Shown: positions 1 to 55,220 of the stretch, one piece after another
Position numbering within the stretch: the first letter of the stretch is position 1
Layout of the letters: the number at the start of each line of letters is the position of its first letter
Origin: a virus
Strand: one strand, 5' to 3'
Length of the DNA: 55,220 bases
IMG/VR virus record: IMGVR_UViG_3300044640_001015
Span: 1 to 55,220 of that record
Notes under the pieces: model-generated
Databases searched by the model: none
Seen by the model: the letters and a program-made list of their open reading frames with translations, nothing else
What the model was told of the DNA's origin: nothing
Translations under genes and position numbers: made by a program

Positions 1-848
1 CTAACAGAAGAACCTATTTTCATTTCTCCATTATTTATAGTTAAGCTTCCACTAAAGTTTCCAGACGTTGCTTCAATTTCTCCACGAACAGCAACATTAT
101 TAAAAATTGCATTTCCAGCAGCTGTTAAAAGCCATCCATCTGATCCAAGGATTTTATTTTCCCAACCCTCATGAATAACATTTAATCTATTTACTGGATA
201 TCCCTCAAAAAGAATTGGTTCAATTGTATAGGTTTGCTCAACACCGTCATCATCTAAATATTTAACATAAACATCTGATAGAAAAGAGGTAACTAGCTCT
301 ACATAGACTTCTTCATCAGTTAGGTCTGCTGTTCCTGTCTGCGTTCCAGCTACAGTAAAAGTTGTTGAAGTGGCAGAAATAATTAATTTTTTTTCAAAAC
401 TGTATCCAGCTGGAAGAATACCAGAAACTCTAACCTGTTGGTCAGCTTGGAAAGAATTATTGGCGGTATAGGTTACAGTTGTTCCGTTTCCAGAAACTGC
501 AGTTATTGTAGATCTTCTCTTTCCTTGGGGAGATAAAGTATCATCAAAAAAATCTAAAGACGGATCTGTAAAAACTCTGGTTATTTGATAATTAGAAGCA
601 GAGGTGCTAACATCAATTTCACCTGAGTCCAGTATTACTATATAGTCTCCAGGACCAAAGTTAAAATTTCTATTTGCTCTATCCCAGATAACAATATTTT
701 TTGGAGCAGAAGGTACGGATCCATTAAAAGACCAAGATGAAAAACTTTTATCGATTACTCTAAAAGAGCTTGCTTCTTGATCTAGGTATCCAGATAGATT
801 TGAAAGATTTGTATTTACTCTTACGTCTGTATAGCTTAACTCTGTCAT
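1..848 (-). CDS. Tail fibre/tail tip protein, 3' end missing
   Basis: The reading frame is open from an ATG at 848 to the window edge, so only the first ~282 residues are seen. The N-terminus reads MTELSYTDVRVNTNLSNLSG. A middle beta-rich part has the pattern GNGTTVTYTANNSFQADQQV, the same kind of small domain seen in two other tail proteins here. The last visible part (GEIEATSGNFSGSLTINNGE) is the glycine/aspartate-rich repeat style common in phage tail fibres and tail-associated proteins. It directly follows the gene at 851-1945 in the tail operon. A role in tail tip or receptor contact is inferred from position and composition; no enzymatic motif is visible. Confidence 0.75.
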   Translation of the reverse strand, partial: MTELSYTDVRVNTNLSNLSGYLDQEASSFRVIDKSFSSWSFNGSVPSAPKNIVIWDRANRNFNFGPGDYIVILDSGEIDVSTSASNYQITRVFTDPSLDFFDDTLSPQGKRRSTITAVSGNGTTVTYTANNSFQADQQVRVSGILPAGYSFEKKLIISATSTTFTVAGTQTGTADLTDEEVYVELVTSFLSDVYVKYLDDDGVEQTYTIEPILFEGYPVNRLNVIHEGWENKILGSDGWLLTAAGNAIFNNVAVRGEIEATSGNFSGSLTINNGEMKIGSSV

Positions 849-850
849 AT

Positions 851-1945
851 TTACAATACCGCCGATTTAGAATAGATTACTCTTGACATGCTTGGTCCAA
901 CTGAATCGTATGTGTCAGCAACTTGTTGCCACTCACCAACCCAAGAGGATCCACTTTTTGTATAGGTTGCAATTGTAAATCTATAGTCTCTAACGTCTGT
1001 ACCAACATCTAAGTTTGTTTGACTCATTGGTATTGTTGATGGCATTGCTGAAGCTGGTATAGCTCTTGGTGTTGTTCCCATTACCGTATTGTCATCTACG
1101 TTATAAAACACTCCACCCTTTATATAAAAGAAAACTGGAATATGCTTTATGTTGTCAGAATTTTGTAAAACATTTGGAGCTTGAAGCTCTTCTGGCACAG
1201 ATACCGTAATGTTTACCTTTGTTTCTTGCTTATCGTCTGGGATCCAACCATATTGATCTGCCGTTCTACCTGATGATCCAGGAATTGTCCAAGAAAGAGT
1301 TATTGTTTTGTTTTTTGTTTCAGGGTCAAATCCCTTACCATTGAACTTAGAATTATCCCAGTGATCAGTATTTTTATAAGTTACCTTTTTGCCATTTGGT
1401 AAAGTAACCGTTTTGGCTGCATTCCATGGAGCTTTTCCCCAACCAACATGAGTCCCAAGACCATTTTTCTTTTTTGTTGGGTTGGGGCTTCCTTTTGCAT
1501 TAAGAAGATTTTGACTTTTTTTACCTGCCGTATAATCTAGCCAATCATAATAGAATGGCTCAGTATTAACTTTTGTTGTAATTCTTTCTGAGGCTCCTAA
1601 TATTTCAAAAACTTGATCTTTTGGAGGAAATGGTTGACCAGCAACAATTCTAAAAACATAATCAAATGACTCTGCAATTATCATTTGATCAGCTATTGAA
1701 GTAACATTTTTTGGTTTTATTTCCCAGTTGCTTCCTGTAACAGTAATGCCCCATTTAAATCCAGGAACTGTATAAGTTTTAACATCTCTTTTATATTTTG
1801 GAGTATATGTAGAAATCAATCTTGGGGAAGAAGGAACAGTAAATTCAATTGAAGGACCAACCACAGATTCAGTTGTTGTTTCAACAATCATTCTGTATCT
1901 TTTTCCTGGAACAAGACCAGGAACTCGTACTTCTACGTTTGGCAT
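851..1945 (-). CDS. Putative minor tail protein with fibronectin-like N-terminus
   Basis: This 364-residue protein starts with PNVEVRVPGLVPGKRYRMIV, a beta-strand pattern like a fibronectin type III or Ig-like domain (about residues 1-40). The middle (about 130-240) is rich in Lys, Gly, Asn and Trp with no recognised motif. It has no signal peptide or membrane segment. Its start overlaps the stop of the upstream gene by one base (1945), which indicates translational coupling in the tail operon. Placement after the 1421-residue tail-tip protein suggests a tail-end or adhesion component. The exact role is not known. Confidence 0.7.
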   Translation of the reverse strand: MPNVEVRVPGLVPGKRYRMIVETTTESVVGPSIEFTVPSSPRLISTYTPKYKRDVKTYTVPGFKWGITVTGSNWEIKPKNVTSIADQMIIAESFDYVFRIVAGQPFPPKDQVFEILGASERITTKVNTEPFYYDWLDYTAGKKSQNLLNAKGSPNPTKKKNGLGTHVGWGKAPWNAAKTVTLPNGKKVTYKNTDHWDNSKFNGKGFDPETKNKTITLSWTIPGSSGRTADQYGWIPDDKQETKVNITVSVPEELQAPNVLQNSDNIKHIPVFFYIKGGVFYNVDDNTVMGTTPRAIPASAMPSTIPMSQTNLDVGTDVRDYRFTIATYTKSGSSWVGEWQQVADTYDSVGPSMSRVIYSKSAVL

Positions 1946-2946
1946 TATGTTACCGTCTTATTAAACGCCATACTTAAATAATACTCTATGTCAAGGACGG
2001 AGTTTGTTTCTTTTATAATTGGAGTTGAAAGTGCCGCTCTTGATACCATGCCATACACCGTGTCAACAGCATCAACGTTGTTGAACCTAACTGCATCTAT
2101 AACAATATCGGTAGTTGACTTTATGGATATTTCATTTATGTCTGACCATCTTGGATTACCAACTTTTGCGGTTTCCATTTCTGAAACTGTTCTTTGAACA
2201 AAACCATATGTTTGGGCACCAGTTATAGGAATAGATGCTACATAATAGTCAGTTCCTGTTGTCCTAAACTGTACGGTAAGAGTGGGAGAGTTTCCTGTAA
2301 GTTTTGAATAAGCTATTCTTAATGTGTCAATGGTGTTATACAGGGATAGGTTATAAGCTTTAATTTTTGCAGAATCATTTATTCTTACAGTATCATTTGC
2401 CTTAATAAAAAGAGCTGTGTTTCCAACCCTAAAACTATATGAAGCTAATGCAGATGTGACATAGCAAGATGTTGATGGTGTTGTGCTGCCAGTATTAGGC
2501 ACTAGAAGAGTTTCCCCTTCTTTCCAAGCATCTGCAGTTGAACCAGAAAACAATGTAGTCTCATTAAGTGATTGTGCATTTTTATTTCCATTGCCAGGAA
2601 AAAGACCAAGCTCATTAATTACATATCTTTCTCCTTGTGAAGAGCTAGTGCCAAAACTTGCTTTAAATACCATAGCATCAAAGTTTCCAGAATTATCTAA
2701 AAATGACATCTTGACTGGAGCAGATGCAACTCCAAACCCCAAAATATTATTTGGAATCAACCCAGTGTTTGTATCTATTGCTCCGTTTGCAGTACTATCT
2801 AGTCCTACATGAATTTCTCCACCAACTGTTGGCAAGATTCCCATAATTGATTTAAGAATAATCACTCTTCCTGCCCTAGTTATAGAGTTTTTTTGCTCTC
2901 CAATGTATTCGCCATCTAAGTAAAATTTATAGGTTCCAGTTATCAT
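1945..2946 (-). CDS. Putative tail/baseplate structural protein
   Basis: This 333-residue protein begins MITGTYKFYLDGEYIGEQKN. It is rich in Ser, Thr, Asn and Gly with alternating hydrophobic residues, as in beta-structured virion proteins. The part around residues 85-125 (SFLDNSGNFDAMVFKASFGT, then INELGLFPGNG) resembles segments I know from phage tail-end proteins that carry attachment modules, but I cannot name a family. It lies in the tail operon between the 261-residue gene and the fibronectin-like gene, overlapping the latter by one base. A structural role is inferred from context. Confidence 0.65.
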   Translation of the reverse strand: MITGTYKFYLDGEYIGEQKNSITRAGRVIILKSIMGILPTVGGEIHVGLDSTANGAIDTNTGLIPNNILGFGVASAPVKMSFLDNSGNFDAMVFKASFGTSSSQGERYVINELGLFPGNGNKNAQSLNETTLFSGSTADAWKEGETLLVPNTGSTTPSTSCYVTSALASYSFRVGNTALFIKANDTVRINDSAKIKAYNLSLYNTIDTLRIAYSKLTGNSPTLTVQFRTTGTDYYVASIPITGAQTYGFVQRTVSEMETAKVGNPRWSDINEISIKSTTDIVIDAVRFNNVDAVDTVYGMVSRAALSTPIIKETNSVLDIEYYLSMAFNKTVT

Positions 2947-2964
2947 AATCTTAATTATACCATT

Positions 2965-3750
2965 TTAAGAGATTTCATAGCATTTTATGACGTAATTGTT
3001 TTGATCATATACTGAGCTAAACGTAAATCTCATGTCATAGTAGGCTACTCCAGAAGATATCCTGACCTTCTGTGGTAAAAATGTGTCACCCCTTTGTGTT
3101 CCAAAAAAATTAATTTTATCTGTATCTAAGACAGAATCGTTAATTTTATTATTTATTTCATTTACAGAGAAAGAAAACTTATCTTGTTGTAGTGCTTGTT
3201 GGGGACCAAATGGCGGTTCTGGTCTAGCTAAGGTACTTACAACATCTTGTGAAATTGCTTCTCTATCAGCATCAAGGTAAAAGTCTGAAATAGAATTTAT
3301 ACTGCTAAAGTTATATCTCATCAATAGGTCTTTTGCATTGTAGACCAGAGACAATACCAGCCTTTTTACTTCTGCAAAGTATTGTTCTTTATAATTTACA
3401 TCGTCTACTAAACCAGAAGTATTAGAGAGTGTTCCAGTAGATACTTCTGTAGCATCCTGTACTAGCTTTTTGCCATCACCACCGCCACTACCGCCACTAC
3501 CGCCAGTTTTTCCTTTAGGTGGAGTATAAAAATTAGATCCAACACCCTTAAAATTTTTTCCTGGGTCAGTTACATATTTTTTTACAGCTTTGGCAGTACT
3601 CAATGATCCAGTTTTTTGTATCTTTGCTCCAGGACCACCTCGTGGTGTTGTTTTTGGTTTTGTTATTTTTGCAGTTTCTCTTTGAGTTTCTCTTATTCGT
3701 GCCATTTTTTGAGCATTAGTTTCGCCACCTGGACCACTATTTTCAGACAT
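2965..3750 (-). CDS. Putative minor tail protein with glycine-rich linker
   Basis: This 261-residue protein has two parts. Residues 1-100 are basic and low complexity (repeated TKPKTTPRG, PPKGKTGGSGGSGGGDGKK), probably a flexible arm. Residues 110-261 look folded, with mixed helix and strand and a region about 185-240 (KFSFSVNEINNKINDSVLD, PQKVRISSGVAYYDMRFTF). It overlaps the stop of the 1421-residue gene at 3750. The flexible arm may connect tail-tip parts, but this is inference. No enzymatic signature was seen. Confidence 0.65.
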   Translation of the reverse strand: MSENSGPGGETNAQKMARIRETQRETAKITKPKTTPRGGPGAKIQKTGSLSTAKAVKKYVTDPGKNFKGVGSNFYTPPKGKTGGSGGSGGGDGKKLVQDATEVSTGTLSNTSGLVDDVNYKEQYFAEVKRLVLSLVYNAKDLLMRYNFSSINSISDFYLDADREAISQDVVSTLARPEPPFGPQQALQQDKFSFSVNEINNKINDSVLDTDKINFFGTQRGDTFLPQKVRISSGVAYYDMRFTFSSVYDQNNYVIKCYEIS

Positions 3751-6700
3751 TACAGCATCTCCCTTAAGCTAACGCCCATTTCAATTCCATCACTATTTGC
3801 ACTGTAGTTAATTTCAGATAACACATAAGTTTTGTCCCCAATAGAATTATAACAGTAACCTTTTGCTTTATAAAATACTTTAATCTTATCTCCAAGCTGA
3901 AGAAGTGGATTTGGAAAAATATTTGCTTGAATTTCAATTTTTTCTTGAGATGCAAATCTTGCAATCCATTCTGCAAGAGTTGATGCCTCTTCTCGATTAT
4001 TTAAATATTCTGCAGAAATATTTATAGCCTGATCTCCGTAAAGCCTCCTATTTATTTGAAGCTGATCGTTTGGAAGATCTGAATTTATATTCTTTAGATA
4101 TTCTCCAATATCTACTGTTCCAGAGCTCAATCTTTTTAAGACAATTCCAGAAATAAATACTGGATATGGGGTCATAGCTCCTCCTATTGGAACCGTGGTG
4201 CTAGTAGAGTTGTAAATTGAAAAGGACGCTCCCCAAGATGTTGACTTATAGTCCTTAATAAAGTAATCTGGACTAACTCTGCTAAGCTCAATTAGGGTAG
4301 TTGCAAATGAAGGCTCATTAAACCTTGCTTCTATAAACTTTACCTCTCTTGCAACATTTCCAAAATCAAAATAGGCTACTGGTATTGATTTTCCAAGTAT
4401 GGACTGTATGTGTGGTGAGAATATTCCTCTATTTTTTCCAATTGCTATTGCTGACGAATAAAGTGCAACATTTTCTTTATTTGATGTAGGTAGGGTTGGA
4501 TAAACTCCATCTGGTGTTGCAACCGCATAAAGATAATCATATATTGCTGTAGAATCATCTCTTACCATTAATCCTATTTCATTTGTAGAGGAAAGTGGGC
4601 TAGGATCATGGGCTTCCATAATTTCTCTACCGTTCAAATAAACCTTAAAATCTTTTTTATTTTTTGATATTGCAACCTCTAAAGAAAAAGTAATTTTTGC
4701 TGCTGGATCACCCTTTGCATGTAAACCCTCAGAGAATTGGATTGTTCTTTCAAAGTCTGTTACATTTACATCTGGGAACCAAGCTGCTCTTAGTAAAGTT
4801 GGGACAAGCTTACCACCTGAACTTGATACCTTATAGAACTTAACATTGTCTTGTTTTCCTAAAGTTTGTGGATTATAATTTTCTGAAATACTTGAAACCT
4901 CAATAAAGTATCCAGTGTTTGCAGTATTTGTTGATGATATATTAAATCCAAATCCTCCAATTGCAGAAACTGAACCTGGAGCATCTGCTTTCTTGAAAAG
5001 ATTCATCTTTGTTCCAATTCTTGTTGGATTAAAGCTGAGTGGTGTTCTATAACCAAAAATAAATTGTTGACCAACATCATCTATATTTATTTCACTTGCA
5101 TCAATCTCGTCTGATAGGTCTGTCTCGGTTCCAGTTTTTCTAGATGGGGCACCCGTCAAAGTTGCGTATCCACCGTAGGCAAAGGTCGATCTTGAAAGAT
5201 TACTTAAATCTGGAACCCCAACATCTGTTGCAAGGGTCATCTTTTGTCCATAGTCTTTTACTTGTCCAGATACTGGGCTATACATTTTACTAGAAAAACT
5301 TGTCCATCCATCCGATTCTACATTTTTGTTTGTTCCTGTATGAGAAGAAATTTCGGTGTCTTTGTAACCTCTTCCATCTTCTTGACAATAAAAAACATAT
5401 CCCTTTGGTGTGGTTGACTTGCCTTCTGAGTTGTAAGGAGGTGCCAGTTCATCTGGAAAAGAATTTACTTCCATTCCAAAATATACTAGCAAAGCATATG
5501 GAACAAAGCTAGACCCAGACGGTGCCCTTGACTCATCTGATTTTTTCTCGGCTTCGTTAAAATAAATTTTTCTCTCTGAAACAAATCCTGGTCTTGTTAT
5601 GTAGTAAACAACTCCATAGAACTTAATAAGTTCACTTTCTACAAGAACATAGCCAGAGTATTTTCCAAGGAAAGAAGCAATAAGATCATTTTCGGTAATA
5701 ACAATCTGACAGCTTTCTCTTTCAACATCTGTCATAGATGAGTATGCCAACCTTATTGAATCGTTTCTATTTTTTGCAGTAAAGGTTTCATTTAATAGTA
5801 TTGTTTTTGGTCTACTATTTTTAATATCTTTAATTATTACTCCAGCAGACAGGATTGCATTATTATCGTTACCATCATTTCCATTTGGACTCCAAACTTG
5901 CTGGGGGATATACCCAATGTCTCTTGTAAGACTTATTTCTGAAAACCCAGAATCAATTATTTTTTCTGTTTCTTTTGATAAAGAAGCATATGGATTTTTA
6001 TCTAGCGAAGCGTTCAATAAACTCATAGATGCTTTTGGAATACCTAAGTCAGAATATGCCACCTCACCAGCTGTTATTGGTGGAATAAAAGAATCTTCAA
6101 AACTTTCAATATTTGAAGAGTAAACTCCATTTATATAGGCATATTCTGGATCGGAAATGGTGGCTTCACTAGCGTCACCAACTAAAGTATAGTTCCAAGA
6201 GTTTGTTTTTTGAGTCACCGCTTCTTTTGTTCGTACAGTTAAATATCCAAACTGATCAAAATACATAGAAAGCTGTGCTGATTTTGCCAACTCATTAAGG
6301 GCTTCAGCAACGGACATTTCTTTTTTGCAATAAAAAAAGTCTATTCTTCTGTCCTCTTCAAGATACTGCTCTACGTCAGCTGTTTTATTAAACGAGTATC
6401 TGGTAAAACCTGCATTATCTAATAAAATTTTAATTATAGCTGAAACCTTAATTCCATCTAATGCTCCTAGCAAAATGTCTGGAGCTGGTTTATCCTGCAA
6501 GAATCCCATAAAATCTTCTAACTCTACACTTACTGACCAGTCTGATGACTCGTCCCATGATTTTGCATATAAAACGTTTATTGGAACGTATTTTGTTGTT
6601 GAGCTATAAGTTATAGAATTTAAAATAGTAAATTTAACATTTGGCTTTAACATGTATTCTAAAATTGATAGATAGTTTTTGTTACTAATTAAGTTATCCT

Positions 6701-8015
6701 GATTAAAAAACTTAATATTTCCACCTCCAGAAACTATAGATCCAACAGGAAGACCAAGTGTGCTATCTCCTAAACTTGAATTTGAAGAAAATGACTCAGT
6801 GTAGCTTGTCATATCTACAACCATTCTTGGAGAAATTTCTATGAGGTCCAAGGTGCCATCTTCTTTTGGATTATTTGCTGAATCAGCAAGTTTCTGTACG
6901 GAAAACCTAATTCCTTTTATAGACTGATATCCAGTTGTATCAGATCTTAAAAGACTTGTTATTGTTCCCTCTTCCGATACAGATCCAGCTATAACCCATT
7001 GCCAAGAACCAGAAACATACTTTCTTGAAAGTCTGAGGATGCCGTCCTTCATTGTTTCATTTCCTGTGTTTTGATAAATAGTAGTCCAAGTAGAGCTACC
7101 TGCAGGAAGAACTTCTACCGTAAAATCTCTTGCATATCCATGAATTGTTTGAGTTTTTACAACAATCTTATTTGCTCTTACTTCTTCTGAATAATAAACA
7201 AATGCGTTGTTGCCCTTCATTCTTCCAATTGAATTAGAGACTCCAATATCTTGAGCAGTTATGCTTCTGGTAGAATTTTTCTTACATCTTCTTGCAGATA
7301 CCCAGTACTTTGAACCAAAGGTTTCACTTAACGGATAAATTCTATCTGGAGATTGTAAAATATTATATGCCCTGGCATTTCTACAATCAGAAAGGATGGT
7401 TCTAACCTTTGCAGACTTTATTGTAAAAGGAAAAGTAATTCCAGGATCTGGTCTATCTGGACCAATAATCTCTTTCAAACCCGTTAAACTTTTTCTTGTA
7501 ACATCTTCTACTTGATAGTTTCCAGAAGAAGATACAACTTCATGATAATGACCACCATTATCCCATCCACCAGTATCTTCAGAAGAATTAAAAGTTTTTG
7601 AATATGTTGGATCTGTGTTAGTTGTTGTTCCAATTCCAGTAGTTAGCGTTTCAGCAGTAGGTGCTGAAGTAACAACAAAAGTAAAAGTTGTAAGGGTAGG
7701 CACAGAAACAATAGTCCAAGTTCCGTTAAGCTTGGTTTGCTGCGTTCCAGATGCACCAGAAATTATAATAGTATCTCCAGAAATTAAGCCATGATTTGCT
7801 GCAGATGTTCCAGTAACTGTAGTTGTACCGTTTCCAATATAATTTGTCATTGTAATTTGTCTAGAAGCTGCTACAATTGATATTGGATACGATCCAAGAT
7901 GGCTAACAAGAGTATAAGCGTTATAGTTCCACTCTGCAATTATTTTGTGGCTAGATGATAATACCTTTGAAGACTTATAAAGATTATCAATTTCTGTATC
8001 TCCAGTGCTTAACAT
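3750..8015 (-). CDS. Large tail-tip protein (Tal/baseplate hub-like)
   Basis: At 1421 residues this is the second longest protein in the window, directly downstream of the tape measure and distal tail genes, the usual place of the tail-associated lysin/hub or minor tail protein. Near residues 58-125 is a beta-domain (TVTGTSAANHGLISGDTIII) inserted in the N-terminal part; a relative of it occurs in the protein at 16209-16940. About residues 1020-1150 read like a LamG/concanavalin-type sandwich (KVYLNGREIMEAHD). No catalytic motif is obvious. It probably forms the tail tip and contacts the cell surface. The start ATG at 8015 abuts the previous stop. Confidence 0.8.
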   Translation of the reverse strand: MLSTGDTEIDNLYKSSKVLSSSHKIIAEWNYNAYTLVSHLGSYPISIVAASRQITMTNYIGNGTTTVTGTSAANHGLISGDTIIISGASGTQQTKLNGTWTIVSVPTLTTFTFVVTSAPTAETLTTGIGTTTNTDPTYSKTFNSSEDTGGWDNGGHYHEVVSSSGNYQVEDVTRKSLTGLKEIIGPDRPDPGITFPFTIKSAKVRTILSDCRNARAYNILQSPDRIYPLSETFGSKYWVSARRCKKNSTRSITAQDIGVSNSIGRMKGNNAFVYYSEEVRANKIVVKTQTIHGYARDFTVEVLPAGSSTWTTIYQNTGNETMKDGILRLSRKYVSGSWQWVIAGSVSEEGTITSLLRSDTTGYQSIKGIRFSVQKLADSANNPKEDGTLDLIEISPRMVVDMTSYTESFSSNSSLGDSTLGLPVGSIVSGGGNIKFFNQDNLISNKNYLSILEYMLKPNVKFTILNSITYSSTTKYVPINVLYAKSWDESSDWSVSVELEDFMGFLQDKPAPDILLGALDGIKVSAIIKILLDNAGFTRYSFNKTADVEQYLEEDRRIDFFYCKKEMSVAEALNELAKSAQLSMYFDQFGYLTVRTKEAVTQKTNSWNYTLVGDASEATISDPEYAYINGVYSSNIESFEDSFIPPITAGEVAYSDLGIPKASMSLLNASLDKNPYASLSKETEKIIDSGFSEISLTRDIGYIPQQVWSPNGNDGNDNNAILSAGVIIKDIKNSRPKTILLNETFTAKNRNDSIRLAYSSMTDVERESCQIVITENDLIASFLGKYSGYVLVESELIKFYGVVYYITRPGFVSERKIYFNEAEKKSDESRAPSGSSFVPYALLVYFGMEVNSFPDELAPPYNSEGKSTTPKGYVFYCQEDGRGYKDTEISSHTGTNKNVESDGWTSFSSKMYSPVSGQVKDYGQKMTLATDVGVPDLSNLSRSTFAYGGYATLTGAPSRKTGTETDLSDEIDASEINIDDVGQQFIFGYRTPLSFNPTRIGTKMNLFKKADAPGSVSAIGGFGFNISSTNTANTGYFIEVSSISENYNPQTLGKQDNVKFYKVSSSGGKLVPTLLRAAWFPDVNVTDFERTIQFSEGLHAKGDPAAKITFSLEVAISKNKKDFKVYLNGREIMEAHDPSPLSSTNEIGLMVRDDSTAIYDYLYAVATPDGVYPTLPTSNKENVALYSSAIAIGKNRGIFSPHIQSILGKSIPVAYFDFGNVAREVKFIEARFNEPSFATTLIELSRVSPDYFIKDYKSTSWGASFSIYNSTSTTVPIGGAMTPYPVFISGIVLKRLSSGTVDIGEYLKNINSDLPNDQLQINRRLYGDQAINISAEYLNNREEASTLAEWIARFASQEKIEIQANIFPNPLLQLGDKIKVFYKAKGYCYNSIGDKTYVLSEINYSANSDGIEMGVSLREML

Positions 8016-8549
8016 TTACACCTCCACCAAATCAATGGATACGTCCCATAGATCGTTATACTGACCTCTTTTTGTTATAGTAAAATCAAAATTGTCAAAA
8101 AATACATTATATTTTTCTACATTGGAACCCGATCCAACTGTTAGATCGTCATTGTTATCATATATTAAGAGCATCCAAAAATCATCATAGTTTGCTTCAT
8201 ACCAATCTTTAATATCTATTCCAGCACCAAAACCATCTGAAGTTATAGATACAGAGCCATTTAATTTTCTTGAAGGAATGTTTTCCCAAGATGTTGAAAA
8301 ATTATATTTATCTGCCACATGAACAGACCTCATTGTTCCGTCAACCATTCTTCTTTTTGACTCTAATCTTTCTACAGAAATTTGAAGAGGAGATCTATTG
8401 TCATCAGTTAAATACAATGTGGAGCCACCTGTTTGAAAATCCCATTTTCCAGTAGGAGTACCCTCAGAAAGTTCTGGTAGTGGCTCTTTAGTAGAAAACA
8501 CAATGAGTGATGGTCTTAACCATTTTTCATCTAAATCAACAGCTGTCAT
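8016..8549 (-). CDS. Putative distal tail protein
   Basis: This 177-residue protein starts MTAVDLDEKWLRPSLIVFST. Its size, strongly beta pattern with many Asp/Trp, and position between the tape measure gene and the large tail-tip gene fit a distal tail (Dit-like) or first minor tail protein. The C-terminal part, YNVFFDNFDFTITKRGQYND, ends in a strand-rich DLWDVSIDLVEV. It overlaps the tape measure stop by one base at 8549. The family assignment comes from gene order rather than a motif. Confidence 0.65.
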   Translation of the reverse strand: MTAVDLDEKWLRPSLIVFSTKEPLPELSEGTPTGKWDFQTGGSTLYLTDDNRSPLQISVERLESKRRMVDGTMRSVHVADKYNFSTSWENIPSRKLNGSVSITSDGFGAGIDIKDWYEANYDDFWMLLIYDNNDDLTVGSGSNVEKYNVFFDNFDFTITKRGQYNDLWDVSIDLVEV

Positions 8550-11500
8550 TATATCTTCCTACTAAAATTTCTTCTATTTTCTTGTGTGTTAATTGCCTTT
8601 ACGACTTCTTTTGCAACGGCTCTTGGATCATTTGTTCCAGATGCATCCACATTAATATTATAGACTGAATTGTTTGAGATTGCTGAAGCGTCAACAAATC
8701 CTTGATTATTTTGAGGAACATTATATTTCATTGCTTCAATTCCAGACTTAAGATCTGCTGTAAGTGGGGATGTTAGGACTGCTTCTCCCTTATGTAAGTT
8801 AGCAAGACCATTTGACATTGTAAGACCACCTTCACGCATACCTGGGGGATTAGATCCTGGTTTAAGACCTGACCACTCAAAGTGTAGGTGAGCCCCTCTT
8901 ACCTTTCCAGTGTCTCCAGAAAAACCAATTCTTTGACCAGCCCTTACTTGTCCTGGTTCGGCATCATATCCGCTTAGGTGAGCGTATAAAGACTCTGTTC
9001 CATCATTATGTCTTATAGTTGCGTAGTTTCCAAAACCTGTTGCACTGTATCCTCTTGACTTTCTTCCAGATGCCATTGCATAAACCGATGTACCTATTCC
9101 AACACCATAGTCAATTGCTCTTCCAGGGTACCTTGCACTGTGTGCTTTTCCAGAGCTTGGGTATGTGCCTCTTGCAGTTACCCCTGGACTTCCAAAAAGA
9201 ATTTTTGCAACTTGTCCAAGTAATTCATAATTTGCAATTGTTGGTGCGTTTGAGGGACCTTGATCATTTCCTGGCTCTTCTTCTGACTTAGCTGTTTGTA
9301 TTACATTTCCAATAGCCTTTGCTATAAGATTTGAATTTACTACTCCAAACCCAAGTGCTGTAGCAGACTGAGAACTACCTGCTTGGGCAGAAACATATCC
9401 ACCACTTGCAAATTTTCTTTCATTAATTTGATCAAGCATATCAGTTCCATATTCATCAACAGCTGAGGCACGAACCACATACTCTCCATCTGAAAGTCTT
9501 GCTGTAATAGAGTCTGAATTTTTTGTTCCTGGTCCATGAACAATACCACCAGTTGCTCTATTTGGAATCATTGCATTTCCCTTAATTCCAGCTATGCTGT
9601 TATTAATAAGGTCTGTTAATTCTTTTCCACTTACATCGTATTCTTCTCCTGCAGATGTTATTGCACCAGAAACTATCTTCTTAAAGTCTTTGTCAAAACT
9701 GGAAGCAAGATCAGTAACTAATTTTTGTGCCTCTGGGGGAAGCTTTGATGCCATATCTGATATAGAGCCAAGATAATTATACATGTCTGTTGCTAAGGCT
9801 TCGCCTGGCTTAAGGGCTTTTAATTTTTCAGCCTCTGCAATTGCGGCATCAATTGATTGCAGTGTTGATGACTTGTTTCTTTGAATTTTTTCATTTTCTC
9901 TATCAAGCTGCTCAAGTCTCTTTTCGTGTCTTTCGTCTTCTCCCTCTGCAAGTTCCTTATTCTTATCAATTTGATCTTGAAGTTTTTCCTCTGCTGCATC
10001 TGCCACTTCTTTAATTCTGTCAATTTCTGTAGTTCTTCCAAACTGTGCTGCATTTGAAGCCATGTCTTGTTGTGCTTGAAGGAATCCAAAGACATCTCCA
10101 GATGCAAGAGACTGTAAGCCACCAAGAGCAGACTGGCGTTGTTGATTTCTAAAGTCATCTGCTTTATTTTCTTTATCTAGTGCATCAATATACTCTTCTG
10201 CACCTTCTCTAATTGCCTTTATTTGTTTTTCTAGTCCCTTATTCTGTTTGTCAATATTTTTTTGAAAGTTTTTGTGTCTTTTGTTTTCTGCATCTTTAGC
10301 TGATTCATTTTTAGCAATAAGGTTATCGTATCTTGCAGTTTCTGCTGCTTTTACTTCATTAAAACTTGCTATTTGAGCGTCAAGACCTAAGTCTAGTTCC
10401 ATATCAATTTTTGCAAGAGCATCCATTTCAGCAAGTCTCTTGTTAACAATTTGTGCTTCCTTATCTGATAGATCTAAATCTTTAAGTAATCCATTAAGAT
10501 TAATTCCTGCTGCATGAGCTTGCATAATCAAAAGCTTTGTATCTGTATCGTCTACACTATCGCCAAGCTTTTCTATTGTGTCAAATATTGGACCATCTTC
10601 AATTCCCATTTCTTTGAGAGAGCTCTTTATTGATGCATCTAAAGCAGATCCAACGTCTGATTGGTTAACTCCAGCAGCAGCACCTTCTCTAAACGCAACT
10701 GCAACTGAATCCTTTAATAGTTTAGTTCCTTCTCCTAAATCGGCTGAAAGTAGTGCAGATTCAATTACTCCGTTAAATTGTCCTTCAAGATTGGCTTTTT
10801 TGGTTCCTATAATTTCTCCACTATTTAAACCATATTTTGCTGTTTCTTGGAAAGCCATTCCTACCGCAGCAGTTGCTTGTGATTGATTTTCTATTCCACG
10901 GAACTTTCCAGCCATAGAAGCAAGCTGACCACCCGTTCCAGAGGCTTGAGCAAGTACAGATAAAATTTCATTGGCTTGATCTGCAGTAAATCCTTGCTGT
11001 AGCATTTTTCCATACTGACCCAAAAACATTGCTGCTGGATCGTTTGTATTTTTTAGCTGTTCTACAAGTTTTTTGTTTTCTTCCTGGTCAAGTATTGCTT
11101 TCTTTAGTGCAGGGTCAACTCCTAATGCAGAAGTTCCTCCACCAAAACCTAAATTCTTGGCAATATCTGCATTTGTCTTCATTTGATCATTAACAGATTT
11201 TAGAGTAATTCCATAATATTCAGCAGCTGCAGTTTGTGAGGCATACATTGACTCCCCAGCTTCTCTTGCTTCGCTAATAGCTTTTCTGTATGCTATAACA
11301 CCTGCAGCTACTGCAGTTACAGCAGCGAGTGCGGCAATTCCAACTGGTCCACCAAGAAGGGCTAAACCTCTTCCAGCCATCATAAGACCGCTTCCAAGCT
11401 TTGATGTTCCGCCAGATGCTATAGACATGCGAGCACCCTTTACAAATGTTGCTGAACCTGCACTTTTAAGTTTTCCACCTGCAGCACCTAAGCCTCCAAC

Positions 11501-14500
11501 ACCACCTTGTGCTAACTGCATTGCAGTAGTTGCTAAAAATAATCCGTTTGTAAACTTTGTTAAACCTGCGGTAGCTTTAGCAAATCCTTCATTCATTGCA
11601 CCAATTGAGTTCAGTGCAAATGCTGCACCCATTGCTCCACCAGATAATGAAGCTCCACGATTTAAAATTGATTTGCCCATAGAGGCAGCTCTACCTCTTG
11701 CTTTTGACAATCCTGTTATTGAGGCTTTTCCATAGTTTTCTCCAGCTCTTTCTGCACCCTTTGCATTAGCATTAAGTCTATTTTCAAACGAGTCTGTGTA
11801 TATTTCTGCTACCTGGTCCGCCTGTCTTTGTACTTCTTTTGCAGGAGACTTTGCTTTAATTGCCTTTTTTACTCCAGTAGTTGCACCTGTTGCAGCTGGA
11901 ACTGCTCCGCTTAAGTTAAGTTGTTCTAGTAATGGTAATTGTCCAGATAGTCTTGCTGAAGATACTGCTCTACCTGCTGCAATCCAAGGAGGAACTCTAC
12001 TAGAAACTGATTTTCCTGGAACAGCAGTTTTTCCTTTTTGTGCAACAGAAAGATCTCCAGAAGCAATTCTAGACTCTACATCCATTAATGCTGCTTCATA
12101 AAGCCTTGTTCCAATTCTATCTATTGGTTGATTTCCCTTAATAATTGATCTTGCACTTGCTTTAAGTTCTTGTTTGCTAAACCCTTCCTCTACCAACTGA
12201 GTTATAGCATTACCCATAGATTTTCTAAATGCTACAACGTTACCCTTTGACCCACCTGGTCCAAGCTTTGTCATCATACTTAGTGTATTATTTTCTGCTG
12301 CACTTGCAGCAACAAGATTTGGTGGACTAAATACTTTTTTACCAGTTACTGGATCAACCTGTGGCGTAATGTGGGTAGCATCAAACTGCTTCATTGCGTT
12401 AATAATTTTTTGATTTTGAATGTCAAAGGCTGCAACTATTTGATCAATTATGTCTCCAACTATTCCAGTAAAAGGTGCAGACCTTTCTTGAAGAAGACCT
12501 CTAATGATTGGATCATTGTTACTTAGTCTTGTTCCCTTTGCAAAACCCTTTATGTTTCCCTGATTCATTGCATTAAGAATTGGACCATATTTTTGTGTTG
12601 CTGCCTTATTAACAACAAATTCTCCAGGCATCAGTAATGCTGGAACCGAATCAGTATTTCCAGATCCTGGGACTCCACCACCGTTTGCTCTTTTAATTGG
12701 CTTACCCTTAGCTCCTGGAACAAATTGTCCAGGATTTGCAGCAGCTTGATTTCTAAGAGCAGCAACATATGCACTCATAGTTGAAGTTAGTCTTGCTAAA
12801 GTTTGATCTTGTCTTGCATACGCAGATGTAAGTAAGTCTGTAGTTTTAAGAGCAACTATCTGTTCAGTATTAAGGAGCTCAAACTGTTTTGTTGGAATTC
12901 CCATAACTGCACGACCAAGATTTACGATACCCATTGCACCCTTAGTTACATAGCCAAGGAAGTTTGCAAGGACACCAGTAATCATAACTATTGGACCAGC
13001 AATTGCTGTAATTCCTGTTGCCAACTTAATGAAGTTTTTAACAGGTTCTGGAAGATTACTTCCGAATTCAACTAATTTATTAAACAAGTCTGCGGCTTTT
13101 TCTAAGAAAGGTATAACTGATCTAGTCAGGGCTTCTCCAATTGGCAGGAGAGAGGCTTTAATTGACTCCATTGCCCTTTGGAATCTCATTGATGTAGACT
13201 CTGTAAGAGTTCTAAGTTCCTGGTTTGCAATATTTGCAAGATCTGTTGAAGTTGCTGACATCAATTTAATTACTTCAACTGTTTGGGATCCTGCCTGATT
13301 CAAGTTATCAAAAAGTGCTGCAATTCTAGCAAACTGATATTTACCAAAAACTTGTTCAATAATTTGTGCTCTAGAGAATTCATCTAGACCCATCATTGCC
13401 TGTTGGAATTCAAGAATTGTAGGCATTAGCTTACCCTTGTTTCTTGTTACAATTCCCTCAAGGTCGATTCCAAATCCTCTTGCAGTTTCTGCAGCTTGTT
13501 TTGTTGGGTTAATTAAAGATGCCATACCAGACTTAATTGCGTTTGCACCTTCAGCAGCGTTAATGCCACCTTCCTTCATTGCAACAAGCAAAACAGAAAG
13601 GTCTTTAACGTCTCCACCCATTGCTTTAATAACTGGACCAGTCCTTGGAATAGCTTCTGTTAAGTCCTGAATAGAAACTGATGTTTGGTTTTCAACTGCG
13701 TTAAGAAAGTCAATGGATTCTGCAAGTTCTTGTGTACTCATATTAAATGCACTTTGTAGTGCAAGAGTTGCTTTCATAGCCTCTTGTCTATCTACTTCAC
13801 CAAGCACTGCAAGACGAGTAGTTTGTTGGATAGAACTTGTTAGCCTTTGCCCTTCAAGACCAGTTGCTGCTAGGTCTGCAGCAAGGGCTGCAGTTTGACT
13901 AACCGCAATACCAAACTTACCTGCAATGTCTTTTGCTAGAAGTTCTACCTGCTTTCTCATTTCTTGAGAAGCGTTTGTAGTTGTCATGACAAGATCAGAT
14001 CCATATACCTTTTGGAATCTTGTTAATTCTTTGTCAAAATCTCTAAATGTTTTTGAAAGGCTTGCACCTAAAATTGTAAGGGGAATAGTAAGACCAACTG
14101 TAAGCTGTCTACCAGCCCATTGAGTATTTTTACCCCAGTTGATAAGTTCTCTTGATCCATCTTGAACCAACTTATTAAATATATTAAACTGTTCTCTAGC
14201 AATGTTCATGCTAGTTGTCATATTTTTAGTATCAACAGATAGTGGGGTAATGACCATACCTTTATTTCTTCCAGTAGCATCTTTTCCAAGGCTAACAATC
14301 TCTGATTGAGCCTTTCTTACTTGCTCTACTGCAAGCTTTCTTACTCTTGATCCTTCAGTGTAGGCTCTTCTTGCTTCTTTAAAATAATCTCTCATATGGA
14401 GTTTATTCTTTTGAAGAGCCTCACCGAAGCGATCTACGTCACTTGAAAGATCCACCATTGTGGTCTGGAAAGCTCCAAGTGATTTTACATTTGTTCCAAA

Positions 14501-14656
14501 CGAGGTTGCTAATTGTTTTTTAGCAGTTAGTGCAGCTTTGTCTAAAGAATTAAATGAATTATTTAATAGAGATATTTCTCTAGCAAGACTTCTAACTTGA
14601 GCAATGGCAGGACCAAAGTCCGCATCATACTCAAAGTTTGCGTTAATATCCGCCAT
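8549..14656 (-). CDS. Tape measure protein with M23 peptidase-like domain
   Basis: This ~2035-residue protein sets tail length and lines the tail tube. I chose the ATG at 14656 over 14662 because GGAG lies six bases before it. Residues ~200-470 match the TP901-type tape measure core (GIAVSQTAALAADLAATGLE, GINAAEGANAIKSGMASLIN). Hydrophobic stretches near 545-600 and around 1150 could span membranes; long charged coiled coils lie near 1380-1530. The motif SDSITARLSDGEYVVRASAV and a relative near residue 670 are typical of actinophage tape measures. Residues ~1830-1930 form an M23-type domain (TVYAH-like LYAHLSGY, then GAHLHFE), but the first zinc-ligand histidine is not obvious at the usual HxxxD place (here GRAID). 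Confidence 0.93.
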   Translation of the reverse strand: MADINANFEYDADFGPAIAQVRSLAREISLLNNSFNSLDKAALTAKKQLATSFGTNVKSLGAFQTTMVDLSSDVDRFGEALQKNKLHMRDYFKEARRAYTEGSRVRKLAVEQVRKAQSEIVSLGKDATGRNKGMVITPLSVDTKNMTTSMNIAREQFNIFNKLVQDGSRELINWGKNTQWAGRQLTVGLTIPLTILGASLSKTFRDFDKELTRFQKVYGSDLVMTTTNASQEMRKQVELLAKDIAGKFGIAVSQTAALAADLAATGLEGQRLTSSIQQTTRLAVLGEVDRQEAMKATLALQSAFNMSTQELAESIDFLNAVENQTSVSIQDLTEAIPRTGPVIKAMGGDVKDLSVLLVAMKEGGINAAEGANAIKSGMASLINPTKQAAETARGFGIDLEGIVTRNKGKLMPTILEFQQAMMGLDEFSRAQIIEQVFGKYQFARIAALFDNLNQAGSQTVEVIKLMSATSTDLANIANQELRTLTESTSMRFQRAMESIKASLLPIGEALTRSVIPFLEKAADLFNKLVEFGSNLPEPVKNFIKLATGITAIAGPIVMITGVLANFLGYVTKGAMGIVNLGRAVMGIPTKQFELLNTEQIVALKTTDLLTSAYARQDQTLARLTSTMSAYVAALRNQAAANPGQFVPGAKGKPIKRANGGGVPGSGNTDSVPALLMPGEFVVNKAATQKYGPILNAMNQGNIKGFAKGTRLSNNDPIIRGLLQERSAPFTGIVGDIIDQIVAAFDIQNQKIINAMKQFDATHITPQVDPVTGKKVFSPPNLVAASAAENNTLSMMTKLGPGGSKGNVVAFRKSMGNAITQLVEEGFSKQELKASARSIIKGNQPIDRIGTRLYEAALMDVESRIASGDLSVAQKGKTAVPGKSVSSRVPPWIAAGRAVSSARLSGQLPLLEQLNLSGAVPAATGATTGVKKAIKAKSPAKEVQRQADQVAEIYTDSFENRLNANAKGAERAGENYGKASITGLSKARGRAASMGKSILNRGASLSGGAMGAAFALNSIGAMNEGFAKATAGLTKFTNGLFLATTAMQLAQGGVGGLGAAGGKLKSAGSATFVKGARMSIASGGTSKLGSGLMMAGRGLALLGGPVGIAALAAVTAVAAGVIAYRKAISEAREAGESMYASQTAAAEYYGITLKSVNDQMKTNADIAKNLGFGGGTSALGVDPALKKAILDQEENKKLVEQLKNTNDPAAMFLGQYGKMLQQGFTADQANEILSVLAQASGTGGQLASMAGKFRGIENQSQATAAVGMAFQETAKYGLNSGEIIGTKKANLEGQFNGVIESALLSADLGEGTKLLKDSVAVAFREGAAAGVNQSDVGSALDASIKSSLKEMGIEDGPIFDTIEKLGDSVDDTDTKLLIMQAHAAGINLNGLLKDLDLSDKEAQIVNKRLAEMDALAKIDMELDLGLDAQIASFNEVKAAETARYDNLIAKNESAKDAENKRHKNFQKNIDKQNKGLEKQIKAIREGAEEYIDALDKENKADDFRNQQRQSALGGLQSLASGDVFGFLQAQQDMASNAAQFGRTTEIDRIKEVADAAEEKLQDQIDKNKELAEGEDERHEKRLEQLDRENEKIQRNKSSTLQSIDAAIAEAEKLKALKPGEALATDMYNYLGSISDMASKLPPEAQKLVTDLASSFDKDFKKIVSGAITSAGEEYDVSGKELTDLINNSIAGIKGNAMIPNRATGGIVHGPGTKNSDSITARLSDGEYVVRASAVDEYGTDMLDQINERKFASGGYVSAQAGSSQSATALGFGVVNSNLIAKAIGNVIQTAKSEEEPGNDQGPSNAPTIANYELLGQVAKILFGSPGVTARGTYPSSGKAHSARYPGRAIDYGVGIGTSVYAMASGRKSRGYSATGFGNYATIRHNDGTESLYAHLSGYDAEPGQVRAGQRIGFSGDTGKVRGAHLHFEWSGLKPGSNPPGMREGGLTMSNGLANLHKGEAVLTSPLTADLKSGIEAMKYNVPQNNQGFVDASAISNNSVYNINVDASGTNDPRAVAKEVVKAINTQENRRNFSRKI

Positions 14657-15328
14657 GAACATCTCCTAACACTTCATAAGCTAATCCCATGTCAGATGTT
14701 ATTCCATACTCAACGGCTTTTGCCTTTGTTGTATCTCCAGTCAATCTTGCCATCGCCCTCGCTTGAATTTCTTGGAATGTTGCAGGACGACTGTCATCGT
14801 CCTGGTTGTCACTACTATTCTCCATGTCTATTCCGTTTACCATTGCTAGGAATTTATTTTTCCTATTTTCAGATTCGTACATCGCTTTTAGCGTTGCTAC
14901 GAGCTCTGGCATTGATAAACTAGACTCTAGTTCATCGTAGTCTTTCCAGTGACCAAGAAGAAAAACTTCCGCCTCTAGTGCAGCGAGGTCTAGATCTGTC
15001 CAGCTAGTTCCTTCGCTGCTTCCAGCAGGTTTGGGTCGTTCAGCTTGATATCAGCAGCCACCTCCAAGATTTTGTACATTGTCTGAAGATCAAGTGCTTC
15101 TTCAAGTGCGTCTCTGTCTTCAGCAAGTGCTGGTGAAAACTGCTTAAAGGCAATTGCAGTGCAGGTAATAAGCAAGTCAAGGAATTCATCCTCGTTTGTT
15201 GACTTTGCTGTACCTTCTGACCACACCTTCATTAGTTCTCTTAGTTTTTTCAAGCTTAGTGGCTTGACTTCCACTTTTGTTCCGTCTAATAGCTCTAGCT
15301 CGATACTTTCGTATACTGTTGTTGCCAA
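14643..15328 (-). CDS. Tail assembly chaperone, -1 frameshift product (GT)
   Basis: The upstream chaperone frame (14990-15328) and a downstream frame ending at 14643 can be joined by a -1 slip. The slippery heptamer CCCAAAC (minus strand, 15035 to 15029) is phased C-CCA-AAC in the upstream frame at codons for Asp-Pro-Asn. After the slip the frame reads KPAGSSEGTSWTDLDLAALE and stays open through MPELVATLKAMYESE to the stop just inside the tape measure start. G/GT chaperones made this way directly upstream of the tape measure gene are a hallmark of lambda-like and many actinophage tails. The fusion helps tape measure folding and tail tube assembly. The ATG at 14912 is therefore probably not a real start. 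Confidence 0.82.
14990..15328 (-). CDS. Tail assembly chaperone, short form (G)
   Basis: This 112-residue acidic, helical protein (starts MATTVYESIELELLDGTKVE) has the size, helix content and place (between major tail protein and tape measure) of the short tail assembly chaperone. The start has a good ribosome site (AGGAGGAAG) eight or so bases upstream. It ends ELAGQI and stops at 14990, while a -1 slip at CCCAAAC about 45 bases before the stop would give the long form. It probably coats the tape measure protein before tail tube polymerisation. Confidence 0.85.
   Translation of the reverse strand: MATTVYESIELELLDGTKVEVKPLSLKKLRELMKVWSEGTAKSTNEDEFLDLLITCTAIAFKQFSPALAEDRDALEEALDLQTMYKILEVAADIKLNDPNLLEAAKELAGQI
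15029..15035 (-). promoter_or_regulatory. Programmed -1 ribosomal frameshift site CCCAAAC
   Basis: On the minus strand the heptamer C-CCA-AAC follows the X-XXY-YYZ rule in the frame of the short chaperone. The -1 frame beyond it has no stop until 14643. Its position near the 3' end of the short chaperone gene is where the tail G/GT frameshift normally lies. Confidence 0.8.
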
Positions 15329-15381
15329 AACTTCCTCCTAATTGTTCTCTTTAATTATATAGTATTCTTGATATAAATGAG

Positions 15382-15409
15382 CAGGACTAGCCATTTCTGA
15401 CTAGTCCTG
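15382..15409 (-). terminator. Stem-loop after the major tail protein gene
   Basis: A 9-bp perfect stem (CAGGACTAG / CTAGTCCTG) with a 10-base loop lies just past the stop of the major tail protein. There is only a moderate T-rich tail on the minus strand, so it may be a partial terminator that lowers expression of the downstream chaperone and tape measure genes relative to the tail tube protein. Confidence 0.6.
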
Positions 15410-15431
15410 ATCACGTTTATTAAATTATGAA

Positions 15432-16130
15432 CTAAGCTTGGTTGTAAGCTCTGTCGATGATCTTGCCGTAAGAAGCATTTCCATCTCCTGCTTCGTTTAT
15501 AGACGAAGCCAGTAGACGTAGAGTTACTGGGAATACAGTAGCCTCATTTCTTCTAACGCCAACAGTTACAGTCTCCATTGAAAGAGCTCTGTATCCAACA
15601 TAAACTCTTTCTACGAAGTTCTTTGTTGCTGCTGTCTTCTTTTCATCTGGTCCTGGACCAACGATAGCGATGGAGCGTTCTACTGGAGAGTATCCAAGAG
15701 CACCACCGTTAAGGTTTACTGATTGAACTGGGGAAGACATTGTTCCTGAAAGGTCCGTTGACTTTCCACCAATTGCTACCAAGAAGTTTTCAAGTGTGGC
15801 TTCTGCAAGTGTTGTATTCAACATTACTCGCTGACCCTGCTTGAAGATTTTTGCAACGTCAAGTAGCTGATCTACCTGTACTTCACCATAATCTGGTTCG
15901 AACGATAGTTCTGCACCTTCCGATGTGTAACCTACTGAGTCCCACTTTCCTGTTGGAGCTGTTCCTGAGTAGATATCAACATTGTCTGGATCCTGAAGGG
16001 ATACAGTACATGCTGCAAGAGTTGACGCTACCTTTGGTAGATCGTCTTCTGTAAGTTCTGTGTCTGTTGTATGTCCGATGTATAATGCACCTGCACCTAC
16101 AACAATATTTTTTGCGTTTCCTAGTGCCAT
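15432..16130 (-). CDS. Major tail protein (tail tube subunit)
   Basis: This 232-residue protein starts MALGNAKNIVVGAGALYIGH and continues with a pattern (TGKWDSVGYTSEGAELSFEP) typical of siphovirus tail tube proteins: beta-rich, Gly/Asp turns and no Cys-rich motif. The ribosome site AGGAGG upstream is strong and follows a stem-loop, consistent with high expression. It is isolated by a stem-loop on each side, as is common for abundant tail tube genes. It polymerises into the tube around the tape measure protein. Confidence 0.85.
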   Translation of the reverse strand: MALGNAKNIVVGAGALYIGHTTDTELTEDDLPKVASTLAACTVSLQDPDNVDIYSGTAPTGKWDSVGYTSEGAELSFEPDYGEVQVDQLLDVAKIFKQGQRVMLNTTLAEATLENFLVAIGGKSTDLSGTMSSPVQSVNLNGGALGYSPVERSIAIVGPGPDEKKTAATKNFVERVYVGYRALSMETVTVGVRRNEATVFPVTLRLLASSINEAGDGNASYGKIIDRAYNQA

Positions 16131-16144
16131 TTTGCACCTCCTGT

Positions 16145-16164
16145 CAAAGTTTGATTAAACTTTG
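16145..16164 (-). promoter_or_regulatory. Stem-loop in the 5' leader of the major tail gene
   Basis: An 8-bp perfect inverted repeat (CAAAGTTT, 4-base loop, AAACTTTG) lies directly upstream of a strong AGGAGG ribosome site for the major tail gene. It is not followed by a T run on the minus strand, so mRNA 5' stabilisation is more likely than termination. Confidence 0.5.
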
Positions 16165-16208
16165 GTTTGGTTGCTTCCTCAGAAACAATCATACCATGTA
16201 AAATCTTA

Positions 16209-16940
16209 TTATGACTTAGTAAATTCATACGTTAAAATAAGGGAAGTTTGGAATTTTCCTGGCTCAAGGTTATCTACAGACTTCTCATCTATCATATATC
16301 CTGACTGATCACATGCAACATATTTAAAGGATATTTCTAAGTCATTTAAATGAGCATTCATGTCTTGAGCAGATACGTCAAATTTCTTCAAAATATCATA
16401 AATGTAATTTTTCACATAGAATATCTGTGGGGCAGACCCAACAATAGTTATGGTTGCCCTTTCCTTGTTAATTGGATGGAATGTTCCATTTGGCTGGACG
16501 AATAAGTAGTCATAAATTATATAGGGTAGCTTTGATGTGTCAATGCCAAGATTTTCATATACTGGGTAGAATGGAATAAGGCTAATTTCTGCTACATTTC
16601 CAGTTGTTGATGCAACTGTTGTTCCACCAGCTGGAGCCTGAATTTTAAACTGAGTTGGACTATCTACTTGAGTTACCTTAAAAATTTTATTATAAGTTGA
16701 ATTTACTCCAGTAATGTTGCAAAGTTTATTGGCAGTCATACCATGAGCGGTATCTGTAATAATTGTAGCAACTCCAGCACTTACAGTTATAGAAGTAATT
16801 TCTGCATTTAATCCAGTTATGCTGTATTGAGTAATATCCCATATGTCTGATCCAATAGCAGATTGACCAGTAACCTGACCAGTTGCATGATCCCAAATAT
16901 ACCTACATATAAGCCAAATTGGTAGCTTTGTATAATCCAC
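16209..16940 (-). CDS. Tail terminator-like protein with inserted beta-domain
   Basis: This 243-residue protein lies between the neck gene and the major tail gene, where the tail terminator is expected. The outer parts (YTKLPIWLICRYIWDHATGQ; IIYDYLFVQPNGTFHPINKE; NYIYDILKKFDVSAQDMNAH) look like a tail terminator/minor tail fold. Residues about 45-115 (VSAGVATIITDTAHGMTANK) are a small inserted beta-domain related to those in other tail genes here, so the core without it is near the usual family length. Overlap of one base with the upstream stop (16940) suggests coupling. Confidence 0.65.
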   Translation of the reverse strand: MDYTKLPIWLICRYIWDHATGQVTGQSAIGSDIWDITQYSITGLNAEITSITVSAGVATIITDTAHGMTANKLCNITGVNSTYNKIFKVTQVDSPTQFKIQAPAGGTTVASTTGNVAEISLIPFYPVYENLGIDTSKLPYIIYDYLFVQPNGTFHPINKERATITIVGSAPQIFYVKNYIYDILKKFDVSAQDMNAHLNDLEISFKYVACDQSGYMIDEKSVDNLEPGKFQTSLILTYEFTKS

Positions 16941-17659
16941 TATAGACTCCTCACAATTTTACTAGAAGATGCTGCTGCTAAGTTTGCCATATTTGTTATT
17001 TCGCCCTTGCTAATTCTTCTAAGAGCAATTCTTGATTCGTTTTGAATGCCCTTCTCTATTCTACTAAAGAATTCCATATCTTGTAGGGCTACATTTACCA
17101 TAGTAGACATAAACTGATTGAAAATTTTTACAAATGATCCCTGTACATAATCTCCTCCAGGATTTTGAACTACTACCTTTTGTGAAGATACAATATTACC
17201 GTCTATTTCAAATACCAATCTTTTAGCATTTTTTGGAGTAATTGTTACTGGAAGCCCTTCCTCCATAATAAAAGCCTTGTTCCTAAAAACATATCCACTT
17301 TTCCCTGGAACCCTAGACTCTTTAAATCTGTATGTTAATACTGGTTTTCCTGAGCTAGAAATGGATGCTTCAAATAGTCTTGCAGCCTTGTCGCCAGTCC
17401 TTCCTGGCTCATAAACGTGATGTAATGAATCAGGTCTTGATCTTGCTGCATTATCTACATAGGCTTCAAAGTAGTTCATTATATACCTGAGACCAGCAAC
17501 CTGTATTCTTTTCTTATCTTCACCATGAATTCTATTTAATAGTTCTAGTTGAAACTTTGCAGTTGCAGCAATCTTAGAACCAATATCTCCAGTTTTAAAG
17601 GTTTTCGTTTTAGATTTTTTTATTGCAACATTAAGAGCTGAGGTATCTACTCTTGACAT
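16940..17659 (-). CDS. Neck/tail completion protein (HK97 gp10-like position)
   Basis: This 239-residue basic protein starts MSRVDTSALNVAIKKSKTKT. Its position after the head-tail stopper and before the tail terminator fits the HK97 gp10-like neck or minor virion group. The N-terminal half is helical (AATAKFQLELLNRIHGEDKK), the middle holds strands (SGKPVLTYRFKESRVPGKSG), and the C-terminus is helical again. One-base overlaps on both sides show it is part of a tightly coupled connector operon. The family name is inferred from order. Confidence 0.6.
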   Translation of the reverse strand: MSRVDTSALNVAIKKSKTKTFKTGDIGSKIAATAKFQLELLNRIHGEDKKRIQVAGLRYIMNYFEAYVDNAARSRPDSLHHVYEPGRTGDKAARLFEASISSSGKPVLTYRFKESRVPGKSGYVFRNKAFIMEEGLPVTITPKNAKRLVFEIDGNIVSSQKVVVQNPGGDYVQGSFVKIFNQFMSTMVNVALQDMEFFSRIEKGIQNESRIALRRISKGEITNMANLAAASSSKIVRSL

Positions 17660-18108
17660 TATTGAATCACCAGAGACTGAATATCCTGTCTTTGCAAAAT
17701 TGTTTCATATTCAATAACATGACCTAAATGATCCATTATTGGTGTGCTTCCACGAGGTTCAAATATTGTTGCCCCATTTGCACCACCTGCAGATCCAATT
17801 CCAGTTAAACCAGATTCTTTCCAAATAACTTCTGTGTCGTTTTTAATGTTTGTTACTCTTACTGAGCTGTCAATCGGAGTTTTACTTCTAAACTTTACAA
17901 GTCCAGTGATAACATTTAAATAGTTTTTTACTTCAACTGTATTAGAATTGTCTCCTAAGCCACTACGGACAACACCCTTAGCCAAACAACTAATAGTTGA
18001 TGTATTTACCCATGTTTTTTGAACAGCACCTGAGTTTGCGTCCTGTGTCATCGTAGCGGTATATAGATCTGCTGTCATTGTGTATGCTGTTCCAACGATA
18101 CATGTCAT
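17659..18108 (-). CDS. Putative head-tail stopper (head closure) protein
   Basis: This 149-residue beta-rich protein (MTCIVGTAYTMTADLYTATM) lies between the connector and the neck protein. Head closure proteins of siphoviruses are usually 100-150 residues and beta-barrel like, which fits the pattern here (EVKNYLNVITGLVKFRSKTP, VRVTNIKNDTEVIWKESGLT). The first residues MTCIVG resemble the Ntn hydrolase start at 49064, but the rest does not, so this likeness is chance. It probably seals the head portal after packaging. Confidence 0.6.
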   Translation of the reverse strand: MTCIVGTAYTMTADLYTATMTQDANSGAVQKTWVNTSTISCLAKGVVRSGLGDNSNTVEVKNYLNVITGLVKFRSKTPIDSSVRVTNIKNDTEVIWKESGLTGIGSAGGANGATIFEPRGSTPIMDHLGHVIEYETILQRQDIQSLVIQ

Positions 18109-19035
18109 TTAGATCACCATTAAATCAAATCGTTTGTAATCCTGTAGGAATGAATCTACTAGTAGGTTTCCCGATCCCAATGATATTGAATCCGAATACT
18201 GAATATCAAAGGATTCGTTCTTTACAGACTTGAGTCCCTTATTTCTATAATTAAAATCTGCACATCTTAAGTCTTCTACTATAAGAATGGCTGCTTCTCT
18301 AATGTCTTCTGGAACATACTTCCATCCAAATTCTCCACGAACTAGGTATGTGCTGTTCTTTTCAAAAACTCCATACGGATCTAGAATTCTAAATGGCGTA
18401 GATTCTGAAACATTTGTTCCAACATCATATACTTTTAAGTGATACTTGCTTTTTGATACTGATACTGGATAATCTAATAAGTTAATTTCTGGATCTGCTG
18501 TTACGTCATATACAATTTCGTCATCTTTAACAATCTTGTCATATGTTTCAATTCTTTCACCAATGTAAAGGGTGTCTGCGTTTTGACCATATGTTAGGAT
18601 GCTTTTGTATTCAAAATTAAACTTATCATTTGTTATCTTATTAATTAAAAATCTTGCTCGTTTTTCGAGTCTTTCTAGGTCTGATCTTTTTATTTGACCA
18701 GAGCCAGTTGGGGTGGAGCTAATAGTTAAGCCAAGCTCTGAGGCTAATTCATCAATATTACAGTATGGTCTAACTAGTGATGCAAAAAGAATATCTTCTG
18801 AGTAAGATCCTGCATCCACAATCTGTAAATCAATTTGTAGTTTTCTATCATATGCTGTAATATCTGATGGGATATCAATAGAAAAATTTACCCCAGAAAT
18901 TAAAGTTGCCTCATCTGCAAAGAGAACCTCATTAAAATCTAAGTCTGTGATAGTATAAACAACAGAGTCAGTACCTGCTGGGGCAGTATATGTAATACTT
19001 AGTTCTTCCCCATCGGTTCTGAGGTATTCCTTCAT
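18109..19035 (-). CDS. Head-tail connector/adaptor protein
   Basis: This 308-residue protein has an N-terminal beta domain (residues 1-85, GEELSITYTAPAGTDSVVYT) and a C-terminal mainly helical part (about 95-130 DELASELGLTIS, then a helix-rich ERLEKRARFLINKI; about 245-265 VPEDIREAAILIVEDLR). The C-terminal part with a strand pair and DIREAA helix resembles phage head-tail adaptor proteins of the gp6/gp15 type. It lies directly after the capsid-linked 140-residue gene. It likely binds the portal ring from below. Confidence 0.65.
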   Translation of the reverse strand: MKEYLRTDGEELSITYTAPAGTDSVVYTITDLDFNEVLFADEATLISGVNFSIDIPSDITAYDRKLQIDLQIVDAGSYSEDILFASLVRPYCNIDELASELGLTISSTPTGSGQIKRSDLERLEKRARFLINKITNDKFNFEYKSILTYGQNADTLYIGERIETYDKIVKDDEIVYDVTADPEINLLDYPVSVSKSKYHLKVYDVGTNVSESTPFRILDPYGVFEKNSTYLVRGEFGWKYVPEDIREAAILIVEDLRCADFNYRNKGLKSVKNESFDIQYSDSISLGSGNLLVDSFLQDYKRFDLMVI

Positions 19036-19036
19036 T

Positions 19037-19459
19037 TTATAAATCTACTCCATAAAAGAACGCAAGTTCTTCTGGCGTAGCCTCCCTTACTTCTTCTTTT
19101 GCTCTTCTAATTATATCGTCAGCTTGTGCTTTTGATAACAACTTAAAAGGCTCTTCAAATGTGAATACTATTCCGTTTCCAACATTTAAAGCACCTCTTG
19201 GGTGAACCATCTTTAACAAAACTTTTTCTTGTTTCTTTTCAGTAGGCTCTTCTTTAGTTAAAACCTCTACCTGAGTCTCTGTTTTATCTGCTTCTTTATA
19301 GTCAAAGGCTTTATCAATGGCATCAAGGATTTCTTGATCAGATAAACCAGTTTCTTTAATGGCATTTAAGAGCTCAATCTTTTTTGAATTCTTTTGTGTT
19401 TCAATTCCTAAAACTTTACAAATAGATTTTAGTTCAAATACTGATTTTTTATCAAACAT
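19037..19459 (-). CDS. SAP/Rho-N-like helical protein beside the capsid gene
   Basis: This 140-residue protein starts with a helix-turn-helix like fold (KSVFELKSICKVLGIETQKN, KKIELLNAIKETG), a SAP or Rho-N-type nucleic-acid-binding pattern in residues 3-45. The middle is an acidic linker (about 50-75). The C-terminus has VLLKMVHPRGALNVGNGIVF, a beta module, then a helix ending EELAFFYGVDL. It sits between the major capsid gene and the connector. It might be a small head protein or bind DNA during packaging; I cannot decide. Confidence 0.6.
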   Translation of the reverse strand: MFDKKSVFELKSICKVLGIETQKNSKKIELLNAIKETGLSDQEILDAIDKAFDYKEADKTETQVEVLTKEEPTEKKQEKVLLKMVHPRGALNVGNGIVFTFEEPFKLLSKAQADDIIRRAKEEVREATPEELAFFYGVDL

Positions 19460-19501
19460 TTATAAATCCTCCTAGACTAATTATACCTCAATAAATGATG
19501 A

Positions 19502-19527
19502 AAGGGTCGCAGTTTCCTGCGACCCTT
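19502..19527 (-). terminator. Terminator after the major capsid gene
   Basis: A perfect 10-bp stem (AAGGGTCGCA / TGCGACCCTT) with a 6-base loop lies 14 bases beyond the capsid stop. On the minus strand it is followed by TTTCATCATTTATT, a weak U tract. Likely an intrinsic or partial terminator that lets capsid mRNA exceed downstream connector mRNA. Confidence 0.75.
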
Positions 19528-19541
19528 CCAACGGTTATAGA

Positions 19542-20594
19542 TTAAGCTGTACGCACTGCATATGCAATAGCGGACTTCTCTTCTAGAGCTACACCCATAC
19601 GGACGTATACTGTGTACTCTACGGTATCCTTCTTAGGCTTGAACTCACGGTGAACCGTGACATCACGCTGGAAGCCCCAAATACGGTTGCTTGGCAATGT
19701 CAAGTCAACGAAGTTATCTGGGTACAAAGGTACTTCAAGTACTGGCAATCCAAAGATCATGTATTGTGCTCCTGCTGGACCACCGATCTGTGGAAGAACG
19801 CCATCAATTACACGGGTTGCAACCTGCTCAGGTACTGAACCAACACTGCGAAGTGCTGAGATCAATTCCTGAAGATGCTTGCTATTCATGTAGAACTTTA
19901 GGTCCTGACGGCGAGCCTTGAACTTACGAGGTAGTGCATTGTACACTGCTTCGATAGCTTCAAGAGACAGAGTTGCAACAGATCCATCACCTGAATCTGG
20001 AGTTGCCTCCCAGATGCTTGTCATAGTTGCAGCAGCTGCTGCAGCTTCGTGAGCACCTGTGTAAGATGTGTCTAGAGTCTGACGAATGAAACCTGCCAAT
20101 GTGTTATTGTAGGTACCATCGCCTGATGTTGCTGGACGACCATTGATAGCAATGTCCTCAAGATCGTTACCGAACTGAGTTGCCATCAATCTTACAATGT
20201 GATCTTCAAGTTGCTGACCTTCAATGTTGTCCTCAAGGGATTCTGTCGAAAGTTCGTAATCTAGACGGAACTTAGTTGTTGTAAGTTCGATCTTTGTAAA
20301 TGCTGGAGCTGCGTTGGATCCTGTCTGCTCTGCCTGAGTTGCCTTAGCAACCAAACGTGAACCTACACGAACCTTGTCTACTTCCATTGTGTTAGCTCTC
20401 ATAACTACTCTACGACCATCATTGGCGAGAACCATCTCGTCAAAAATATAGTCGATAAATTGGCGGGATTGTTCTGGATTTAGAACACCACCTGCGTCAC
20501 CTGAGTTACCTTCGGCAGTCATATTGCCTGGGGATTCCAATGGAGATAGAACTGTACCGCTAGCTGCAGCCTTTTCTAAAATATTGTCGCTCAT
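19542..20594 (-). CDS. Major capsid protein
   Basis: This 350-residue protein follows the prohead protease gene, as in HK97-fold head operons. Residues 1-40 are a low-complexity acidic start (SDNILEKAAASGTVLSPLES) that may be trimmed. Residues 75-150 show the P22/PBSX-type pattern (GSRLVAKATQAEQTGSNAAP; LTTTKFRLDYELSTESLEDN; LEDIAINGRPATSGDGTYN). The C-terminal part (VDLTLPSNRIWGFQRDVTVH; EYTVYVRMGVALEEKSAIAY) closes the axial domain. Codon use here seems richer in GC and in C-ending codons than the surrounding genes, as expected for the most abundant protein. It forms the icosahedral shell. Confidence 0.9.
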   Translation of the reverse strand: MSDNILEKAAASGTVLSPLESPGNMTAEGNSGDAGGVLNPEQSRQFIDYIFDEMVLANDGRRVVMRANTMEVDKVRVGSRLVAKATQAEQTGSNAAPAFTKIELTTTKFRLDYELSTESLEDNIEGQQLEDHIVRLMATQFGNDLEDIAINGRPATSGDGTYNNTLAGFIRQTLDTSYTGAHEAAAAAATMTSIWEATPDSGDGSVATLSLEAIEAVYNALPRKFKARRQDLKFYMNSKHLQELISALRSVGSVPEQVATRVIDGVLPQIGGPAGAQYMIFGLPVLEVPLYPDNFVDLTLPSNRIWGFQRDVTVHREFKPKKDTVEYTVYVRMGVALEEKSAIAYAVRTA

Positions 20595-20619
20595 ATTATT
20601 TTTTCACCCACTTTTCCTT

Positions 20620-22374
20620 TTAAATTATTTCTGCGGTGCCGAGGAAGCGTCCGCCCCAAGTTGATTGGGTTTTAGTGATTGTCTTATCTGATGATTCACC
20701 AAGTTCACCAGACTTCTTTACTGCAGTATCTGCCTCTACAGACTCTACTCTTCCTGAGAGAGTTGAGAGTACTTCTGAGATTCCTGCAAGAGCTTTATTA
20801 ACCTCTGCGTATCCGCTTTCAACTTCTGCAATCTTGTCACCAAGAGCCTTTGTTACTTCTGCCACTGTTCCAGCTACTGCTGTTACAGACTCAACATTTG
20901 TTACTGTGCTCTTTGCAACGATTTCCTCTACAAAAGTCTTAACTTCGTTAAGGGCTTTCTCCAAGTCAGATGCCTCACCATTTTCGGTGGAAGCGTCTGC
21001 CTCTGCTACATCTTCTGATGCAGCTTCTTCGACTGTTTCGATAGCTTCTTCTTCAGTTGTTTCTTCTACTACATCGGACTTTTCAACTGCTTCTACAGAT
21101 TCTTCTGCTTCAACTGCTTCAACTTCTTCAATAACTTCATCAACAACTACTTCTTCTACTACATCTGTAGTAGTTTCAATGTTTTCAGCCACTTCAACAC
21201 CTCCTTCGTTGTTTTGGTTGGCAACTGACTGAGTATCAGTCTCAATTGCCTTATTTACTACCTCATTGGATAGTAAAACTTTTGTTGGAATACCGAAAAC
21301 TTTCTTCACCTTTGTGCTCCATGCTCTCAAGGTATTCATTCTATGTCCCACTCTAATATCTGTTGGTTTCCAAGAACCGTTAGACTCCTGATAAACTGTA
21401 ATTGCTACAGCAGGATTTTCAGGAGTAGCGGTGATTGTTACGCTTGAATTAGGCACAACAACTTTACCACTAGTTACTATTCTTGTAATTTTACCACGAG
21501 CTGTTCCTCCAGATGAACCCCATTGTACAAAATCGCCAACATTAAATTTTCTTTTATTTAGGTCATCCTCATCAGCGTCAGTTTGAATGTCTGACATCTC
21601 TTCATTTTGCTCTGGATACTTGTTTGGAGTATCTTCATTTGTTACAACATTTGCTGCTTTTACCATTGCAAAAACTGCCTTAGCTGTTGAAGAATCATCT
21701 ACCTCGTCAACCCAGCCAATGGTGTTTAAATCGCAATTGCAATTTGCACACTTGTGAGTTTCTTCGGATCCAGTATAGGCTAGATTATCTGCCTCACACC
21801 AAAATACATTTTGGATATTTGACTTATTAAAAATTCCATCAGCAACATTGCCATGATCTGTTTTTTGAATAGAAAAAATATTTGCTAGTTGATTTGCTGG
21901 GGAATCAACTAGTGATAATTCTACTAGATCATAGTCTTTAATTATTCTAACTGTTTTTTGTGATTCTGCATCAAGTACTGGTTCTGAGTCTTTTACATTT
22001 CCGCCAACTGAAAATCCAGTAAGCGTACCATCTAGGACCATTTCCCAAATATTATCTGCACCCTTTGAAATATAAGCATCAACGTACACACCACTATATT
22101 GCTTGTTTGTTTCCATATCAAAAAAGGTTTCTGTTCTAAAGTTTACAACTTTTCCTGCTGGAATTGGCTGGTGCATTAATCGCACATTTCCTCTAAAGCT
22201 TTCAAATGCTTTACGAGATGCTTCGGATGTAATCCTGTCTCCTTGACGATCAACATTGTCAAGTGTTGCAAACCCAGATACGATTCTCTTTTCTACGTCT
22301 ACCTTTGAGATAGGCATGGTCAATGTGATTTGTTGACCATTGGTAGTAAGAGAAGCTTTTTGTAAATCTACCAT
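20620..22374 (-). CDS. Prohead protease (XkdF-like) fused to Tudor-like and scaffold regions
   Basis: This 584-residue protein is a composite. Residues 15-175 match XkdF-type prohead proteases (VEKRIVSGFATLDNVDRQGD; VRLMHQPIPAGKVVNF; LVELSLVDSPANQL, with the serine in VDSPAN). Residues ~190-225 have a small Cys cluster (CEADNLAYTG, KCANCNC). Residues ~275-350 look like a DUF2945/hypervirulence-type Tudor domain (KFNVGDFVQWGSSGGTARGK). Residues ~395-480 are a very acidic Glu/Val repeat and 480-560 a coiled coil, as in scaffolds. It lies between portal and capsid. It probably processes and shapes the prohead. The scaffold role of the C-terminus is inferred. Confidence 0.87.
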   Translation of the reverse strand: MVDLQKASLTTNGQQITLTMPISKVDVEKRIVSGFATLDNVDRQGDRITSEASRKAFESFRGNVRLMHQPIPAGKVVNFRTETFFDMETNKQYSGVYVDAYISKGADNIWEMVLDGTLTGFSVGGNVKDSEPVLDAESQKTVRIIKDYDLVELSLVDSPANQLANIFSIQKTDHGNVADGIFNKSNIQNVFWCEADNLAYTGSEETHKCANCNCDLNTIGWVDEVDDSSTAKAVFAMVKAANVVTNEDTPNKYPEQNEEMSDIQTDADEDDLNKRKFNVGDFVQWGSSGGTARGKITRIVTSGKVVVPNSSVTITATPENPAVAITVYQESNGSWKPTDIRVGHRMNTLRAWSTKVKKVFGIPTKVLLSNEVVNKAIETDTQSVANQNNEGGVEVAENIETTTDVVEEVVVDEVIEEVEAVEAEESVEAVEKSDVVEETTEEEAIETVEEAASEDVAEADASTENGEASDLEKALNEVKTFVEEIVAKSTVTNVESVTAVAGTVAEVTKALGDKIAEVESGYAEVNKALAGISEVLSTLSGRVESVEADTAVKKSGELGESSDKTITKTQSTWGGRFLGTAEII

Positions 22375-22388
22375 AGCATTTCAATTAT

Positions 22389-22415
22389 ATAACACTTTTC
22401 TTATTATAGTGTTAT
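22389..22415 (-). terminator. AT-rich stem-loop after the portal gene
   Basis: An 8-bp inverted repeat (ATAACACT / AGTGTTAT) touches the portal stop codon. The stem is AT-rich and the loop 11 bases, so termination would be weak. It may instead be an RNA processing or stability element. Confidence 0.35.
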
Positions 22416-23977
22416 TATTGCTGTTGTCTTCCGTCACCCTGAGTAGCTCTTGATCCAGTTCCAGTATCTGCAGCATTTGCATCTCTTTGTTGATCCCTCA
22501 ACCTATTTCCAGAAGCCTGTGTTCTTTGTTCTGCTGCTTGTTGTGGCTTAAGAACAACTGGTGTGTCTCCATCAGGAAGTTGCGACATTCCAAGTCTAGC
22601 TCTTACTTCGTTAGGCATAATAACCTGCATTCTAAGGTATCTTTCATCAATTTTTGACTGAGTGTCTTCGTCTGTAAGGGTAAGCTCGTTAAACTTTAGC
22701 TTAAACATATCTGTTTTTTCTGCAACAAGCCTATTAATGGATTTTCCAAGAGCATCTTGTTCTGGACGACAAACCTGTTCTTTAAAGGTTTTATCTGCTT
22801 CACGAGCGTTAGCAAGAGAAATGTTTTCCATGCTTCCAATCTTTGAAATTGGAACCCTATGAGCCATTAAAATTTCGTGAATATTAGACTTTCTATAATT
22901 ATTAAAGGAAGAGTCTTGAATTCCATTTTCAATTGCCTCCATTTTAACTTCGACTTTATTTCCATTTCCATCATCTGCAGGAAGGGGAACAACAACTGTT
23001 CTATGGTTTTGTCCACGAAGATTATTAGAAAAGAAGTCAAATAGCTTCTGCTCAGCGTCTCTTGAAAGCTTCGCTCCCTTAATCCAAAAAACATATCTTG
23101 GAACAGCTTTATTTTCAAAGTATTCAAGGTTAAACTTGGAAGCAAACTCATTACCAGCCATAGCATTTTTTGCTGCAACAATTGCAGGAATTCCATAATA
23201 AGTGTTTGTTGGAGTATAGGTTTTAAGGTGAATAATTTCATTTGGACGAGGATCGTCACCAATTGGATTAGACTGACTTACGTCTTGAAAATTTCTAAAA
23301 AATACTGCTTTTCCATTTACTATCTGAACAAATCCATCACGAAGACGGCGAACACGAATAGTAGAAGCTGGGATGTGACCAATATATCCAATTTCACCAG
23401 TTGTGGTTCTACCAATTTCAAGATATCCGTTACCAGTTGATTCCTTATCAATAAGGGCTTTCATTAAAGTTGCAGTAAAAGTATCTTCGTCATTTCTTGA
23501 CTCTAGCCACTCAATTGTAGATTCTCTTGCTCTATCAATTTTTTTTCTTGCACGACTTAATCTTTCTGGATCATTAATGTCTTCAAGTGCTTGCATTACA
23601 CTAAGTGATGGGTCTAGAGAATATCCAAGACCAACAACGTTTGAAACTTTTGCATTAATTGCAGCAAAGTTTGCTGCAGAAACTTCATATATTCTGGAAA
23701 GAGAATTCATGTTGTATGGAGCTTCAACGACATCAAAGATTCCGTATCCATACTTATCTGGAACTATTTGCTTTGAAGAAGATCCATCTCCAGTAAGGCT
23801 GTTGTTATCTGCCTTTTCAATCTTTCTTTTGGCAGCTCTTCTAAAATTATGGCTTAATCCAGATAGCTTCATTACCTCATCAGCAGGTTGGTTAAAATCA
23901 TCTTTAGAGGTTGTAAAGTCATTTTCTGCTTTTTTTACAGAAAGCATACTGACATCAGAGCCGTTAATTTCTTGCAT
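22415..23977 (-). CDS. Portal protein (PBSX/SPbeta type)
   Basis: This 520-residue protein has the core of the PBSX-family portal: DKESTGNGYLEIGRTTTGEI, HIPASTIRVRRLRDGFVQ, NEIIHLKTYTPTNTYYGIPA and LEYFENKAVPRYVFWIKG (about residues 165-315). A long helix and the DQEAL-like tail (LSDEDTQSKIDERYLRMQVI) follow, and the C-terminus is Gln/Arg-rich. It forms the dodecameric ring for DNA packaging and tail joining. Its start overlaps the stop of the 110-residue gene by 14 bases, so the two are translated together. No terminase was found upstream, which is unusual for the usual terminase-portal order. Confidence 0.92.
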   Translation of the reverse strand: MQEINGSDVSMLSVKKAENDFTTSKDDFNQPADEVMKLSGLSHNFRRAAKRKIEKADNNSLTGDGSSSKQIVPDKYGYGIFDVVEAPYNMNSLSRIYEVSAANFAAINAKVSNVVGLGYSLDPSLSVMQALEDINDPERLSRARKKIDRARESTIEWLESRNDEDTFTATLMKALIDKESTGNGYLEIGRTTTGEIGYIGHIPASTIRVRRLRDGFVQIVNGKAVFFRNFQDVSQSNPIGDDPRPNEIIHLKTYTPTNTYYGIPAIVAAKNAMAGNEFASKFNLEYFENKAVPRYVFWIKGAKLSRDAEQKLFDFFSNNLRGQNHRTVVVPLPADDGNGNKVEVKMEAIENGIQDSSFNNYRKSNIHEILMAHRVPISKIGSMENISLANAREADKTFKEQVCRPEQDALGKSINRLVAEKTDMFKLKFNELTLTDEDTQSKIDERYLRMQVIMPNEVRARLGMSQLPDGDTPVVLKPQQAAEQRTQASGNRLRDQQRDANAADTGTGSRATQGDGRQQQ

Positions 23978-24296
23978 TTTGAATTACCTCTCTCCAGTTT
24001 TCTGTATCTCCATAAGGAGTCAAACCTTCAGCCATTCTTTCGTGATCTTCTCTTGACTGATCATCGGATACTCTTCCAACTCCAGGCATAAACTTTGCTT
24101 CACCTTCTGGTTTGCCCCAATAAGCAGCTGCGTCAGCTAGGGATTTCATTTTTGAAATATCATATTTTCTAGAAGGAACGTTTAGTGTATTACCACTATC
24201 ATCCATAAATGGTTCGCCATTTGGCAATATCCAGACATAGATTCCATATTCTGCTTTGCTTTCTACAGCATTTACTTTATTTTTTGTATTTGACAT
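23964..24296 (-). CDS. Small conserved-looking protein ahead of portal
   Basis: This 110-residue protein (SNTKNKVNAVESKAEYGIYV) contains a beta part with WILPNGEPFMDDSGNTLNVP and a helical C-terminus (SLADAAAYWGKPEGE; REDHERMAEGLTPYGDTENW). I do not recognise the family. It is the first gene of the head operon. A well-formed promoter ends six bases before its ATG, with no Shine-Dalgarno, so the mRNA is probably leaderless here. Role unknown; a packaging accessory is possible from position only. Confidence 0.7.
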   Translation of the reverse strand: MSNTKNKVNAVESKAEYGIYVWILPNGEPFMDDSGNTLNVPSRKYDISKMKSLADAAAYWGKPEGEAKFMPGVGRVSDDQSREDHERMAEGLTPYGDTENWREVIQNARN

Positions 24297-24302
24297 ACCA
24301 CC

Positions 24303-24331
24303 ATGATACCATTTTTATAATAATTAAGCAA
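24303..24331 (-). promoter_or_regulatory. SigA-type promoter of the head gene operon, leaderless
   Basis: On the minus strand TTGCTT (24331-24326), 17 bases, TATCAT (24308-24303), then six bases and ATG at 24296. The start codon would be at or within a base of the transcription start. There is no Shine-Dalgarno. Confidence 0.7.
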
Positions 24332-24336
24332 AGTAT

Positions 24337-27300
24337 CTAATAGTATCTAACTCTTGCTTCAATGTTTGCAGTATCTGAGTTATATGCAACATATTTTTTC
24401 TGTGTAATAATCTGACCAAATGATTGATTTGAAGAAACGGTAGATTTTAAATAATAAGTGCTTCTGTTTTGCCAACCTTCTTTTACAAAAACTACGGTTC
24501 CATCAGAAAGTGCAGTTTGCTTGGTAAGAACAAAATGTAGTTGGCTTGGGGCACCAGAATATACTACACTTGACACTTGATATATTCCATTTTGACTAGG
24601 GGTAGTTTGATTTTTTAAAAGAATATAGTCGTTTAAAACCATCTCTACCTGATCTAATTTCAATAAGTCTCTGTTGCCAAAATAGTTAAGTCTCCAGTTA
24701 TTTCCTGAAACATATGTAATTGCGACATTTGTGGTTGAAGACAATCTTGGACAAAGAGATCTAGATAAGAAAGATGTTTGATTTCCAAGTTTTTGATAAA
24801 TGTGCGTTCCGTCAGATGTCTCTGTGTCATTTAAAACAAAATTCATATAAGATGAACTTTGACCAACTGGAACTCTTTCTGCAATAGTTCCAAAGTAGGA
24901 CTCATAAAAATAATTTATTCTTGAAGGAGCAAGGTCAGTGAGAATTACTGATATGTTATCTGCAACCCAAGACGCACCAGCATACCCCATAAACAAGTTG
25001 CTATTATATGCAATTCCAGCTGTAAATTTTATACAGAAATGATTCCAGTTGCTAAAGTTATAGGTTGCACTGCTACTATATCTTTCTCCATTTATATATA
25101 GCTGAACGCCAGTTGGCTCTGGAGTGCCTAATGTTATGGTGTGTGAAGGTGAGGTTTCGGCTGTTCTCAAAAGCTCTACCTGACTTGCTGTTCCAGAAAC
25201 ATGTCTTGCAGTAAACATTACTTCATAAATTTTAGGAGTTAGGTCAGTTACGGTTAATACATCACATGGTATTTTTATGTAAGGATTTACAGAAGATACT
25301 GTAGATCCGTTTGGCAAAACAAAGCTTGCATTACTCCAAGCACCACCAACGGGAACTCCAGTAAAAAAAGACCTATGCAAGTCTGTTGTTTGTTCTACTT
25401 CTGGGAGAAGTAAAAATGGATGATTCACGCTATTACTATATCCAGAAAAATATTTAATATTTGATCCAGGAGAACTATCATTTACTTCTACATAGTTTTT
25501 TGAAGACTCTACTCCAACTGGATATGTATAAATTCTAAAATGATCAATATGACCAGGTGTATTATTTGCATCAGTTGAATAAAGAGTTCCAGAAACTAAG
25601 TACTGAAGTTCTTGTGCTTTTACTGTACTCGTTATACCATATGGAATTCTTAATAAATTAATATCCTTGTTAGTCTCAATGGCTGTTACTACATTATCTA
25701 CTATTTTATTTAACGTATAGGTAATTTCTGAACAGTTAGATCCAATATCAACCTTCGGAGCAAGTTTTATGTCTCCAACAGTTTTATCAAACGCCTCCAT
25801 TCCAACTAATTCAAGTAGGCTTAGTGTTAGGTTAAATGTTCCTTTTGTAGCAATAGAAATTTTTCTAGTTTCTGGGTTAACATAAAGTTGATACAAGTTA
25901 GGTACTTTTTTAGTTGGATATGAAGCCCAGTTTGCTGTAACAGAAGTTGAGTCATATATATCAACTTGTTCTAAACCGCCATCAAATCTTCCAGTTTGCT
26001 CTTTTTCTATATTTGTTGGTGAAGTTTTTCCAAAAAATATTGGATATGTGCCAAATCTTATGTATGAGTTTTGAATTGGAAAAATATTACAATCTGTAAT
26101 TGTTCCAGTAGAACCGTTTCCAAGAGAATCGTTAACCCTAATGGAAACATCTTTTCCATTTTTAGCAAGAGAAACAAAAAAGTCACTGGAAGAAGATCCT
26201 ATTTCTTGCGTAAGCAAAGTGGTCTCTGATCCATTTTCTTCTTTATATTTTACGGTTACAGTTTTATTTACAATTAAGACGCTAATGTATTTTGTATTTA
26301 AAGATTTTGATCCTATATACATAAGTTGCTGTTCTTCTGTTGTAGAGTGACCAGAAAGCAATTTAAACTTAGCTTCAATTTTTTTTGTTTCACCTAAAGT
26401 TATTGATTCATGGTCTGCTACTTCTAAATAAGTGTATCCATTACTAGGAAAAACCACATATCCAGAAGAAGATATCATATTTTCTTCTTGTAGTTGTGAA
26501 TCATCTGACGAAAGAACTAAAGATTGATTATTAAAATTAAGTGTAGATAGCCCATCATTGTTTGACAACAAGTTGTTTAATGATATTGAGTTTGACCAAG
26601 TATTATAGTCTAAATAGTTTATTTGTTTTATTGGTGCTGTAAGTTGAAGATTTGTTTCATAGCTTACACCACCAGCACTCTTTATTAAATATTTTGGTAC
26701 ATCATATCCCAAACCATAGACGTAGTGTCTTTTTGCTACTGAGGAGCCTAATGCCTGTGCATAAATAGCAACAGTGTCGTAAGATATATTATCAAAATAC
26801 GGTGAGGAGCTATTCATTCTATCTGGAAAAAGGAAATCTATTGTTCTTGTTTGTGCTGCTCCAAATATTTCTTCAGTTATTGTTGTTTTTGATCCAGCAA
26901 CACCATTAACAAACAATTGAATTGAACCAGCATCATAAACAACTAAAACATGAAGGGGAGTATTCCATTCTCTGACGTGGACAGAAGACTCAAAAACTTT
27001 AAATCCAGAATCCCCTATCTTGAAAACTAAATAGTCTAAATCTCTAACATAAAGACCAGACAAGGAGTTTCCAGAAACCCCAACAATTTTAGACTCACCT
27101 AATCTTGATGTTGGTCCAGAAGAAAGAGATTTTGTAGGAATTGAAAGATTCATCCAAAACTCTAAAGAATAAAAGTTTCCTCTAGTTGATGAAGAAAATT
27201 TTCCCAAAGATGGTATACTAAAAATTTTATTATTTGATGAATAATTTTCAGTATAAGATCCATTATTTTGAATACAAGCTATTCCACCATATGTAATTGG

Positions 27301-27447
27301 TACGGCTGATCTTGAAAAAGTAAAAGCTGTTCCATTGTACGCAGAATCACTTACAAATGGATCTGACTTTACAGTAGTTCCTGTGTTCATGTTTAGATCC
27401 CAGAACACCTCTGGGGAATCTTTTAATATAAGAGCAGAATATGACAT
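24337..27447 (-). CDS. Large LamG/concanavalin-like virion protein
   Basis: This 1036-residue protein is built of beta-sandwich regions. Residues ~1-235 match the LamG pattern (SPEVFWDLNMNTGTTVKSDP; FYSLEFWMNLSIPT; LHVLVVYDAGSIQLFVNGVA). A second LamG-like segment spans about 335-500 (EADHESITLGETKKIEAKFK; FVSLAKNGKDVSIRVND) and a third about 740-850 (VQLYINGERYSSSATYNFSN). LamG repeats bind carbohydrates or proteins, so it is a good candidate for surface adhesion by the virion. It lies between RNR and the head operon, away from the other tail-tip genes. The ribosome site AGAGG lies 6-10 bases before the ATG. Role by analogy. Confidence 0.75.
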   Translation of the reverse strand: MSYSALILKDSPEVFWDLNMNTGTTVKSDPFVSDSAYNGTAFTFSRSAVPITYGGIACIQNNGSYTENYSSNNKIFSIPSLGKFSSSTRGNFYSLEFWMNLSIPTKSLSSGPTSRLGESKIVGVSGNSLSGLYVRDLDYLVFKIGDSGFKVFESSVHVREWNTPLHVLVVYDAGSIQLFVNGVAGSKTTITEEIFGAAQTRTIDFLFPDRMNSSSPYFDNISYDTVAIYAQALGSSVAKRHYVYGLGYDVPKYLIKSAGGVSYETNLQLTAPIKQINYLDYNTWSNSISLNNLLSNNDGLSTLNFNNQSLVLSSDDSQLQEENMISSSGYVVFPSNGYTYLEVADHESITLGETKKIEAKFKLLSGHSTTEEQQLMYIGSKSLNTKYISVLIVNKTVTVKYKEENGSETTLLTQEIGSSSSDFFVSLAKNGKDVSIRVNDSLGNGSTGTITDCNIFPIQNSYIRFGTYPIFFGKTSPTNIEKEQTGRFDGGLEQVDIYDSTSVTANWASYPTKKVPNLYQLYVNPETRKISIATKGTFNLTLSLLELVGMEAFDKTVGDIKLAPKVDIGSNCSEITYTLNKIVDNVVTAIETNKDINLLRIPYGITSTVKAQELQYLVSGTLYSTDANNTPGHIDHFRIYTYPVGVESSKNYVEVNDSSPGSNIKYFSGYSNSVNHPFLLLPEVEQTTDLHRSFFTGVPVGGAWSNASFVLPNGSTVSSVNPYIKIPCDVLTVTDLTPKIYEVMFTARHVSGTASQVELLRTAETSPSHTITLGTPEPTGVQLYINGERYSSSATYNFSNWNHFCIKFTAGIAYNSNLFMGYAGASWVADNISVILTDLAPSRINYFYESYFGTIAERVPVGQSSSYMNFVLNDTETSDGTHIYQKLGNQTSFLSRSLCPRLSSTTNVAITYVSGNNWRLNYFGNRDLLKLDQVEMVLNDYILLKNQTTPSQNGIYQVSSVVYSGAPSQLHFVLTKQTALSDGTVVFVKEGWQNRSTYYLKSTVSSNQSFGQIITQKKYVAYNSDTANIEARVRYY

Positions 27448-27463
27448 AAGAACCTCTTATACA

Positions 27464-29407
27464 TTATACAGGTTTAGCGGTACCAAAATCACTTATATCA
27501 CAAGCACCTGCAACACAAGCAAGATCCTGAACACTTGTAGTTCCATCAAATGTTTCATAAATCTCTAGCCATTTCCAATCAAGATCTGATGGGGTTTCTG
27601 AAACAAGAACATTATATTCTTCTTTTGATATTTCTTGATATGGAGCTTGTTGATAGGTATGCTCTGAATAAGGCAAGAATGAAACTCCTGACATCTCATC
27701 AATATGATCGTAGACCCAAGCACCAACTGCCATCCATTCATTTTCCTTTACAGAAATAGTAATAGAAGGCTTATGCTCTGCCCAGTGACGCTGATAAGCT
27801 AACCAAATATCTAAATGTTCAATTGCGGTTAGATTCTCACGAAGCGTTGCACCTTCTGGTGCAGCAATTGGAAAAGTGAAAACCATTGTATCGTTTGGCT
27901 TCATTACATCTGGTTCATGCTTAATACCCATGTCAACAAGAAATGCTGTAATTGGATCTTTCATGTCTCCACGAATAGTACGAGCATATTGCTGTGAGTG
28001 CCAAGGATGCATACCAGACGAAGAATTAACTAACTGAGAAACGGTTCCTGAAGGCTTGACACAAGTAATTGCTGCTGCTTGATTAATTCCAATTTCCTTT
28101 GCCCATTTTTCATTTACCTTTACCGAATGCTCACGCAAAGCATCTAGCCACTCTGCTAATTTGTCCATACCTTCAGAACCGTTAAGAACTCTATGAGAAA
28201 GCTGACCAGTTAAAGAAACACCAAGTAATCTTTCTTCTTCAGAATTCTTTTGCCAAATTTTACGAAGGTACTTAAATCTAGTAAATGTTGATTGTACTGT
28301 TCCAAGAATAGTTGCAATTTCAACTTTTGCTTTTAGATCTTCCAAGGTATCTGTATCACGAACGACTACTTCTGTTAGGTTACAAAATTGATATGGACGC
28401 AAAATAATTTCTGAACATGGATTGGTTCCAAAATCTACTGTAGAGTCTCTACGACCATTTTTTGCTGCAACTCTTTGTGCTGCTTCACGACTAAAGATTC
28501 CACGCTCTCCAGACTTTGAGTCATATAGGGCTTTCCATTCATCCATAAACACTTCCATTGTTGGACGAGTGCTATATACCGCTGAGTTGTTTGCAAGAGC
28601 TCTTTGACCTGAGTACTCCCACCAAGAGCCAGACTTTGCTGCTGCCATATTTCTATCTTCAAGATCTGATAGTGAGATCATTGCTGAACGGCGGACACCA
28701 CCAACAACTACAACTTCTGCAATCTTACACATGATGTCGTGTGCTTCTAGTGGAGTTAACTTTCTACCTGCTGCACTCTTAATAAGAGCAACAGAAAACT
28801 TAAATAATCTATCTAGTGGATCTGGACCAGAAGCACGACCACCAAATGTTTTTAGACGAGCACCTGCAGGACGAACCTGTGACATATCCCATGTTGGAAC
28901 TTGACCTTGCCAAAGTAATGCAAGAAGTTCTTTTAAGGATCTAGCCCAACCAGCCTTAGAGTCTTCTACAACGATTACAGAACTGGTGGTCTCAAAGTGT
29001 TCTGAAACTTCTGGAAGCTGATTTACATATCTTGACTCAACAGAATAACCAACACCAGTTCCACACATAAGGATATACATTGCTTCATCAAAAGATCGTA
29101 GACTATCTACTGGCATGTAAGCACAATTGTAGATGCAGGTATTATCACGTTCTAAGGCAGGTCCTGCCGTCATAAAGGCTCTCATTGATGGCATAACATC
29201 AGTTTTTAAAATAGCCTCTGAGATTTGATTCTTTATCTTATCAGACATCTTATAATTACTGTGTCTATCTAGAGCATCAAAGATATAGTCTGAATAGCGA
29301 GCAACTGTTTCGTCCCAGTTTTCTCTTCTATTTTCTTGTTCCATCCACCTCGCATAACGTGTTTTATGAATTACTTGCTGATATGCGGTAGGCAATGAAA
29401 CTGACAT
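27464..29407 (-). CDS. Adenosylcobalamin-dependent (class II) ribonucleotide reductase
   Basis: This 647-residue enzyme would reduce ribonucleotides to deoxyribonucleotides for phage DNA synthesis. It resembles the monomeric Lactobacillus-type triphosphate reductase. Seen: N-terminal PSMRAFMTAGPALERDNT, Cys91/Cys95 (NTCIYNCAYMPV), Gly loop CGTGVGYSVES, the active-site set C331-x-E333 and C342 (NPCSEIILRPYQFCN) with the same 11-residue spacing as C408/E410/C419 of the L. leichmannii enzyme, TCVKPSGTVSQLVNSSSGMH near 475-495, and C-terminal C631-x4-C636 that would be the redox relay. Length is about 90 less than that enzyme. It would need host or acquired cobalamin. It sits between virion genes, with its own strong promoter. 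Confidence 0.95.
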   Translation of the reverse strand: MSVSLPTAYQQVIHKTRYARWMEQENRRENWDETVARYSDYIFDALDRHSNYKMSDKIKNQISEAILKTDVMPSMRAFMTAGPALERDNTCIYNCAYMPVDSLRSFDEAMYILMCGTGVGYSVESRYVNQLPEVSEHFETTSSVIVVEDSKAGWARSLKELLALLWQGQVPTWDMSQVRPAGARLKTFGGRASGPDPLDRLFKFSVALIKSAAGRKLTPLEAHDIMCKIAEVVVVGGVRRSAMISLSDLEDRNMAAAKSGSWWEYSGQRALANNSAVYSTRPTMEVFMDEWKALYDSKSGERGIFSREAAQRVAAKNGRRDSTVDFGTNPCSEIILRPYQFCNLTEVVVRDTDTLEDLKAKVEIATILGTVQSTFTRFKYLRKIWQKNSEEERLLGVSLTGQLSHRVLNGSEGMDKLAEWLDALREHSVKVNEKWAKEIGINQAAAITCVKPSGTVSQLVNSSSGMHPWHSQQYARTIRGDMKDPITAFLVDMGIKHEPDVMKPNDTMVFTFPIAAPEGATLRENLTAIEHLDIWLAYQRHWAEHKPSITISVKENEWMAVGAWVYDHIDEMSGVSFLPYSEHTYQQAPYQEISKEEYNVLVSETPSDLDWKWLEIYETFDGTTSVQDLACVAGACDISDFGTAKPV

Positions 29408-29434
29408 TTTTACTCCAAAATTTTATAAGATTAT

Positions 29435-29451
29435 CCTCCTGAATGGGAGGT
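29435..29451 (-). promoter_or_regulatory. Small hairpin holding GGAGG in the RNR leader
   Basis: In the RNR leader the minus strand reads CCTCC, six bases, GGAGG, a 5-bp hairpin. The GGAGG is about 25 bases from the ATG and a second, weaker TTGGAG lies nearer. It might modulate translation, but the stem is short. Confidence 0.3.
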
Positions 29452-29458
29452 AGATACT

Positions 29459-29487
29459 ATTGTACCTGACGTATCGTTAATGGTCAA
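29459..29487 (-). promoter_or_regulatory. SigA promoter of the RNR gene
   Basis: On the minus strand TTGACC (29487-29482), 17 bases, TACAAT (29464-29459). It overlaps, face to face, the upstream region of the plus-strand gene at 29507. The leader to the RNR ATG is about 45 bases. Confidence 0.8.
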
Positions 29488-29494
29488 CTCAGGG

Positions 29495-29500
29495 TAGAAT
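29495..29500 (+). promoter_or_regulatory. -10 element of a leaderless gene (29507)
   Basis: TAGAAT lies six bases before the ATG at 29507 with no Shine-Dalgarno between. The -35 is poor (around 29472), so this is a weaker call than the other leaderless promoters. Confidence 0.5.
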
Positions 29501-29506
29501 TGTTAG

Positions 29507-29734
29507 ATGATAACAATACAAGAAGCTCATAAATATTTACAACTAGCAAATTTAGGAATGGCTAAGCAAATACTTTGCCCATTAGATAACGAACACTTAC
29601 CAATGGTGTCTTGGATGAATGAAGAAGATGAAGTTTACTTTTTATGTATAGCTTGTAACACTAAACTTACTCCTGGAGACTTTTTAGAAAAGAAAATAAA
29701 ACTTGTAATTCAAAACTTTACACAATCGTTATAA
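29507..29734 (+). CDS. Small Cys-containing protein, lone plus-strand gene
   Basis: This 75-residue protein (ITIQEAHKYLQLANLGMAKQ) has a helical N-terminus and a possible metal knuckle (C24-P-L-D... and FLCIACNTKLTPG, Cys47 and Cys50). It is the only plus-strand gene within the virion block and is transcribed away from RNR, sharing a control region with it. No Shine-Dalgarno is present, but a -10 lies six bases upstream. I do not recognise the family. It might regulate RNR or bind nucleic acid, but this is only from its location. Confidence 0.65.
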   Translation: MITIQEAHKYLQLANLGMAKQILCPLDNEHLPMVSWMNEEDEVYFLCIACNTKLTPGDFLEKKIKLVIQNFTQSL

Positions 29735-29766
29735 TTGTGTTTTTCAATAAATACGGTGTTTTGATT

Positions 29767-29794
29767 TTGCATAGAGAAAAAGTTTTGATATAAT
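29767..29794 (+). promoter_or_regulatory. Putative promoter before a G-run
   Basis: TTGCAT (29767-29772), 16 bases and TATAAT (29789-29794) with TGA before it (extended -10). The transcript would begin just before a G-rich stretch (29802-29820) and run antisense to the fibre genes. No gene starts here on the plus strand. Confidence 0.5.
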
Positions 29795-29801
29795 TCTTAC
29801 T

Positions 29802-29820
29802 GGGGGGTAGGGGGGAGAGG
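29802..29820 (+). other. G-run: two runs of six G plus AGAGG
   Basis: GGGGGG, TA, GGGGGG, AGAGG in a very AT-rich setting. Unique in the window by eye. It could form a G-quadruplex or be a protein or packaging signal; nothing else supports a function. Confidence 0.6.
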
Positions 29821-29852
29821 TTAGCAAATATCCTAAATATAAAAAATATAGG

Positions 29853-30185
29853 TTAAGCGGTAACATCTCCAGTAACTAATATAGGTCCCTGCAGAATAGT
29901 AGATATAACATTAGAGTTAGTCATTTCAATATCATAAACATACTTTTTACCTGCAACTAAATTAACAGACTGTGTAGCAGGAAGAGTAACTAATACTACT
30001 CCTTGGGAAGCATTTTCTATAGTAAAAGTAAACGATGCAACTACATCAGATTTTCCACGCTCTTTAATTTCTCCAGCAAAGTTATGACTAGTAACATTGT
30101 ATCTGACTAATCCGTCTGCTAGAGTCATTCTAAAAGCAAATGTATCTCCACGATATACTTTGAACGATTTAAATCCTGGTAACAT
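29853..30185 (-). CDS. Small beta-rich virion protein
   Basis: This 110-residue protein (LPGFKSFKVYRGDTFAFRMT) is all-beta by pattern, with YNVTSHNFAGEIKERGKSDV and KKYVYDIEMTNSNVIST. The fold pattern 'shape-Y-R-G-D-T-F' recalls small baseplate or head-fibre domains found with receptor-binding proteins. It follows the 500-residue fibre gene with one base overlap at 30185, so is co-translated. Probably a component of the fibre assembly; the exact role is unknown. Confidence 0.6.
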   Translation of the reverse strand: MLPGFKSFKVYRGDTFAFRMTLADGLVRYNVTSHNFAGEIKERGKSDVVASFTFTIENASQGVVLVTLPATQSVNLVAGKKYVYDIEMTNSNVISTILQGPILVTGDVTA

Positions 30186-31687
30186 TAACCTGTCACCACT
30201 ACTCGATAATCCCCTGATGTTGGTGCAGTATTGAAGTATACGGTTACTGTATCTACTGTGGCATACTCAACAGCAGTTTCAACCTGAGCATAAGGTGAAG
30301 CAGTTTCATAAACTTGAACGGTGACATCTCTTGTATTTAAGTTGTGTGTAATTGTGTATGAAGTAGCTGATCCACTTATAGCAGTAGCATACTTTCTGGC
30401 AATTGAATGCTCTACTGCTGCATCTGCAGTATCTTTAGGACTTGATACAGTCCAAAGATTTGATGTTTCATTCCACAAAATTGAAGCATTTGTGTACGAT
30501 CCACGCTCAACTTCAAGACCTGCATTCAAAGAAGGAGTTCCAGTTACAGTTGAATTAAGTAAGAACAAGTTATCTTCAACATTAATTGTTGAAGTTGAAA
30601 CTGAATTAATTGAACCAGTAACGTCAAGGTCTCCAGTTATTGTAAGGGTTCCGCCAATTGTTACATCATTTGGAAGACCAATCGTTACGGATCCAGAGTA
30701 TGGACCTACTCCAGTAGCGTTTAATTCAATTTCGTTGGCTGTTCCAGTAATGCTTGTTACGCCAGAGTTGGTAAAAGTGATTGTGTCTGTAGTTGCATCT
30801 GTTGTTACGGCTATTCCACTACCAACAACTGTTAAAGTATCAGCATTGGTATCTGCAGCTATGCTTGTTTGACCAGAAACTGCAATTGTCTTAAATATAT
30901 TTTGTGAAGAACCTTTATCCGTGTTTGTAAAGGCTAGAGTTCCAGCCCCAGTTGAGTTATCTGTATATGCTACAGAAATTCCATCGTGAGTAGCTGCAGT
31001 AATCATTGTAGAAGCGGTGTCTTCCACATACTCTTGAATTCCAGTTAGCGTTGAAGTTGTGTGATTATGTGAATCATCTGCTACTGCCGTTGTAATTTCT
31101 ACGTTACCAAGATTTGTTACGGTATTAGTACCTGAAACATCACCAGAAAGGGTAATTGAAAAATCTGCTACGTCAAAGTCAAGTGTATTATCGTCATCTT
31201 GGTAAGTTACAGAAATTCCATTTTCAGTGTTTGATGTTACCATTGCACCAATAGTGTCTGCTACCGCTTCGCTAAAATCTGAAATTTTTCCAGATGTAAT
31301 ATCTGGAATGTCTGTTGCTACAAGTGATCTAAATGTTGGAATAGCTGCTGTTGAACCAGTTCCTGGACCAGCAAGAACAGTGTTAACTGCTGCCGTATTC
31401 CATTCAAAGGCTAGAGTTCCAGTTGCACTCGCAGGAGAACCTGATACTGTAAATAAGTCTGGGGCATCAAGGGAAATAGAAACGGTTGGGGCATCATCTG
31501 TATAAGCAAGTGTCTTCCAAGCAGTACCGTTGTATACCTTTAGGTGGTTAGCTGAGGAATCACCAGCTGTCCAGTAGATTACTCTACCTGTTGTTCCTGT
31601 TGGATTAGTTGAAAAATCTTCAAAGATAAATCTTCTTGCCTTGTTAAGTCCAAGGTCTAAATCGACTGTAAATAGTCTAGATGCCAT
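30185..31687 (-). CDS. Tail fibre-like protein with beta repeats
   Basis: This 500-residue protein starts at ATG 31687 ([13 protein letters not shown]); a TTG at 31696 in the same frame is possible but AGGGAA fits the ATG better. Low-complexity Thr/Asn/Asp/Gly repeats ([40 protein letters not shown]) are typical of trimeric fibres of aquatic phages. The C-terminal domain ([20 protein letters not shown], then [20 protein letters not shown]) is related to the end of the next upstream gene (31718-32206). Such C-termini often bind receptors or aid trimer folding. Surface binding is inferred. Confidence 0.75.
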
Positions 31688-31717
31688 GTTGTTCAATTCC
31701 CTATTTTAAATTTACAA

Positions 31718-32206
31718 CTAGGTTAGGTATGCAGTACCGCTCATAGATGTATTCATAATAATTCTAACAGAACTTGTGTTCAAATATCGAATATCTGCCT
31801 CAATAATTCTGGGTGGAGTGTCATTATCTAATATTGTCACATTTGGGAAAAACCCAAGGTTGTGATTAATAGTCCAGTCATTTGATACCTCAGTTTGAGT
31901 ATGAACATATCTAACATGATTTACTGGATTAGCGTTAATATCTGGATAATCTATGGTTACATGTCCAGTTTTACCATTTACTGACTGAACCATAGCAGTA
32001 GTTTCAACGTTTGAAACTTGTACGGCTAAGTCTGGTGCATTATCTGTAAGGGTAACTGAAGTAATAGAATCGGTGGTATCAATAGTTACCACATCTACAT
32101 CTTGGACAGTATTAACGGATACAGAATTAATTTCTTCTACTGGAGAAACTGTTATGGTATCAAGTATTTCAACTTCTGTAATTGTAATAGTATCTGGAAT
32201 AGCCAT
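31718..32206 (-). CDS. Short fibre protein sharing C-terminal module with next gene
   Basis: This 162-residue protein starts with a repeat-like beta segment (ITITEVEILDTITVSPVEEI; 'SVNTVQDVDVVTIDTT') and has a C-terminal module NDWTINHNLGFFPNVTILDN, then RIIMNTSMSGTAYLT, like the end of the longer fibre protein downstream. It probably is a short fibre or fibre cap. A -10 element TATAAT preceded by TGC stands six bases before the ATG, with no Shine-Dalgarno, so translation may start on a leaderless mRNA. The stop codon of the upstream glycosyltransferase overlaps this promoter. Confidence 0.65.
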   Translation of the reverse strand: MAIPDTITITEVEILDTITVSPVEEINSVSVNTVQDVDVVTIDTTDSITSVTLTDNAPDLAVQVSNVETTAMVQSVNGKTGHVTIDYPDINANPVNHVRYVHTQTEVSNDWTINHNLGFFPNVTILDNDTPPRIIEADIRYLNTSSVRIIMNTSMSGTAYLT

Positions 32207-32212
32207 ACTTTG

Positions 32213-32221
32213 ATTATAGCA
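32213..32221 (-). promoter_or_regulatory. Extended -10 promoter, leaderless fibre mRNA
   Basis: On the minus strand TGC-TATAAT, six bases, then the ATG at 32206. No clear -35. It lies at the very end of the glycosyltransferase gene. Confidence 0.55.
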
Positions 32222-33161
32222 TTAATCGTGACTCAACATTATCAAAATGTTCAGTAACTACACGATTCCAATCATATTTTTCATGTACTTTTGGAGCTAG
32301 TTCAAACTGTTTGGTTGCCAGGCTTTCATAATTAGATACAACATATTCAATCATTCCTACAAAGTCCCAATACAGTGGCTTATACATTTTTCCAGGATGC
32401 CATTTTTGCCATGGGCTTTTAACTAAGTCCGATCCAATGCCAAGACCAAGATTAAATTCTTTATAATCACACCATTCCTCTGTACTTATTACTGGCATAC
32501 CAGTAGCCATTGCTTGAAGTGGAATTAGTCCAAATCCTTCTCCCCAAGATGGGTAAAGAAGAATGTGATGCTCATGCATTAATGTGATTAGATTAGAATA
32601 CGTCATGTCTCTGGCTATTACAGTTATGTTGGGCTCTCCTGGATCAAAATCTGCACCCTCATATGTTTTAACTGTTAGGTGATAATCCATATTGCCCTTG
32701 TAAAGCTCTAGGAACGCCTTAGTGACATCTGGCAGGTTTTTTCGTAGTGCAGGGTAGCCAATGTGCAGAAACTTTACAGGACCCTCTAGTGACCTTTTCT
32801 TAGGAACAAACCTTTCGTCTACTCCATGTGGAAATACAAATATTTCTCTGTCAAAGTAGTTTTCAAAAACATCTTTTGTAAATTTGTTTGGAACCCATAA
32901 CTCATCACATTTTGAGTTGATTATGTCTTTCCATCCTTCTTGCAATTCTGTAGATTCCCATGCAACGTATCCAACTTTTACGGAGTTGGTATCTTCTGAA
33001 AATTTGTAAAAATTTGGATGGGTAAAATTAAACTCTAAGTCAGCACCTCTATCGATATAGATCTTGTGCTTTGTTTCATTTATGGTCTTTAATAAACGCA
33101 TAGTAACGTAACCATGCCCAGTCTGTGGAGCACCACAGCCATTGCTAAAGCTAATTCTCAT
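32214..33161 (-). CDS. Glycosyltransferase, GT4 family (GT-B fold)
   Basis: This 315-residue protein has the GT-B layout: an N-terminal Rossmann part (GCGAPQTGHGYVTMRLLKTI; KVGYVAWESTELQEGWKDII; CDELWVPNKFTKDVFENY, FVFPHGVDERFVPK) and the nucleotide-sugar part (KFLHIGYPALRKNLPDVTKA; HHILLYPSWGEGFGLIPLQA; MATGMPVISTEEWCDYKEF). In the usual E-x7-E signature the second Glu is Gln here (EGFGLIPLQ), which may lower activity or reflect a variation seen in some members. It is next to fibre genes and may glycosylate virion proteins or host wall polymers. The donor sugar cannot be told from sequence. Confidence 0.88.
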   Translation of the reverse strand: MRISFSNGCGAPQTGHGYVTMRLLKTINETKHKIYIDRGADLEFNFTHPNFYKFSEDTNSVKVGYVAWESTELQEGWKDIINSKCDELWVPNKFTKDVFENYFDREIFVFPHGVDERFVPKKRSLEGPVKFLHIGYPALRKNLPDVTKAFLELYKGNMDYHLTVKTYEGADFDPGEPNITVIARDMTYSNLITLMHEHHILLYPSWGEGFGLIPLQAMATGMPVISTEEWCDYKEFNLGLGIGSDLVKSPWQKWHPGKMYKPLYWDFVGMIEYVVSNYESLATKQFELAPKVHEKYDWNRVVTEHFDNVESRLML

Positions 33162-33165
33162 TTTT

Positions 33166-33465
33166 CTACTTTTGTTCTAGTTTGTCTAAACGCTGTTCAA
33201 TACGGGCAACTGCATCTTTAATAGATGTTCCGTGGTTTGGTCTCATTTCAAAGGATATGCAAGCAATTTCTTCTTCCATAAACCTTAATCTTTCTTGTAG
33301 TCCAGGACGACCTTCAAATCCTGGTCTTTCTTCTTCGCCAAAGTAATCGTCTAGGAAGTGTATAAATCTTTTTGTTAGCTTTGAGGCTTTGTAAACCCCA
33401 ACACCAATAACTCCAATTGCTGTAACTGTAGCAGCTAACATCATTAGGAATTCATTGGCACTCAT
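33166..33465 (-). CDS. Membrane protein with coiled coil (DUF2746-like)
   Basis: This 99-residue protein has one membrane segment (residues ~5-25, FLMMLAATVTAIGVIGVGVY), a basic stretch, an acidic-Gly turn (EEERPGFEGRPGLQERLRFM) and a C-terminal coiled coil (AVARIEQRLDKLEQK). This layout matches the DUF2746 family commonly found near lysis and tail genes of actinophages. It lies next to a holin-like gene. A lysis or membrane-anchored structural role is possible. Confidence 0.7.
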   Translation of the reverse strand: MSANEFLMMLAATVTAIGVIGVGVYKASKLTKRFIHFLDDYFGEEERPGFEGRPGLQERLRFMEEEIACISFEMRPNHGTSIKDAVARIEQRLDKLEQK

Positions 33466-33490
33466 ATTTAGTTATACACTCCCACAAGAA

Positions 33491-33790
33491 CTACTTTGAA
33501 GTAGTCTTCTTTGCTGTGGATTTCTTGGCAGGTACCTTTTTGGTAGCCTTCTTCACTGCTGCAACAACTTCTGCTGCAACCTGATCAGGGGAAGATTTGC
33601 CACTGATTTTACCAAATGCAATATCATTCTTATTAAAGTAGCGAATAGCAACTGGTGCTACTGCTGCAATAAGTGCATTTAGATATAGATACGGATCTGT
33701 TACACCTGCAAGATACAGGGCTACAGCAGCTCCGAGGAAAGAACGAGCATATGATTGCAAAATTGCAATGTTAGCTGGCGTTAGTTTCAT
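33491..33790 (-). CDS. Holin-like membrane protein with lysine-rich tail
   Basis: This 99-residue protein has two hydrophobic segments (residues ~12-30 ARSFLGAAVALYLAGV, and ~34-50 YLNALIAAVAPVAIRYF) then a histone-like basic tail (KKATKKVPAKKSTAKKTTSK). Two short transmembrane segments and a charged C-terminus fit small phage holins, and the neighbouring DUF2746-like gene supports a lysis cassette. No endolysin gene follows, so the pairing is incomplete. It is the first gene of the long minus-strand late operon. Confidence 0.65.
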   Translation of the reverse strand: MKLTPANIAILQSYARSFLGAAVALYLAGVTDPYLYLNALIAAVAPVAIRYFNKNDIAFGKISGKSSPDQVAAEVVAAVKKATKKVPAKKSTAKKTTSK

Positions 33791-33839
33791 TTTTTCTCCA
33801 ATTATTTTCGGCGTTATCGTGTGATAAACGGTAATTTAT

Positions 33840-33869
33840 ATTATACACTATTTCGGTTCGAAAAATCAA
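33840..33869 (-). promoter_or_regulatory. Late operon promoter
   Basis: On the minus strand TTGATT (33869-33864), 18 bases, TATAAT (33845-33840), about 45-50 bases before the first gene of the leftward late operon. It lies in a ~225-base divergent region that also holds the plus-strand promoter near 33985. An imperfect palindrome GTTATCGTGTGATAAAC (33813-33829) sits in the leader and could be an operator. Confidence 0.65.
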
Positions 33870-33976
33870 AATTTAAAAATTGAAAATTCGGCGGACGAGA
33901 ACAACCCCATACCCATAATGCTAAAATATACTAATATAACATGCAAGCATAGTATAAAAGTAGACAAAGCATATCC

Positions 33977-33991
33977 CCGTATGATATACTT
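33977..33991 (+). promoter_or_regulatory. Extended -10 promoter for the early arm
   Basis: CCCGTATGA-TATACT resembles the right half of the PafBC-type promoters found downstream but lacks the TTGTCAGA part. It is about 25 bases before the ATG at 34015. Confidence 0.45.
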
Positions 33992-34014
33992 TTATATTCG
34001 GACAAAGGAACAAT

Positions 34015-34251
34015 ATGAGTGAAATTGAAGATGCATTAGAGGATCAAGAAATTAAGTCAATGAATGATAACTTAGGAACTATCCTATATATCATGTTAGG
34101 TCGTATTTACGATCAATTGACATTAATTGCTGATGCTCAAGGCAAAGGTGAAGATATGATGAAGCTTATGGAACTTCATCGTCAAGGACATTTAATGTCT
34201 CCAATTCCCACCCTCGCTTTACCAGATACTGAAAATTCTGAAGAAGAATAA
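34015..34251 (+). CDS. Small acidic protein, first rightward gene
   Basis: This 78-residue acidic protein (SEIEDALEDQEIKSMNDNLG) is mostly helical with a hydrophobic-helix centre (TILYIMLGRIYDQLTLIADA). Its start is supported by AAAGGA nine bases upstream. I do not recognise it. It opens the rightward arm and is followed by a strong bidirectional terminator, so it is a single-gene unit. The final residues are acid-rich (DTENSEEE). Confidence 0.75.
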   Translation: MSEIEDALEDQEIKSMNDNLGTILYIMLGRIYDQLTLIADAQGKGEDMMKLMELHRQGHLMSPIPTLALPDTENSEEE

Positions 34252-34258
34252 AAAAAGA

Positions 34259-34280
34259 AGCCCTAGATTTCTCTAGGGCT
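34259..34280. terminator. Bidirectional intrinsic terminator
   Basis: A perfect 9-bp stem AGCCCTAGA / TCTAGGGCT with a 4-base loop is flanked by CTTTCTTT to the right and by AAAAAAG to the left. It ends both the 34015 gene and the converging Hsp20 gene. Confidence 0.92.
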
Positions 34281-34294
34281 CTTTCTTTGTGACA

Positions 34295-34729
34295 TTACTT
34301 TCGTTTTCTACCTTCTTCGAAATTTGTAATTTCAATTGTTTTAGGCTTTTTGTGTTCGGGAATGTTTTTCACGACACAAACATATAGAATACCATCTGTA
34401 ATATCAGCACATTCTACTTCCATGTGCTCAGCTAGGGAGAATGTTCTTGTGAACTTACGCCCTGCAATTCCTTTGTGGATGTATTCATCATTTGTCTCTG
34501 GAAGTTCTCCAGTTACTGTCAAACAGCAATCCTCTTCAGTAAGAGTTAGATTTGACTTGTTATATCCAGCTACTGCCAATTCAATGACAAATTTATCATC
34601 ACCGATTTTTCTAACGTTGTATGGAGGAAAGCTAGTTGCATTTGTTTTTGCTAGAGTTTCTAGCTTTGGAAAAAAGCTTTCCCATCCGATCATATATGGG
34701 TCAGTAGCCCACGTTGTTGTATATTTCAT
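34295..34729 (-). CDS. Small heat shock protein, Hsp20/IbpA family
   Basis: This 144-residue protein has an alpha-crystallin domain: FPPYNVRKIGDDKFVIELAV (residues ~35-55), LTLTEEDCCLTVTGELPET, then HKGIAGRKFTRTFSLAEHME and the IPEHKKPKTIEI tail that holds the I-x-I-like assembly motif. The order and the GIAGRxFxRxFxLA string are typical of IbpA-type chaperones. It binds unfolded proteins in the cytoplasm without ATP. The gene is alone with a good promoter upstream and a terminator shared with 34015. A phage Hsp20 may assist virion folding or protect host function. Confidence 0.93.
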   Translation of the reverse strand: MKYTTTWATDPYMIGWESFFPKLETLAKTNATSFPPYNVRKIGDDKFVIELAVAGYNKSNLTLTEEDCCLTVTGELPETNDEYIHKGIAGRKFTRTFSLAEHMEVECADITDGILYVCVVKNIPEHKKPKTIEITNFEEGRKRK

Positions 34730-34785
34730 GTTTTGCTCCTTTTAAGCGAGTTAAATTCACATCCCATAAGGCAATGTGTATAGAT

Positions 34786-34815
34786 ATTATACCAAATGAA
34801 TAGTTGAATATTCAA
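34786..34815 (-). promoter_or_regulatory. Promoter of the Hsp20 gene
   Basis: On the minus strand TTGAAT (34815-34810), 18 bases, TATAAT (34791-34786), about 55 bases before the Hsp20 ATG. The -35 lies in a small palindrome TTGAATATTCAA. Confidence 0.65.
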
Positions 34816-34824
34816 CTGTTATTA

Positions 34825-35050
34825 TACTGTTATCTAAATGTTACCAAATTGTTATATATATACCCATAAATGTGAATATAATTTTAAATTTGATCAAAAT
34901 CCTTATTGCAAAGCTTTTGCAGGTCTAATTTCACAAAAATGTGAATGTGATTTTAATATGTATGATGCATAAATTACAGAAAGCTTTTGATTTTATGTAG
35001 TGAGCCCATAGCATAATGCGGTTATTTGAAACAAGCATAATGCGGTTCTA
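34825..35050. other. AT-rich intergenic stretch with a 14-bp direct repeat
   Basis: No gene could be supported between the Hsp20 promoter and the terminator at 35052. AGCATAATGCGGTT occurs twice (35010-35023 and 35034-35047), 24 bases apart. A protein binding site is possible; nothing else was noted. Confidence 0.5.
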
Positions 35051-35051
35051 G

Positions 35052-35092
35052 AAATAAAAAAGAAAGAGATGCCCTACCCTAAAGAGGATAGG
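35052..35092 (-). terminator. Terminator for the small minus-strand gene group
   Basis: On the minus strand CCTATCCT pairs with AGGGTAGG (one G-U pair, 4-base loop), followed by CTCTTTCTTTTTTATTT. The stem overlaps the stop codon of the 21-codon gene. Confidence 0.75.
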
Positions 35093-35139
35093 ACACCTGC
35101 AAGAAATAATCCAATGATGATGAATAAAACTATTTCCAT
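35074..35139 (-). CDS. Tiny membrane peptide (21 residues)
   Basis: MEIVLFIIIGLFLAGVLSSL-G is almost a single transmembrane helix. Its ATG directly follows the TAA of the upstream membrane gene, with GAGGGG as ribosome site overlapping that stop. Translation coupling and the hydrophobic design support a real gene. It may be a small regulator of lysis or membrane function; the role is unknown. Confidence 0.6.
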   Translation of the reverse strand: MEIVLFIIIGLFLAGVLSSLG

Positions 35140-35328
35140 TTACCCCTCAATCATTTCGATAACTACTGCACCAGTAGCACACACTGCACCAATAAAGGCA
35201 GTGGCAATCATAACATTGCCAGTCATACCATTTAAACCAATGACTAGTAGTTGTAGTTCAAGTAGTAGTGCAGGTAATGAAAATACCGCAATGCCTAGCA
35301 ATACATCACGCAAGTGAAATAGAAACAT
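35140..35328 (-). CDS. Small membrane protein
   Basis: From the ATG at 35328 (GAGGA upstream) the product is 62 residues with two hydrophobic segments (LLGIAVFSLPALLLELQLLV and GNVMIATAFIGAVCATGAVV). A longer frame starting at 35373 would overlap the upstream 36-codon gene, so the shorter start is preferred. It is followed directly by a 21-residue membrane peptide. Two-membrane-helix design suggests a holin, antiholin or pore-type accessory, but no family is recognised. Confidence 0.6.
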   Translation of the reverse strand: MFLFHLRDVLLGIAVFSLPALLLELQLLVIGLNGMTGNVMIATAFIGAVCATGAVVIEMIEG

Positions 35329-35332
35329 AGTC

Positions 35333-35443
35333 TTAGTCCTCACACATAATGCAGATAGCGGATTCAATTTCAAACGGTGCTAACTTGTCACCGCACACTA
35401 GGCAAGATGCCTTGGTGATTTGCTCTAATGCTAATTCATTCAT
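35333..35443 (-). CDS. 36-residue zinc-ribbon-like protein
   Basis: MNELALEQITKASCLVCGDK holds C-x2-C, and SAICIMCED at the end holds a second C-x2-C, a two-knuckle zinc ribbon. AAAGG upstream could be the ribosome site. The gene is the first of a three-gene minus-strand group. Probably a small nucleic-acid or protein-binding factor; no family is recognised. Confidence 0.6.
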   Translation of the reverse strand: MNELALEQITKASCLVCGDKLAPFEIESAICIMCED

Positions 35444-35548
35444 TTGATTTAGCCTTTCTTGTTGTTATCTAATACTATGATTCAATCACACACCACTGAC
35501 AATTTCAAGCCAGAAACACCTAATTTAGGTAAACATTTGGTAAACTTT

Positions 35549-35580
35549 TTATCCACACCTGTGGACAATCCTGTGGATAA
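35549..35580. promoter_or_regulatory. Cluster of three DnaA boxes
   Basis: TTATCCACA at 35549-35557, and on the other strand TTGTCCACA (35560-35568) and TTATCCACA (35572-35580). The first and third are perfect matches to the general bacterial DnaA box; the second is the form preferred in actinobacteria. Confidence 0.8.
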
Positions 35581-35602
35581 CCTCCCGCCCCAAATTTTTG
35601 GG

Positions 35603-35611
35603 TTTGTCAAG
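35603..35611 (+). repeat. TTTGTCAAG box, copy 1 (module A)
   Basis: Copy of the intergenic box, 12 bases after CCCGCCCC (35584-35591). See findings for the comparison with stoperators. Confidence 0.7.
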
Positions 35612-35620
35612 TTAAGATCG

Positions 35621-35636
35621 TGTGATTAAGGTCACA
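35621..35636. promoter_or_regulatory. CRP/GlxR-type palindrome
   Basis: TGTGA-TTAAGG-TCACA, a perfect match to the CRP family consensus. Its centre lies 52.5 bases before the -10 of the PafBC-type promoter at 35681, the same distance as at 40491-40506. Confidence 0.65.
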
Positions 35637-35663
35637 GAAAATGCTCACCAAAAATGACCAAAA

Positions 35664-35686
35664 TTGTCAGACCCCTATGCTAGGCT
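35664..35686 (+). promoter_or_regulatory. PafBC-type promoter P1
   Basis: TTGTCAGAC, 8 bases, TAGGCT; extended -10 (TGC). Start of the 35716 gene about 30 bases downstream. Confidence 0.8.
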
Positions 35687-35715
35687 GTAAGCATAGATAA
35701 AGAAAGGGGTTCAAA

Positions 35716-35847
35716 ATGAACTTACTAAATGAAACAGAATTCATCTGTTGCTTTTGTGAAAGCGAAATGGATTCAGAGCAGGTGTTCTGCTGTGATACCT
35801 ATAAAGGTAAAATGACCGTTCAAGAGTTTAACGAATTCTACGGATAA
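35716..35847 (+). CDS. 43-residue Cys-rich protein
   Basis: MNLLNETEFICCFCESEMDS carries Cys in a CC-F-C knuckle and a second pair follows (VFCCDTYKGK), so a zinc-binding fold is likely. AAAGGGG upstream is a strong ribosome site. It is the first gene under PafBC-type promoter P1. Family not recognised. Confidence 0.7.
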   Translation: MNLLNETEFICCFCESEMDSEQVFCCDTYKGKMTVQEFNEFYG

Positions 35848-35850
35848 AAA

Positions 35851-35873
35851 CTGTCAGACCTCTCTGATAGTAT
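35851..35873 (+). promoter_or_regulatory. PafBC-type promoter P2
   Basis: CTGTCAGAC, 8 bases, TAGTAT, preceding the gene at 35907. It begins a few bases after the stop codon of the 43-residue gene. Confidence 0.75.
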
Positions 35874-35906
35874 CAACTTAACAAACAAAAGAAAGGTAGT
35901 CACCAA

Positions 35907-36092
35907 ATGACTTACACTGTAACAAATAAGAGAGATAACATCTCCAATGAATACATCTCTATTCATTCCGCCTTGCAAATGGTTGCAAGTTGCTATGACG
36001 GTGCAGGAATTACCTGCGAGGTTGTCAATAACGAAACAGGCGAACAGGTAGAACTGTATCGCAATCCCCTAACAGGTTGGAGAGTGGCTTAA
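35907..36092 (+). CDS. 61-residue protein, unknown
   Basis: MTYTVTNKRDNISNEYISIH continues with a helix (SALQMVASCYDGAGI) and a strand pair (TCEVVNNETGEQVELYRNPL). It looks like a small folded alpha/beta domain. Ribosome site GAAAGG. Its stop touches the ATG of the next gene. Family not recognised; actinophages carry many such genes in their early arm. Confidence 0.7.
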   Translation: MTYTVTNKRDNISNEYISIHSALQMVASCYDGAGITCEVVNNETGEQVELYRNPLTGWRVA

Positions 36093-36242
36093 ATGGCTTA
36101 CACTAAAATAAAGAATGCACGACTCTTACTAGATGCCGTCAATGGCTTAGAGTTGATGCTAAAGCACGACCCAGAAAATCAGAGAATGATTAACTACTAC
36201 AATACCCAAATCCAAATCTTGACTAGGCGTGTCTACAAATAA
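36093..36242 (+). CDS. 49-residue helical protein
   Basis: MAYTKIKNARLLLDAVNGLE followed by LMLKHDPENQRMINYYNTQI is all-helical and amphipathic, probably a small helical hairpin. The ATG directly follows the TAA of the 61-residue gene, indicating coupling. The stop lies immediately before promoter P3. Function unknown. Confidence 0.7.
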   Translation: MAYTKIKNARLLLDAVNGLELMLKHDPENQRMINYYNTQIQILTRRVYK

Positions 36243-36244
36243 AA

Positions 36245-36267
36245 TTGTCAGACCCCTATGATAAAGT
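36245..36267 (+). promoter_or_regulatory. PafBC-type promoter P3
   Basis: TTGTCAGAC, 8 bases, TAAAGT. It drives the gene at 36299. A reading frame that appears to start here only translates the promoter (MSDPYDK). Confidence 0.8.
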
Positions 36268-36298
36268 GAAACTAACAAACAAACGAAAGGTTGCCACA

Positions 36299-36514
36299 AT
36301 GACAACACTAAACACTAAAGATTACATCAAAGCCCACGATGCATTGGGTTGGATTCAATACCCAAACTCCTATGACAATCGCCTAGCGTATCTATCACTA
36401 GCAACGATTTTAGAAATCTGCATCAACAAGAAAATGGGTATCAACCAAATTCAAGAAATGCTAGATGAAATGACCAAAGGCGAACAAGCCGTACTAGAAA
36501 GTTTGATGAAATAA
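36299..36514 (+). CDS. 71-residue helical protein
   Basis: The start at 36299 is chosen because GAAAGG precedes it and the promoter P3 would lie inside any longer product. MTTLNTKDYIKAHDALGWIQ, then YLSLATILEICINKKMGINQ and IQEMLDEMTKGEQAVLESLM: an all-helical small domain. The stop overlaps the next ATG. No family recognised. Confidence 0.75.
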   Translation: MTTLNTKDYIKAHDALGWIQYPNSYDNRLAYLSLATILEICINKKMGINQIQEMLDEMTKGEQAVLESLMK

Positions 36515-36681
36515 TGATGACAAGAAAAGACTATGTAGCCGTTGCAGAAATTCTAAACGCTTACCACCTAGACATTGAAACACAAACGTTTGAGGATTTG
36601 CTTTCAGACTTTCAAACATTTTTCAAAAGAGATAATTCAAACTTCGACCTAACACGATTCAGAGATGCGGTAATCAAATAA
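36514..36681 (+). CDS. 55-residue helical protein (MTRKDYV family-like)
   Basis: MMTRKDYVAVAEILNAYHLD continues DIETQTFEDLLSDFQTFFKR and ends RFRDAVIK. The start MTRKDYV is shared, from memory, with small proteins common in actinophages. Overlap TAATG with the gene before. All helical, function unknown. Confidence 0.7.
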   Translation: MMTRKDYVAVAEILNAYHLDIETQTFEDLLSDFQTFFKRDNSNFDLTRFRDAVIK

Positions 36682-36833
36682 TGAAATTCGTACACAATAA
36701 AATTGACGGAACTTTCGTAATTGGAATTAGTTTCTCAAATTACTACAGTAAAAAACTAGGTAGAAAAAATACCTCGTTAATTTTTGATCTTGGTTCTCAT
36801 TCGTTTGCATTTGTGTTGAGAGGTGAATACTAA
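36681..36833 (+). CDS. 50-residue beta-rich protein
   Basis: MKFVHNKIDGTFVIGISFSN, then a basic turn and LIFDLGSHSFAFVLRGEY, forms a pattern of four short strands. The ATG overlaps the stop of the previous gene (TAATG), supporting a coupled operon. No family recognised. Confidence 0.65.
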   Translation: MKFVHNKIDGTFVIGISFSNYYSKKLGRKNTSLIFDLGSHSFAFVLRGEY

Positions 36834-36914
36834 ATGAATAGTTTTTATTCTTGGGTTTTAATTTTATCCCTTGCAGGTTTAGTTTATTTGCTTGTAGATA
36901 AATTTACAGACTAA
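36834..36914 (+). CDS. 26-residue membrane peptide
   Basis: MNSFYSWVLILSLAGLVYLL-VDKFTD is a single transmembrane helix with a short charged tail. It begins immediately after the stop of the previous gene and is followed by a terminator. It is too small to classify; the hydrophobic design and coupling support it. Confidence 0.55.
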   Translation: MNSFYSWVLILSLAGLVYLLVDKFTD

Positions 36915-36927
36915 AAAAAACAAAAGC

Positions 36928-36962
36928 TTCTGGGCGTGTCGTTTGACATTCCCAGAAATTTT
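36928..36962 (+). terminator. Terminator of the 35.7-36.9 kb gene group
   Basis: TTCTGGG pairs with CCCAGAA across a 16-base loop and is followed by ATTTTT. The loop is long, but the T run and position after the last gene fit. Confidence 0.65.
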
Positions 36963-36973
36963 TGCCCGCCCCG

Positions 36974-37036
36974 TTTTCCACAGGTTATCCACAGCTGTTA
37001 AGAACTTGTGTATAAGTCACTGAAATCTGTGGATTA
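36974..37036. promoter_or_regulatory. DnaA box group 2
   Basis: TTTTCCACA (36974-36982, one mismatch), TTATCCACA (36985-36993, perfect) and TAATCCACA on the minus strand (37028-37036, one mismatch). It is located right after a CCCGCCCC box (36965-36972). Confidence 0.7.
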
Positions 37037-37081
37037 TTGTTTACCTATTGTTCATCTTAGACACGCCTCTAGATACCAAAA

Positions 37082-37104
37082 ATGTCAGACCCCTATGCTA
37101 AAGT
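37082..37104 (+). promoter_or_regulatory. PafBC-type promoter P4
   Basis: ATGTCAGAC, 8 bases, TAAAGT. The leader to the gene at 37202 is about 90 bases and contains a 16-bp direct repeat. Confidence 0.78.
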
Positions 37105-37129
37105 GAAACTATAAATAAATAGTTAAGTA

Positions 37130-37173
37130 TGAGCCTAGCAAATAATCCTACCTACGGTGAGCCTAGCAAATAA
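37130..37173 (+). repeat. 16-bp direct repeat in a leader
   Basis: TGAGCCTAGCAAATAA occurs at 37130-37145 and 37158-37173, a 28-base period, between promoter P4 and the 37202 gene. It could be an RNA or protein binding element in the leader. Confidence 0.7.
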
Positions 37174-37201
37174 GACTTAACACTAACGAAAGGAATACAA
37201 A

Positions 37202-37387
37202 ATGTATTCACTAGAAGTAGCAAGTCTTCTGATTGGTCAGAAGTACCGTTCAAGCCGTGGATTCTGCGGTGAAATAGTCATGGCTGAAAAGCGTGAAGAC
37301 ATGATGAGCGATAACGCTTATCTAATCTATGTCCGTCAAGACGGATTCCCTTACTACTGGTATTCAACTGTTGAGGTGGTTGCATAA
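37202..37387 (+). CDS. 61-residue protein, unknown
   Basis: MYSLEVASLLIGQKYRSSRG then FCGEIVMAEKREDMMSDNAY and LIYVRQDGFPYYWYSTVEVV. It reads as a small beta-rich domain with a helical start. GAAAGGAA upstream gives a good ribosome site. It is paired with the IF2-N-like gene by a TAATG overlap, so the two may act together. No family recognised. Confidence 0.75.
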   Translation: MYSLEVASLLIGQKYRSSRGFCGEIVMAEKREDMMSDNAYLIYVRQDGFPYYWYSTVEVVA

Positions 37388-37578
37388 TGAGAGTCTATGA
37401 AATTGCTAAAGAATTAAACATTCCGTCAAAAGATGTCAGAATGTATTTAGAATACATTGGGCAACCCGTCAAGAGTGCATCGTCAAGCGTTGAAGATGTA
37501 TTTGGTGAAATTGTTATCAAAAGGATAAACAAGACCTACGAGGAATTTGTGCCTTGTTGGTCATTCCCACCATTCTAA
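37387..37578 (+). CDS. IF2 N-terminal domain-like miniprotein
   Basis: Residues 1-40 (MRVYEIAKELNIPSKDVRMY, then LEYIGQPVKSASSSVEDVFG) closely follow the bacterial IF2_N domain (MRVYELAKELGVSSKEVL..., VKSASSTVE). In bacteria this small helical domain stands at the start of translation factor IF2. Here it is alone, 63 residues, with a short extension (VIKRINKTYEEFVPCWSFPP). It may compete with or mimic IF2 on ribosomes, or be a DNA-binding use of this fold; neither is shown. It overlaps the stop of the 61-residue gene. A DnaA box lies just after the stop. Confidence 0.8.
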   Translation: MRVYEIAKELNIPSKDVRMYLEYIGQPVKSASSSVEDVFGEIVIKRINKTYEEFVPCWSFPPF

Positions 37579-37582
37579 GCGG

Positions 37583-37614
37583 TTATCCACAGGTTATCCC
37601 AAGCCTGTGGACGA
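37583..37614. promoter_or_regulatory. DnaA box group 3
   Basis: TTATCCACA (37583-37591, perfect) and TCGTCCACA on the minus strand (37606-37614, one mismatch). The stretch also forms a hairpin CCACAGG / CCTGTGG, which could act as a terminator for the IF2-N gene with the T run at 37626. Confidence 0.65.
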
Positions 37615-37636
37615 CACGCCGCCCCTTTTTCCTAGC

Positions 37637-37645
37637 TTTGTCAAG
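37637..37645 (+). repeat. TTTGTCAAG box, copy 2
   Basis: Follows CGCCGCCCC and a T run (37618-37630). Same order as the other module copies. Confidence 0.7.
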
Positions 37646-37686
37646 TTACGACACTATTAAAAACAACACCAAAAAATTCACTAAAA

Positions 37687-37709
37687 TTGTCAGACCCCTA
37701 TGCTATGCT
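37687..37709 (+). promoter_or_regulatory. PafBC-type promoter P5
   Basis: TTGTCAGAC, 8 bases, TATGCT; 31 bases before the ATG at 37740. Confidence 0.8.
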
Positions 37710-37739
37710 GAAGGCATACCTACTACGAAAGGAACATTC

Positions 37740-37979
37740 ATGTTCACTTTGCATAACCCAATGAAAGTTATGAACGAACGCTATGTCGTTACATCACACC
37801 CCTGCCCTACTTGCAGTGAAGAAAAAACAGTATCTATTTCTTCTGACCAATTATTTGCATACCGCCAAGGTGGATTAGCCCAAACAGTATTGTCTGACTA
37901 TGATGCAGATGTTCGTGAGCGTTTCATTACAGGTATCTGTGGTGTTTGTTGGGATTCAATGTTTGGAGATGATGTGTAA
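37740..37979 (+). CDS. 79-residue zinc-ribbon protein
   Basis: The ATG at 37740 with GAAAGGA is chosen; longer frames run through the promoter. MFTLHNPMKVMNERYVVTSH is followed by C-P-T-C and a helix (SSDQLFAYRQGGLAQTVLSD, then DVRERFITGICGVCWDSMFG) with a second C-x2-C. This is a small family with two cysteine pairs and a central helix that I recall from many actinophages. It is co-transcribed with the GP88-like gene. Function unknown. Confidence 0.8.
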   Translation: MFTLHNPMKVMNERYVVTSHPCPTCSEEKTVSISSDQLFAYRQGGLAQTVLSDYDADVRERFITGICGVCWDSMFGDDV

Positions 37980-38701
37980 TGACTAAGTTAAAGCGTTCAA
38001 AAGATCGTAAGGTTGCTAACCTTGTTACGCCTAATGGCAAACAAGCCTCTATTGCTAACACGTTTGGATTACCTGCAGGTAAAGCATTCTCTTGCCCTGG
38101 TGCTACATCGGTATGCGAGAAGATATGCTATGCAGGTAAACTTGAAAAAGTATTCAAGGGTACTCGTGAGAACTTATTGCACAATTGGAATTTGCTTAAG
38201 GATGCATCGCAAGATGAGATGTATCTATTAGTTTCAGAAATGATTGCAGAATTCAATGCTGATTGCGAAAGACGTGATGCAGAAAAGTTGTTCCGTATCC
38301 ATTGGGACGGTGACTTCTTTAATGAAGATTACACACTAGCATGGAAACGTGTAATTGCTGACTACCCCGAAATTAAATTCTGGGCTTATACTCGTGTGTC
38401 AGAGTCTGCATTAATTCTAAAAGACATTGAAAACCTATCTCTATACTTCTCAACCGATTCAGAGAATGTAGAAACTGGTAAGACGTTAGCAAAAGATGAA
38501 GGCATAAAGTTAGCGTACCTATCTCAGACATTTGCAATTGGTAAAGCAGAACTAAAAGAAATTATTGGTAAGTCTGGTGTGCCATGCCCTGAGAATAATA
38601 AAAAGATACCGCTAATTTCTACTAACGGCAGTGCTTGTGTATCGTGTGGGCAATGCGTATTTGCCAGGAATAACATTGTATTCAGTGCAAGTAAGTCATA
38701 A
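37979..38701 (+). CDS. GP88-like protein
   Basis: This 240-residue protein has the signature of the actinophage gene product 88 family: NTFGLPAGKAFSCPGATSVC followed by EKICYAGKLEKVFKGTRENL, HWDGDFFNEDYTLAWKRVI and, near the end, GSACVSCGQCVFARNNI. Seven or more Cys in C-x6-C-x3-C and C-x2-C-x2-C patterns suggest metal or Fe-S binding. The role in phage biology is not known. It follows the zinc-ribbon gene with a TAATG overlap. It is one of the most conserved of early-arm genes in actinophages, from memory. Confidence 0.85.
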   Translation: MTKLKRSKDRKVANLVTPNGKQASIANTFGLPAGKAFSCPGATSVCEKICYAGKLEKVFKGTRENLLHNWNLLKDASQDEMYLLVSEMIAEFNADCERRDAEKLFRIHWDGDFFNEDYTLAWKRVIADYPEIKFWAYTRVSESALILKDIENLSLYFSTDSENVETGKTLAKDEGIKLAYLSQTFAIGKAELKEIIGKSGVPCPENNKKIPLISTNGSACVSCGQCVFARNNIVFSASKS

Positions 38702-38703
38702 AG

Positions 38704-38755
38704 CTTGACAAAGCCACCGAAAGGTGGTCGGGCACTTTTTCCTGTGTTTGTCAAG
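38704..38755. repeat. TTTGTCAAG box, copies 3 (inverted) and 4
   Basis: CTTGACAAA at 38704-38712 and TTTGTCAAG at 38747-38755 face each other and enclose a hairpin CCACC-GAAA-GGTGG and a T run (38736-38740). The two arms could pair, so this copy may also terminate the GP88-like gene. Confidence 0.65.
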
Positions 38756-38793
38756 TTAAGAAAATTAAGAGAAAGTCACTGAAAACACTGAAA

Positions 38794-38816
38794 TTGTCAG
38801 ACCCTTGTGGTAGGTT
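38794..38816 (+). promoter_or_regulatory. PafBC-type promoter P6, leaderless
   Basis: TTGTCAGAC, 8 bases, TAGGTT, then six bases and the ATG at 38823. The start codon coincides with the expected transcription start. Confidence 0.8.
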
Positions 38817-38822
38817 ATACCT

Positions 38823-38957
38823 ATGATGAAATTTACTACAACCCCAGAACAACTTCGAGCAAGGCTTGAGTTGCGTAGGAGTAATGCAGCAGTAAAGCAT
38901 CGTAACAAAAAGAAATACACACGAAAGACAAAACACAAAAACCTACAGGGAGAATAA
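38823..38957 (+). CDS. 44-residue very basic protein, leaderless
   Basis: MMKFTTTPEQLRARLELRRS, then NAAVKHRNKKKYTRKTKHKN, is rich in Arg and Lys, a likely nucleic-acid binder. The ATG lies six bases after a -10 hexamer, without a Shine-Dalgarno. An ATG three bases later is in frame as well. Its end overlaps the GGGAGAA ribosome site of the next gene. Confidence 0.65.
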   Translation: MMKFTTTPEQLRARLELRRSNAAVKHRNKKKYTRKTKHKNLQGE

Positions 38958-38958
38958 A

Positions 38959-39243
38959 ATGGGACTTAACTTTGCAACAGAGTTATCCACTATGGATACT
39001 ATGCCAATTGAAGCACAGATCAACACACACTTACAATACAATTTCTATCCACCTGTACCATCCTCAATGGTACAGCCTTGCGTTGAAGCAATTGATGCTT
39101 ATCTAGAAGAAGACTTTGATCGCCAAATTGAAATGCCACAAGGAGTATCTTATCGTGGCAGTGACTATGCACCTGCACACGCTATTGTTGAGCAACATCG
39201 CTTGGGACCTTGGTGTGAGCCAATTGATTGGGATGAGGAATAA
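38959..39243 (+). CDS. 94-residue protein, unknown
   Basis: MGLNFATELSTMDTMPIEAQ, with a helical centre (CVEAIDAYLEEDFDRQIEMP) and an acidic C-terminus (HRLGPWCEPIDWDEE). GGGAGAA supports the ATG. The protein is acidic and probably soluble. Family not recognised. Promoter P7 follows the stop directly. Confidence 0.75.
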   Translation: MGLNFATELSTMDTMPIEAQINTHLQYNFYPPVPSSMVQPCVEAIDAYLEEDFDRQIEMPQGVSYRGSDYAPAHAIVEQHRLGPWCEPIDWDEE

Positions 39244-39244
39244 A

Positions 39245-39267
39245 ATGTCAGACCCTTGTGCTAAGAT
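39245..39267 (+). promoter_or_regulatory. PafBC-type promoter P7
   Basis: ATGTCAGAC, 8 bases, TAAGAT; overlaps the stop codon region of the previous gene and drives 39293. Confidence 0.78.
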
Positions 39268-39292
39268 AAATCTAACCTACTAAGGAGAACGA

Positions 39293-39409
39293 ATGAGTGA
39301 ACTACTAATAAACCTATTTGAGGGTGTAATAGATGAAAAGGCGATTGAGAAATTGTCTACCGAAGAATTAGAAGCAATTAACAAAATGCTAACGGAAGCA
39401 GGTTACTAA
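39293..39409 (+). CDS. 38-residue helical protein
   Basis: MSELLINLFEGVIDEKAIEK followed by LSTEELEAINKMLTEAGY: two amphipathic helices, as in many tiny phage regulators. Ribosome site AAGGAG is strong. It is the first gene of the group under P7. Confidence 0.65.
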   Translation: MSELLINLFEGVIDEKAIEKLSTEELEAINKMLTEAGY

Positions 39410-39410
39410 A

Positions 39411-39749
39411 ATGGGTGCAAGAATTAATTTTGTATTTGATGATGGTACAGATAGTCTAGTTAATCTTTATTCCCATTGGGGTGAGTCTGATTGGGAAAAT
39501 GATTTAATAGGTGCATTAGTACACGCACAGAAACGCAAGGGTGACTATTCATACTTTACCCGTATGGTTATCTCACACTTAATTAAAGACTATGTATTAG
39601 ATGAAACTGGTTTTGGTATCTATGCAATTAGCCGTTCAGAAATTGGTAACAATTTTGATAAGACAGTTGTATTAGATTTAGTAAATAACACATTGACAGA
39701 TTTAGATAATGATAGTACAGTTGAATTGTATGGAAAGGTATTTGCATAA
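39411..39749 (+). CDS. 112-residue protein, unknown
   Basis: MGARINFVFDDGTDSLVNLY starts with a beta hairpin; SHWGESDWENDLIGALVHAQ and a YFTRMVISHLIKDYV helix follow, and the C-terminus has strand pairs (DKTVVLDLVNNTLTDLDND). It resembles a small alpha/beta fold found in several actinophages. Coupled to the previous gene (two-base gap) and to the next by TAATG. Function unknown. Confidence 0.75.
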   Translation: MGARINFVFDDGTDSLVNLYSHWGESDWENDLIGALVHAQKRKGDYSYFTRMVISHLIKDYVLDETGFGIYAISRSEIGNNFDKTVVLDLVNNTLTDLDNDSTVELYGKVFA

Positions 39750-39898
39750 TGAGTCAAATGAAAGATTTATACGGTATTTTAACAGAGTGGTATCCAGATG
39801 GAAACTACACAGAAGAACAATTGTGGGAAGCAATTGCAGAATCACAAGGTATGGACTATGCAGAAATTGCAGACGGAGATTTAGCAGAATGGCTCTAG
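39749..39898 (+). CDS. 49-residue acidic helical protein
   Basis: MSQMKDLYGILTEWYPDGNY then TEEQLWEAIAESQGMDYAEI: predicted helices with many acidic residues. TAATG overlap with the previous gene, and the next ATG lies inside its last codons, so it is part of a tightly packed group. No family recognised. Confidence 0.7.
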   Translation: MSQMKDLYGILTEWYPDGNYTEEQLWEAIAESQGMDYAEIADGDLAEWL

Positions 39899-39996
39899 CA
39901 CTAGCATTTACCGCAGGAATATTTGCAGGTATCATAATCGTAGGAATTGTTCTAAACCTAACCATACTAAAACAAGATGATTGGTACAAGAGATGA
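39889..39996 (+). CDS. 35-residue membrane protein
   Basis: MALALAFTAGIFAGIIIVGI-VLNLTILKQDDWYKR is one transmembrane helix and a basic end. It overlaps its neighbours by 10 and 4 bases. A small membrane effector is likely; the exact role is unknown. Confidence 0.65.
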   Translation: MALALAFTAGIFAGIIIVGIVLNLTILKQDDWYKR

Positions 39997-40115
39997 AACT
40001 ATTTAATCGTAAGCAAGAAATGTCAGACCCATACGCTATACTAGACAAGTTGATGTCAGAAATGGCATCAAATAAAACATACATTGAATACCTGCGCCTA
40101 AGAGAAAGTGTATAG
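39993..40115 (+). CDS. 40-residue protein carrying a promoter inside
   Basis: MKLFNRKQEMSDPYAILDKL then MSEMASNKTYIEYLRLRESV, helical. The codons for MSDPYAI are also PafBC-type promoter P8. ATGA overlap with the membrane gene before. It may be real or be the leader of the next gene; coupling favours real. Confidence 0.55.
   Translation: MKLFNRKQEMSDPYAILDKLMSEMASNKTYIEYLRLRESV
40020..40042 (+). promoter_or_regulatory. PafBC-type promoter P8, inside a gene
   Basis: ATGTCAGAC, 8 bases, TATACT. It lies in the 39993-40115 reading frame and could drive the genes at 40116 and 40231. Confidence 0.65.
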
Positions 40116-40247
40116 TTGGAAATCTTTTTATTTATTGTAATTGTGTTATTCTTATTTGGAGTCTTATCTGCCAATGGTATTGGTGAGGGAGACCCAAAAC
40201 ATACTCACGAAGACAAGGGAGAAAATTTTGATGATTACAGACTATAA
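40116..40247 (+). CDS. 43-residue membrane protein, TTG start
   Basis: From TTG 40116 the product is MEIFLFIVIVLFLFGVLSAN, then IGEGDPKHTHEDKGENFDDY: an N-terminal membrane helix or signal anchor with an acidic, His-containing tail. It begins at the stop of the previous gene. The TTG start is the first in frame; the hydrophobic helix would be lost with any later start. The next gene's ATG lies within its last codons. Confidence 0.6.
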   Translation: MEIFLFIVIVLFLFGVLSANGIGEGDPKHTHEDKGENFDDYRL

Positions 40248-40446
40248 AGAAATAGATAGACTGGTTGGAATGACAATTGAGCCTGGCGATATGGTAAAGC
40301 TTCCCAACAATGATATTGTTACCATTACTCGCACAGAGCCAACGCAAGATGGATATGATTTATTCTTCTTAGATTTATTTGAAGATGATGAGTTGTGCTA
40401 TTCTCTATCCGATGATGATTGTGTATCACTTCTTCAGTTTGACTGA
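40231..40446 (+). CDS. 71-residue acidic protein
   Basis: MITDYKEIDRLVGMTIEPGD then MVKLPNNDIVTITRTEPTQD and FLDLFEDDELCYSLSDDDC: beta-rich with an acidic tail, Tudor/SH3-like by pattern. The ATG at 40231 with GGGAGAA is preferred to the earlier in-frame start at 40141, which would overlap the membrane gene. Function unknown. Confidence 0.7.
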   Translation: MITDYKEIDRLVGMTIEPGDMVKLPNNDIVTITRTEPTQDGYDLFFLDLFEDDELCYSLSDDDCVSLLQFD

Positions 40447-40453
40447 GGAAGTG

Positions 40454-40506
40454 CCCGCCCCAATTTTAAAGCTTTGTCAAGTCTTACGAATGTGATTAGG
40501 ATCACA
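40454..40506. repeat. Module copy: CCCGCCCC, TTTGTCAAG and CRP-type palindrome
   Basis: CCCGCCCC at 40454-40461, TTTGTCAAG at 40473-40481 and TGTGA-TTAGGA-TCACA at 40491-40506. The palindrome centre is 52.5 bases before the -10 at 40551, exactly as in the copy at 35621-35636. Confidence 0.75.
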
Positions 40507-40533
40507 CTGAAATTATCACGGAAACCTAATAAA

Positions 40534-40556
40534 TTGTCAGACCCGTATGCTAAGAT
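40534..40556 (+). promoter_or_regulatory. PafBC-type promoter P9
   Basis: TTGTCAGAC, 8 bases, TAAGAT with TGC before it. It drives the 51-residue gene at 40591. Confidence 0.8.
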
Positions 40557-40590
40557 GTTACCATAACAACAACAAAGAAAAGAGAAGCAA

Positions 40591-40746
40591 ATGGATAAAA
40601 TCCAAACACCAACTGTTGGCTCACAGTTCACAACTGCTAAGTCAGGCGTAACTGGCACAGTTCAGGAAATCATCAAGAATCAGAATGGTACTTTGCGTAT
40701 CAAACTTGATGTAAACGGTCAAGACCGTTGGACTACTGTTAAGTAG
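40591..40746 (+). CDS. 51-residue beta-rich protein
   Basis: MDKIQTPTVGSQFTTAKSGV, then TGTVQEIIKNQNGTLRIKLD and VNGQDRWTTV, reads as a small SH3-like barrel. AAAAGAGAAG lies before the ATG. It is a single-gene unit with a promoter and terminator of its own, hinting at higher expression. No family recognised. Confidence 0.75.
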   Translation: MDKIQTPTVGSQFTTAKSGVTGTVQEIIKNQNGTLRIKLDVNGQDRWTTVK

Positions 40747-40759
40747 TTAAATAAGTTTA

Positions 40760-40790
40760 GGTGGGGTGTTCCTTACCCTTGCACCCCACC
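40760..40790 (+). terminator. Stem-loop after the 51-residue gene
   Basis: GGTGGGGTG pairs with CACCCCACC (13-base loop), flanked by TTTA and TTAAAA. The T run is short, yet the stem is GC-rich and the position is right. Confidence 0.7.
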
Positions 40791-40796
40791 TTAAAA

Positions 40797-40819
40797 CTGT
40801 CAGACCTCTCTGCTAAGAT
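40797..40819 (+). promoter_or_regulatory. PafBC-type promoter P10
   Basis: CTGTCAGAC, 8 bases, TAAGAT, 31 bases before the ATG at 40850. Confidence 0.78.
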
Positions 40820-40849
40820 AAACTTACCTACAAAAGAAAGAAGAAAACT

Positions 40850-41326
40850 ATGGGACTAGATATGTACCTTCGTGCAAGCGAATACGTTTACCGTCACAAC
40901 TTTAATCGTCAAACTGATGAAGACACGATTAACCCAATCTTTAATGAGATTGTTAAGAATCTTGAATTAGAAGATGTAATTGACAGTTCTGGCTTTGCTG
41001 GAATTACTGTTGATGTACCAATGGGCTACTGGCGTAAGTCAAATATGATTCATCATTGGTTTGTAAATAACTTAGCAGATGGTGTTGATGAATGTCAGCC
41101 AATCATTGTTCGTAGAGAAGATTTAGAGCAGTTGAAAGAAACCTGCATTGAAGTAATTGCTAATCCAGAATCAGCAGAAGAATTATTACCAACAGGTAGT
41201 GGATTCTTCTTTGGCTCTACTGACTATGATGAATATTACTTTGGAGATTTGAATGATACTTTAGGCATTATCACTAGATGCCTTGAAAGTAAATTCGACT
41301 ATTTTGAGTATCAAGCCTCTTGGTAG
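40850..41326 (+). CDS. MGLDMYL-type conserved phage protein
   Basis: This 158-residue protein starts MGLDMYLRASEYVYRHNFNR and has the typical motif GYWRKSNMIHHWFVNNLADG followed by a DECQPIIVRREDLEQLKETC helix and SGFFFGSTDYDEYYFGDLND. The 'MGLDMYL ... YWRKAN.IH.WFV ... C' pattern is shared by proteins in many phages and bacteria, with unknown function. The conserved Trp, His, Cys residues could bind a ligand. It is a single-gene unit. The tRNA follows. Confidence 0.85.
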   Translation: MGLDMYLRASEYVYRHNFNRQTDEDTINPIFNEIVKNLELEDVIDSSGFAGITVDVPMGYWRKSNMIHHWFVNNLADGVDECQPIIVRREDLEQLKETCIEVIANPESAEELLPTGSGFFFGSTDYDEYYFGDLNDTLGIITRCLESKFDYFEYQASW

Positions 41327-41421
41327 TAGGTTACATCCGAAACCAAAACCTGCCACAGCCACGCAGGTAAAATAAAGGGGACAGTCCTAAGCACCATACT
41401 CAGACTATAAACTGCTTACCT

Positions 41422-41495
41422 GGTCTGTTAGCTCAATTGGTTAGAGCACTACCCTGTCACGGTAGAGGTTGTGGGTTCAAGTCCCATACAGATCG
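41422..41495 (+). tRNA. tRNA-Asp (anticodon GTC)
   Basis: A complete cloverleaf of 74 bases: acceptor GGTCTGT/ACAGATC, D arm GCTC...GAGC, anticodon stem CTACC/GGTAG around CTGTCAC with anticodon GTC, and T arm GTGGG-TTCAAGT-CCCAT. The discriminator is G and CCA is not encoded. Asp codons are very common in the acidic early proteins of this phage. It lies in the 41327-41625 gap after the MGLDMYL gene. Confidence 0.95.
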
Positions 41496-41505
41496 CAAAA
41501 AGGTG

Positions 41506-41532
41506 CCCGCCCAATTTTCAAGATTTGTCAAG
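41506..41532 (+). repeat. Module copy: CCCGCCC and TTTGTCAAG
   Basis: CCCGCCC at 41506-41512 and TTTGTCAAG at 41524-41532, just after the tRNA. A degenerate palindrome (ACATTACTACAAGGTCAC) follows, then TCAC-x-GAA repeats. Confidence 0.7.
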
Positions 41533-41572
41533 CTTTAAGACATTACTACAAGGTCACGGGAATCACTGAAAA

Positions 41573-41595
41573 ATGTCACACCTCTGTGGTATGAT
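41573..41595 (+). promoter_or_regulatory. PafBC-type promoter P11
   Basis: ATGTCACAC, 8 bases, TATGAT; 31 bases before the ATG at 41626. A variant with CAC in place of GAC. Confidence 0.72.
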
Positions 41596-41625
41596 TTCAT
41601 CATAACCTACTAGAAAGAAGTTAAA

Positions 41626-42393
41626 ATGCCAAACTGGGTATTCAATTCACTTGTTGTATCAGGTGAGCAATCAGAATTAGATAAGATGGTTGAGCAATTA
41701 AATCAACCGTTCACTATGCACCATCCTGTTCATAAATTTGTTGATGGCAAATACACACAGGTTGCTGACTTTGAAGAATACAATAATCCTGTCTTTGCTT
41801 TTTGGAACATTGTAAAACCAACAGACCTTAAATCATACTATGAAAAAGAAGTCTTTACTAAGAAGCAACTTGATGGTGAAGAATTTATGGCAGAGTTTGT
41901 TCGCTCTATGAGAGAAGACCAAGACTGGTATCACTGGAACTGCCGTAACTGGGGAACTAAGTGGGACGTAGCAGTGTCTAATGACAATGAGTATCCTAAC
42001 ACTATTAAAACAGTTAATGATGATGGTTCTATCTTGTACCAGTTTGAAACCGCTTGGTCTCCTGTTGGTGAGGCTCTACTAAAACTATCAGAACAGTACC
42101 CAACTCTTGAGTTTGACTATGAGTATGAGGAAGAGCAAGGATGGGGTGGTAGTTGCACATTCTTGGGTGGAGAAGAGACTCGCTCTGATGAGTATGACAT
42201 TCCAATGTCTCACGCTGACTACAAGGATAGAGATAAAGAATGTATCTGTGAGTACGGAGACCCTGAAAACGGGTATGAAGATTGCCCTGTGGATACCACT
42301 AAATTCAAGTGGGATTCAGAACTAGAGGAATGGGTAGAATTGTCAGACCTCTCTGATACACTAGTTTCAACAAACAACCTACAAGGAGAATAA
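41626..42393 (+). CDS. Api92/YubB-like ferredoxin-fold protein
   Basis: This 255-residue protein begins MPNWVFNSLVVSGEQSELDK and contains CRNWGTKWDVAVSNDNEYPN and ILYQFETAWSPVGEALLKLS, the signature of the Api92/YubB-like ferredoxin-fold family found in phages and plasmids (PNW.N.L.V.G..., NWGTKWD). The fold resembles ferredoxin but has no obvious Fe-S site; function is unknown. The C-terminal end is a Cys and Asp-rich tail (CICEYGDPENGYEDCPVDTT) whose last codons host promoter P12. Confidence 0.87.
   Translation: MPNWVFNSLVVSGEQSELDKMVEQLNQPFTMHHPVHKFVDGKYTQVADFEEYNNPVFAFWNIVKPTDLKSYYEKEVFTKKQLDGEEFMAEFVRSMREDQDWYHWNCRNWGTKWDVAVSNDNEYPNTIKTVNDDGSILYQFETAWSPVGEALLKLSEQYPTLEFDYEYEEEQGWGGSCTFLGGEETRSDEYDIPMSHADYKDRDKECICEYGDPENGYEDCPVDTTKFKWDSELEEWVELSDLSDTLVSTNNLQGE
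42340..42362 (+). promoter_or_regulatory. PafBC-type promoter P12, inside a gene end
   Basis: TTGTCAGAC, 8 bases, TACACT, in the coding sequence for LSDLSDTL of the previous protein. It drives the gene at 42396. Confidence 0.75.
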
Positions 42394-42395
42394 AC

Positions 42396-42905
42396 GTGGA
42401 ATTCACAACAAGTGAGCCAACATTCGGAATACCAGCAACTATAACACCAATGACAGACCAAGTGGCAGTAACACCAGCGTATGACCCAAAGGCAACTATC
42501 TTAGTACGCAAGGGCTACTACTATGGCACACCTTCAGATTCAAAGTTTGAAGTAGAAAATGCAGACGACATTTCCAGAACTTACTGGAGGTTAGATGCAC
42601 TACAAGAAACTAACAACCGTAACTCACGAGCACAAGACAAGTTAAAAGATTACCTTGTTGAAAACTTTGATGAGATTGGTGAAGAACACGCAACTGAAAT
42701 TGCAAACATCTTTAGCATTGACTTGTCAAAGGAAGTTGAAGTTGAGTTCAATGTAACAATCAAGGCAACAGTTTCTATTCCAGTTAATGAAGATGTGTCT
42801 GACTTAAGTGTCTATGATTTTGACATTGAGATTTCTTCAAATGAATCTAAGTATGAGATTCAAGAGTTTGATGCAGACATTGATTCAATAGACGAAAAAT
42901 ACTAG
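42396..42905 (+). CDS. 169-residue acidic protein, GTG start
   Basis: Starts at GTG 42396 (AAGGAGAA upstream). MEFTTSEPTFGIPATITPMT leads to a beta part, then a helix (LDALQETNNRNSRAQDKLKD, then YLVENFDEIGEEHATEIANI) and a C-terminal strand-rich acidic part (EVEVEFNVTIKATVSIPVNE). It resembles small acidic proteins of actinophage early arms. Function unknown. Confidence 0.78.
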   Translation: MEFTTSEPTFGIPATITPMTDQVAVTPAYDPKATILVRKGYYYGTPSDSKFEVENADDISRTYWRLDALQETNNRNSRAQDKLKDYLVENFDEIGEEHATEIANIFSIDLSKEVEVEFNVTIKATVSIPVNEDVSDLSVYDFDIEISSNESKYEIQEFDADIDSIDEKY

Positions 42906-42976
42906 GTTTCCTAGTAGGTAGGAAGTGCTGGACACCACACTAAACTGTCCACCACCTAATAGAAAAGAGAAATAAA

Positions 42977-43138
42977 ATGGCAAAGAAGCTATTTATCGCA
43001 GAAGAAAAGTGGAACACACGTTTTGGTAAGAGCCAGCGTGTAGTTGTGCGAGATGCTAACGGACACTTTGTTGATAACGTGTCTAAGCGTCAGATGAAAA
43101 ACAATGAACGTGAACTACCCTATGTGGCTGTTCGCTAA
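42977..43138 (+). CDS. 53-residue basic protein
   Basis: MAKKLFIAEEKWNTRFGKSQ then RVVVRDANGHFVDNVSKRQM and NNERELPYVAVR: small beta-rich, basic domain, likely to bind nucleic acid. AGAAAAGAGAAAT precedes the ATG. It is closed by a strong terminator. No family recognised. Confidence 0.72.
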   Translation: MAKKLFIAEEKWNTRFGKSQRVVVRDANGHFVDNVSKRQMKNNERELPYVAVR

Positions 43139-43154
43139 TTAAATAAATAGATTT

Positions 43155-43183
43155 ACCCTCTGTCTTCCCTGCAGAGGGTTTTT
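43155..43183 (+). terminator. Intrinsic terminator
   Basis: ACCCTCTG pairs with CAGAGGGT around a 9-base loop, followed by TTTTT. A classical rho-independent terminator after the 53-residue gene. Confidence 0.92.
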
Positions 43184-43189
43184 CTATGC

Positions 43190-43242
43190 CCCGCCCCATT
43201 TTTATAGATTTGTCAAGCTTTTATGATGTGATCTAAATAACA
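43190..43242. repeat. Module copy: CCCGCCCC, TTTGTCAAG and degenerate CRP-type site
   Basis: CCCGCCCC at 43190-43197, TTTGTCAAG at 43209-43217, TGTGA-TCTAAA-TAACA at 43227-43242 (one mismatch). The palindrome centre is 51.5 bases before the -10 at 43286. Confidence 0.7.
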
Positions 43243-43268
43243 CTGAAATCATGGGGTATCTAATAAAA

Positions 43269-43291
43269 TTGTCAGACCTATGGTGTATAGT
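43269..43291 (+). promoter_or_regulatory. PafBC-type promoter P13
   Basis: TTGTCAGAC, 8 bases, TATAGT. Drives the DUF932 gene at 43328. Confidence 0.8.
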
Positions 43292-43327
43292 AAGACTATT
43301 AAACAAACTACCTCTAAGGAGAAAAAC

Positions 43328-44317
43328 GTGGCTGATGCAGTCGAAATTATTAACGGTGTAGGTTCTATGTATTCATTTCGTGAACCAGCGTGGCATGGTC
43401 TAGGAACTGTTGTTACAGAAGAACACACAACAAGTGAAGTTATGGACATAGCACACTTATCAAATTGGAATGTTCGTCTTGAAGATGTTCAACTACCTGA
43501 AGATTACACTTCAAGCAAGTCTAACTTCATGGTTGTTCGTGACCACCCAGAAGACGGACACCCAGATGTTCTAGCAGTTGTTGGTGAACGTTACCAGACT
43601 TTGCAGAATGAAGAACTATTTGCTTTTGCAGATAATCTTCTTGACGGTGCTCGTTGGGAAACAGCAGGTTCTCTAAAGAATGGTCGTGTTGTCTTTGGTT
43701 CTCTTGCTCTTGAGCGTGAGACCGTACTAGACCCAAATGGCGTTGCAGATGTTGTTAAGTCATACTTGCTTGTGAATACATCACATGACGGTTCACTTGC
43801 TGTTCGTGCATCGGTAACACCTGTTCGTGTTGTGTGTGCAAATACTCTTGACATGGCTCTTAGAGGTGTTAAGCAGTCTTTCAAGATGCGTCACACTTCA
43901 ACACTTGAGGGTCGTATCTTGGTTGCTCGTGAAGCATTAGGTCTTGCCAATACTTACATGGACGAGTTTGACAAAATGGCTCAAGAACTTATTGAAAAGG
44001 AAATCACTAAGGAAACTTTCAATAAGATTGTTGCAACTGCCTATCCAATGCCTAGCAAAGATACCAAAGGTGCTATGACTAAGTGGGAAAACAAAATTGA
44101 ATTGCTAGATGAAATCTTTGTTTCAGATACTAACTCAATGATTAACAATACCGCTTGGGGTGCTTTCAATACTTTGACAGAACGCCTTGATTGGTATCGC
44201 TCCGCTCGTGGTGGTAACAATGAGGGAATCCTTGCAAGTGCATCGGGCTTTGACCCAGTTATTACAGCAGAGAAAAACAAACTGCTATCCATTGTGAAAG
44301 AAATTGCTTTCGCATAA
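43328..44317 (+). CDS. DUF932/TIGR03299 phage-plasmid protein
   Basis: GTG 43328 with AAGGAGAA is the best start; the earlier in-frame ATG lies in the promoter. The 329-residue protein contains the family's marks: SFREPAWHGLGTVVTEEHT, NFMVVRDHPEDGHPDVLAVV, GSLKNGRVVFGSLALERETV, VKSYLLVNTSHDGSLAVRAS and VRVVCANTLDMALRGVKQSF. DUF932 proteins are widespread in phages and plasmids; they are encoded close to replication or early genes. The biochemical function is unproven. The single-gene unit under P13 is one of the largest in this arm. Confidence 0.92.
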   Translation: MADAVEIINGVGSMYSFREPAWHGLGTVVTEEHTTSEVMDIAHLSNWNVRLEDVQLPEDYTSSKSNFMVVRDHPEDGHPDVLAVVGERYQTLQNEELFAFADNLLDGARWETAGSLKNGRVVFGSLALERETVLDPNGVADVVKSYLLVNTSHDGSLAVRASVTPVRVVCANTLDMALRGVKQSFKMRHTSTLEGRILVAREALGLANTYMDEFDKMAQELIEKEITKETFNKIVATAYPMPSKDTKGAMTKWENKIELLDEIFVSDTNSMINNTAWGAFNTLTERLDWYRSARGGNNEGILASASGFDPVITAEKNKLLSIVKEIAFA

Positions 44318-44510
44318 ATCAAAATTCCTGAGCATGAATTAAAACTGCTCACCCACTTGACAAAGCTTGAAAATTGTGGGCGGGCATTCTTAATAAGATA
44401 GCTAGTCTCTTTACGACATTAAGTGCAAAATCACGGAAATCACGAAACCTGGTGTAAATTGTCACACCCTTGTGGTAGGATACACAGTATCAACCTACAA
44501 AAGGACAAAC
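44318..44510. other. Intergenic module with inverted box and promoter P14
   Basis: CTTGACAAA at 44356-44364 is followed by AGCTTGAAAATTGTGGGCGG, the inverted form of the CCCGCCCC-TTTGTCAAG box. The TCACGGAAATCACGAAA repeat follows at 44431-44447, then promoter P14. Confidence 0.7.
44459..44481 (+). promoter_or_regulatory. PafBC-type promoter P14
   Basis: TTGTCACAC, 8 bases, TAGGAT, 30 bases before the ATG at 44511. Variant with CAC. Confidence 0.72.
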
Positions 44511-44681
44511 ATGATTGACACAAATGACGAACTCTTAAATGAGTTAGCATACCACTTTGTTGATTTGCATAATGTTGGTGGTATTGAATTAGAACAATGG
44601 GATACCGCCTATCAATTCGTAAAGCATTTTTACAACACAGAAGAAGTAGTAGAGATTAGAATAGGAAGCAAAAAAGTATGA
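44511..44681 (+). CDS. 56-residue acidic protein
   Basis: MIDTNDELLNELAYHFVDLH then NVGGIELEQWDTAYQFVKHF and YNTEEVVEIRIGSKKV; the first in-frame ATG after AAAGGAC is at 44511. Helical, acidic. First gene of a seven-gene coupled group (44511-46027). No family recognised. Confidence 0.7.
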   Translation: MIDTNDELLNELAYHFVDLHNVGGIELEQWDTAYQFVKHFYNTEEVVEIRIGSKKV

Positions 44682-44935
44682 CATACCTTGTAGCAACAAC
44701 AGAAGTTATCTATGATGAGCAAGACTTAATTAAGATGATGTTAGATACAGGTGAGTATGGTATTCATGGACACCCTATTTCACATGAGGCTATGATTGAA
44801 TTTGTTAAAGATCAAGAGTGGCAGATTGAGCACCACCTTTTCCTTGATAAGTTTGATGTACCTGCACAGATTAGCATTAAAGATGAGGACGGCACAGACC
44901 TATTCTTTGCCAAGAACAAGTTGGAGATAAAGTAA
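44678..44935 (+). CDS. 85-residue protein, unknown
   Basis: MTYLVATTEVIYDEQDLIKM begins with a strand, and DTGEYGIHGHPISHEAMIEF with EWQIEHHLFLDKFDVPAQIS follow. His-rich in the middle. ATGA overlap with the previous gene and one-base overlap with the next gene. Family not recognised. Confidence 0.75.
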   Translation: MTYLVATTEVIYDEQDLIKMMLDTGEYGIHGHPISHEAMIEFVKDQEWQIEHHLFLDKFDVPAQISIKDEDGTDLFFAKNKLEIK

Positions 44936-45117
44936 TGTATAACTACAATGTAGAGTTTGTATTAGAGGCTATGGTTATGATCACAAGTGTTTCTTTTGAT
45001 GAGCCAGATTTACCTGATGATTTTATTATTCAAGAAGCAAGGAATAACATAATGAGTTATTACAAGATTGACCCAGAAGTCTTGCACCTACAAGACGTGA
45101 TAGTACACGAGGTATAG
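44935..45117 (+). CDS. 60-residue acidic protein
   Basis: MYNYNVEFVLEAMVMITSVS then FDEPDLPDDFIIQEARNNIM; strand then helix. Similar start style (strand followed by an acidic helix) to the neighbours, which may be diverged duplicates. No family recognised. Confidence 0.72.
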   Translation: MYNYNVEFVLEAMVMITSVSFDEPDLPDDFIIQEARNNIMSYYKIDPEVLHLQDVIVHEV

Positions 45118-45119
45118 TA

Positions 45120-45362
45120 ATGAAACTAAGAGGAATCTTTGAGGGAACGTTTGAATCAGTATGGAGTATGGACGTACCTGATCAACTATGGAATTTGTAT
45201 TTATTGCATAACCCTGATTTTGATGAGAATGATCGTGACGACATTCAAGAGATGTGGGACCATTTTAAGAGTCTTGGTTGCTATGATGAGATTGACGACA
45301 CCGTAGACACAGATGTAATTATGACAGGTATAGAAACTTATGGAGTAGAGGTAGAAGTATGA
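45120..45362 (+). CDS. 80-residue acidic protein
   Basis: MKLRGIFEGTFESVWSMDVP, then DQLWNLYLLHNPDFDENDRD and a DTVDTDVIMTGIETYGVEVEV end. Acidic alpha/beta. Coupled by small gaps or overlaps to both neighbours. No family recognised. Confidence 0.75.
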   Translation: MKLRGIFEGTFESVWSMDVPDQLWNLYLLHNPDFDENDRDDIQEMWDHFKSLGCYDEIDDTVDTDVIMTGIETYGVEVEV

Positions 45363-45583
45363 GTAAGCAATATCATTGGGTAGTTGTATATGATGAACAT
45401 TGGGGAGCCTTTATGGTTGATGCCGAATCAGAGTTTGATCGTGACAAGATTATGTATGATAAAGAAACAGGACGTTGGGAGTGGCTGGACCCTGAATCAG
45501 AAGAAGAAGCTGAATATTACAGGCTAGAAGAAATCCTGGCTTATAACCTAACAAGACTTGACTTAACCGCAGAAAGGGTATAG
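45359..45583 (+). CDS. 74-residue acidic protein
   Basis: MSKQYHWVVVYDEHWGAFMV then DAESEFDRDKIMYDKETGRW and EEEAEYYRLEEILAYNLTRL. Strand start and helical acidic end, as in neighbours. ATGA overlap with the previous gene. No family recognised. Confidence 0.75.
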   Translation: MSKQYHWVVVYDEHWGAFMVDAESEFDRDKIMYDKETGRWEWLDPESEEEAEYYRLEEILAYNLTRLDLTAERV

Positions 45584-45592
45584 GATACGCAT

Positions 45593-46027
45593 ATGAAAAC
45601 ATTAGAAGGCGTAACAGTAGAATACACACAGACAATCCCTACAAGTAAGCAAATGCCAGAGTTTTATGTGTGGCAAGAGGGTGCAGAGTCTTATGCAACT
45701 ATCACATACTTGGACCGTTTGGTTGAAGTAGAGCGTTGTGGTGAAATGCACTTGACATTACCAGAACTAGTTAATGGTGAACTATCTGATGAGGGTGCAA
45801 CCATTGTTAGATATTCAGACGACTTAGAGGCAGAGGGTATCAATGATGATATTCAGTTGCTGCAGTTTATTAAAACTATTAGTAATAGTGGATTTGAAAT
45901 CTATCGTATGAATCCTTGGTGGGAACTATTTGCACACAATGAAGATATGGGTGGAATCTATGACACATTCTATGAAGCAATTGATGCTGGTATTGACTAC
46001 ATCACAGACGATAGCAATTGGGAGTAG
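45593..46027 (+). CDS. 144-residue acidic protein
   Basis: MKTLEGVTVEYTQTIPTSKQ, then EFYVWQEGAESYATITYLDR, QLLQFIKTISNSGFEIYRMN and TFYEAIDAGIDYITDDSNWE. The last part reads like a small helical cap common in phage proteins with a YNPWWEL-like motif (MNPWWELFAHNEDMG). Function unknown. GAAAGG supports the ATG. Confidence 0.78.
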   Translation: MKTLEGVTVEYTQTIPTSKQMPEFYVWQEGAESYATITYLDRLVEVERCGEMHLTLPELVNGELSDEGATIVRYSDDLEAEGINDDIQLLQFIKTISNSGFEIYRMNPWWELFAHNEDMGGIYDTFYEAIDAGIDYITDDSNWE

Positions 46028-46029
46028 AG

Positions 46030-46212
46030 ATGCAAGAAGAGATTAATAAGTTTATTAGACATACCATTGAAAACTTAGAGGGTGCCCTGGAAAAACAAGA
46101 CGACAAGTTAACTTGGGCAGTACTAACTAACTTATCAGACGTGTTGGACACCTACATAGAGCCATTAGAATTGTCAGTCCTATGTGCTACACTAGGAGGT
46201 TCAGGAGATTAA
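46030..46212 (+). CDS. 60-residue helical protein
   Basis: Start at ATG 46030 (GGGAGTAGAG before it) rather than an upstream TTG in frame. MQEEINKFIRHTIENLEGAL, then EKQDDKLTWAVLTNLSDVLD. Helical bundle. Its C-terminal codons include promoter P15. No family recognised. Confidence 0.7.
   Translation: MQEEINKFIRHTIENLEGALEKQDDKLTWAVLTNLSDVLDTYIEPLELSVLCATLGGSGD
46171..46193 (+). promoter_or_regulatory. PafBC-type promoter P15, inside a gene end
   Basis: TTGTCAGTC, 8 bases, TACACT, in the 3' end of the 46030 gene. The gene at 46213 begins 20 bases downstream. Confidence 0.68.
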
Positions 46213-46419
46213 ATGGCAGAAAAACATGATGCAGAGAAAATGGCTAAAGTGTTTGCAGATACCAGATTAAACGAGGTTGAGTTAGCAAATCACACAGCCC
46301 ATACATTCAATGACCAGATGAACGACAAGATGATACGGTGGTTCAAATTCCACCATTACACAAAGAACGGATTCAAAGATGATTTCCCAGAAGCCCTTGA
46401 CAAGTACGACCAAATCTGA
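46213..46419 (+). CDS. 68-residue basic protein
   Basis: MAEKHDAEKMAKVFADTRLN, then EVELANHTAHTFNDQMNDKM and IRWFKFHHYTKNGFKDDFPE. Helical, with many His. AGGAG lies ~10 bases before the ATG. Its 3' end holds the -35 of the next promoter. No family recognised. Confidence 0.72.
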   Translation: MAEKHDAEKMAKVFADTRLNEVELANHTAHTFNDQMNDKMIRWFKFHHYTKNGFKDDFPEALDKYDQI

Positions 46420-46425
46420 TAAAGT
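46397..46425 (+). promoter_or_regulatory. SigA promoter, leaderless
   Basis: TTGACA, 17 bases, TAAAGT with TGA before it (extended -10), then seven bases and the ATG at 46433. A consensus promoter without a Shine-Dalgarno downstream. Confidence 0.8.
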
Positions 46426-46432
46426 AGATACT

Positions 46433-46627
46433 ATGGATAAAGAAATTATTAACTATGTAGCAAGTGCTTATGTAAATGGAATGGCTAAGGATACAGACTT
46501 TTGGGATAAGTATTACCTTGGTGGTATCTATGCTTTGGGTGCATCTCTCGAACACATACAAATAAATCAAAAAGGTGAGCAGTGGGTTATGGAAGTTTAT
46601 GATGCCCTTACACCAGCACAGGCTTGA
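46433..46627 (+). CDS. 64-residue protein, leaderless
   Basis: MDKEIINYVASAYVNGMAKD, then TDFWDKYYLGGIYALGASLE and a QWVMEVYDALTPAQA end. Helical. Its ATG coincides with the expected transcription start of a strong promoter, so it is probably translated from a leaderless mRNA. No family recognised. Confidence 0.72.
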   Translation: MDKEIINYVASAYVNGMAKDTDFWDKYYLGGIYALGASLEHIQINQKGEQWVMEVYDALTPAQA

Positions 46628-46682
46628 CATTTGTCAGGCTTTGTGCCCGACATAGTTTAGATGAATATAGACATTACGAACA

Positions 46683-46698
46683 TGTGATAAAAATCACA
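46683..46698. promoter_or_regulatory. CRP/GlxR-type palindrome
   Basis: TGTGA-TAAAAA-TCACA, perfect. Preceded by ACATTACGAAC, as in the related stretch at 47222-47255. No PafBC-type promoter follows here; the next gene begins at 46719. Confidence 0.65.
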
Positions 46699-46718
46699 GG
46701 AAATTTGAGGAAAATAAA

Positions 46719-46949
46719 TTGACAAAATCATATGAAGATGGTATTCTTGACTGTCTCAAGATTATGAATAACTATAAGCTATCAGGTATATATGATATCC
46801 CTATTAGATATATAGAAGAAGCTATTAATAAGCTTCTACCTGCCGAGCTTAAATTGGATAAAAATGACATTACGATGGAACCAAAAAAATCACTGGAAAA
46901 TCCAGAATATCTAGATGAGCTCACATATATGAGTAAGCTATCTCAATAA
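46719..46949 (+). CDS. 76-residue helical protein, TTG start
   Basis: TTG 46719 with TGAGGAAAA upstream. MTKSYEDGILDCLKIMNNYK, then LSGIYDIPIRYIEEAINKLL and LPAELKLDKNDITMEPKKSL: a helical protein with basic C-terminal half. TAATG overlap with the next gene. No family recognised. Confidence 0.68.
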   Translation: MTKSYEDGILDCLKIMNNYKLSGIYDIPIRYIEEAINKLLPAELKLDKNDITMEPKKSLENPEYLDELTYMSKLSQ

Positions 46950-47089
46950 TGTTTAATAAACTTATCTGTCTTTTATTTGGACATATCGAGGGTGGTAGAG
47001 CATCATGTCCATATACCCTATATACCTATATAGTATGTAAGAGATGTAATGAAACATACAGTTCATACCCCACAATTATAGCTGATTAA
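46949..47089 (+). CDS. DUF1660-like small Cys protein
   Basis: MFNKLICLLFGHIEGGRASC then PYTLYTYIVCKRCNETYSSY. The 'KLxCxLFGHxx...C...YxCxRC' layout resembles DUF1660 prophage proteins, with Cys20, Cys30 and Cys33 as likely metal ligands. TAATG overlap with the previous gene. The role is unknown. Confidence 0.6.
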   Translation: MFNKLICLLFGHIEGGRASCPYTLYTYIVCKRCNETYSSYPTIIAD

Positions 47090-47493
47090 ATTATGTGTAG
47101 AAAACATATAAGAATTAATAACTTTTATGCAGTTTTTATGCATTATCTTGTAGTTTATGCACAAAATATACATGTTTTATCTGATTATTTTAGGACATAT
47201 ATTAGAGCTTTCCTACAAAAAACATTACGAACGAATGAAAAAAATCACGGGAAAGTCTATTGTTTAAAGGAGATATCATAAGATAGATAGAACACCATGT
47301 AGATATGCTACAAGTATTACGATTATGTAACAATACTCATTAATACTCAATAAAATTAGAATATATATATAGCAAGTGTTTAAACTATCTAGCATCAGTG
47401 TATTTGTGTATAAATGTTGCATATTATGCAACTGTATGAATATATGCAAAGGGGGCGTAAAAGCCTAATATAGTGTGTATTGTGTGTTTATCT
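47090..47493. other. Gene-poor AT-rich stretch
   Basis: No gene is confidently seen. A 62-codon frame (47093-47281) lacks a ribosome site and overlaps a copy of the intergenic sequence ACATTACGAAC-x-TCACGGGAAA (47222-47255), so it is doubtful. An AAAGGAGAT (47268-47276) is not followed by a start codon in reach. The end holds the promoter of the next group. Confidence 0.55.
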
Positions 47494-47522
47494 TTGACAT
47501 TCTGATTGTTTTCTGATATCAT
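47494..47522 (+). promoter_or_regulatory. SigA promoter, leaderless GTG gene
   Basis: TTGACA (47494-47499), 17 bases, TATCAT (47517-47522), then six bases and GTG at 47529. Best consensus promoter in the window. Confidence 0.85.
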
Positions 47523-47528
47523 TGTCAA

Positions 47529-47672
47529 GTGAAGAAGTATCTCTTGTCTATTATCATATATGTGTTGATAGCTTATATAATGTTATGGGCATCTGTAGCT
47601 ACATCTTCTCCTACCCCCGAAAAATTATTACCTAACAAATGCGTTTTTGAATATGGATGTGTAAATACATGA
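47529..47672 (+). CDS. 47-residue secreted or membrane peptide, leaderless
   Basis: MKKYLLSIIIYVLIAYIMLW then ASVATSSPTPEKLLPNKCVF. A basic start, a long hydrophobic core and an Ala-x-Ala-like region form a signal peptide or anchor; the mature part has two Cys (CVFEYGC). GTG start at the expected transcription start. It opens the group that leads to methylglyoxal synthase and Ntn hydrolase. ATGA overlap with the next gene. Confidence 0.68.
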   Translation: MKKYLLSIIIYVLIAYIMLWASVATSSPTPEKLLPNKCVFEYGCVNT

Positions 47673-47830
47673 TTGTAGATAAAGTAAAAGAACTAATGGT
47701 CAAAGAGTTAGAATCTGATCCTAACCTTACTGAAAAGGAATATGAGCAATTGTTTGTTCATCATTACCTATCCCTTCTTGATACCCTTAAGGTTCCCTCC
47801 TTTAATAGCAAAGGTAAGAATCGTGTTTAA
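47669..47830 (+). CDS. 53-residue helical protein
   Basis: MIVDKVKELMVKELESDPNL then TEKEYEQLFVHHYLSLLDTL and KVPSFNSKGKNRV. Helical with a basic tail. ATGA overlap with the previous gene and 8-base overlap with the next. No family recognised. Confidence 0.65.
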   Translation: MIVDKVKELMVKELESDPNLTEKEYEQLFVHHYLSLLDTLKVPSFNSKGKNRV

Positions 47831-47960
47831 TCTTCTTCCTGCCATTTCTAAATATATCCATAGACCATGGTGTGCTTCATTGTTGGGACAACCAGAATCT
47901 ACACCAGAATGTGATTGTTCTTCCTCTCGCCGCCGAACCGCCGAAATTAAGGTAAATTAA
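47823..47960 (+). CDS. 45-residue Cys/Arg-rich protein, GTG start
   Basis: From GTG 47823 (AAAGGTAAG upstream): MFNLLPAISKYIHRPWCASL then LGQPESTPECDCSSSRRRTA. The start is not certain but the gene fits between its neighbours with usual overlaps. Possible metal binding (C-D-C). Function unknown. Confidence 0.5.
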   Translation: MFNLLPAISKYIHRPWCASLLGQPESTPECDCSSSRRRTAEIKVN

Positions 47961-48140
47961 ATGGATGTAGCATATATGTTAGAGATTGTTAAAGCAGGTA
48001 TTGCCTCTATCGAGAGCAACCTTGTGCGTGAGCTTACCGTTCCAGAAAAGCGTGAGATCCTTGTAGGAGCTGTTAACAAATGGAACGAAGCCAACCCTGA
48101 AGAACTTATTGTAATACCTGCCATCTATTTGGAGGACTAG
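47961..48140 (+). CDS. 59-residue helical protein
   Basis: MDVAYMLEIVKAGIASIESN then LVRELTVPEKREILVGAVNK and WNEANPEELIVIPAIYLED, helical with an acidic end. The ATG directly follows the previous stop. Its end holds GGAGG for the next gene. No family recognised. Confidence 0.68.
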   Translation: MDVAYMLEIVKAGIASIESNLVRELTVPEKREILVGAVNKWNEANPEELIVIPAIYLED

Positions 48141-48259
48141 TGAACTGTAGTGACTGCAGTGTCAAGAAGCTAAATATCTGGTTTGAATCTAAGACTGATT
48201 CCAGGGTATTATGTGATAAGTGTTTCTTAAAAGACTCACCAACGAAAGTTAAAAGATAA
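48140..48259 (+). CDS. 39-residue zinc-ribbon protein, GTG start
   Basis: MNCSDCSVKKLNIWFESKTD then SRVLCDKCFLKDSPTKVKR: two C-x2-C knuckles spaced by ~20 residues, a compact zinc ribbon. GGAGG lies five bases before the GTG. The stop overlaps a small 17-codon frame that precedes methylglyoxal synthase. Likely nucleic-acid or protein binder. Confidence 0.68.
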   Translation: MNCSDCSVKKLNIWFESKTDSRVLCDKCFLKDSPTKVKR

Positions 48260-48301
48260 TGTTTTTTGTAAGTGATAAAGCTATTAGATATGGGGTATAC
48301 A

Positions 48302-48697
48302 ATGAAGACTAGACATATAGCCCTTGTTGCTCACGATAACAAGAAACAAGACCTTTTGGAGTGGTGTAAGATTAATCATTCTACCCTTAGTAAGCATCAT
48401 CTATATGCTACTGGTAACACTGGTATCCTTTTGCAAAATGAACTTCACCTGCCAATTACTAAGTTTCTAAGTGGACCTTTAGGTGGAGACCAACAAATTG
48501 GTGCTTCCATATCTGAGGGCATAATTGACATCCTTATCTTCTTCTGGGATCCATTAGAGGCTCAACCGCATGACCCTGATGTTAAGGCTCTATTAAGATT
48601 AGCAACTCTTTGGAATGCTGGTGTGGCAGTTAATAAGGCAACTGCTGATATGATGATATCTTCCCAGATATTTGAAAAAAGGAAGGGTGAGAAGTAA
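48302..48697 (+). CDS. mgsA: Methylglyoxal synthase
   Basis: This 131-residue enzyme would turn dihydroxyacetone phosphate into methylglyoxal and phosphate. The whole fold is present: [71 protein letters not shown] and [20 protein letters not shown]. Residues matching E. coli MgsA His19, Asp71, Asp91, His98 and Asp101 are His11, Asp63, Asp83, His90 and Asp93, all conserved. The ATG at 48302 was chosen (GGGG upstream); an in-frame GTG at 48272 would add ten residues. The gene lies in a coupled group of tiny proteins, with the stop overlapping the next ATG. It is unusual in a phage. Confidence 0.95.
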
Positions 48698-48948
48698 TGG
48701 CAGCATCAAGTGCATCAGATATTCCAGAGTCAAAGTCTGACTACTGTCCTTGCAATAGGTGTACTTTTGCTCGTAAGCAAGGTATACAGGAAGCAACTGA
48801 ACGTATTCGTGAGTTGCATTATGCTGTAAATGATGGTGGATGTGGAGACCCTGAATGTTGCTCTCCATCAGACTCAGTGGATTTTTGTATTGTATGTGGT
48901 GGATATGAATACCCTTGCGAAACCATTAAGGTATTAGAAGGTAAATAA
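48697..48948 (+). CDS. 83-residue Cys-rich zinc protein
   Basis: [20 protein letters not shown] then RCTFARKQGIQEATERIREL, GCGDPECCSPSDSVDFCIVC and GGYEYPCETIKVLEGK. About ten Cys in CxCxxC and CxxxxCC patterns suggest zinc binding. It overlaps methylglyoxal synthase by one base and the next gene by one base. Could be a small transcription or stress modulator; no family is recognised. Confidence 0.75.
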   Translation: MAASSASDIPESKSDYCPCNRCTFARKQGIQEATERIRELHYAVNDGGCGDPECCSPSDSVDFCIVCGGYEYPCETIKVLEGK

Positions 48949-49067
48949 TGAAATTTTCACACTCAGTAGCTGAAATGCTTATCCTGACATTTGTAGCCTT
49001 AAACTGCTATGTTAATGTTAGAAGATATATGTGGGATAAATCTAAAAGAAAGAGTAATAACGCATGA
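48948..49067 (+). CDS. 39-residue membrane peptide
   Basis: MKFSHSVAEMLILTFVALNC then YVNVRRYMWDKSKRKSNNA: one hydrophobic helix and a strongly basic tail. It overlaps both neighbours (TAATG before and ATGA after), so it is a coupled gene. Role unknown. Confidence 0.62.
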   Translation: MKFSHSVAEMLILTFVALNCYVNVRRYMWDKSKRKSNNA

Positions 49068-49582
49068 CATGTATAGTGGGTATCCGATCAGATACTGGTG
49101 TATATTTAGCCTCTGAAAGAGGTTTGTCTGATGATGATGTTATTGTCTCTATGACCGCTCCTAAGATTAGACAAAATGGTATGTATATCATTGGCTATGC
49201 TGATTCCCCTGGAACTGGACAATTGCTGCACTGGATGACTCTTCCTACACCACCCAAAAAGAATGTAGAAAAGTTTATGCGTACTACATTTATTAGTTCT
49301 ATTAGAAAGCAACTAACAGAGTCTGGTGTAGACCTTAAGGAGAGTGCTCATGCATCATTTTTGGTTGGCGTATCAGATCAATTGTTTTTTATTGATACTC
49401 AAGACTGGCAAGTAACTGAGTGTGAATATATGGCTATTGGTTCTGGCTCATCTATAGCCATGGGATCTTTGTATACTACTTCTACATGGAAGTCTGCTGA
49501 AAAACGTGCCTACACCGCTGTGAGTGCTGCTATTGAGCTATCTCCAAGTTGCCAAGGTCCTATAGATATTTTGTCTATTTAG
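49064..49582 (+). CDS. Proteasome-like Ntn hydrolase
   Basis: This 172-residue protein starts MTCIVGIRSDTGVYLASERG; after Met removal Thr1 would be the catalytic nucleophile as in proteasome beta and HslV subunits (T-x2-x-V-G..DG). Further parts: MTAPKIRQNGMYIIGYADSP, FMRTTFISSIRKQLTESGVD, SFLVGVSDQLFFIDTQDWQV and AIGSGSSIAMGSLYTT, matching the strand order and GxGS motif of the fold. Related genes occur in several actinophages, from memory. Its substrate is not known. It ends 11 bases before a convergent SNase-like gene with no terminator visible. Confidence 0.85.
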   Translation: MTCIVGIRSDTGVYLASERGLSDDDVIVSMTAPKIRQNGMYIIGYADSPGTGQLLHWMTLPTPPKKNVEKFMRTTFISSIRKQLTESGVDLKESAHASFLVGVSDQLFFIDTQDWQVTECEYMAIGSGSSIAMGSLYTTSTWKSAEKRAYTAVSAAIELSPSCQGPIDILSI

Positions 49583-49593
49583 TATATCTAACG

Positions 49594-49998
49594 CTATCCG
49601 TTATTTTTTCTCTTAGCTATTAGTACATCAAAGTCTTTTTTCTTTGTACCACCATCATAGGTCCAAGCATATCCTTCTTTAATCATAGATTCATTTACGG
49701 ATAATTTTTCACCATCTACATATAGCCAACCAAGGATACGACCATACTTTTCTGTACTATCTGGAAGCTCTGTCTTAATCACAATTACCTTAGCATCTTT
49801 AAGCCTTTTACTAAGATAGTCTTTAACCTCTAAACCAAGTGCCTTTTCTTTAAGATCTTTTGTTCTAGACTCAGGGGTATCAATTCCTGCTAATCTTACC
49901 CTCTGTGTATACGAAACATTAAAGCCAAGATCAATATCAACATCAATAGTGTCACCGTCAATCACCTTTAATACTTTTTTCACGCTATATTCATACAT
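49594..49998 (-). CDS. Staphylococcal nuclease-like (SNase) protein
   Basis: This 134-residue protein covers the SNase OB fold: VLKVIDGDTIDVDIDLGFNV, RVRLAGIDTPESRTKDLKEK and STEKYGRILGWLYVDGEKLS. Residues corresponding to Arg35 and Glu43 (RLAGIDTPE) and Arg87 (KYGR) of the family's type nuclease are present, so it is probably active and Ca-dependent. No signal peptide was seen. It could degrade host DNA or help recycle nucleotides for the RNR. One-base overlap with the upstream gene. Confidence 0.92.
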   Translation of the reverse strand: MYEYSVKKVLKVIDGDTIDVDIDLGFNVSYTQRVRLAGIDTPESRTKDLKEKALGLEVKDYLSKRLKDAKVIVIKTELPDSTEKYGRILGWLYVDGEKLSVNESMIKEGYAWTYDGGTKKKDFDVLIAKRKNNG

Positions 49999-50519
49999 TA
50001 TTTTAATCCACTAAATGGAGATCCATGCCAAAGACTCTTGGACATTGGCTGCTCACTGTCAGACTTAGATACTGGGACGCAGTTTGGAACCATTCTGCCA
50101 TTCTTTTCTTTCATGCCATCTTGTCTGTATCCAACCCAGCATTTCTTTTCAATGTTGTCCCATTTGTCTTCTTCTTCGTTATCAGACTTATACATGTCAT
50201 CTAAATTATCGTCTTCCATGTCATCATTGTCTGTATCTCTAGATACATCTACATAACCATCTGGGATTACCGCAAATCTACAAGCACCTTCTGGTTCTAC
50301 CTGGAAGTCTAGGATCTCACAAATGTCTCCACCTGCGTATAATGCACAGTTAGAGCACTTAACTCCAATATCAGCATTATCATTGTCTGAGGCTGGTGTG
50401 TAACCTGCCCATATACCAGATCCATCTTCATTAAACTTACCATATTGGTTTGCGATGGAGACTAATGCATCGTGCAATGCCTTTTCATCTGGGGTTAAAA
50501 GATCTTCTAAGCCATTCAT
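49998..50519 (-). CDS. 173-residue acidic Cys-containing protein, leaderless
   Basis: MNGLEDLLTPDEKALHDALV (helix), then GVKCSNCALYAGGDICEILD and VEPEGACRFAVIPDGYVDVS, a Cys motif of the C-x2-C...C...C type seen in phage head-related proteins, then an acidic stretch (DTDNDDMEDDNLDDMYKSDN) and GYRQDGMKEKNGRMVPNCVP. A -10 TATAAT with TGC lies six bases before the ATG and no Shine-Dalgarno, so it is probably leaderless. Function not known; it may be a virion accessory protein. Confidence 0.7.
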   Translation of the reverse strand: MNGLEDLLTPDEKALHDALVSIANQYGKFNEDGSGIWAGYTPASDNDNADIGVKCSNCALYAGGDICEILDFQVEPEGACRFAVIPDGYVDVSRDTDNDDMEDDNLDDMYKSDNEEEDKWDNIEKKCWVGYRQDGMKEKNGRMVPNCVPVSKSDSEQPMSKSLWHGSPFSGLK

Positions 50520-50525
50520 AAATAA

Positions 50526-50534
50526 ATTATAGCA
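50526..50534 (-). promoter_or_regulatory. Extended -10 promoter, leaderless
   Basis: On the minus strand TGC-TATAAT, six bases, ATG at 50519. A strong hairpin (50541-50573) occupies the -35 side. Confidence 0.65.
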
Positions 50535-50540
50535 TAAGAA

Positions 50541-50573
50541 AGACCAGGATAGTCGTGAGAGTTATCCTGGTCT
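50541..50573. terminator. 11-bp stem-loop between two minus-strand genes
   Basis: AGACCAGGATA pairs perfectly with TATCCTGGTCT across an 11-base loop. It lies after the stop of the holin-like gene and upstream of the promoter of the next. Terminator and possible operator of that promoter. The T tract is weak. Confidence 0.65.
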
Positions 50574-50592
50574 AACCTGGTTTTATTATATA

Positions 50593-50904
50593 TTATTCAG
50601 CCTTTTTATCTACTGAGCTAAATGCTGAGTTGATTTCACTGGCACTTAGCTTACCGTCATCGAGGAAGGCTCTTGCGAGCTTTTCTACGACTGTGGCAAC
50701 ACCAAGAGTACCTGCCATAATTACTGCAGTTAGAGTGTCAATTCCAACGAGGGAACCTGCACCAATGATTGAAAGTCCTGATGCTGCAAATACTGCAACA
50801 ATTCTGAAAAATATATTCCAGACATTTGTTACTGCCTTGGATCCGATTACTTCTTCTCCAGTTGCAGGATCTTTGACTGTTACGTCTACCTTATTCTTTG
50901 TCAT
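50593..50904 (-). CDS. Holin-like membrane protein
   Basis: This 103-residue protein has a cytoplasmic start (TKNKVDVTVKDPATGEEVIG), two membrane segments (residues ~28-52, NIFFRIVAVFAASGLSIIGA; and ~58-75, TAVIMAGTLGVATVV) and a charged C-terminus (DDGKLSASEINSAFSSVDKK). The layout fits a class II holin or membrane anchor. AGGGAGAA precedes the ATG. It overlaps the stop of the 63-residue membrane gene, and both follow the large secreted protein gene, so a lysis or surface module is possible. Confidence 0.65.
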   Translation of the reverse strand: MTKNKVDVTVKDPATGEEVIGSKAVTNVWNIFFRIVAVFAASGLSIIGAGSLVGIDTLTAVIMAGTLGVATVVEKLARAFLDDGKLSASEINSAFSSVDKKAE

Positions 50905-51082
50905 TTTGTTCTCCTTCCCTAAATTTCATTGAAAACAACCATGCTGCTGTGCAGATTAAAACTGCCCATCCTACTACTGTTTTAGCAGACCCATCAAGGA
51001 CTGCCCATGCTATGAACATACCAAGAAGGGTGAATGTTTGGTTTAGTGTTTCACGAAACTTATCTGTTAACCATTTCTTCAT
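50891..51082 (-). CDS. Small membrane protein
   Basis: MKKWLTDKFRETLNQTFTLL then GMFIAWAVLDGSAKTVVGWA and VLICTAAWLFSMKFREGEQN: two hydrophobic segments with a Lys-rich start. Overlaps both neighbours, so it is co-translated with the holin-like gene and with the secreted protein. It may be a partner of the holin-like protein. Confidence 0.65.
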   Translation of the reverse strand: MKKWLTDKFRETLNQTFTLLGMFIAWAVLDGSAKTVVGWAVLICTAAWLFSMKFREGEQNDKE

Positions 51083-52911
51083 TATCTTATCCTCCCTGTT
51101 ATTAAATTAGTTGTTGATATTACCTGTCCAACAATAATGGACGCAACAACTACTATTTGTGATTCTTTGCGTTGTTCTGGTGTCATGTCTGCACCAACGT
51201 TAGCAAAAGCTTTTAATGCCTTACCTGGATCTGTTAAAACTGTTAGTAATAGTTCGCTGGGGTCTGAAAATATCTCTATCGCATCAGCAACCTCTGCTGT
51301 AAGGATTACACCGTTCTCCAACATAATTGGTTGATTTGGGGGCAAATCTTCGTAGTCAAGACCAGATGCTTCAAAATCCTCAAAAGATACTGCATCCATT
51401 GGACCATACTCTGTAAGCAATTCATTTAAAGCAACTGATTCCTCTAAAGTCAATCCGTCTATGATATTATTATTAGATGGAAGATCAGTGGTTTCAGGAC
51501 TTGGATCAGGAGTTGGACTCTCAGTTGAATCTGGAACTAATGGTTCTGGAGATGAAGTCTCTGGCTCAGGAGTTGGGGATGGAACTACAACAGGTTCTTC
51601 AGGCTGCAACGGAGATTCTGAGGGACTTAAAGAAGGGGTTGGACTAGGTGAAGGCGTTTCTGAAGGCTGTACAGAGGTTTCTGACGGCTGTGGGCTTGGC
51701 TCTGTTGGCTGGGGTGACGGTTCTAATGTTGGCGTTTGTGATTCTGACGGCTGTGGTTCAGGGCTGGCAGTAAGACTTGGGGTTGGACTAGGCTCTATTG
51801 GGCATACTTCATTCCAGGAAATAATAGATCCATCCCAGCAATTAATATTCGGTGGTATAGGTGGACACTGAGCATCCCAATTAACTTCTGATCCATCCCA
51901 ACACTCAATCGGTGGTGGCATTTGTGGACAGGTTTCATTCCAGGAAATAACTTCTTCATTCCAGCAAACAATATCTGGTGGGGTTGGCGTACACTCTGAT
52001 TCATAATGTACGATAGACCCATCCCAACAAGTTACTTGAGGTTCTATCGGACAGGTACCATTCCAAGGAACTGATGTTCCGTCCCAACATTGGACAGCAG
52101 GAGGCTCAGGGGGGCAAGTGCTATTCCAAGGAACCGTTGAGCTATCCCAACAAATTATGTCAGGTGGGCTGGATGGACATTCTGATTCATAGTTTGTTAT
52201 TGTTCCATCCCAACAGGTATATGTTGGTTCTGTTGGACATGTATTAGGAGCATAAACTGTGCTTCCATCCCAACATTGAGTTGGAACTAAAGGTGGCTCT
52301 GTAAAGTTTGATGGTGTTGGTGCAGGTGAAACTTCAATTGGTATTCCAGCATCGCCAACGTCAAAGGCTGCAGCCATGGTTACAACGGGCTGACCGTACT
52401 CATACCTAATTGCTCTTCTTGCATCTGGGGGAAGTGGTGTCATTGTGGTAATCTCACCATGCCAGTTGCCATTTGGGAACTTATTTACAACTAATCTCAT
52501 CTGGGTTAGAGGACCACTTGACTGTGGAAATGGTCGCACAGACCATTCTATACAAAAAGAATCATTGTTGTATCCATAAGAGGTATAAGCTCCTGGACCA
52601 AAAGAAACCCAGTCTCTACCTGCAACAGAAACAGAAGGAGTTTGAGGATAGTCATGAAACGTGCCATCTGGTTGACCAAAGGTTACAGTTGCATTAGTAC
52701 TGTAATATACCCTATCGTATTCTGTTGATCCAAGCTTTAAAGAAAACGGAAGAAGCATTTGAAAAGAACCATCATCGTCACCAGTTACAGTAGACATGTT
52801 GCAAACTAAAGGAGGGTTTGCGTATGATGCTGGGCTAATTAAGAAAATACCTAAAATACCAGCTAAACATGTTATTAAAACATAAGAAATAAGCCTTTTA
52901 AGTTTTTTCAA
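51082..52911 (-). CDS. Secreted repeat protein with eight CWDG units
   Basis: This 609-residue protein has a signal peptide (residues 1-31, basic start then VLITCLAGILGIFLISPASY-A). Residues ~32-205 are a beta-rich domain (PFSLKLGSTEYDRVYYSTNA; GRDWVSFGPGAYTSYGYNND). Eight 20-21 residue repeats follow (~215-380; each C-W-D-G-[ST]...C-P-x-x-P, two Cys per repeat). A Pro/Ser/Thr/Glu-rich stalk (~380-475), a small folded part (~480-575) and a last hydrophobic helix (VVVASIIVGQVISTTNLITG) complete it. It starts at TTG with GGGAGAAAGAG upstream. It would be exported and held in the envelope or on the surface. A superinfection exclusion, wall-binding or adhesion role is inference. Confidence 0.78.
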   Translation of the reverse strand: MKKLKRLISYVLITCLAGILGIFLISPASYANPPLVCNMSTVTGDDDGSFQMLLPFSLKLGSTEYDRVYYSTNATVTFGQPDGTFHDYPQTPSVSVAGRDWVSFGPGAYTSYGYNNDSFCIEWSVRPFPQSSGPLTQMRLVVNKFPNGNWHGEITTMTPLPPDARRAIRYEYGQPVVTMAAAFDVGDAGIPIEVSPAPTPSNFTEPPLVPTQCWDGSTVYAPNTCPTEPTYTCWDGTITNYESECPSSPPDIICWDSSTVPWNSTCPPEPPAVQCWDGTSVPWNGTCPIEPQVTCWDGSIVHYESECTPTPPDIVCWNEEVISWNETCPQMPPPIECWDGSEVNWDAQCPPIPPNINCWDGSIISWNEVCPIEPSPTPSLTASPEPQPSESQTPTLEPSPQPTEPSPQPSETSVQPSETPSPSPTPSLSPSESPLQPEEPVVVPSPTPEPETSSPEPLVPDSTESPTPDPSPETTDLPSNNNIIDGLTLEESVALNELLTEYGPMDAVSFEDFEASGLDYEDLPPNQPIMLENGVILTAEVADAIEIFSDPSELLLTVLTDPGKALKAFANVGADMTPEQRKESQIVVVASIIVGQVISTTNLITGRIR

Positions 52912-52954
52912 TTCTCTTTCTCCCGTATTAGCCTATCTTGAGACTAATAGTTTA

Positions 52955-52963
52955 ATTATAACA
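52955..52963 (-). promoter_or_regulatory. Promoter of the secreted repeat protein
   Basis: On the minus strand TGT-TATAAT (extended -10) about 45 bases before the TTG start, next to the stop of the IMPDH/GMP reductase gene. No clear -35. Confidence 0.5.
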
Positions 52964-52982
52964 TTGGGGAGATTTAAATTAG

Positions 52983-54011
52983 TTATACAAGAGCGTGAGG
53001 CTTACTTTCACTTACCGAGAGACTTGAAACTTCGATATACATTGATCCTTCATATAAGTCTCTAAGATTATGTTCTCCAGAGTAGGAGCATCCACTTCCA
53101 AGACCACCACGAATATCACTAAATATTTTATCTACTGGTCCCTTGTGTGCAATTTTTGTTGCAACACCTTCTGCAATAGGAACATCTTTTCCTTGGTTAG
53201 CTTCTTTACTTGCCATACCTCTAAAAATTTTATACTTTCCAGAGCCATCAATAAGTAGTCTTCCAGGTGATTCATCTGTACCAGCCAACATAGACCCAAG
53301 CATTACGGCATCAGCACCTGCAGCAAAAGCCTTAATCATATCTCCAGTATTTCTTATTCCGCCATCAGCAATTATTGTTGTATTTATACCAGACTCTTCT
53401 TTCCATTCTTTGATTTCCATAATGGATGCTAGAGTAGGAATTCCGTGACCAGAAACTAATCTAGTAGTGCATACTGAGCCACCACCAATTCCAACACGAA
53501 TAGAGTCTGCACCTGCTTCTGACAAGGCTTCAAAACCAAACTTAGTAGATACATTTCCAGCCATTAAGTGAAAACTGGTACCAAATGTATCCCTAATCTT
53601 TTTAACCGCTTCTACAGCGTAACTACTGTGTCCATTTGCGGTATCTACAAGGATCGCTGAGGCACCAGAAAGCAATAGTTTTCCAGTGTCCTCCAAGTAT
53701 GTTCTTTTTGCTCCCACAGAAGCACCAACTGCTAAGTCCTGTAAACATAAATTCTGCACTATTCTTTGTTGTTTCTTTATGTCCATAAATCTATGAATCA
53801 TTCCAAGACCACCTGCTTTTGCAATTGCAACTGCCATTTCTTCTTCACAGACAGTATCCATTGGTGCTGCAATTACAGGAAAGGTTAGGTGCGAACCTTT
53901 GCCAAAAGGCATTCTTAAATCAATTTCTGATCTACTCTGAACATTTGATGTTTGTGGAACCATTAAAATATCATCAAAGCATAGTTGTCTTTGTTGTTTG
54001 TATTTAATCAC
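52983..54011 (-). CDS. IMP dehydrogenase/GMP reductase family enzyme
   Basis: This 342-residue TIM-barrel protein lacks CBS domains. Visible motifs: [40 protein letters not shown], the catalytic loop [20 protein letters not shown] with Cys181, and [34 protein letters not shown], then [11 protein letters not shown]. The MASKEA loop and the [11 protein letters not shown] end are closer to GMP reductase (GMP to IMP) than to IMP dehydrogenase, while the GVATKI part is IMPDH-like. It would adjust the guanine/adenine pool for phage DNA. It lies in a five-gene minus-strand operon with WhiB and overlaps the gene before it by one base. Confidence 0.9.
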
Positions 54012-54196
54012 TATTCTTCTTCCAGGGTTTCGTATTGGATTCCAAGCTCATCGTATGGAATAAAGTCTTCATTCATTACAATTTCATCGTACTCTGTGCC
54101 ATTATAAAAATATCTAACACGGGATGAGTGAGCACCAAAAGAAACTAATTCAGCAGTTACATGCTCTTCAATCATCCAAACAAGACGGTGAAACAT
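54011..54196 (-). CDS. 61-residue acidic protein
   Basis: MFHRLVWMIEEHVTAELVSF then GAHSSRVRYFYNGTEYDEIV and EDFIPYDELGIQYETLEEE. Strand-rich small domain. It is coupled to the purine enzyme (one-base overlap) and to the gene before. No family recognised. Confidence 0.7.
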   Translation of the reverse strand: MFHRLVWMIEEHVTAELVSFGAHSSRVRYFYNGTEYDEIVMNEDFIPYDELGIQYETLEEE

Positions 54197-54454
54197 TTAA
54201 GATATGCTCCTTGGTGGATCGCCTTTAGCACCTTCAAAGTGGCAGGTTATACCGTATGACTCCACAGTTTTACGAAGTATCTGTAGGTATTCCATAAAAC
54301 TTAATTGCTGTCCACTAGACAAAGACATAATCTGGTTTTCATAAATTCTAAGAGAAAGATATTTGTCCATATCTACAAAGTCTACAACCAATCCTTTATA
54401 AGGTGGCTTGATTTGAGATAAAGATTTTCTCATATCATTTGTGATGTTAACCAT
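54197..54454 (-). CDS. 85-residue protein, unknown
   Basis: MVNITNDMRKSLSQIKPPYK then VVDFVDMDKYLSLRIYENQI and SLSSGQQLSFMEYLQILRKT with a VESYGITCHFEGAKGDPPRS end. It resembles a small strand-helix protein found in several actinophages beside WhiB, from memory. It overlaps WhiB's stop by eight bases. Function unknown. Confidence 0.7.
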   Translation of the reverse strand: MVNITNDMRKSLSQIKPPYKGLVVDFVDMDKYLSLRIYENQIMSLSSGQQLSFMEYLQILRKTVESYGITCHFEGAKGDPPRSIS

Positions 54455-54749
54455 CTACAGCCTCCAATATTTCTATCCACTTATCTTTTGTCTTATGAGC
54501 ATTCTTAGTATTGTTTACTTCACCATCAACTAAGTAAACACCACCCCATACACCCCATTCAGAGTTTGTTGTTCCATGAAAAAAGCAGTCTGAAATTACT
54601 GGACAAGTTAAACAAATTTCATCAACAGTCTTGGCAAGAACTGGATCCTCTTCATACTTATCAAAAAACAGTTCCCTATCAAATGATCTACATTTGGCTT
54701 TTACTACCCACTCTTCACTAAGCATATTTTTTAGGAACCTTCCAGCCAC
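54447..54749 (-). CDS. WhiB-family Fe-S transcription factor
   Basis: This 100-residue protein has the WhiB arrangement: Cys20 (AKCRSFD), then C46-x2-C49-x5-C55 (EICLTCPVISDC) and the GVWGG turn (residues 66-70). Family members bind a [4Fe-4S] cluster and contact the primary sigma factor region 4, and some actinophage versions alter host gene expression. The basic C-terminal end (NNTKNAHKTKDKWIEI) would touch DNA. The family is confined to actinobacteria and their phages, which supports the host call. It overlaps both flanking genes. Confidence 0.93.
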   Translation of the reverse strand: MAGRFLKNMLSEEWVVKAKCRSFDRELFFDKYEEDPVLAKTVDEICLTCPVISDCFFHGTTNSEWGVWGGVYLVDGEVNNTKNAHKTKDKWIEILEAVDG

Positions 54750-54924
54750 TTCTATCTAACTCGTAAGTTCTGTAGAATCCCCAAGCACCATTAAGTCTAA
54801 TTCCAGCATTAGAAAACTCAGCTTTAAAATCCTTTTTGAAATCTATAATCTTCCAACCATCCCAAGATAGGTTGCTATTCTTTTCTACAATGCTATGTGC
54901 AGTATTGTAATCTACGGTAATCAT
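54718..54924 (-). CDS. 68-residue protein, unknown
   Basis: MITVDYNTAHSIVEKNSNLS then WDGWKIIDFKKDFKAEFSNA and GIRLNGAWGFYRTYELDRSG with a WKVPKKYA end. It has a Trp-rich beta design. AGGAAAA precedes the ATG. This type of protein is, from memory, common upstream of whiB in actinophages. It overlaps WhiB by 32 bases. Confidence 0.72.
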   Translation of the reverse strand: MITVDYNTAHSIVEKNSNLSWDGWKIIDFKKDFKAEFSNAGIRLNGAWGFYRTYELDRSGWKVPKKYA

Positions 54925-54943
54925 TTATATTTTCCTAATACTT

Positions 54944-55220
54944 CTAGTATCTGTAAAATGCTGCTTCAACATTGTGTTGCTCAGCCTTGCTTATAATTGG
55001 ATCAAAGAACTTGTCACGATCATTTTTTGTATTAAAAGAAATAACGTAATCTAAATCATATGATTCAAAGTTGGATAGTACTTCTCTAAAACTTACCCTA
55101 TTAAACTTAATCTTCATTTTGTTTTGTTTAATTAAATCTTCACTTCTATTTACAAACTCAGCAGTAAAGTTATTAATCTTATGTGGACCAGCAGTAAGGA
55201 TGTCAATTCTATTATCTGCA
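54944..55220 (-). CDS. Partial protein, 5' end beyond the window
   Basis: The last 91 residues are seen (ADNRIDILTAGPHKINNFTA, then EFVNRSEDLIKQNKMKIKFN, RVSFREVLSNFESYDLDYVI, SFNTKNDRDKFFDPIISKAE, QHNVEAAFYRY). Mixed alpha/beta with a Rossmann-like strand. I do not recognise the family. The upstream part is missing, so any assignment would be premature. It leads the operon that ends with the secreted repeat protein or with the purine enzyme. Confidence 0.65.
   Translation of the reverse strand, partial: ADNRIDILTAGPHKINNFTAEFVNRSEDLIKQNKMKIKFNRVSFREVLSNFESYDLDYVISFNTKNDRDKFFDPIISKAEQHNVEAAFYRY

Follow-up and report, generated by a model that had tools for sequence, protein, structure and literature searches.

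The viral DNA analysed here, a stretch of 55,220 nt referred to below as the window, carries an array of 15 oriented promoter-like sites, and at least fourteen of these are read as PafBC-type promoters. The array is likely to consist of DNA-damage promoters of the host type that are carried by the phage and read via the host PafBC regulator, by which the virus probably lets a DNA-damage sensor of its host switch on a block of viral genes. This PafBC (RecA-NDp-like) reading, made from sequence, is well supported but not proven. The consensus of the actinobacterial RecA-NDp promoters, which depend on PafBC, is TTGTCRGTG-N8-TANNNT in its mycobacterial form. The phage sites share with these promoters the TGTC(R) half, the 8-base spacer, TANNNT and the lack of a -35 element. 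They differ in that the window sites carry GAC, CAC or GTC instead of the GTG of the mycobacterial consensus, and in that the phage sites mostly add a TG-extended -10, drive phage genes and form a dense array.

Site array in the window

A pattern scan of the window located the following 15 sites, all on the + strand and all in agreement with the coordinates claimed in the initial annotation. The first position given for each site is the base preceding TGTCA.

35664..35686, + strand: site 1, TTGTCAGAC-N8-TAGGCT; start codon 35716
35851..35873, + strand: site 2, CTGTCAGAC-N8-TAGTAT; start codon 35907
36245..36267, + strand: site 3, TTGTCAGAC-N8-TAAAGT; start codon 36299
37082..37104, + strand: site 4, ATGTCAGAC-N8-TAAAGT; the start codon that follows, at 37202, lies 97 bases past the -10
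37687..37709, + strand: site 5, TTGTCAGAC-N8-TATGCT; start codon 37740, then a GP88-family gene at 37979-38701
38794..38816, + strand: site 6, TTGTCAGAC-N8-TAGGTT; start codon 38823, 6 bases past the -10
39245..39267, + strand: site 7, ATGTCAGAC-N8-TAAGAT; start codon 39293
40020..40042, + strand: site 8, ATGTCAGAC-N8-TATACT; no TG, doubtful
40534..40556, + strand: site 9, TTGTCAGAC-N8-TAAGAT; start codon 40591
40797..40819, + strand: site 10, CTGTCAGAC-N8-TAAGAT; start codon 40850
41422-41496: tRNA-Asp, further 3' of site 10
41573..41595, + strand: site 11, ATGTCACAC-N8-TATGAT; start codon 41626, gene with a DUF1281_C domain
42340..42362, + strand: site 12, TTGTCAGAC-N8-TACACT; start codon 42396
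43269..43291, + strand: site 13, TTGTCAGAC-N8-TATAGT, without the extended -10 TG; start codon 43328, DUF932 gene
44459..44481, + strand: site 14, TTGTCACAC-N8-TAGGAT; start codon 44511
46171..46193, + strand: site 15, TTGTCAGTC-N8-TACACT; start codon 46213

The sequence pattern of the array is solid. TGTCA is present at all 15 sites and the canonical GTG half at none; the -26 element is TGTCAGAC at 12 sites, TGTCACAC at two and TGTCAGTC at one. The exact 8-base gap from this element to TANNNT, claimed for every site, was found at all 15, and the claimed TG one base 5' of the -10 was counted at 13, the exceptions being 40020 and 43269. The asserted lack of a -35 element was likewise confirmed, as the best match at a spacing of 16-18 reaches only 2-4 of 6 bases, equal to that at random positions. 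At 12 of the 15 sites a start codon follows 19-36 bases 3' of the -10.

To the pattern TGTCASAC-N8-TANNNT the window has 14 forward matches, no reverse match and no match of a reversed-pattern control, the TGTCAGTC site being the fifteenth, and 200 dinucleotide-shuffled windows yielded a mean of 0.17 matches and a maximum of 2 on both strands. The motif TGTCA[GC][AT]C occurs 15 times on the + strand between 35,001 and 47,000, with TANNNT at spacing 8 in all 15 cases, compared with 0 to 6 cases at the other spacings (0-19). The shuffles and the spacing test rule out a chance origin of the array.

Some sites deviate in their surroundings. The site at 40020 is doubtful as a promoter: it falls within a 40-residue frame (39993-40115) and may therefore be coding sequence, and the next start codon lies 100 bases past its -10, with no clear gene downstream. 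Site 12 lies within the 3'-terminal part of the reading frame that precedes it, and the transcript from site 6 (38794) is possibly leaderless. Two sites are preceded by a CRP-like palindrome:

35621..35636, no strand assigned: TGTGA-N6-TCACA, starting 44 bases 5' of the TGTC of site 1
40491..40506, no strand assigned: TGTGA-N6-TCACA, starting 44 bases 5' of the TGTC of site 9

Phased palindromes of this kind, a new observation of this analysis, accompany many sites of the window and the related phages, and their positions peak at -44 relative to the sites.

Arrays in related phages

The array was initially described as dense, which proved to be an understatement, as it recurs in many related uncultured phages that form a large group, which is likewise a new observation. 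Across the window and 58 related-phage pieces, TGTC is combined with an extended -10 at 247 places with spacing 8, compared with 6-17 at each of the spacings 5-7 and 9-12. At the spacing-8 sites the four free bases after TGTC are AGAC (132), AGTG (22), AGTC (19), AGCC (12), AGTA (8), ACAC (6), GGTG (5) and rarer others. With a narrower pattern, 243 distinct sites were obtained from the window and its relatives (AGAC 164, AGTG 39, GGTG 8), 47 of them in the RGTG form. Canonical TGTCRGTG sites and TGTCAGAC sites are mixed within the same arrays of related phages, both 8 bases 5' of TANNNT.

More distant relatives are found among the Stanwilliamsviridae phages of Streptomyces, with capsid protein identities of 44% (Wakanda) and 40% (Jay2Jay) and, for Squillium, ~70% identity in ribonucleotide reductase DNA, an alignment that covers 3% of the query. 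Unlike the window, the three Streptomyces phage genomes that were scanned yielded no match to the site pattern. Five relatives chosen by capsid also carried no sites and were rejected as counter-examples: none of the tested array genes was detected in any of the five (G012 was searched except for its last 541 bases), and in two of them, G005 and G008, the record breaks off on either side of the array, so that these relatives are uninformative in both directions.

Motif and pafBC in actinobacterial genomes

In a phylum sample of 396 genomes, TGTCAGAC-N8-TATNNT gave 36 matches vs 17 for the control (hand-summed). The class of G339 was picked because of its TGTCAGAC matches in this sample, and 27 genomes of this one actinobacterial class contain 84 matches to TGTCAGAC-N8-TANNNT vs 0 for the control (hand-summed, one palindromic place being counted twice). 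The genes 3' of these sites include, with HMM scores above the cut-off, recA (L388), a UvrD-type helicase (L360, a 96-residue part), RmuC (L396) and a LysM protein (L398), and, below the cut-off, a radA-like gene (L357, 355 of 403 bits) and an error-prone-polymerase-like gene (L353, a 634-residue part). The AGAC form 5' of DNA-repair genes in this class is a further likeness between the phage sites and RecA-NDp/PafBC promoters. One genome of the class, G250, has adjacent pafB and pafC genes and the TGTCAGAC motif 5' of recA. No link was found between the TGTCAGAC-using class and these phages.

The phage hosts are apparently actinobacteria. The candidate host order, that of G051, was reached via a single Actinomycetota MAG, the only match of a genome-contig scan, which encodes a capsid protein distantly related to that of the phage (45% identity). 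A pafB-pafC pair is also present in G051, and 145 of 151 genomes of its order contain a PafB relative; the genomes of this order are small (1.0-2.2 Mb). The canonical motif TGTCRGTG has about 407 matches in the order vs 124 for the control (hand-summed), and TGTCAGAC shows no excess there, with 41 matches vs 48 (hand-summed). The order was accordingly rejected as a user of TGTCAGAC; it uses TGTCRGTG. This missing excess and the site-less Streptomyces relatives are observations that run against the PafBC reading.

Candidate activator and proposed mechanism

To look for a phage-encoded regulator, domain searches were performed. No WYL domain was detected in the window or in 50 phage records, and Sigma70_r2 (sigma-70 region 2 alone was sought) was detected in none of 50 records, many of these records being fragments. 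A phage-encoded PafBC and a phage sigma factor were rejected on these results, and the activator of the array is therefore probably a host protein. A WhiB signature written by eye matched nothing in the window and eight other record sets; this signature misses members, and Pfam found WhiB in G009, one of the sets negative for it.

The interpretation given in the initial annotation holds up in part. Its PafBC-type reading is strongly favored by the mixing with TGTCRGTG in related phages, by TGTCAGAC 5' of repair genes, by pafBC in that class and in the candidate order, and by the negative domain searches; it is limited by the lack of a GTG half at all 15 window sites and by the possibly coding site at 40020. 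Its proposal that these are early genes responding to damage or ssDNA is so far a prediction.

The related phages tested represent one capsid lineage, and they may therefore share a conserved activator of their own that resembles neither WYL nor sigma proteins. We consider it unlikely that the array works in this manner, with an activator of unfamiliar fold binding the -26 box and recruiting the host RNA polymerase, as MotA/AsiA do at T4 middle promoters. The T4 layout is alike in principle, in that an activator box near -30 replaces the -35, is joined to an extended -10 and occurs in many copies, and host RNA polymerase is redirected by sigma appropriation. The confinement of the array to one capsid lineage and its absence from the three Streptomyces phages are also what a phage-specific factor predicts. 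However, T4 encodes its own activators, whereas the box of the phage array equals the motif of host DNA-damage promoters, both as RGTG and as AGAC, and the two domain searches revealed no candidate activator.

The TG at most window sites and the TATAAT that serves as -10 at many sites in relatives would also suit plain extended -10 promoters read with the housekeeping sigma factor, in which TGTCAGAC contributes little or merely remains from host promoters that the phage captured. This explanation is improbable given the exact spacing and the conservation against six related arrays, which is 93% for TGTCAGAC, 97% for TA, 98% for the final T and 89% for TG, as opposed to 69% for the upstream flank, 73% for the spacer and 64% for the inner -10. 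The extended -10 at most sites might work without PafBC. An operator or stoperator array, for which mycobacteriophage L5 is the precedent, would explain repeated, oriented and asymmetric repressor sites within short intergenic gaps, but it is very improbable, as the fixed 8-base distance to the -10 and, at 12 of the 15 sites, the 19-36 bases to a start codon mark promoters, and as host promoters carry this motif.

In the PafBC reading, each promoter would consist of a -26 element (TGTCAGAC in most), 8 bases and a mostly TG-extended -10, with no -35. Single-stranded DNA, arising as the phage replicates or as host DNA is broken down, would activate the host PafBC heterodimer. This heterodimer is predicted to bind at the phage sites by docking between the -26 element and, on the host housekeeping sigma factor, domain 4, whereupon RNA polymerase would transcribe the short gene or operon directly downstream. 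With such a trigger, the array would represent a delayed-early or 'middle' gene block. A host CRP-type regulator may assist at the sites bearing the phased upstream palindrome. The PafBC mechanism in mycobacteria is treated in PMC11804915. It is quite possible, although we stop short of calling it probable, that this phage group runs its whole middle-gene block from the host ssDNA sensor PafBC rather than from its own sigma factor or activator, that phage ssDNA opens the array in a positive feedback that times expression, and that the CRP-type regulator provides a second input reporting the state of the cell.

Coupling of phage expression to the host DNA-damage response is shared with LexA-controlled prophage genes, such as the tum gene of coliphage 186. 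In contrast, LexA represses and PafBC activates, and a few induction genes are involved there vs a block of some 15 promoters here. Searches of open-licence papers, judged by titles and abstract beginnings, turned up no account of PafBC-controlled phage promoters. Since TGTCAGAC differs from the canonical GTG form, it would be missed by GTG-form searches, and it apparently constitutes a second version of the DNA-damage promoter of actinobacteria. If the proposed reading is true, these phages would possess a regulon that relies on sigma adaptation by the host, PafBC would be a contact point between phages and host stress control, and the timing switch leading from ssDNA via PafBC to phage genes would be directly testable for uncultured actinophages.

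Promoter sites of the window and the genes around them

The initial annotation had described 15 PafBC-type promoter-like sites in the window, and all 15 proved to be real, lying on the plus strand and inside positions 35,664-46,193. By chance, a mean of 0.17 sites and a maximum of 2 were expected (200 dinucleotide shuffles). The RecA-NDp consensus places its canonical element, TGTCRGTG, 8 bases before TANNNT; the main -26 element of the window sites is the AGAC form, TGTCAGAC. The claimed absence of a usual -35 also held, with none of the 15 sites showing one above random level. A start codon follows 19-36 bases downstream in 12 of the sites; the transcript from site 38794 would be nearly leaderless, and site 40020, located within a short reading frame, is doubtful.

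The repeat TTTGTCAAG was observed 48-62 bases upstream of six sites (window 35603, 37637, 38747, 40473, 41524 and 43209) and CTTGACAAA at window 38704 and 44356, with a CCGCCC-rich stretch, read by eye, upstream of the repeat in most cases. The repeat may be a terminator component or another binding site.

The window is a complete, linear IMG/VR record of 55,220 bases with a G+C content of 37%. Structural genes occupy the minus strand up to about 34 kb, small rightward genes start as a block at 35.7 kb, and leftward genes resume from 49.6 kb. Its capsid protein and ribonucleotide reductase distantly resemble those of Streptomyces phages of the Stanwilliamsviridae. The array genes encode mainly small proteins of unknown function, together with GP88, DUF932 and DUF1281_C family proteins; from their position and size, our guess is that they are early or takeover genes. 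Individual features within and beyond the array are as follows.

Features of the window in and beyond the promoter array
41422-41496, plus strand: tRNA-Asp (GTC), within the promoter array
48272-48697, plus strand: phage-borne methylglyoxal synthase (NF003559, 1.4e-59)
49064-49582, plus strand: 172-residue protein, weakly proteasome beta subunit-like (PF00227, 2.5e-6; TIGR03634, 1.9e-8, far below cut-off), with relatives in other phages of the group
52983-54011, minus strand: phage-borne IMP dehydrogenase/GMP reductase (PF00478, 3e-96)

Arrays in related phages

A capsid-protein scan of IMG/VR gave 525 related stretches, of which the best 80 were taken. The pattern TGTCASAC-N8-TANNNT was searched in 50 records. 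Capsid similarity selected 19 of them; the other 31 came from the motif and are a biased choice from among the matches listed. Fourteen of the 19 capsid-chosen records contain 1-16 sites each, with a reversed-pattern control total of 3 over all 19. Sites were not found in the remaining five (G005, G006, G008, G011 and G012), nor were the tested array genes, and three genomes of Streptomyces relatives were likewise without sites. Capsid relatives are present in all six other array-bearing phages that were covered for the most part, so the arrays belong to a single capsid lineage rather than to several independent inventions.

A wider pattern yielded 227 sites across the window plus 20 array regions of related phages. 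With 38 further pieces added, duplicates dropped and the last bases restricted to AC, TG or TC, the set comprised 243 sites (AGAC 164, AGTG 39, AGTC 21, GGTG 8, ACAC 7, others 4), and the same arrays mix canonical RGTG and AGAC sites side by side (e.g., L243, L245, L253 and L255). When the four bases after TGTC were left free and TG-N-TANNNT was demanded, a spacing of 8 gave 247 sites, compared with 6-17 for each other spacing from 5 to 12. Against six related arrays, identity was 93% for TGTCAGAC, 97% for TA, 98% for the final T and 89% for TG, with lower values for the spacer (73%), the upstream flank (69%) and the inner -10 (64%); these figures are indicative, as the sites themselves may have anchored the BLAST alignments, and non-orthologous sites may have been paired.

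The motif in actinobacterial genomes

Across 396 genomes sampled from the phylum, TGTCAGAC-N8-TATNNT gave 36 matches versus 17 in the control. Among 30 loci of these matches, some representing the same place twice, several pointed to one class, that of genome G339. There, TGTCAGAC-N8-TANNNT occurs in 24 of 27 genomes, with 84 matches versus 0 in the control. Reading 30 of these loci by eye placed recA downstream in four, radA in three, rmuC in two and LysM genes in three or four, with other or unclear genes in the rest. In HMM scans of a few, recA, a UvrD-type helicase, RmuC and LysM passed the cut-off; radA and part of an error-prone polymerase scored below it. DNA-repair genes preceded by the motif are found, for example, at L353, L357 and L388. 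The last is the recA locus of G250, a genome of the same class in which pafB adjoins pafC; about 390 kb fetched from it contains one TGTCAGAC-form and one canonical site. In actinobacteria with pafBC, TGTCAGAC-N8-TANNNT thus acts like a promoter motif of the DNA-damage type, and we infer that PafBC is its reader there.

In three actinobacterial genomes (L363 of G365, L368 of G332 and L369 of G386), a Cas9-like reading frame, one of them HMM-confirmed, begins 30-51 bases past the first base of a TGTCAGAC-N8-TATNNT site, possibly reflecting a CRISPR system driven by a DNA-damage-type promoter.

The Actinomycetota MAG G051 encodes a capsid relative at 45% identity, as well as a WYL/WCX protein; the gene immediately after it, cut off by the locus end, specifies a PafC helix-turn-helix domain. 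In its order, a PafB relative is present in 145 of 151 genomes, and TGTCRGTG-N8-TANNNT gave, by hand sums, about 407 matches versus 124 in the control, with a match in 149 of 151 genomes. Among 30 such loci, one site precedes recA and one radA, both above cut-off; by eye, two precede dnaN and several precede LysM proteins, one confirmed, and several others are probably chance matches. TGTCAGAC was not enriched in this order (41 versus 48 in the control).

Candidate readers and proposed mode of action

A WYL domain was not found in the window, and neither WYL nor sigma-70 region 2 was found in 50 records (47 from IMG/VR, many of them fragments, and three Streptomyces phages). G009, a 96.7-kb relative, encodes a WhiB protein, a RecA/UvsX-like recombinase, a DnaB-type helicase and a primase (59 of 81 listed reading frames scanned). 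A WhiB-like signature, which misses members, was found in 8 of 219 other loci, including array regions L252 and L254. Since two studies take WhiB as an actinophage marker (PMC10202952, PMC6802176), the host of the array phages is most likely an actinobacterium.

Exact TGTGA-N6-TCACA palindromes, of the type bound by actinobacterial CRP/GlxR proteins, start at -66 to -39 upstream of TGTC in 44 of the 243 sites from the window array and from loci L241-L260 and L294-L331 (a raw count), including 2 of the 15 window sites. Their peaks at -54 (16), -44 (9) and -65/-64 (7) lie about one helical turn apart. A host CRP-type protein may activate the array promoters as a second layer.

According to a mycobacterial study, PafBC is turned on by single-stranded DNA and lodges between SigA domain 4 and the promoter, with PafB recognizing the -26 motif (PMC11804915). 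By analogy, single-stranded DNA arising from infection would switch on host PafBC and hence the array. Because PafBC requires single-stranded DNA, we would expect array expression to be delayed-early or middle rather than immediate-early. A survey of the open-licence literature by title and start of abstract turned up no paper describing PafBC control of phage promoters. What appears to be new here, judging from sequence, is the use by phages of host-type PafBC promoters as a dense array.
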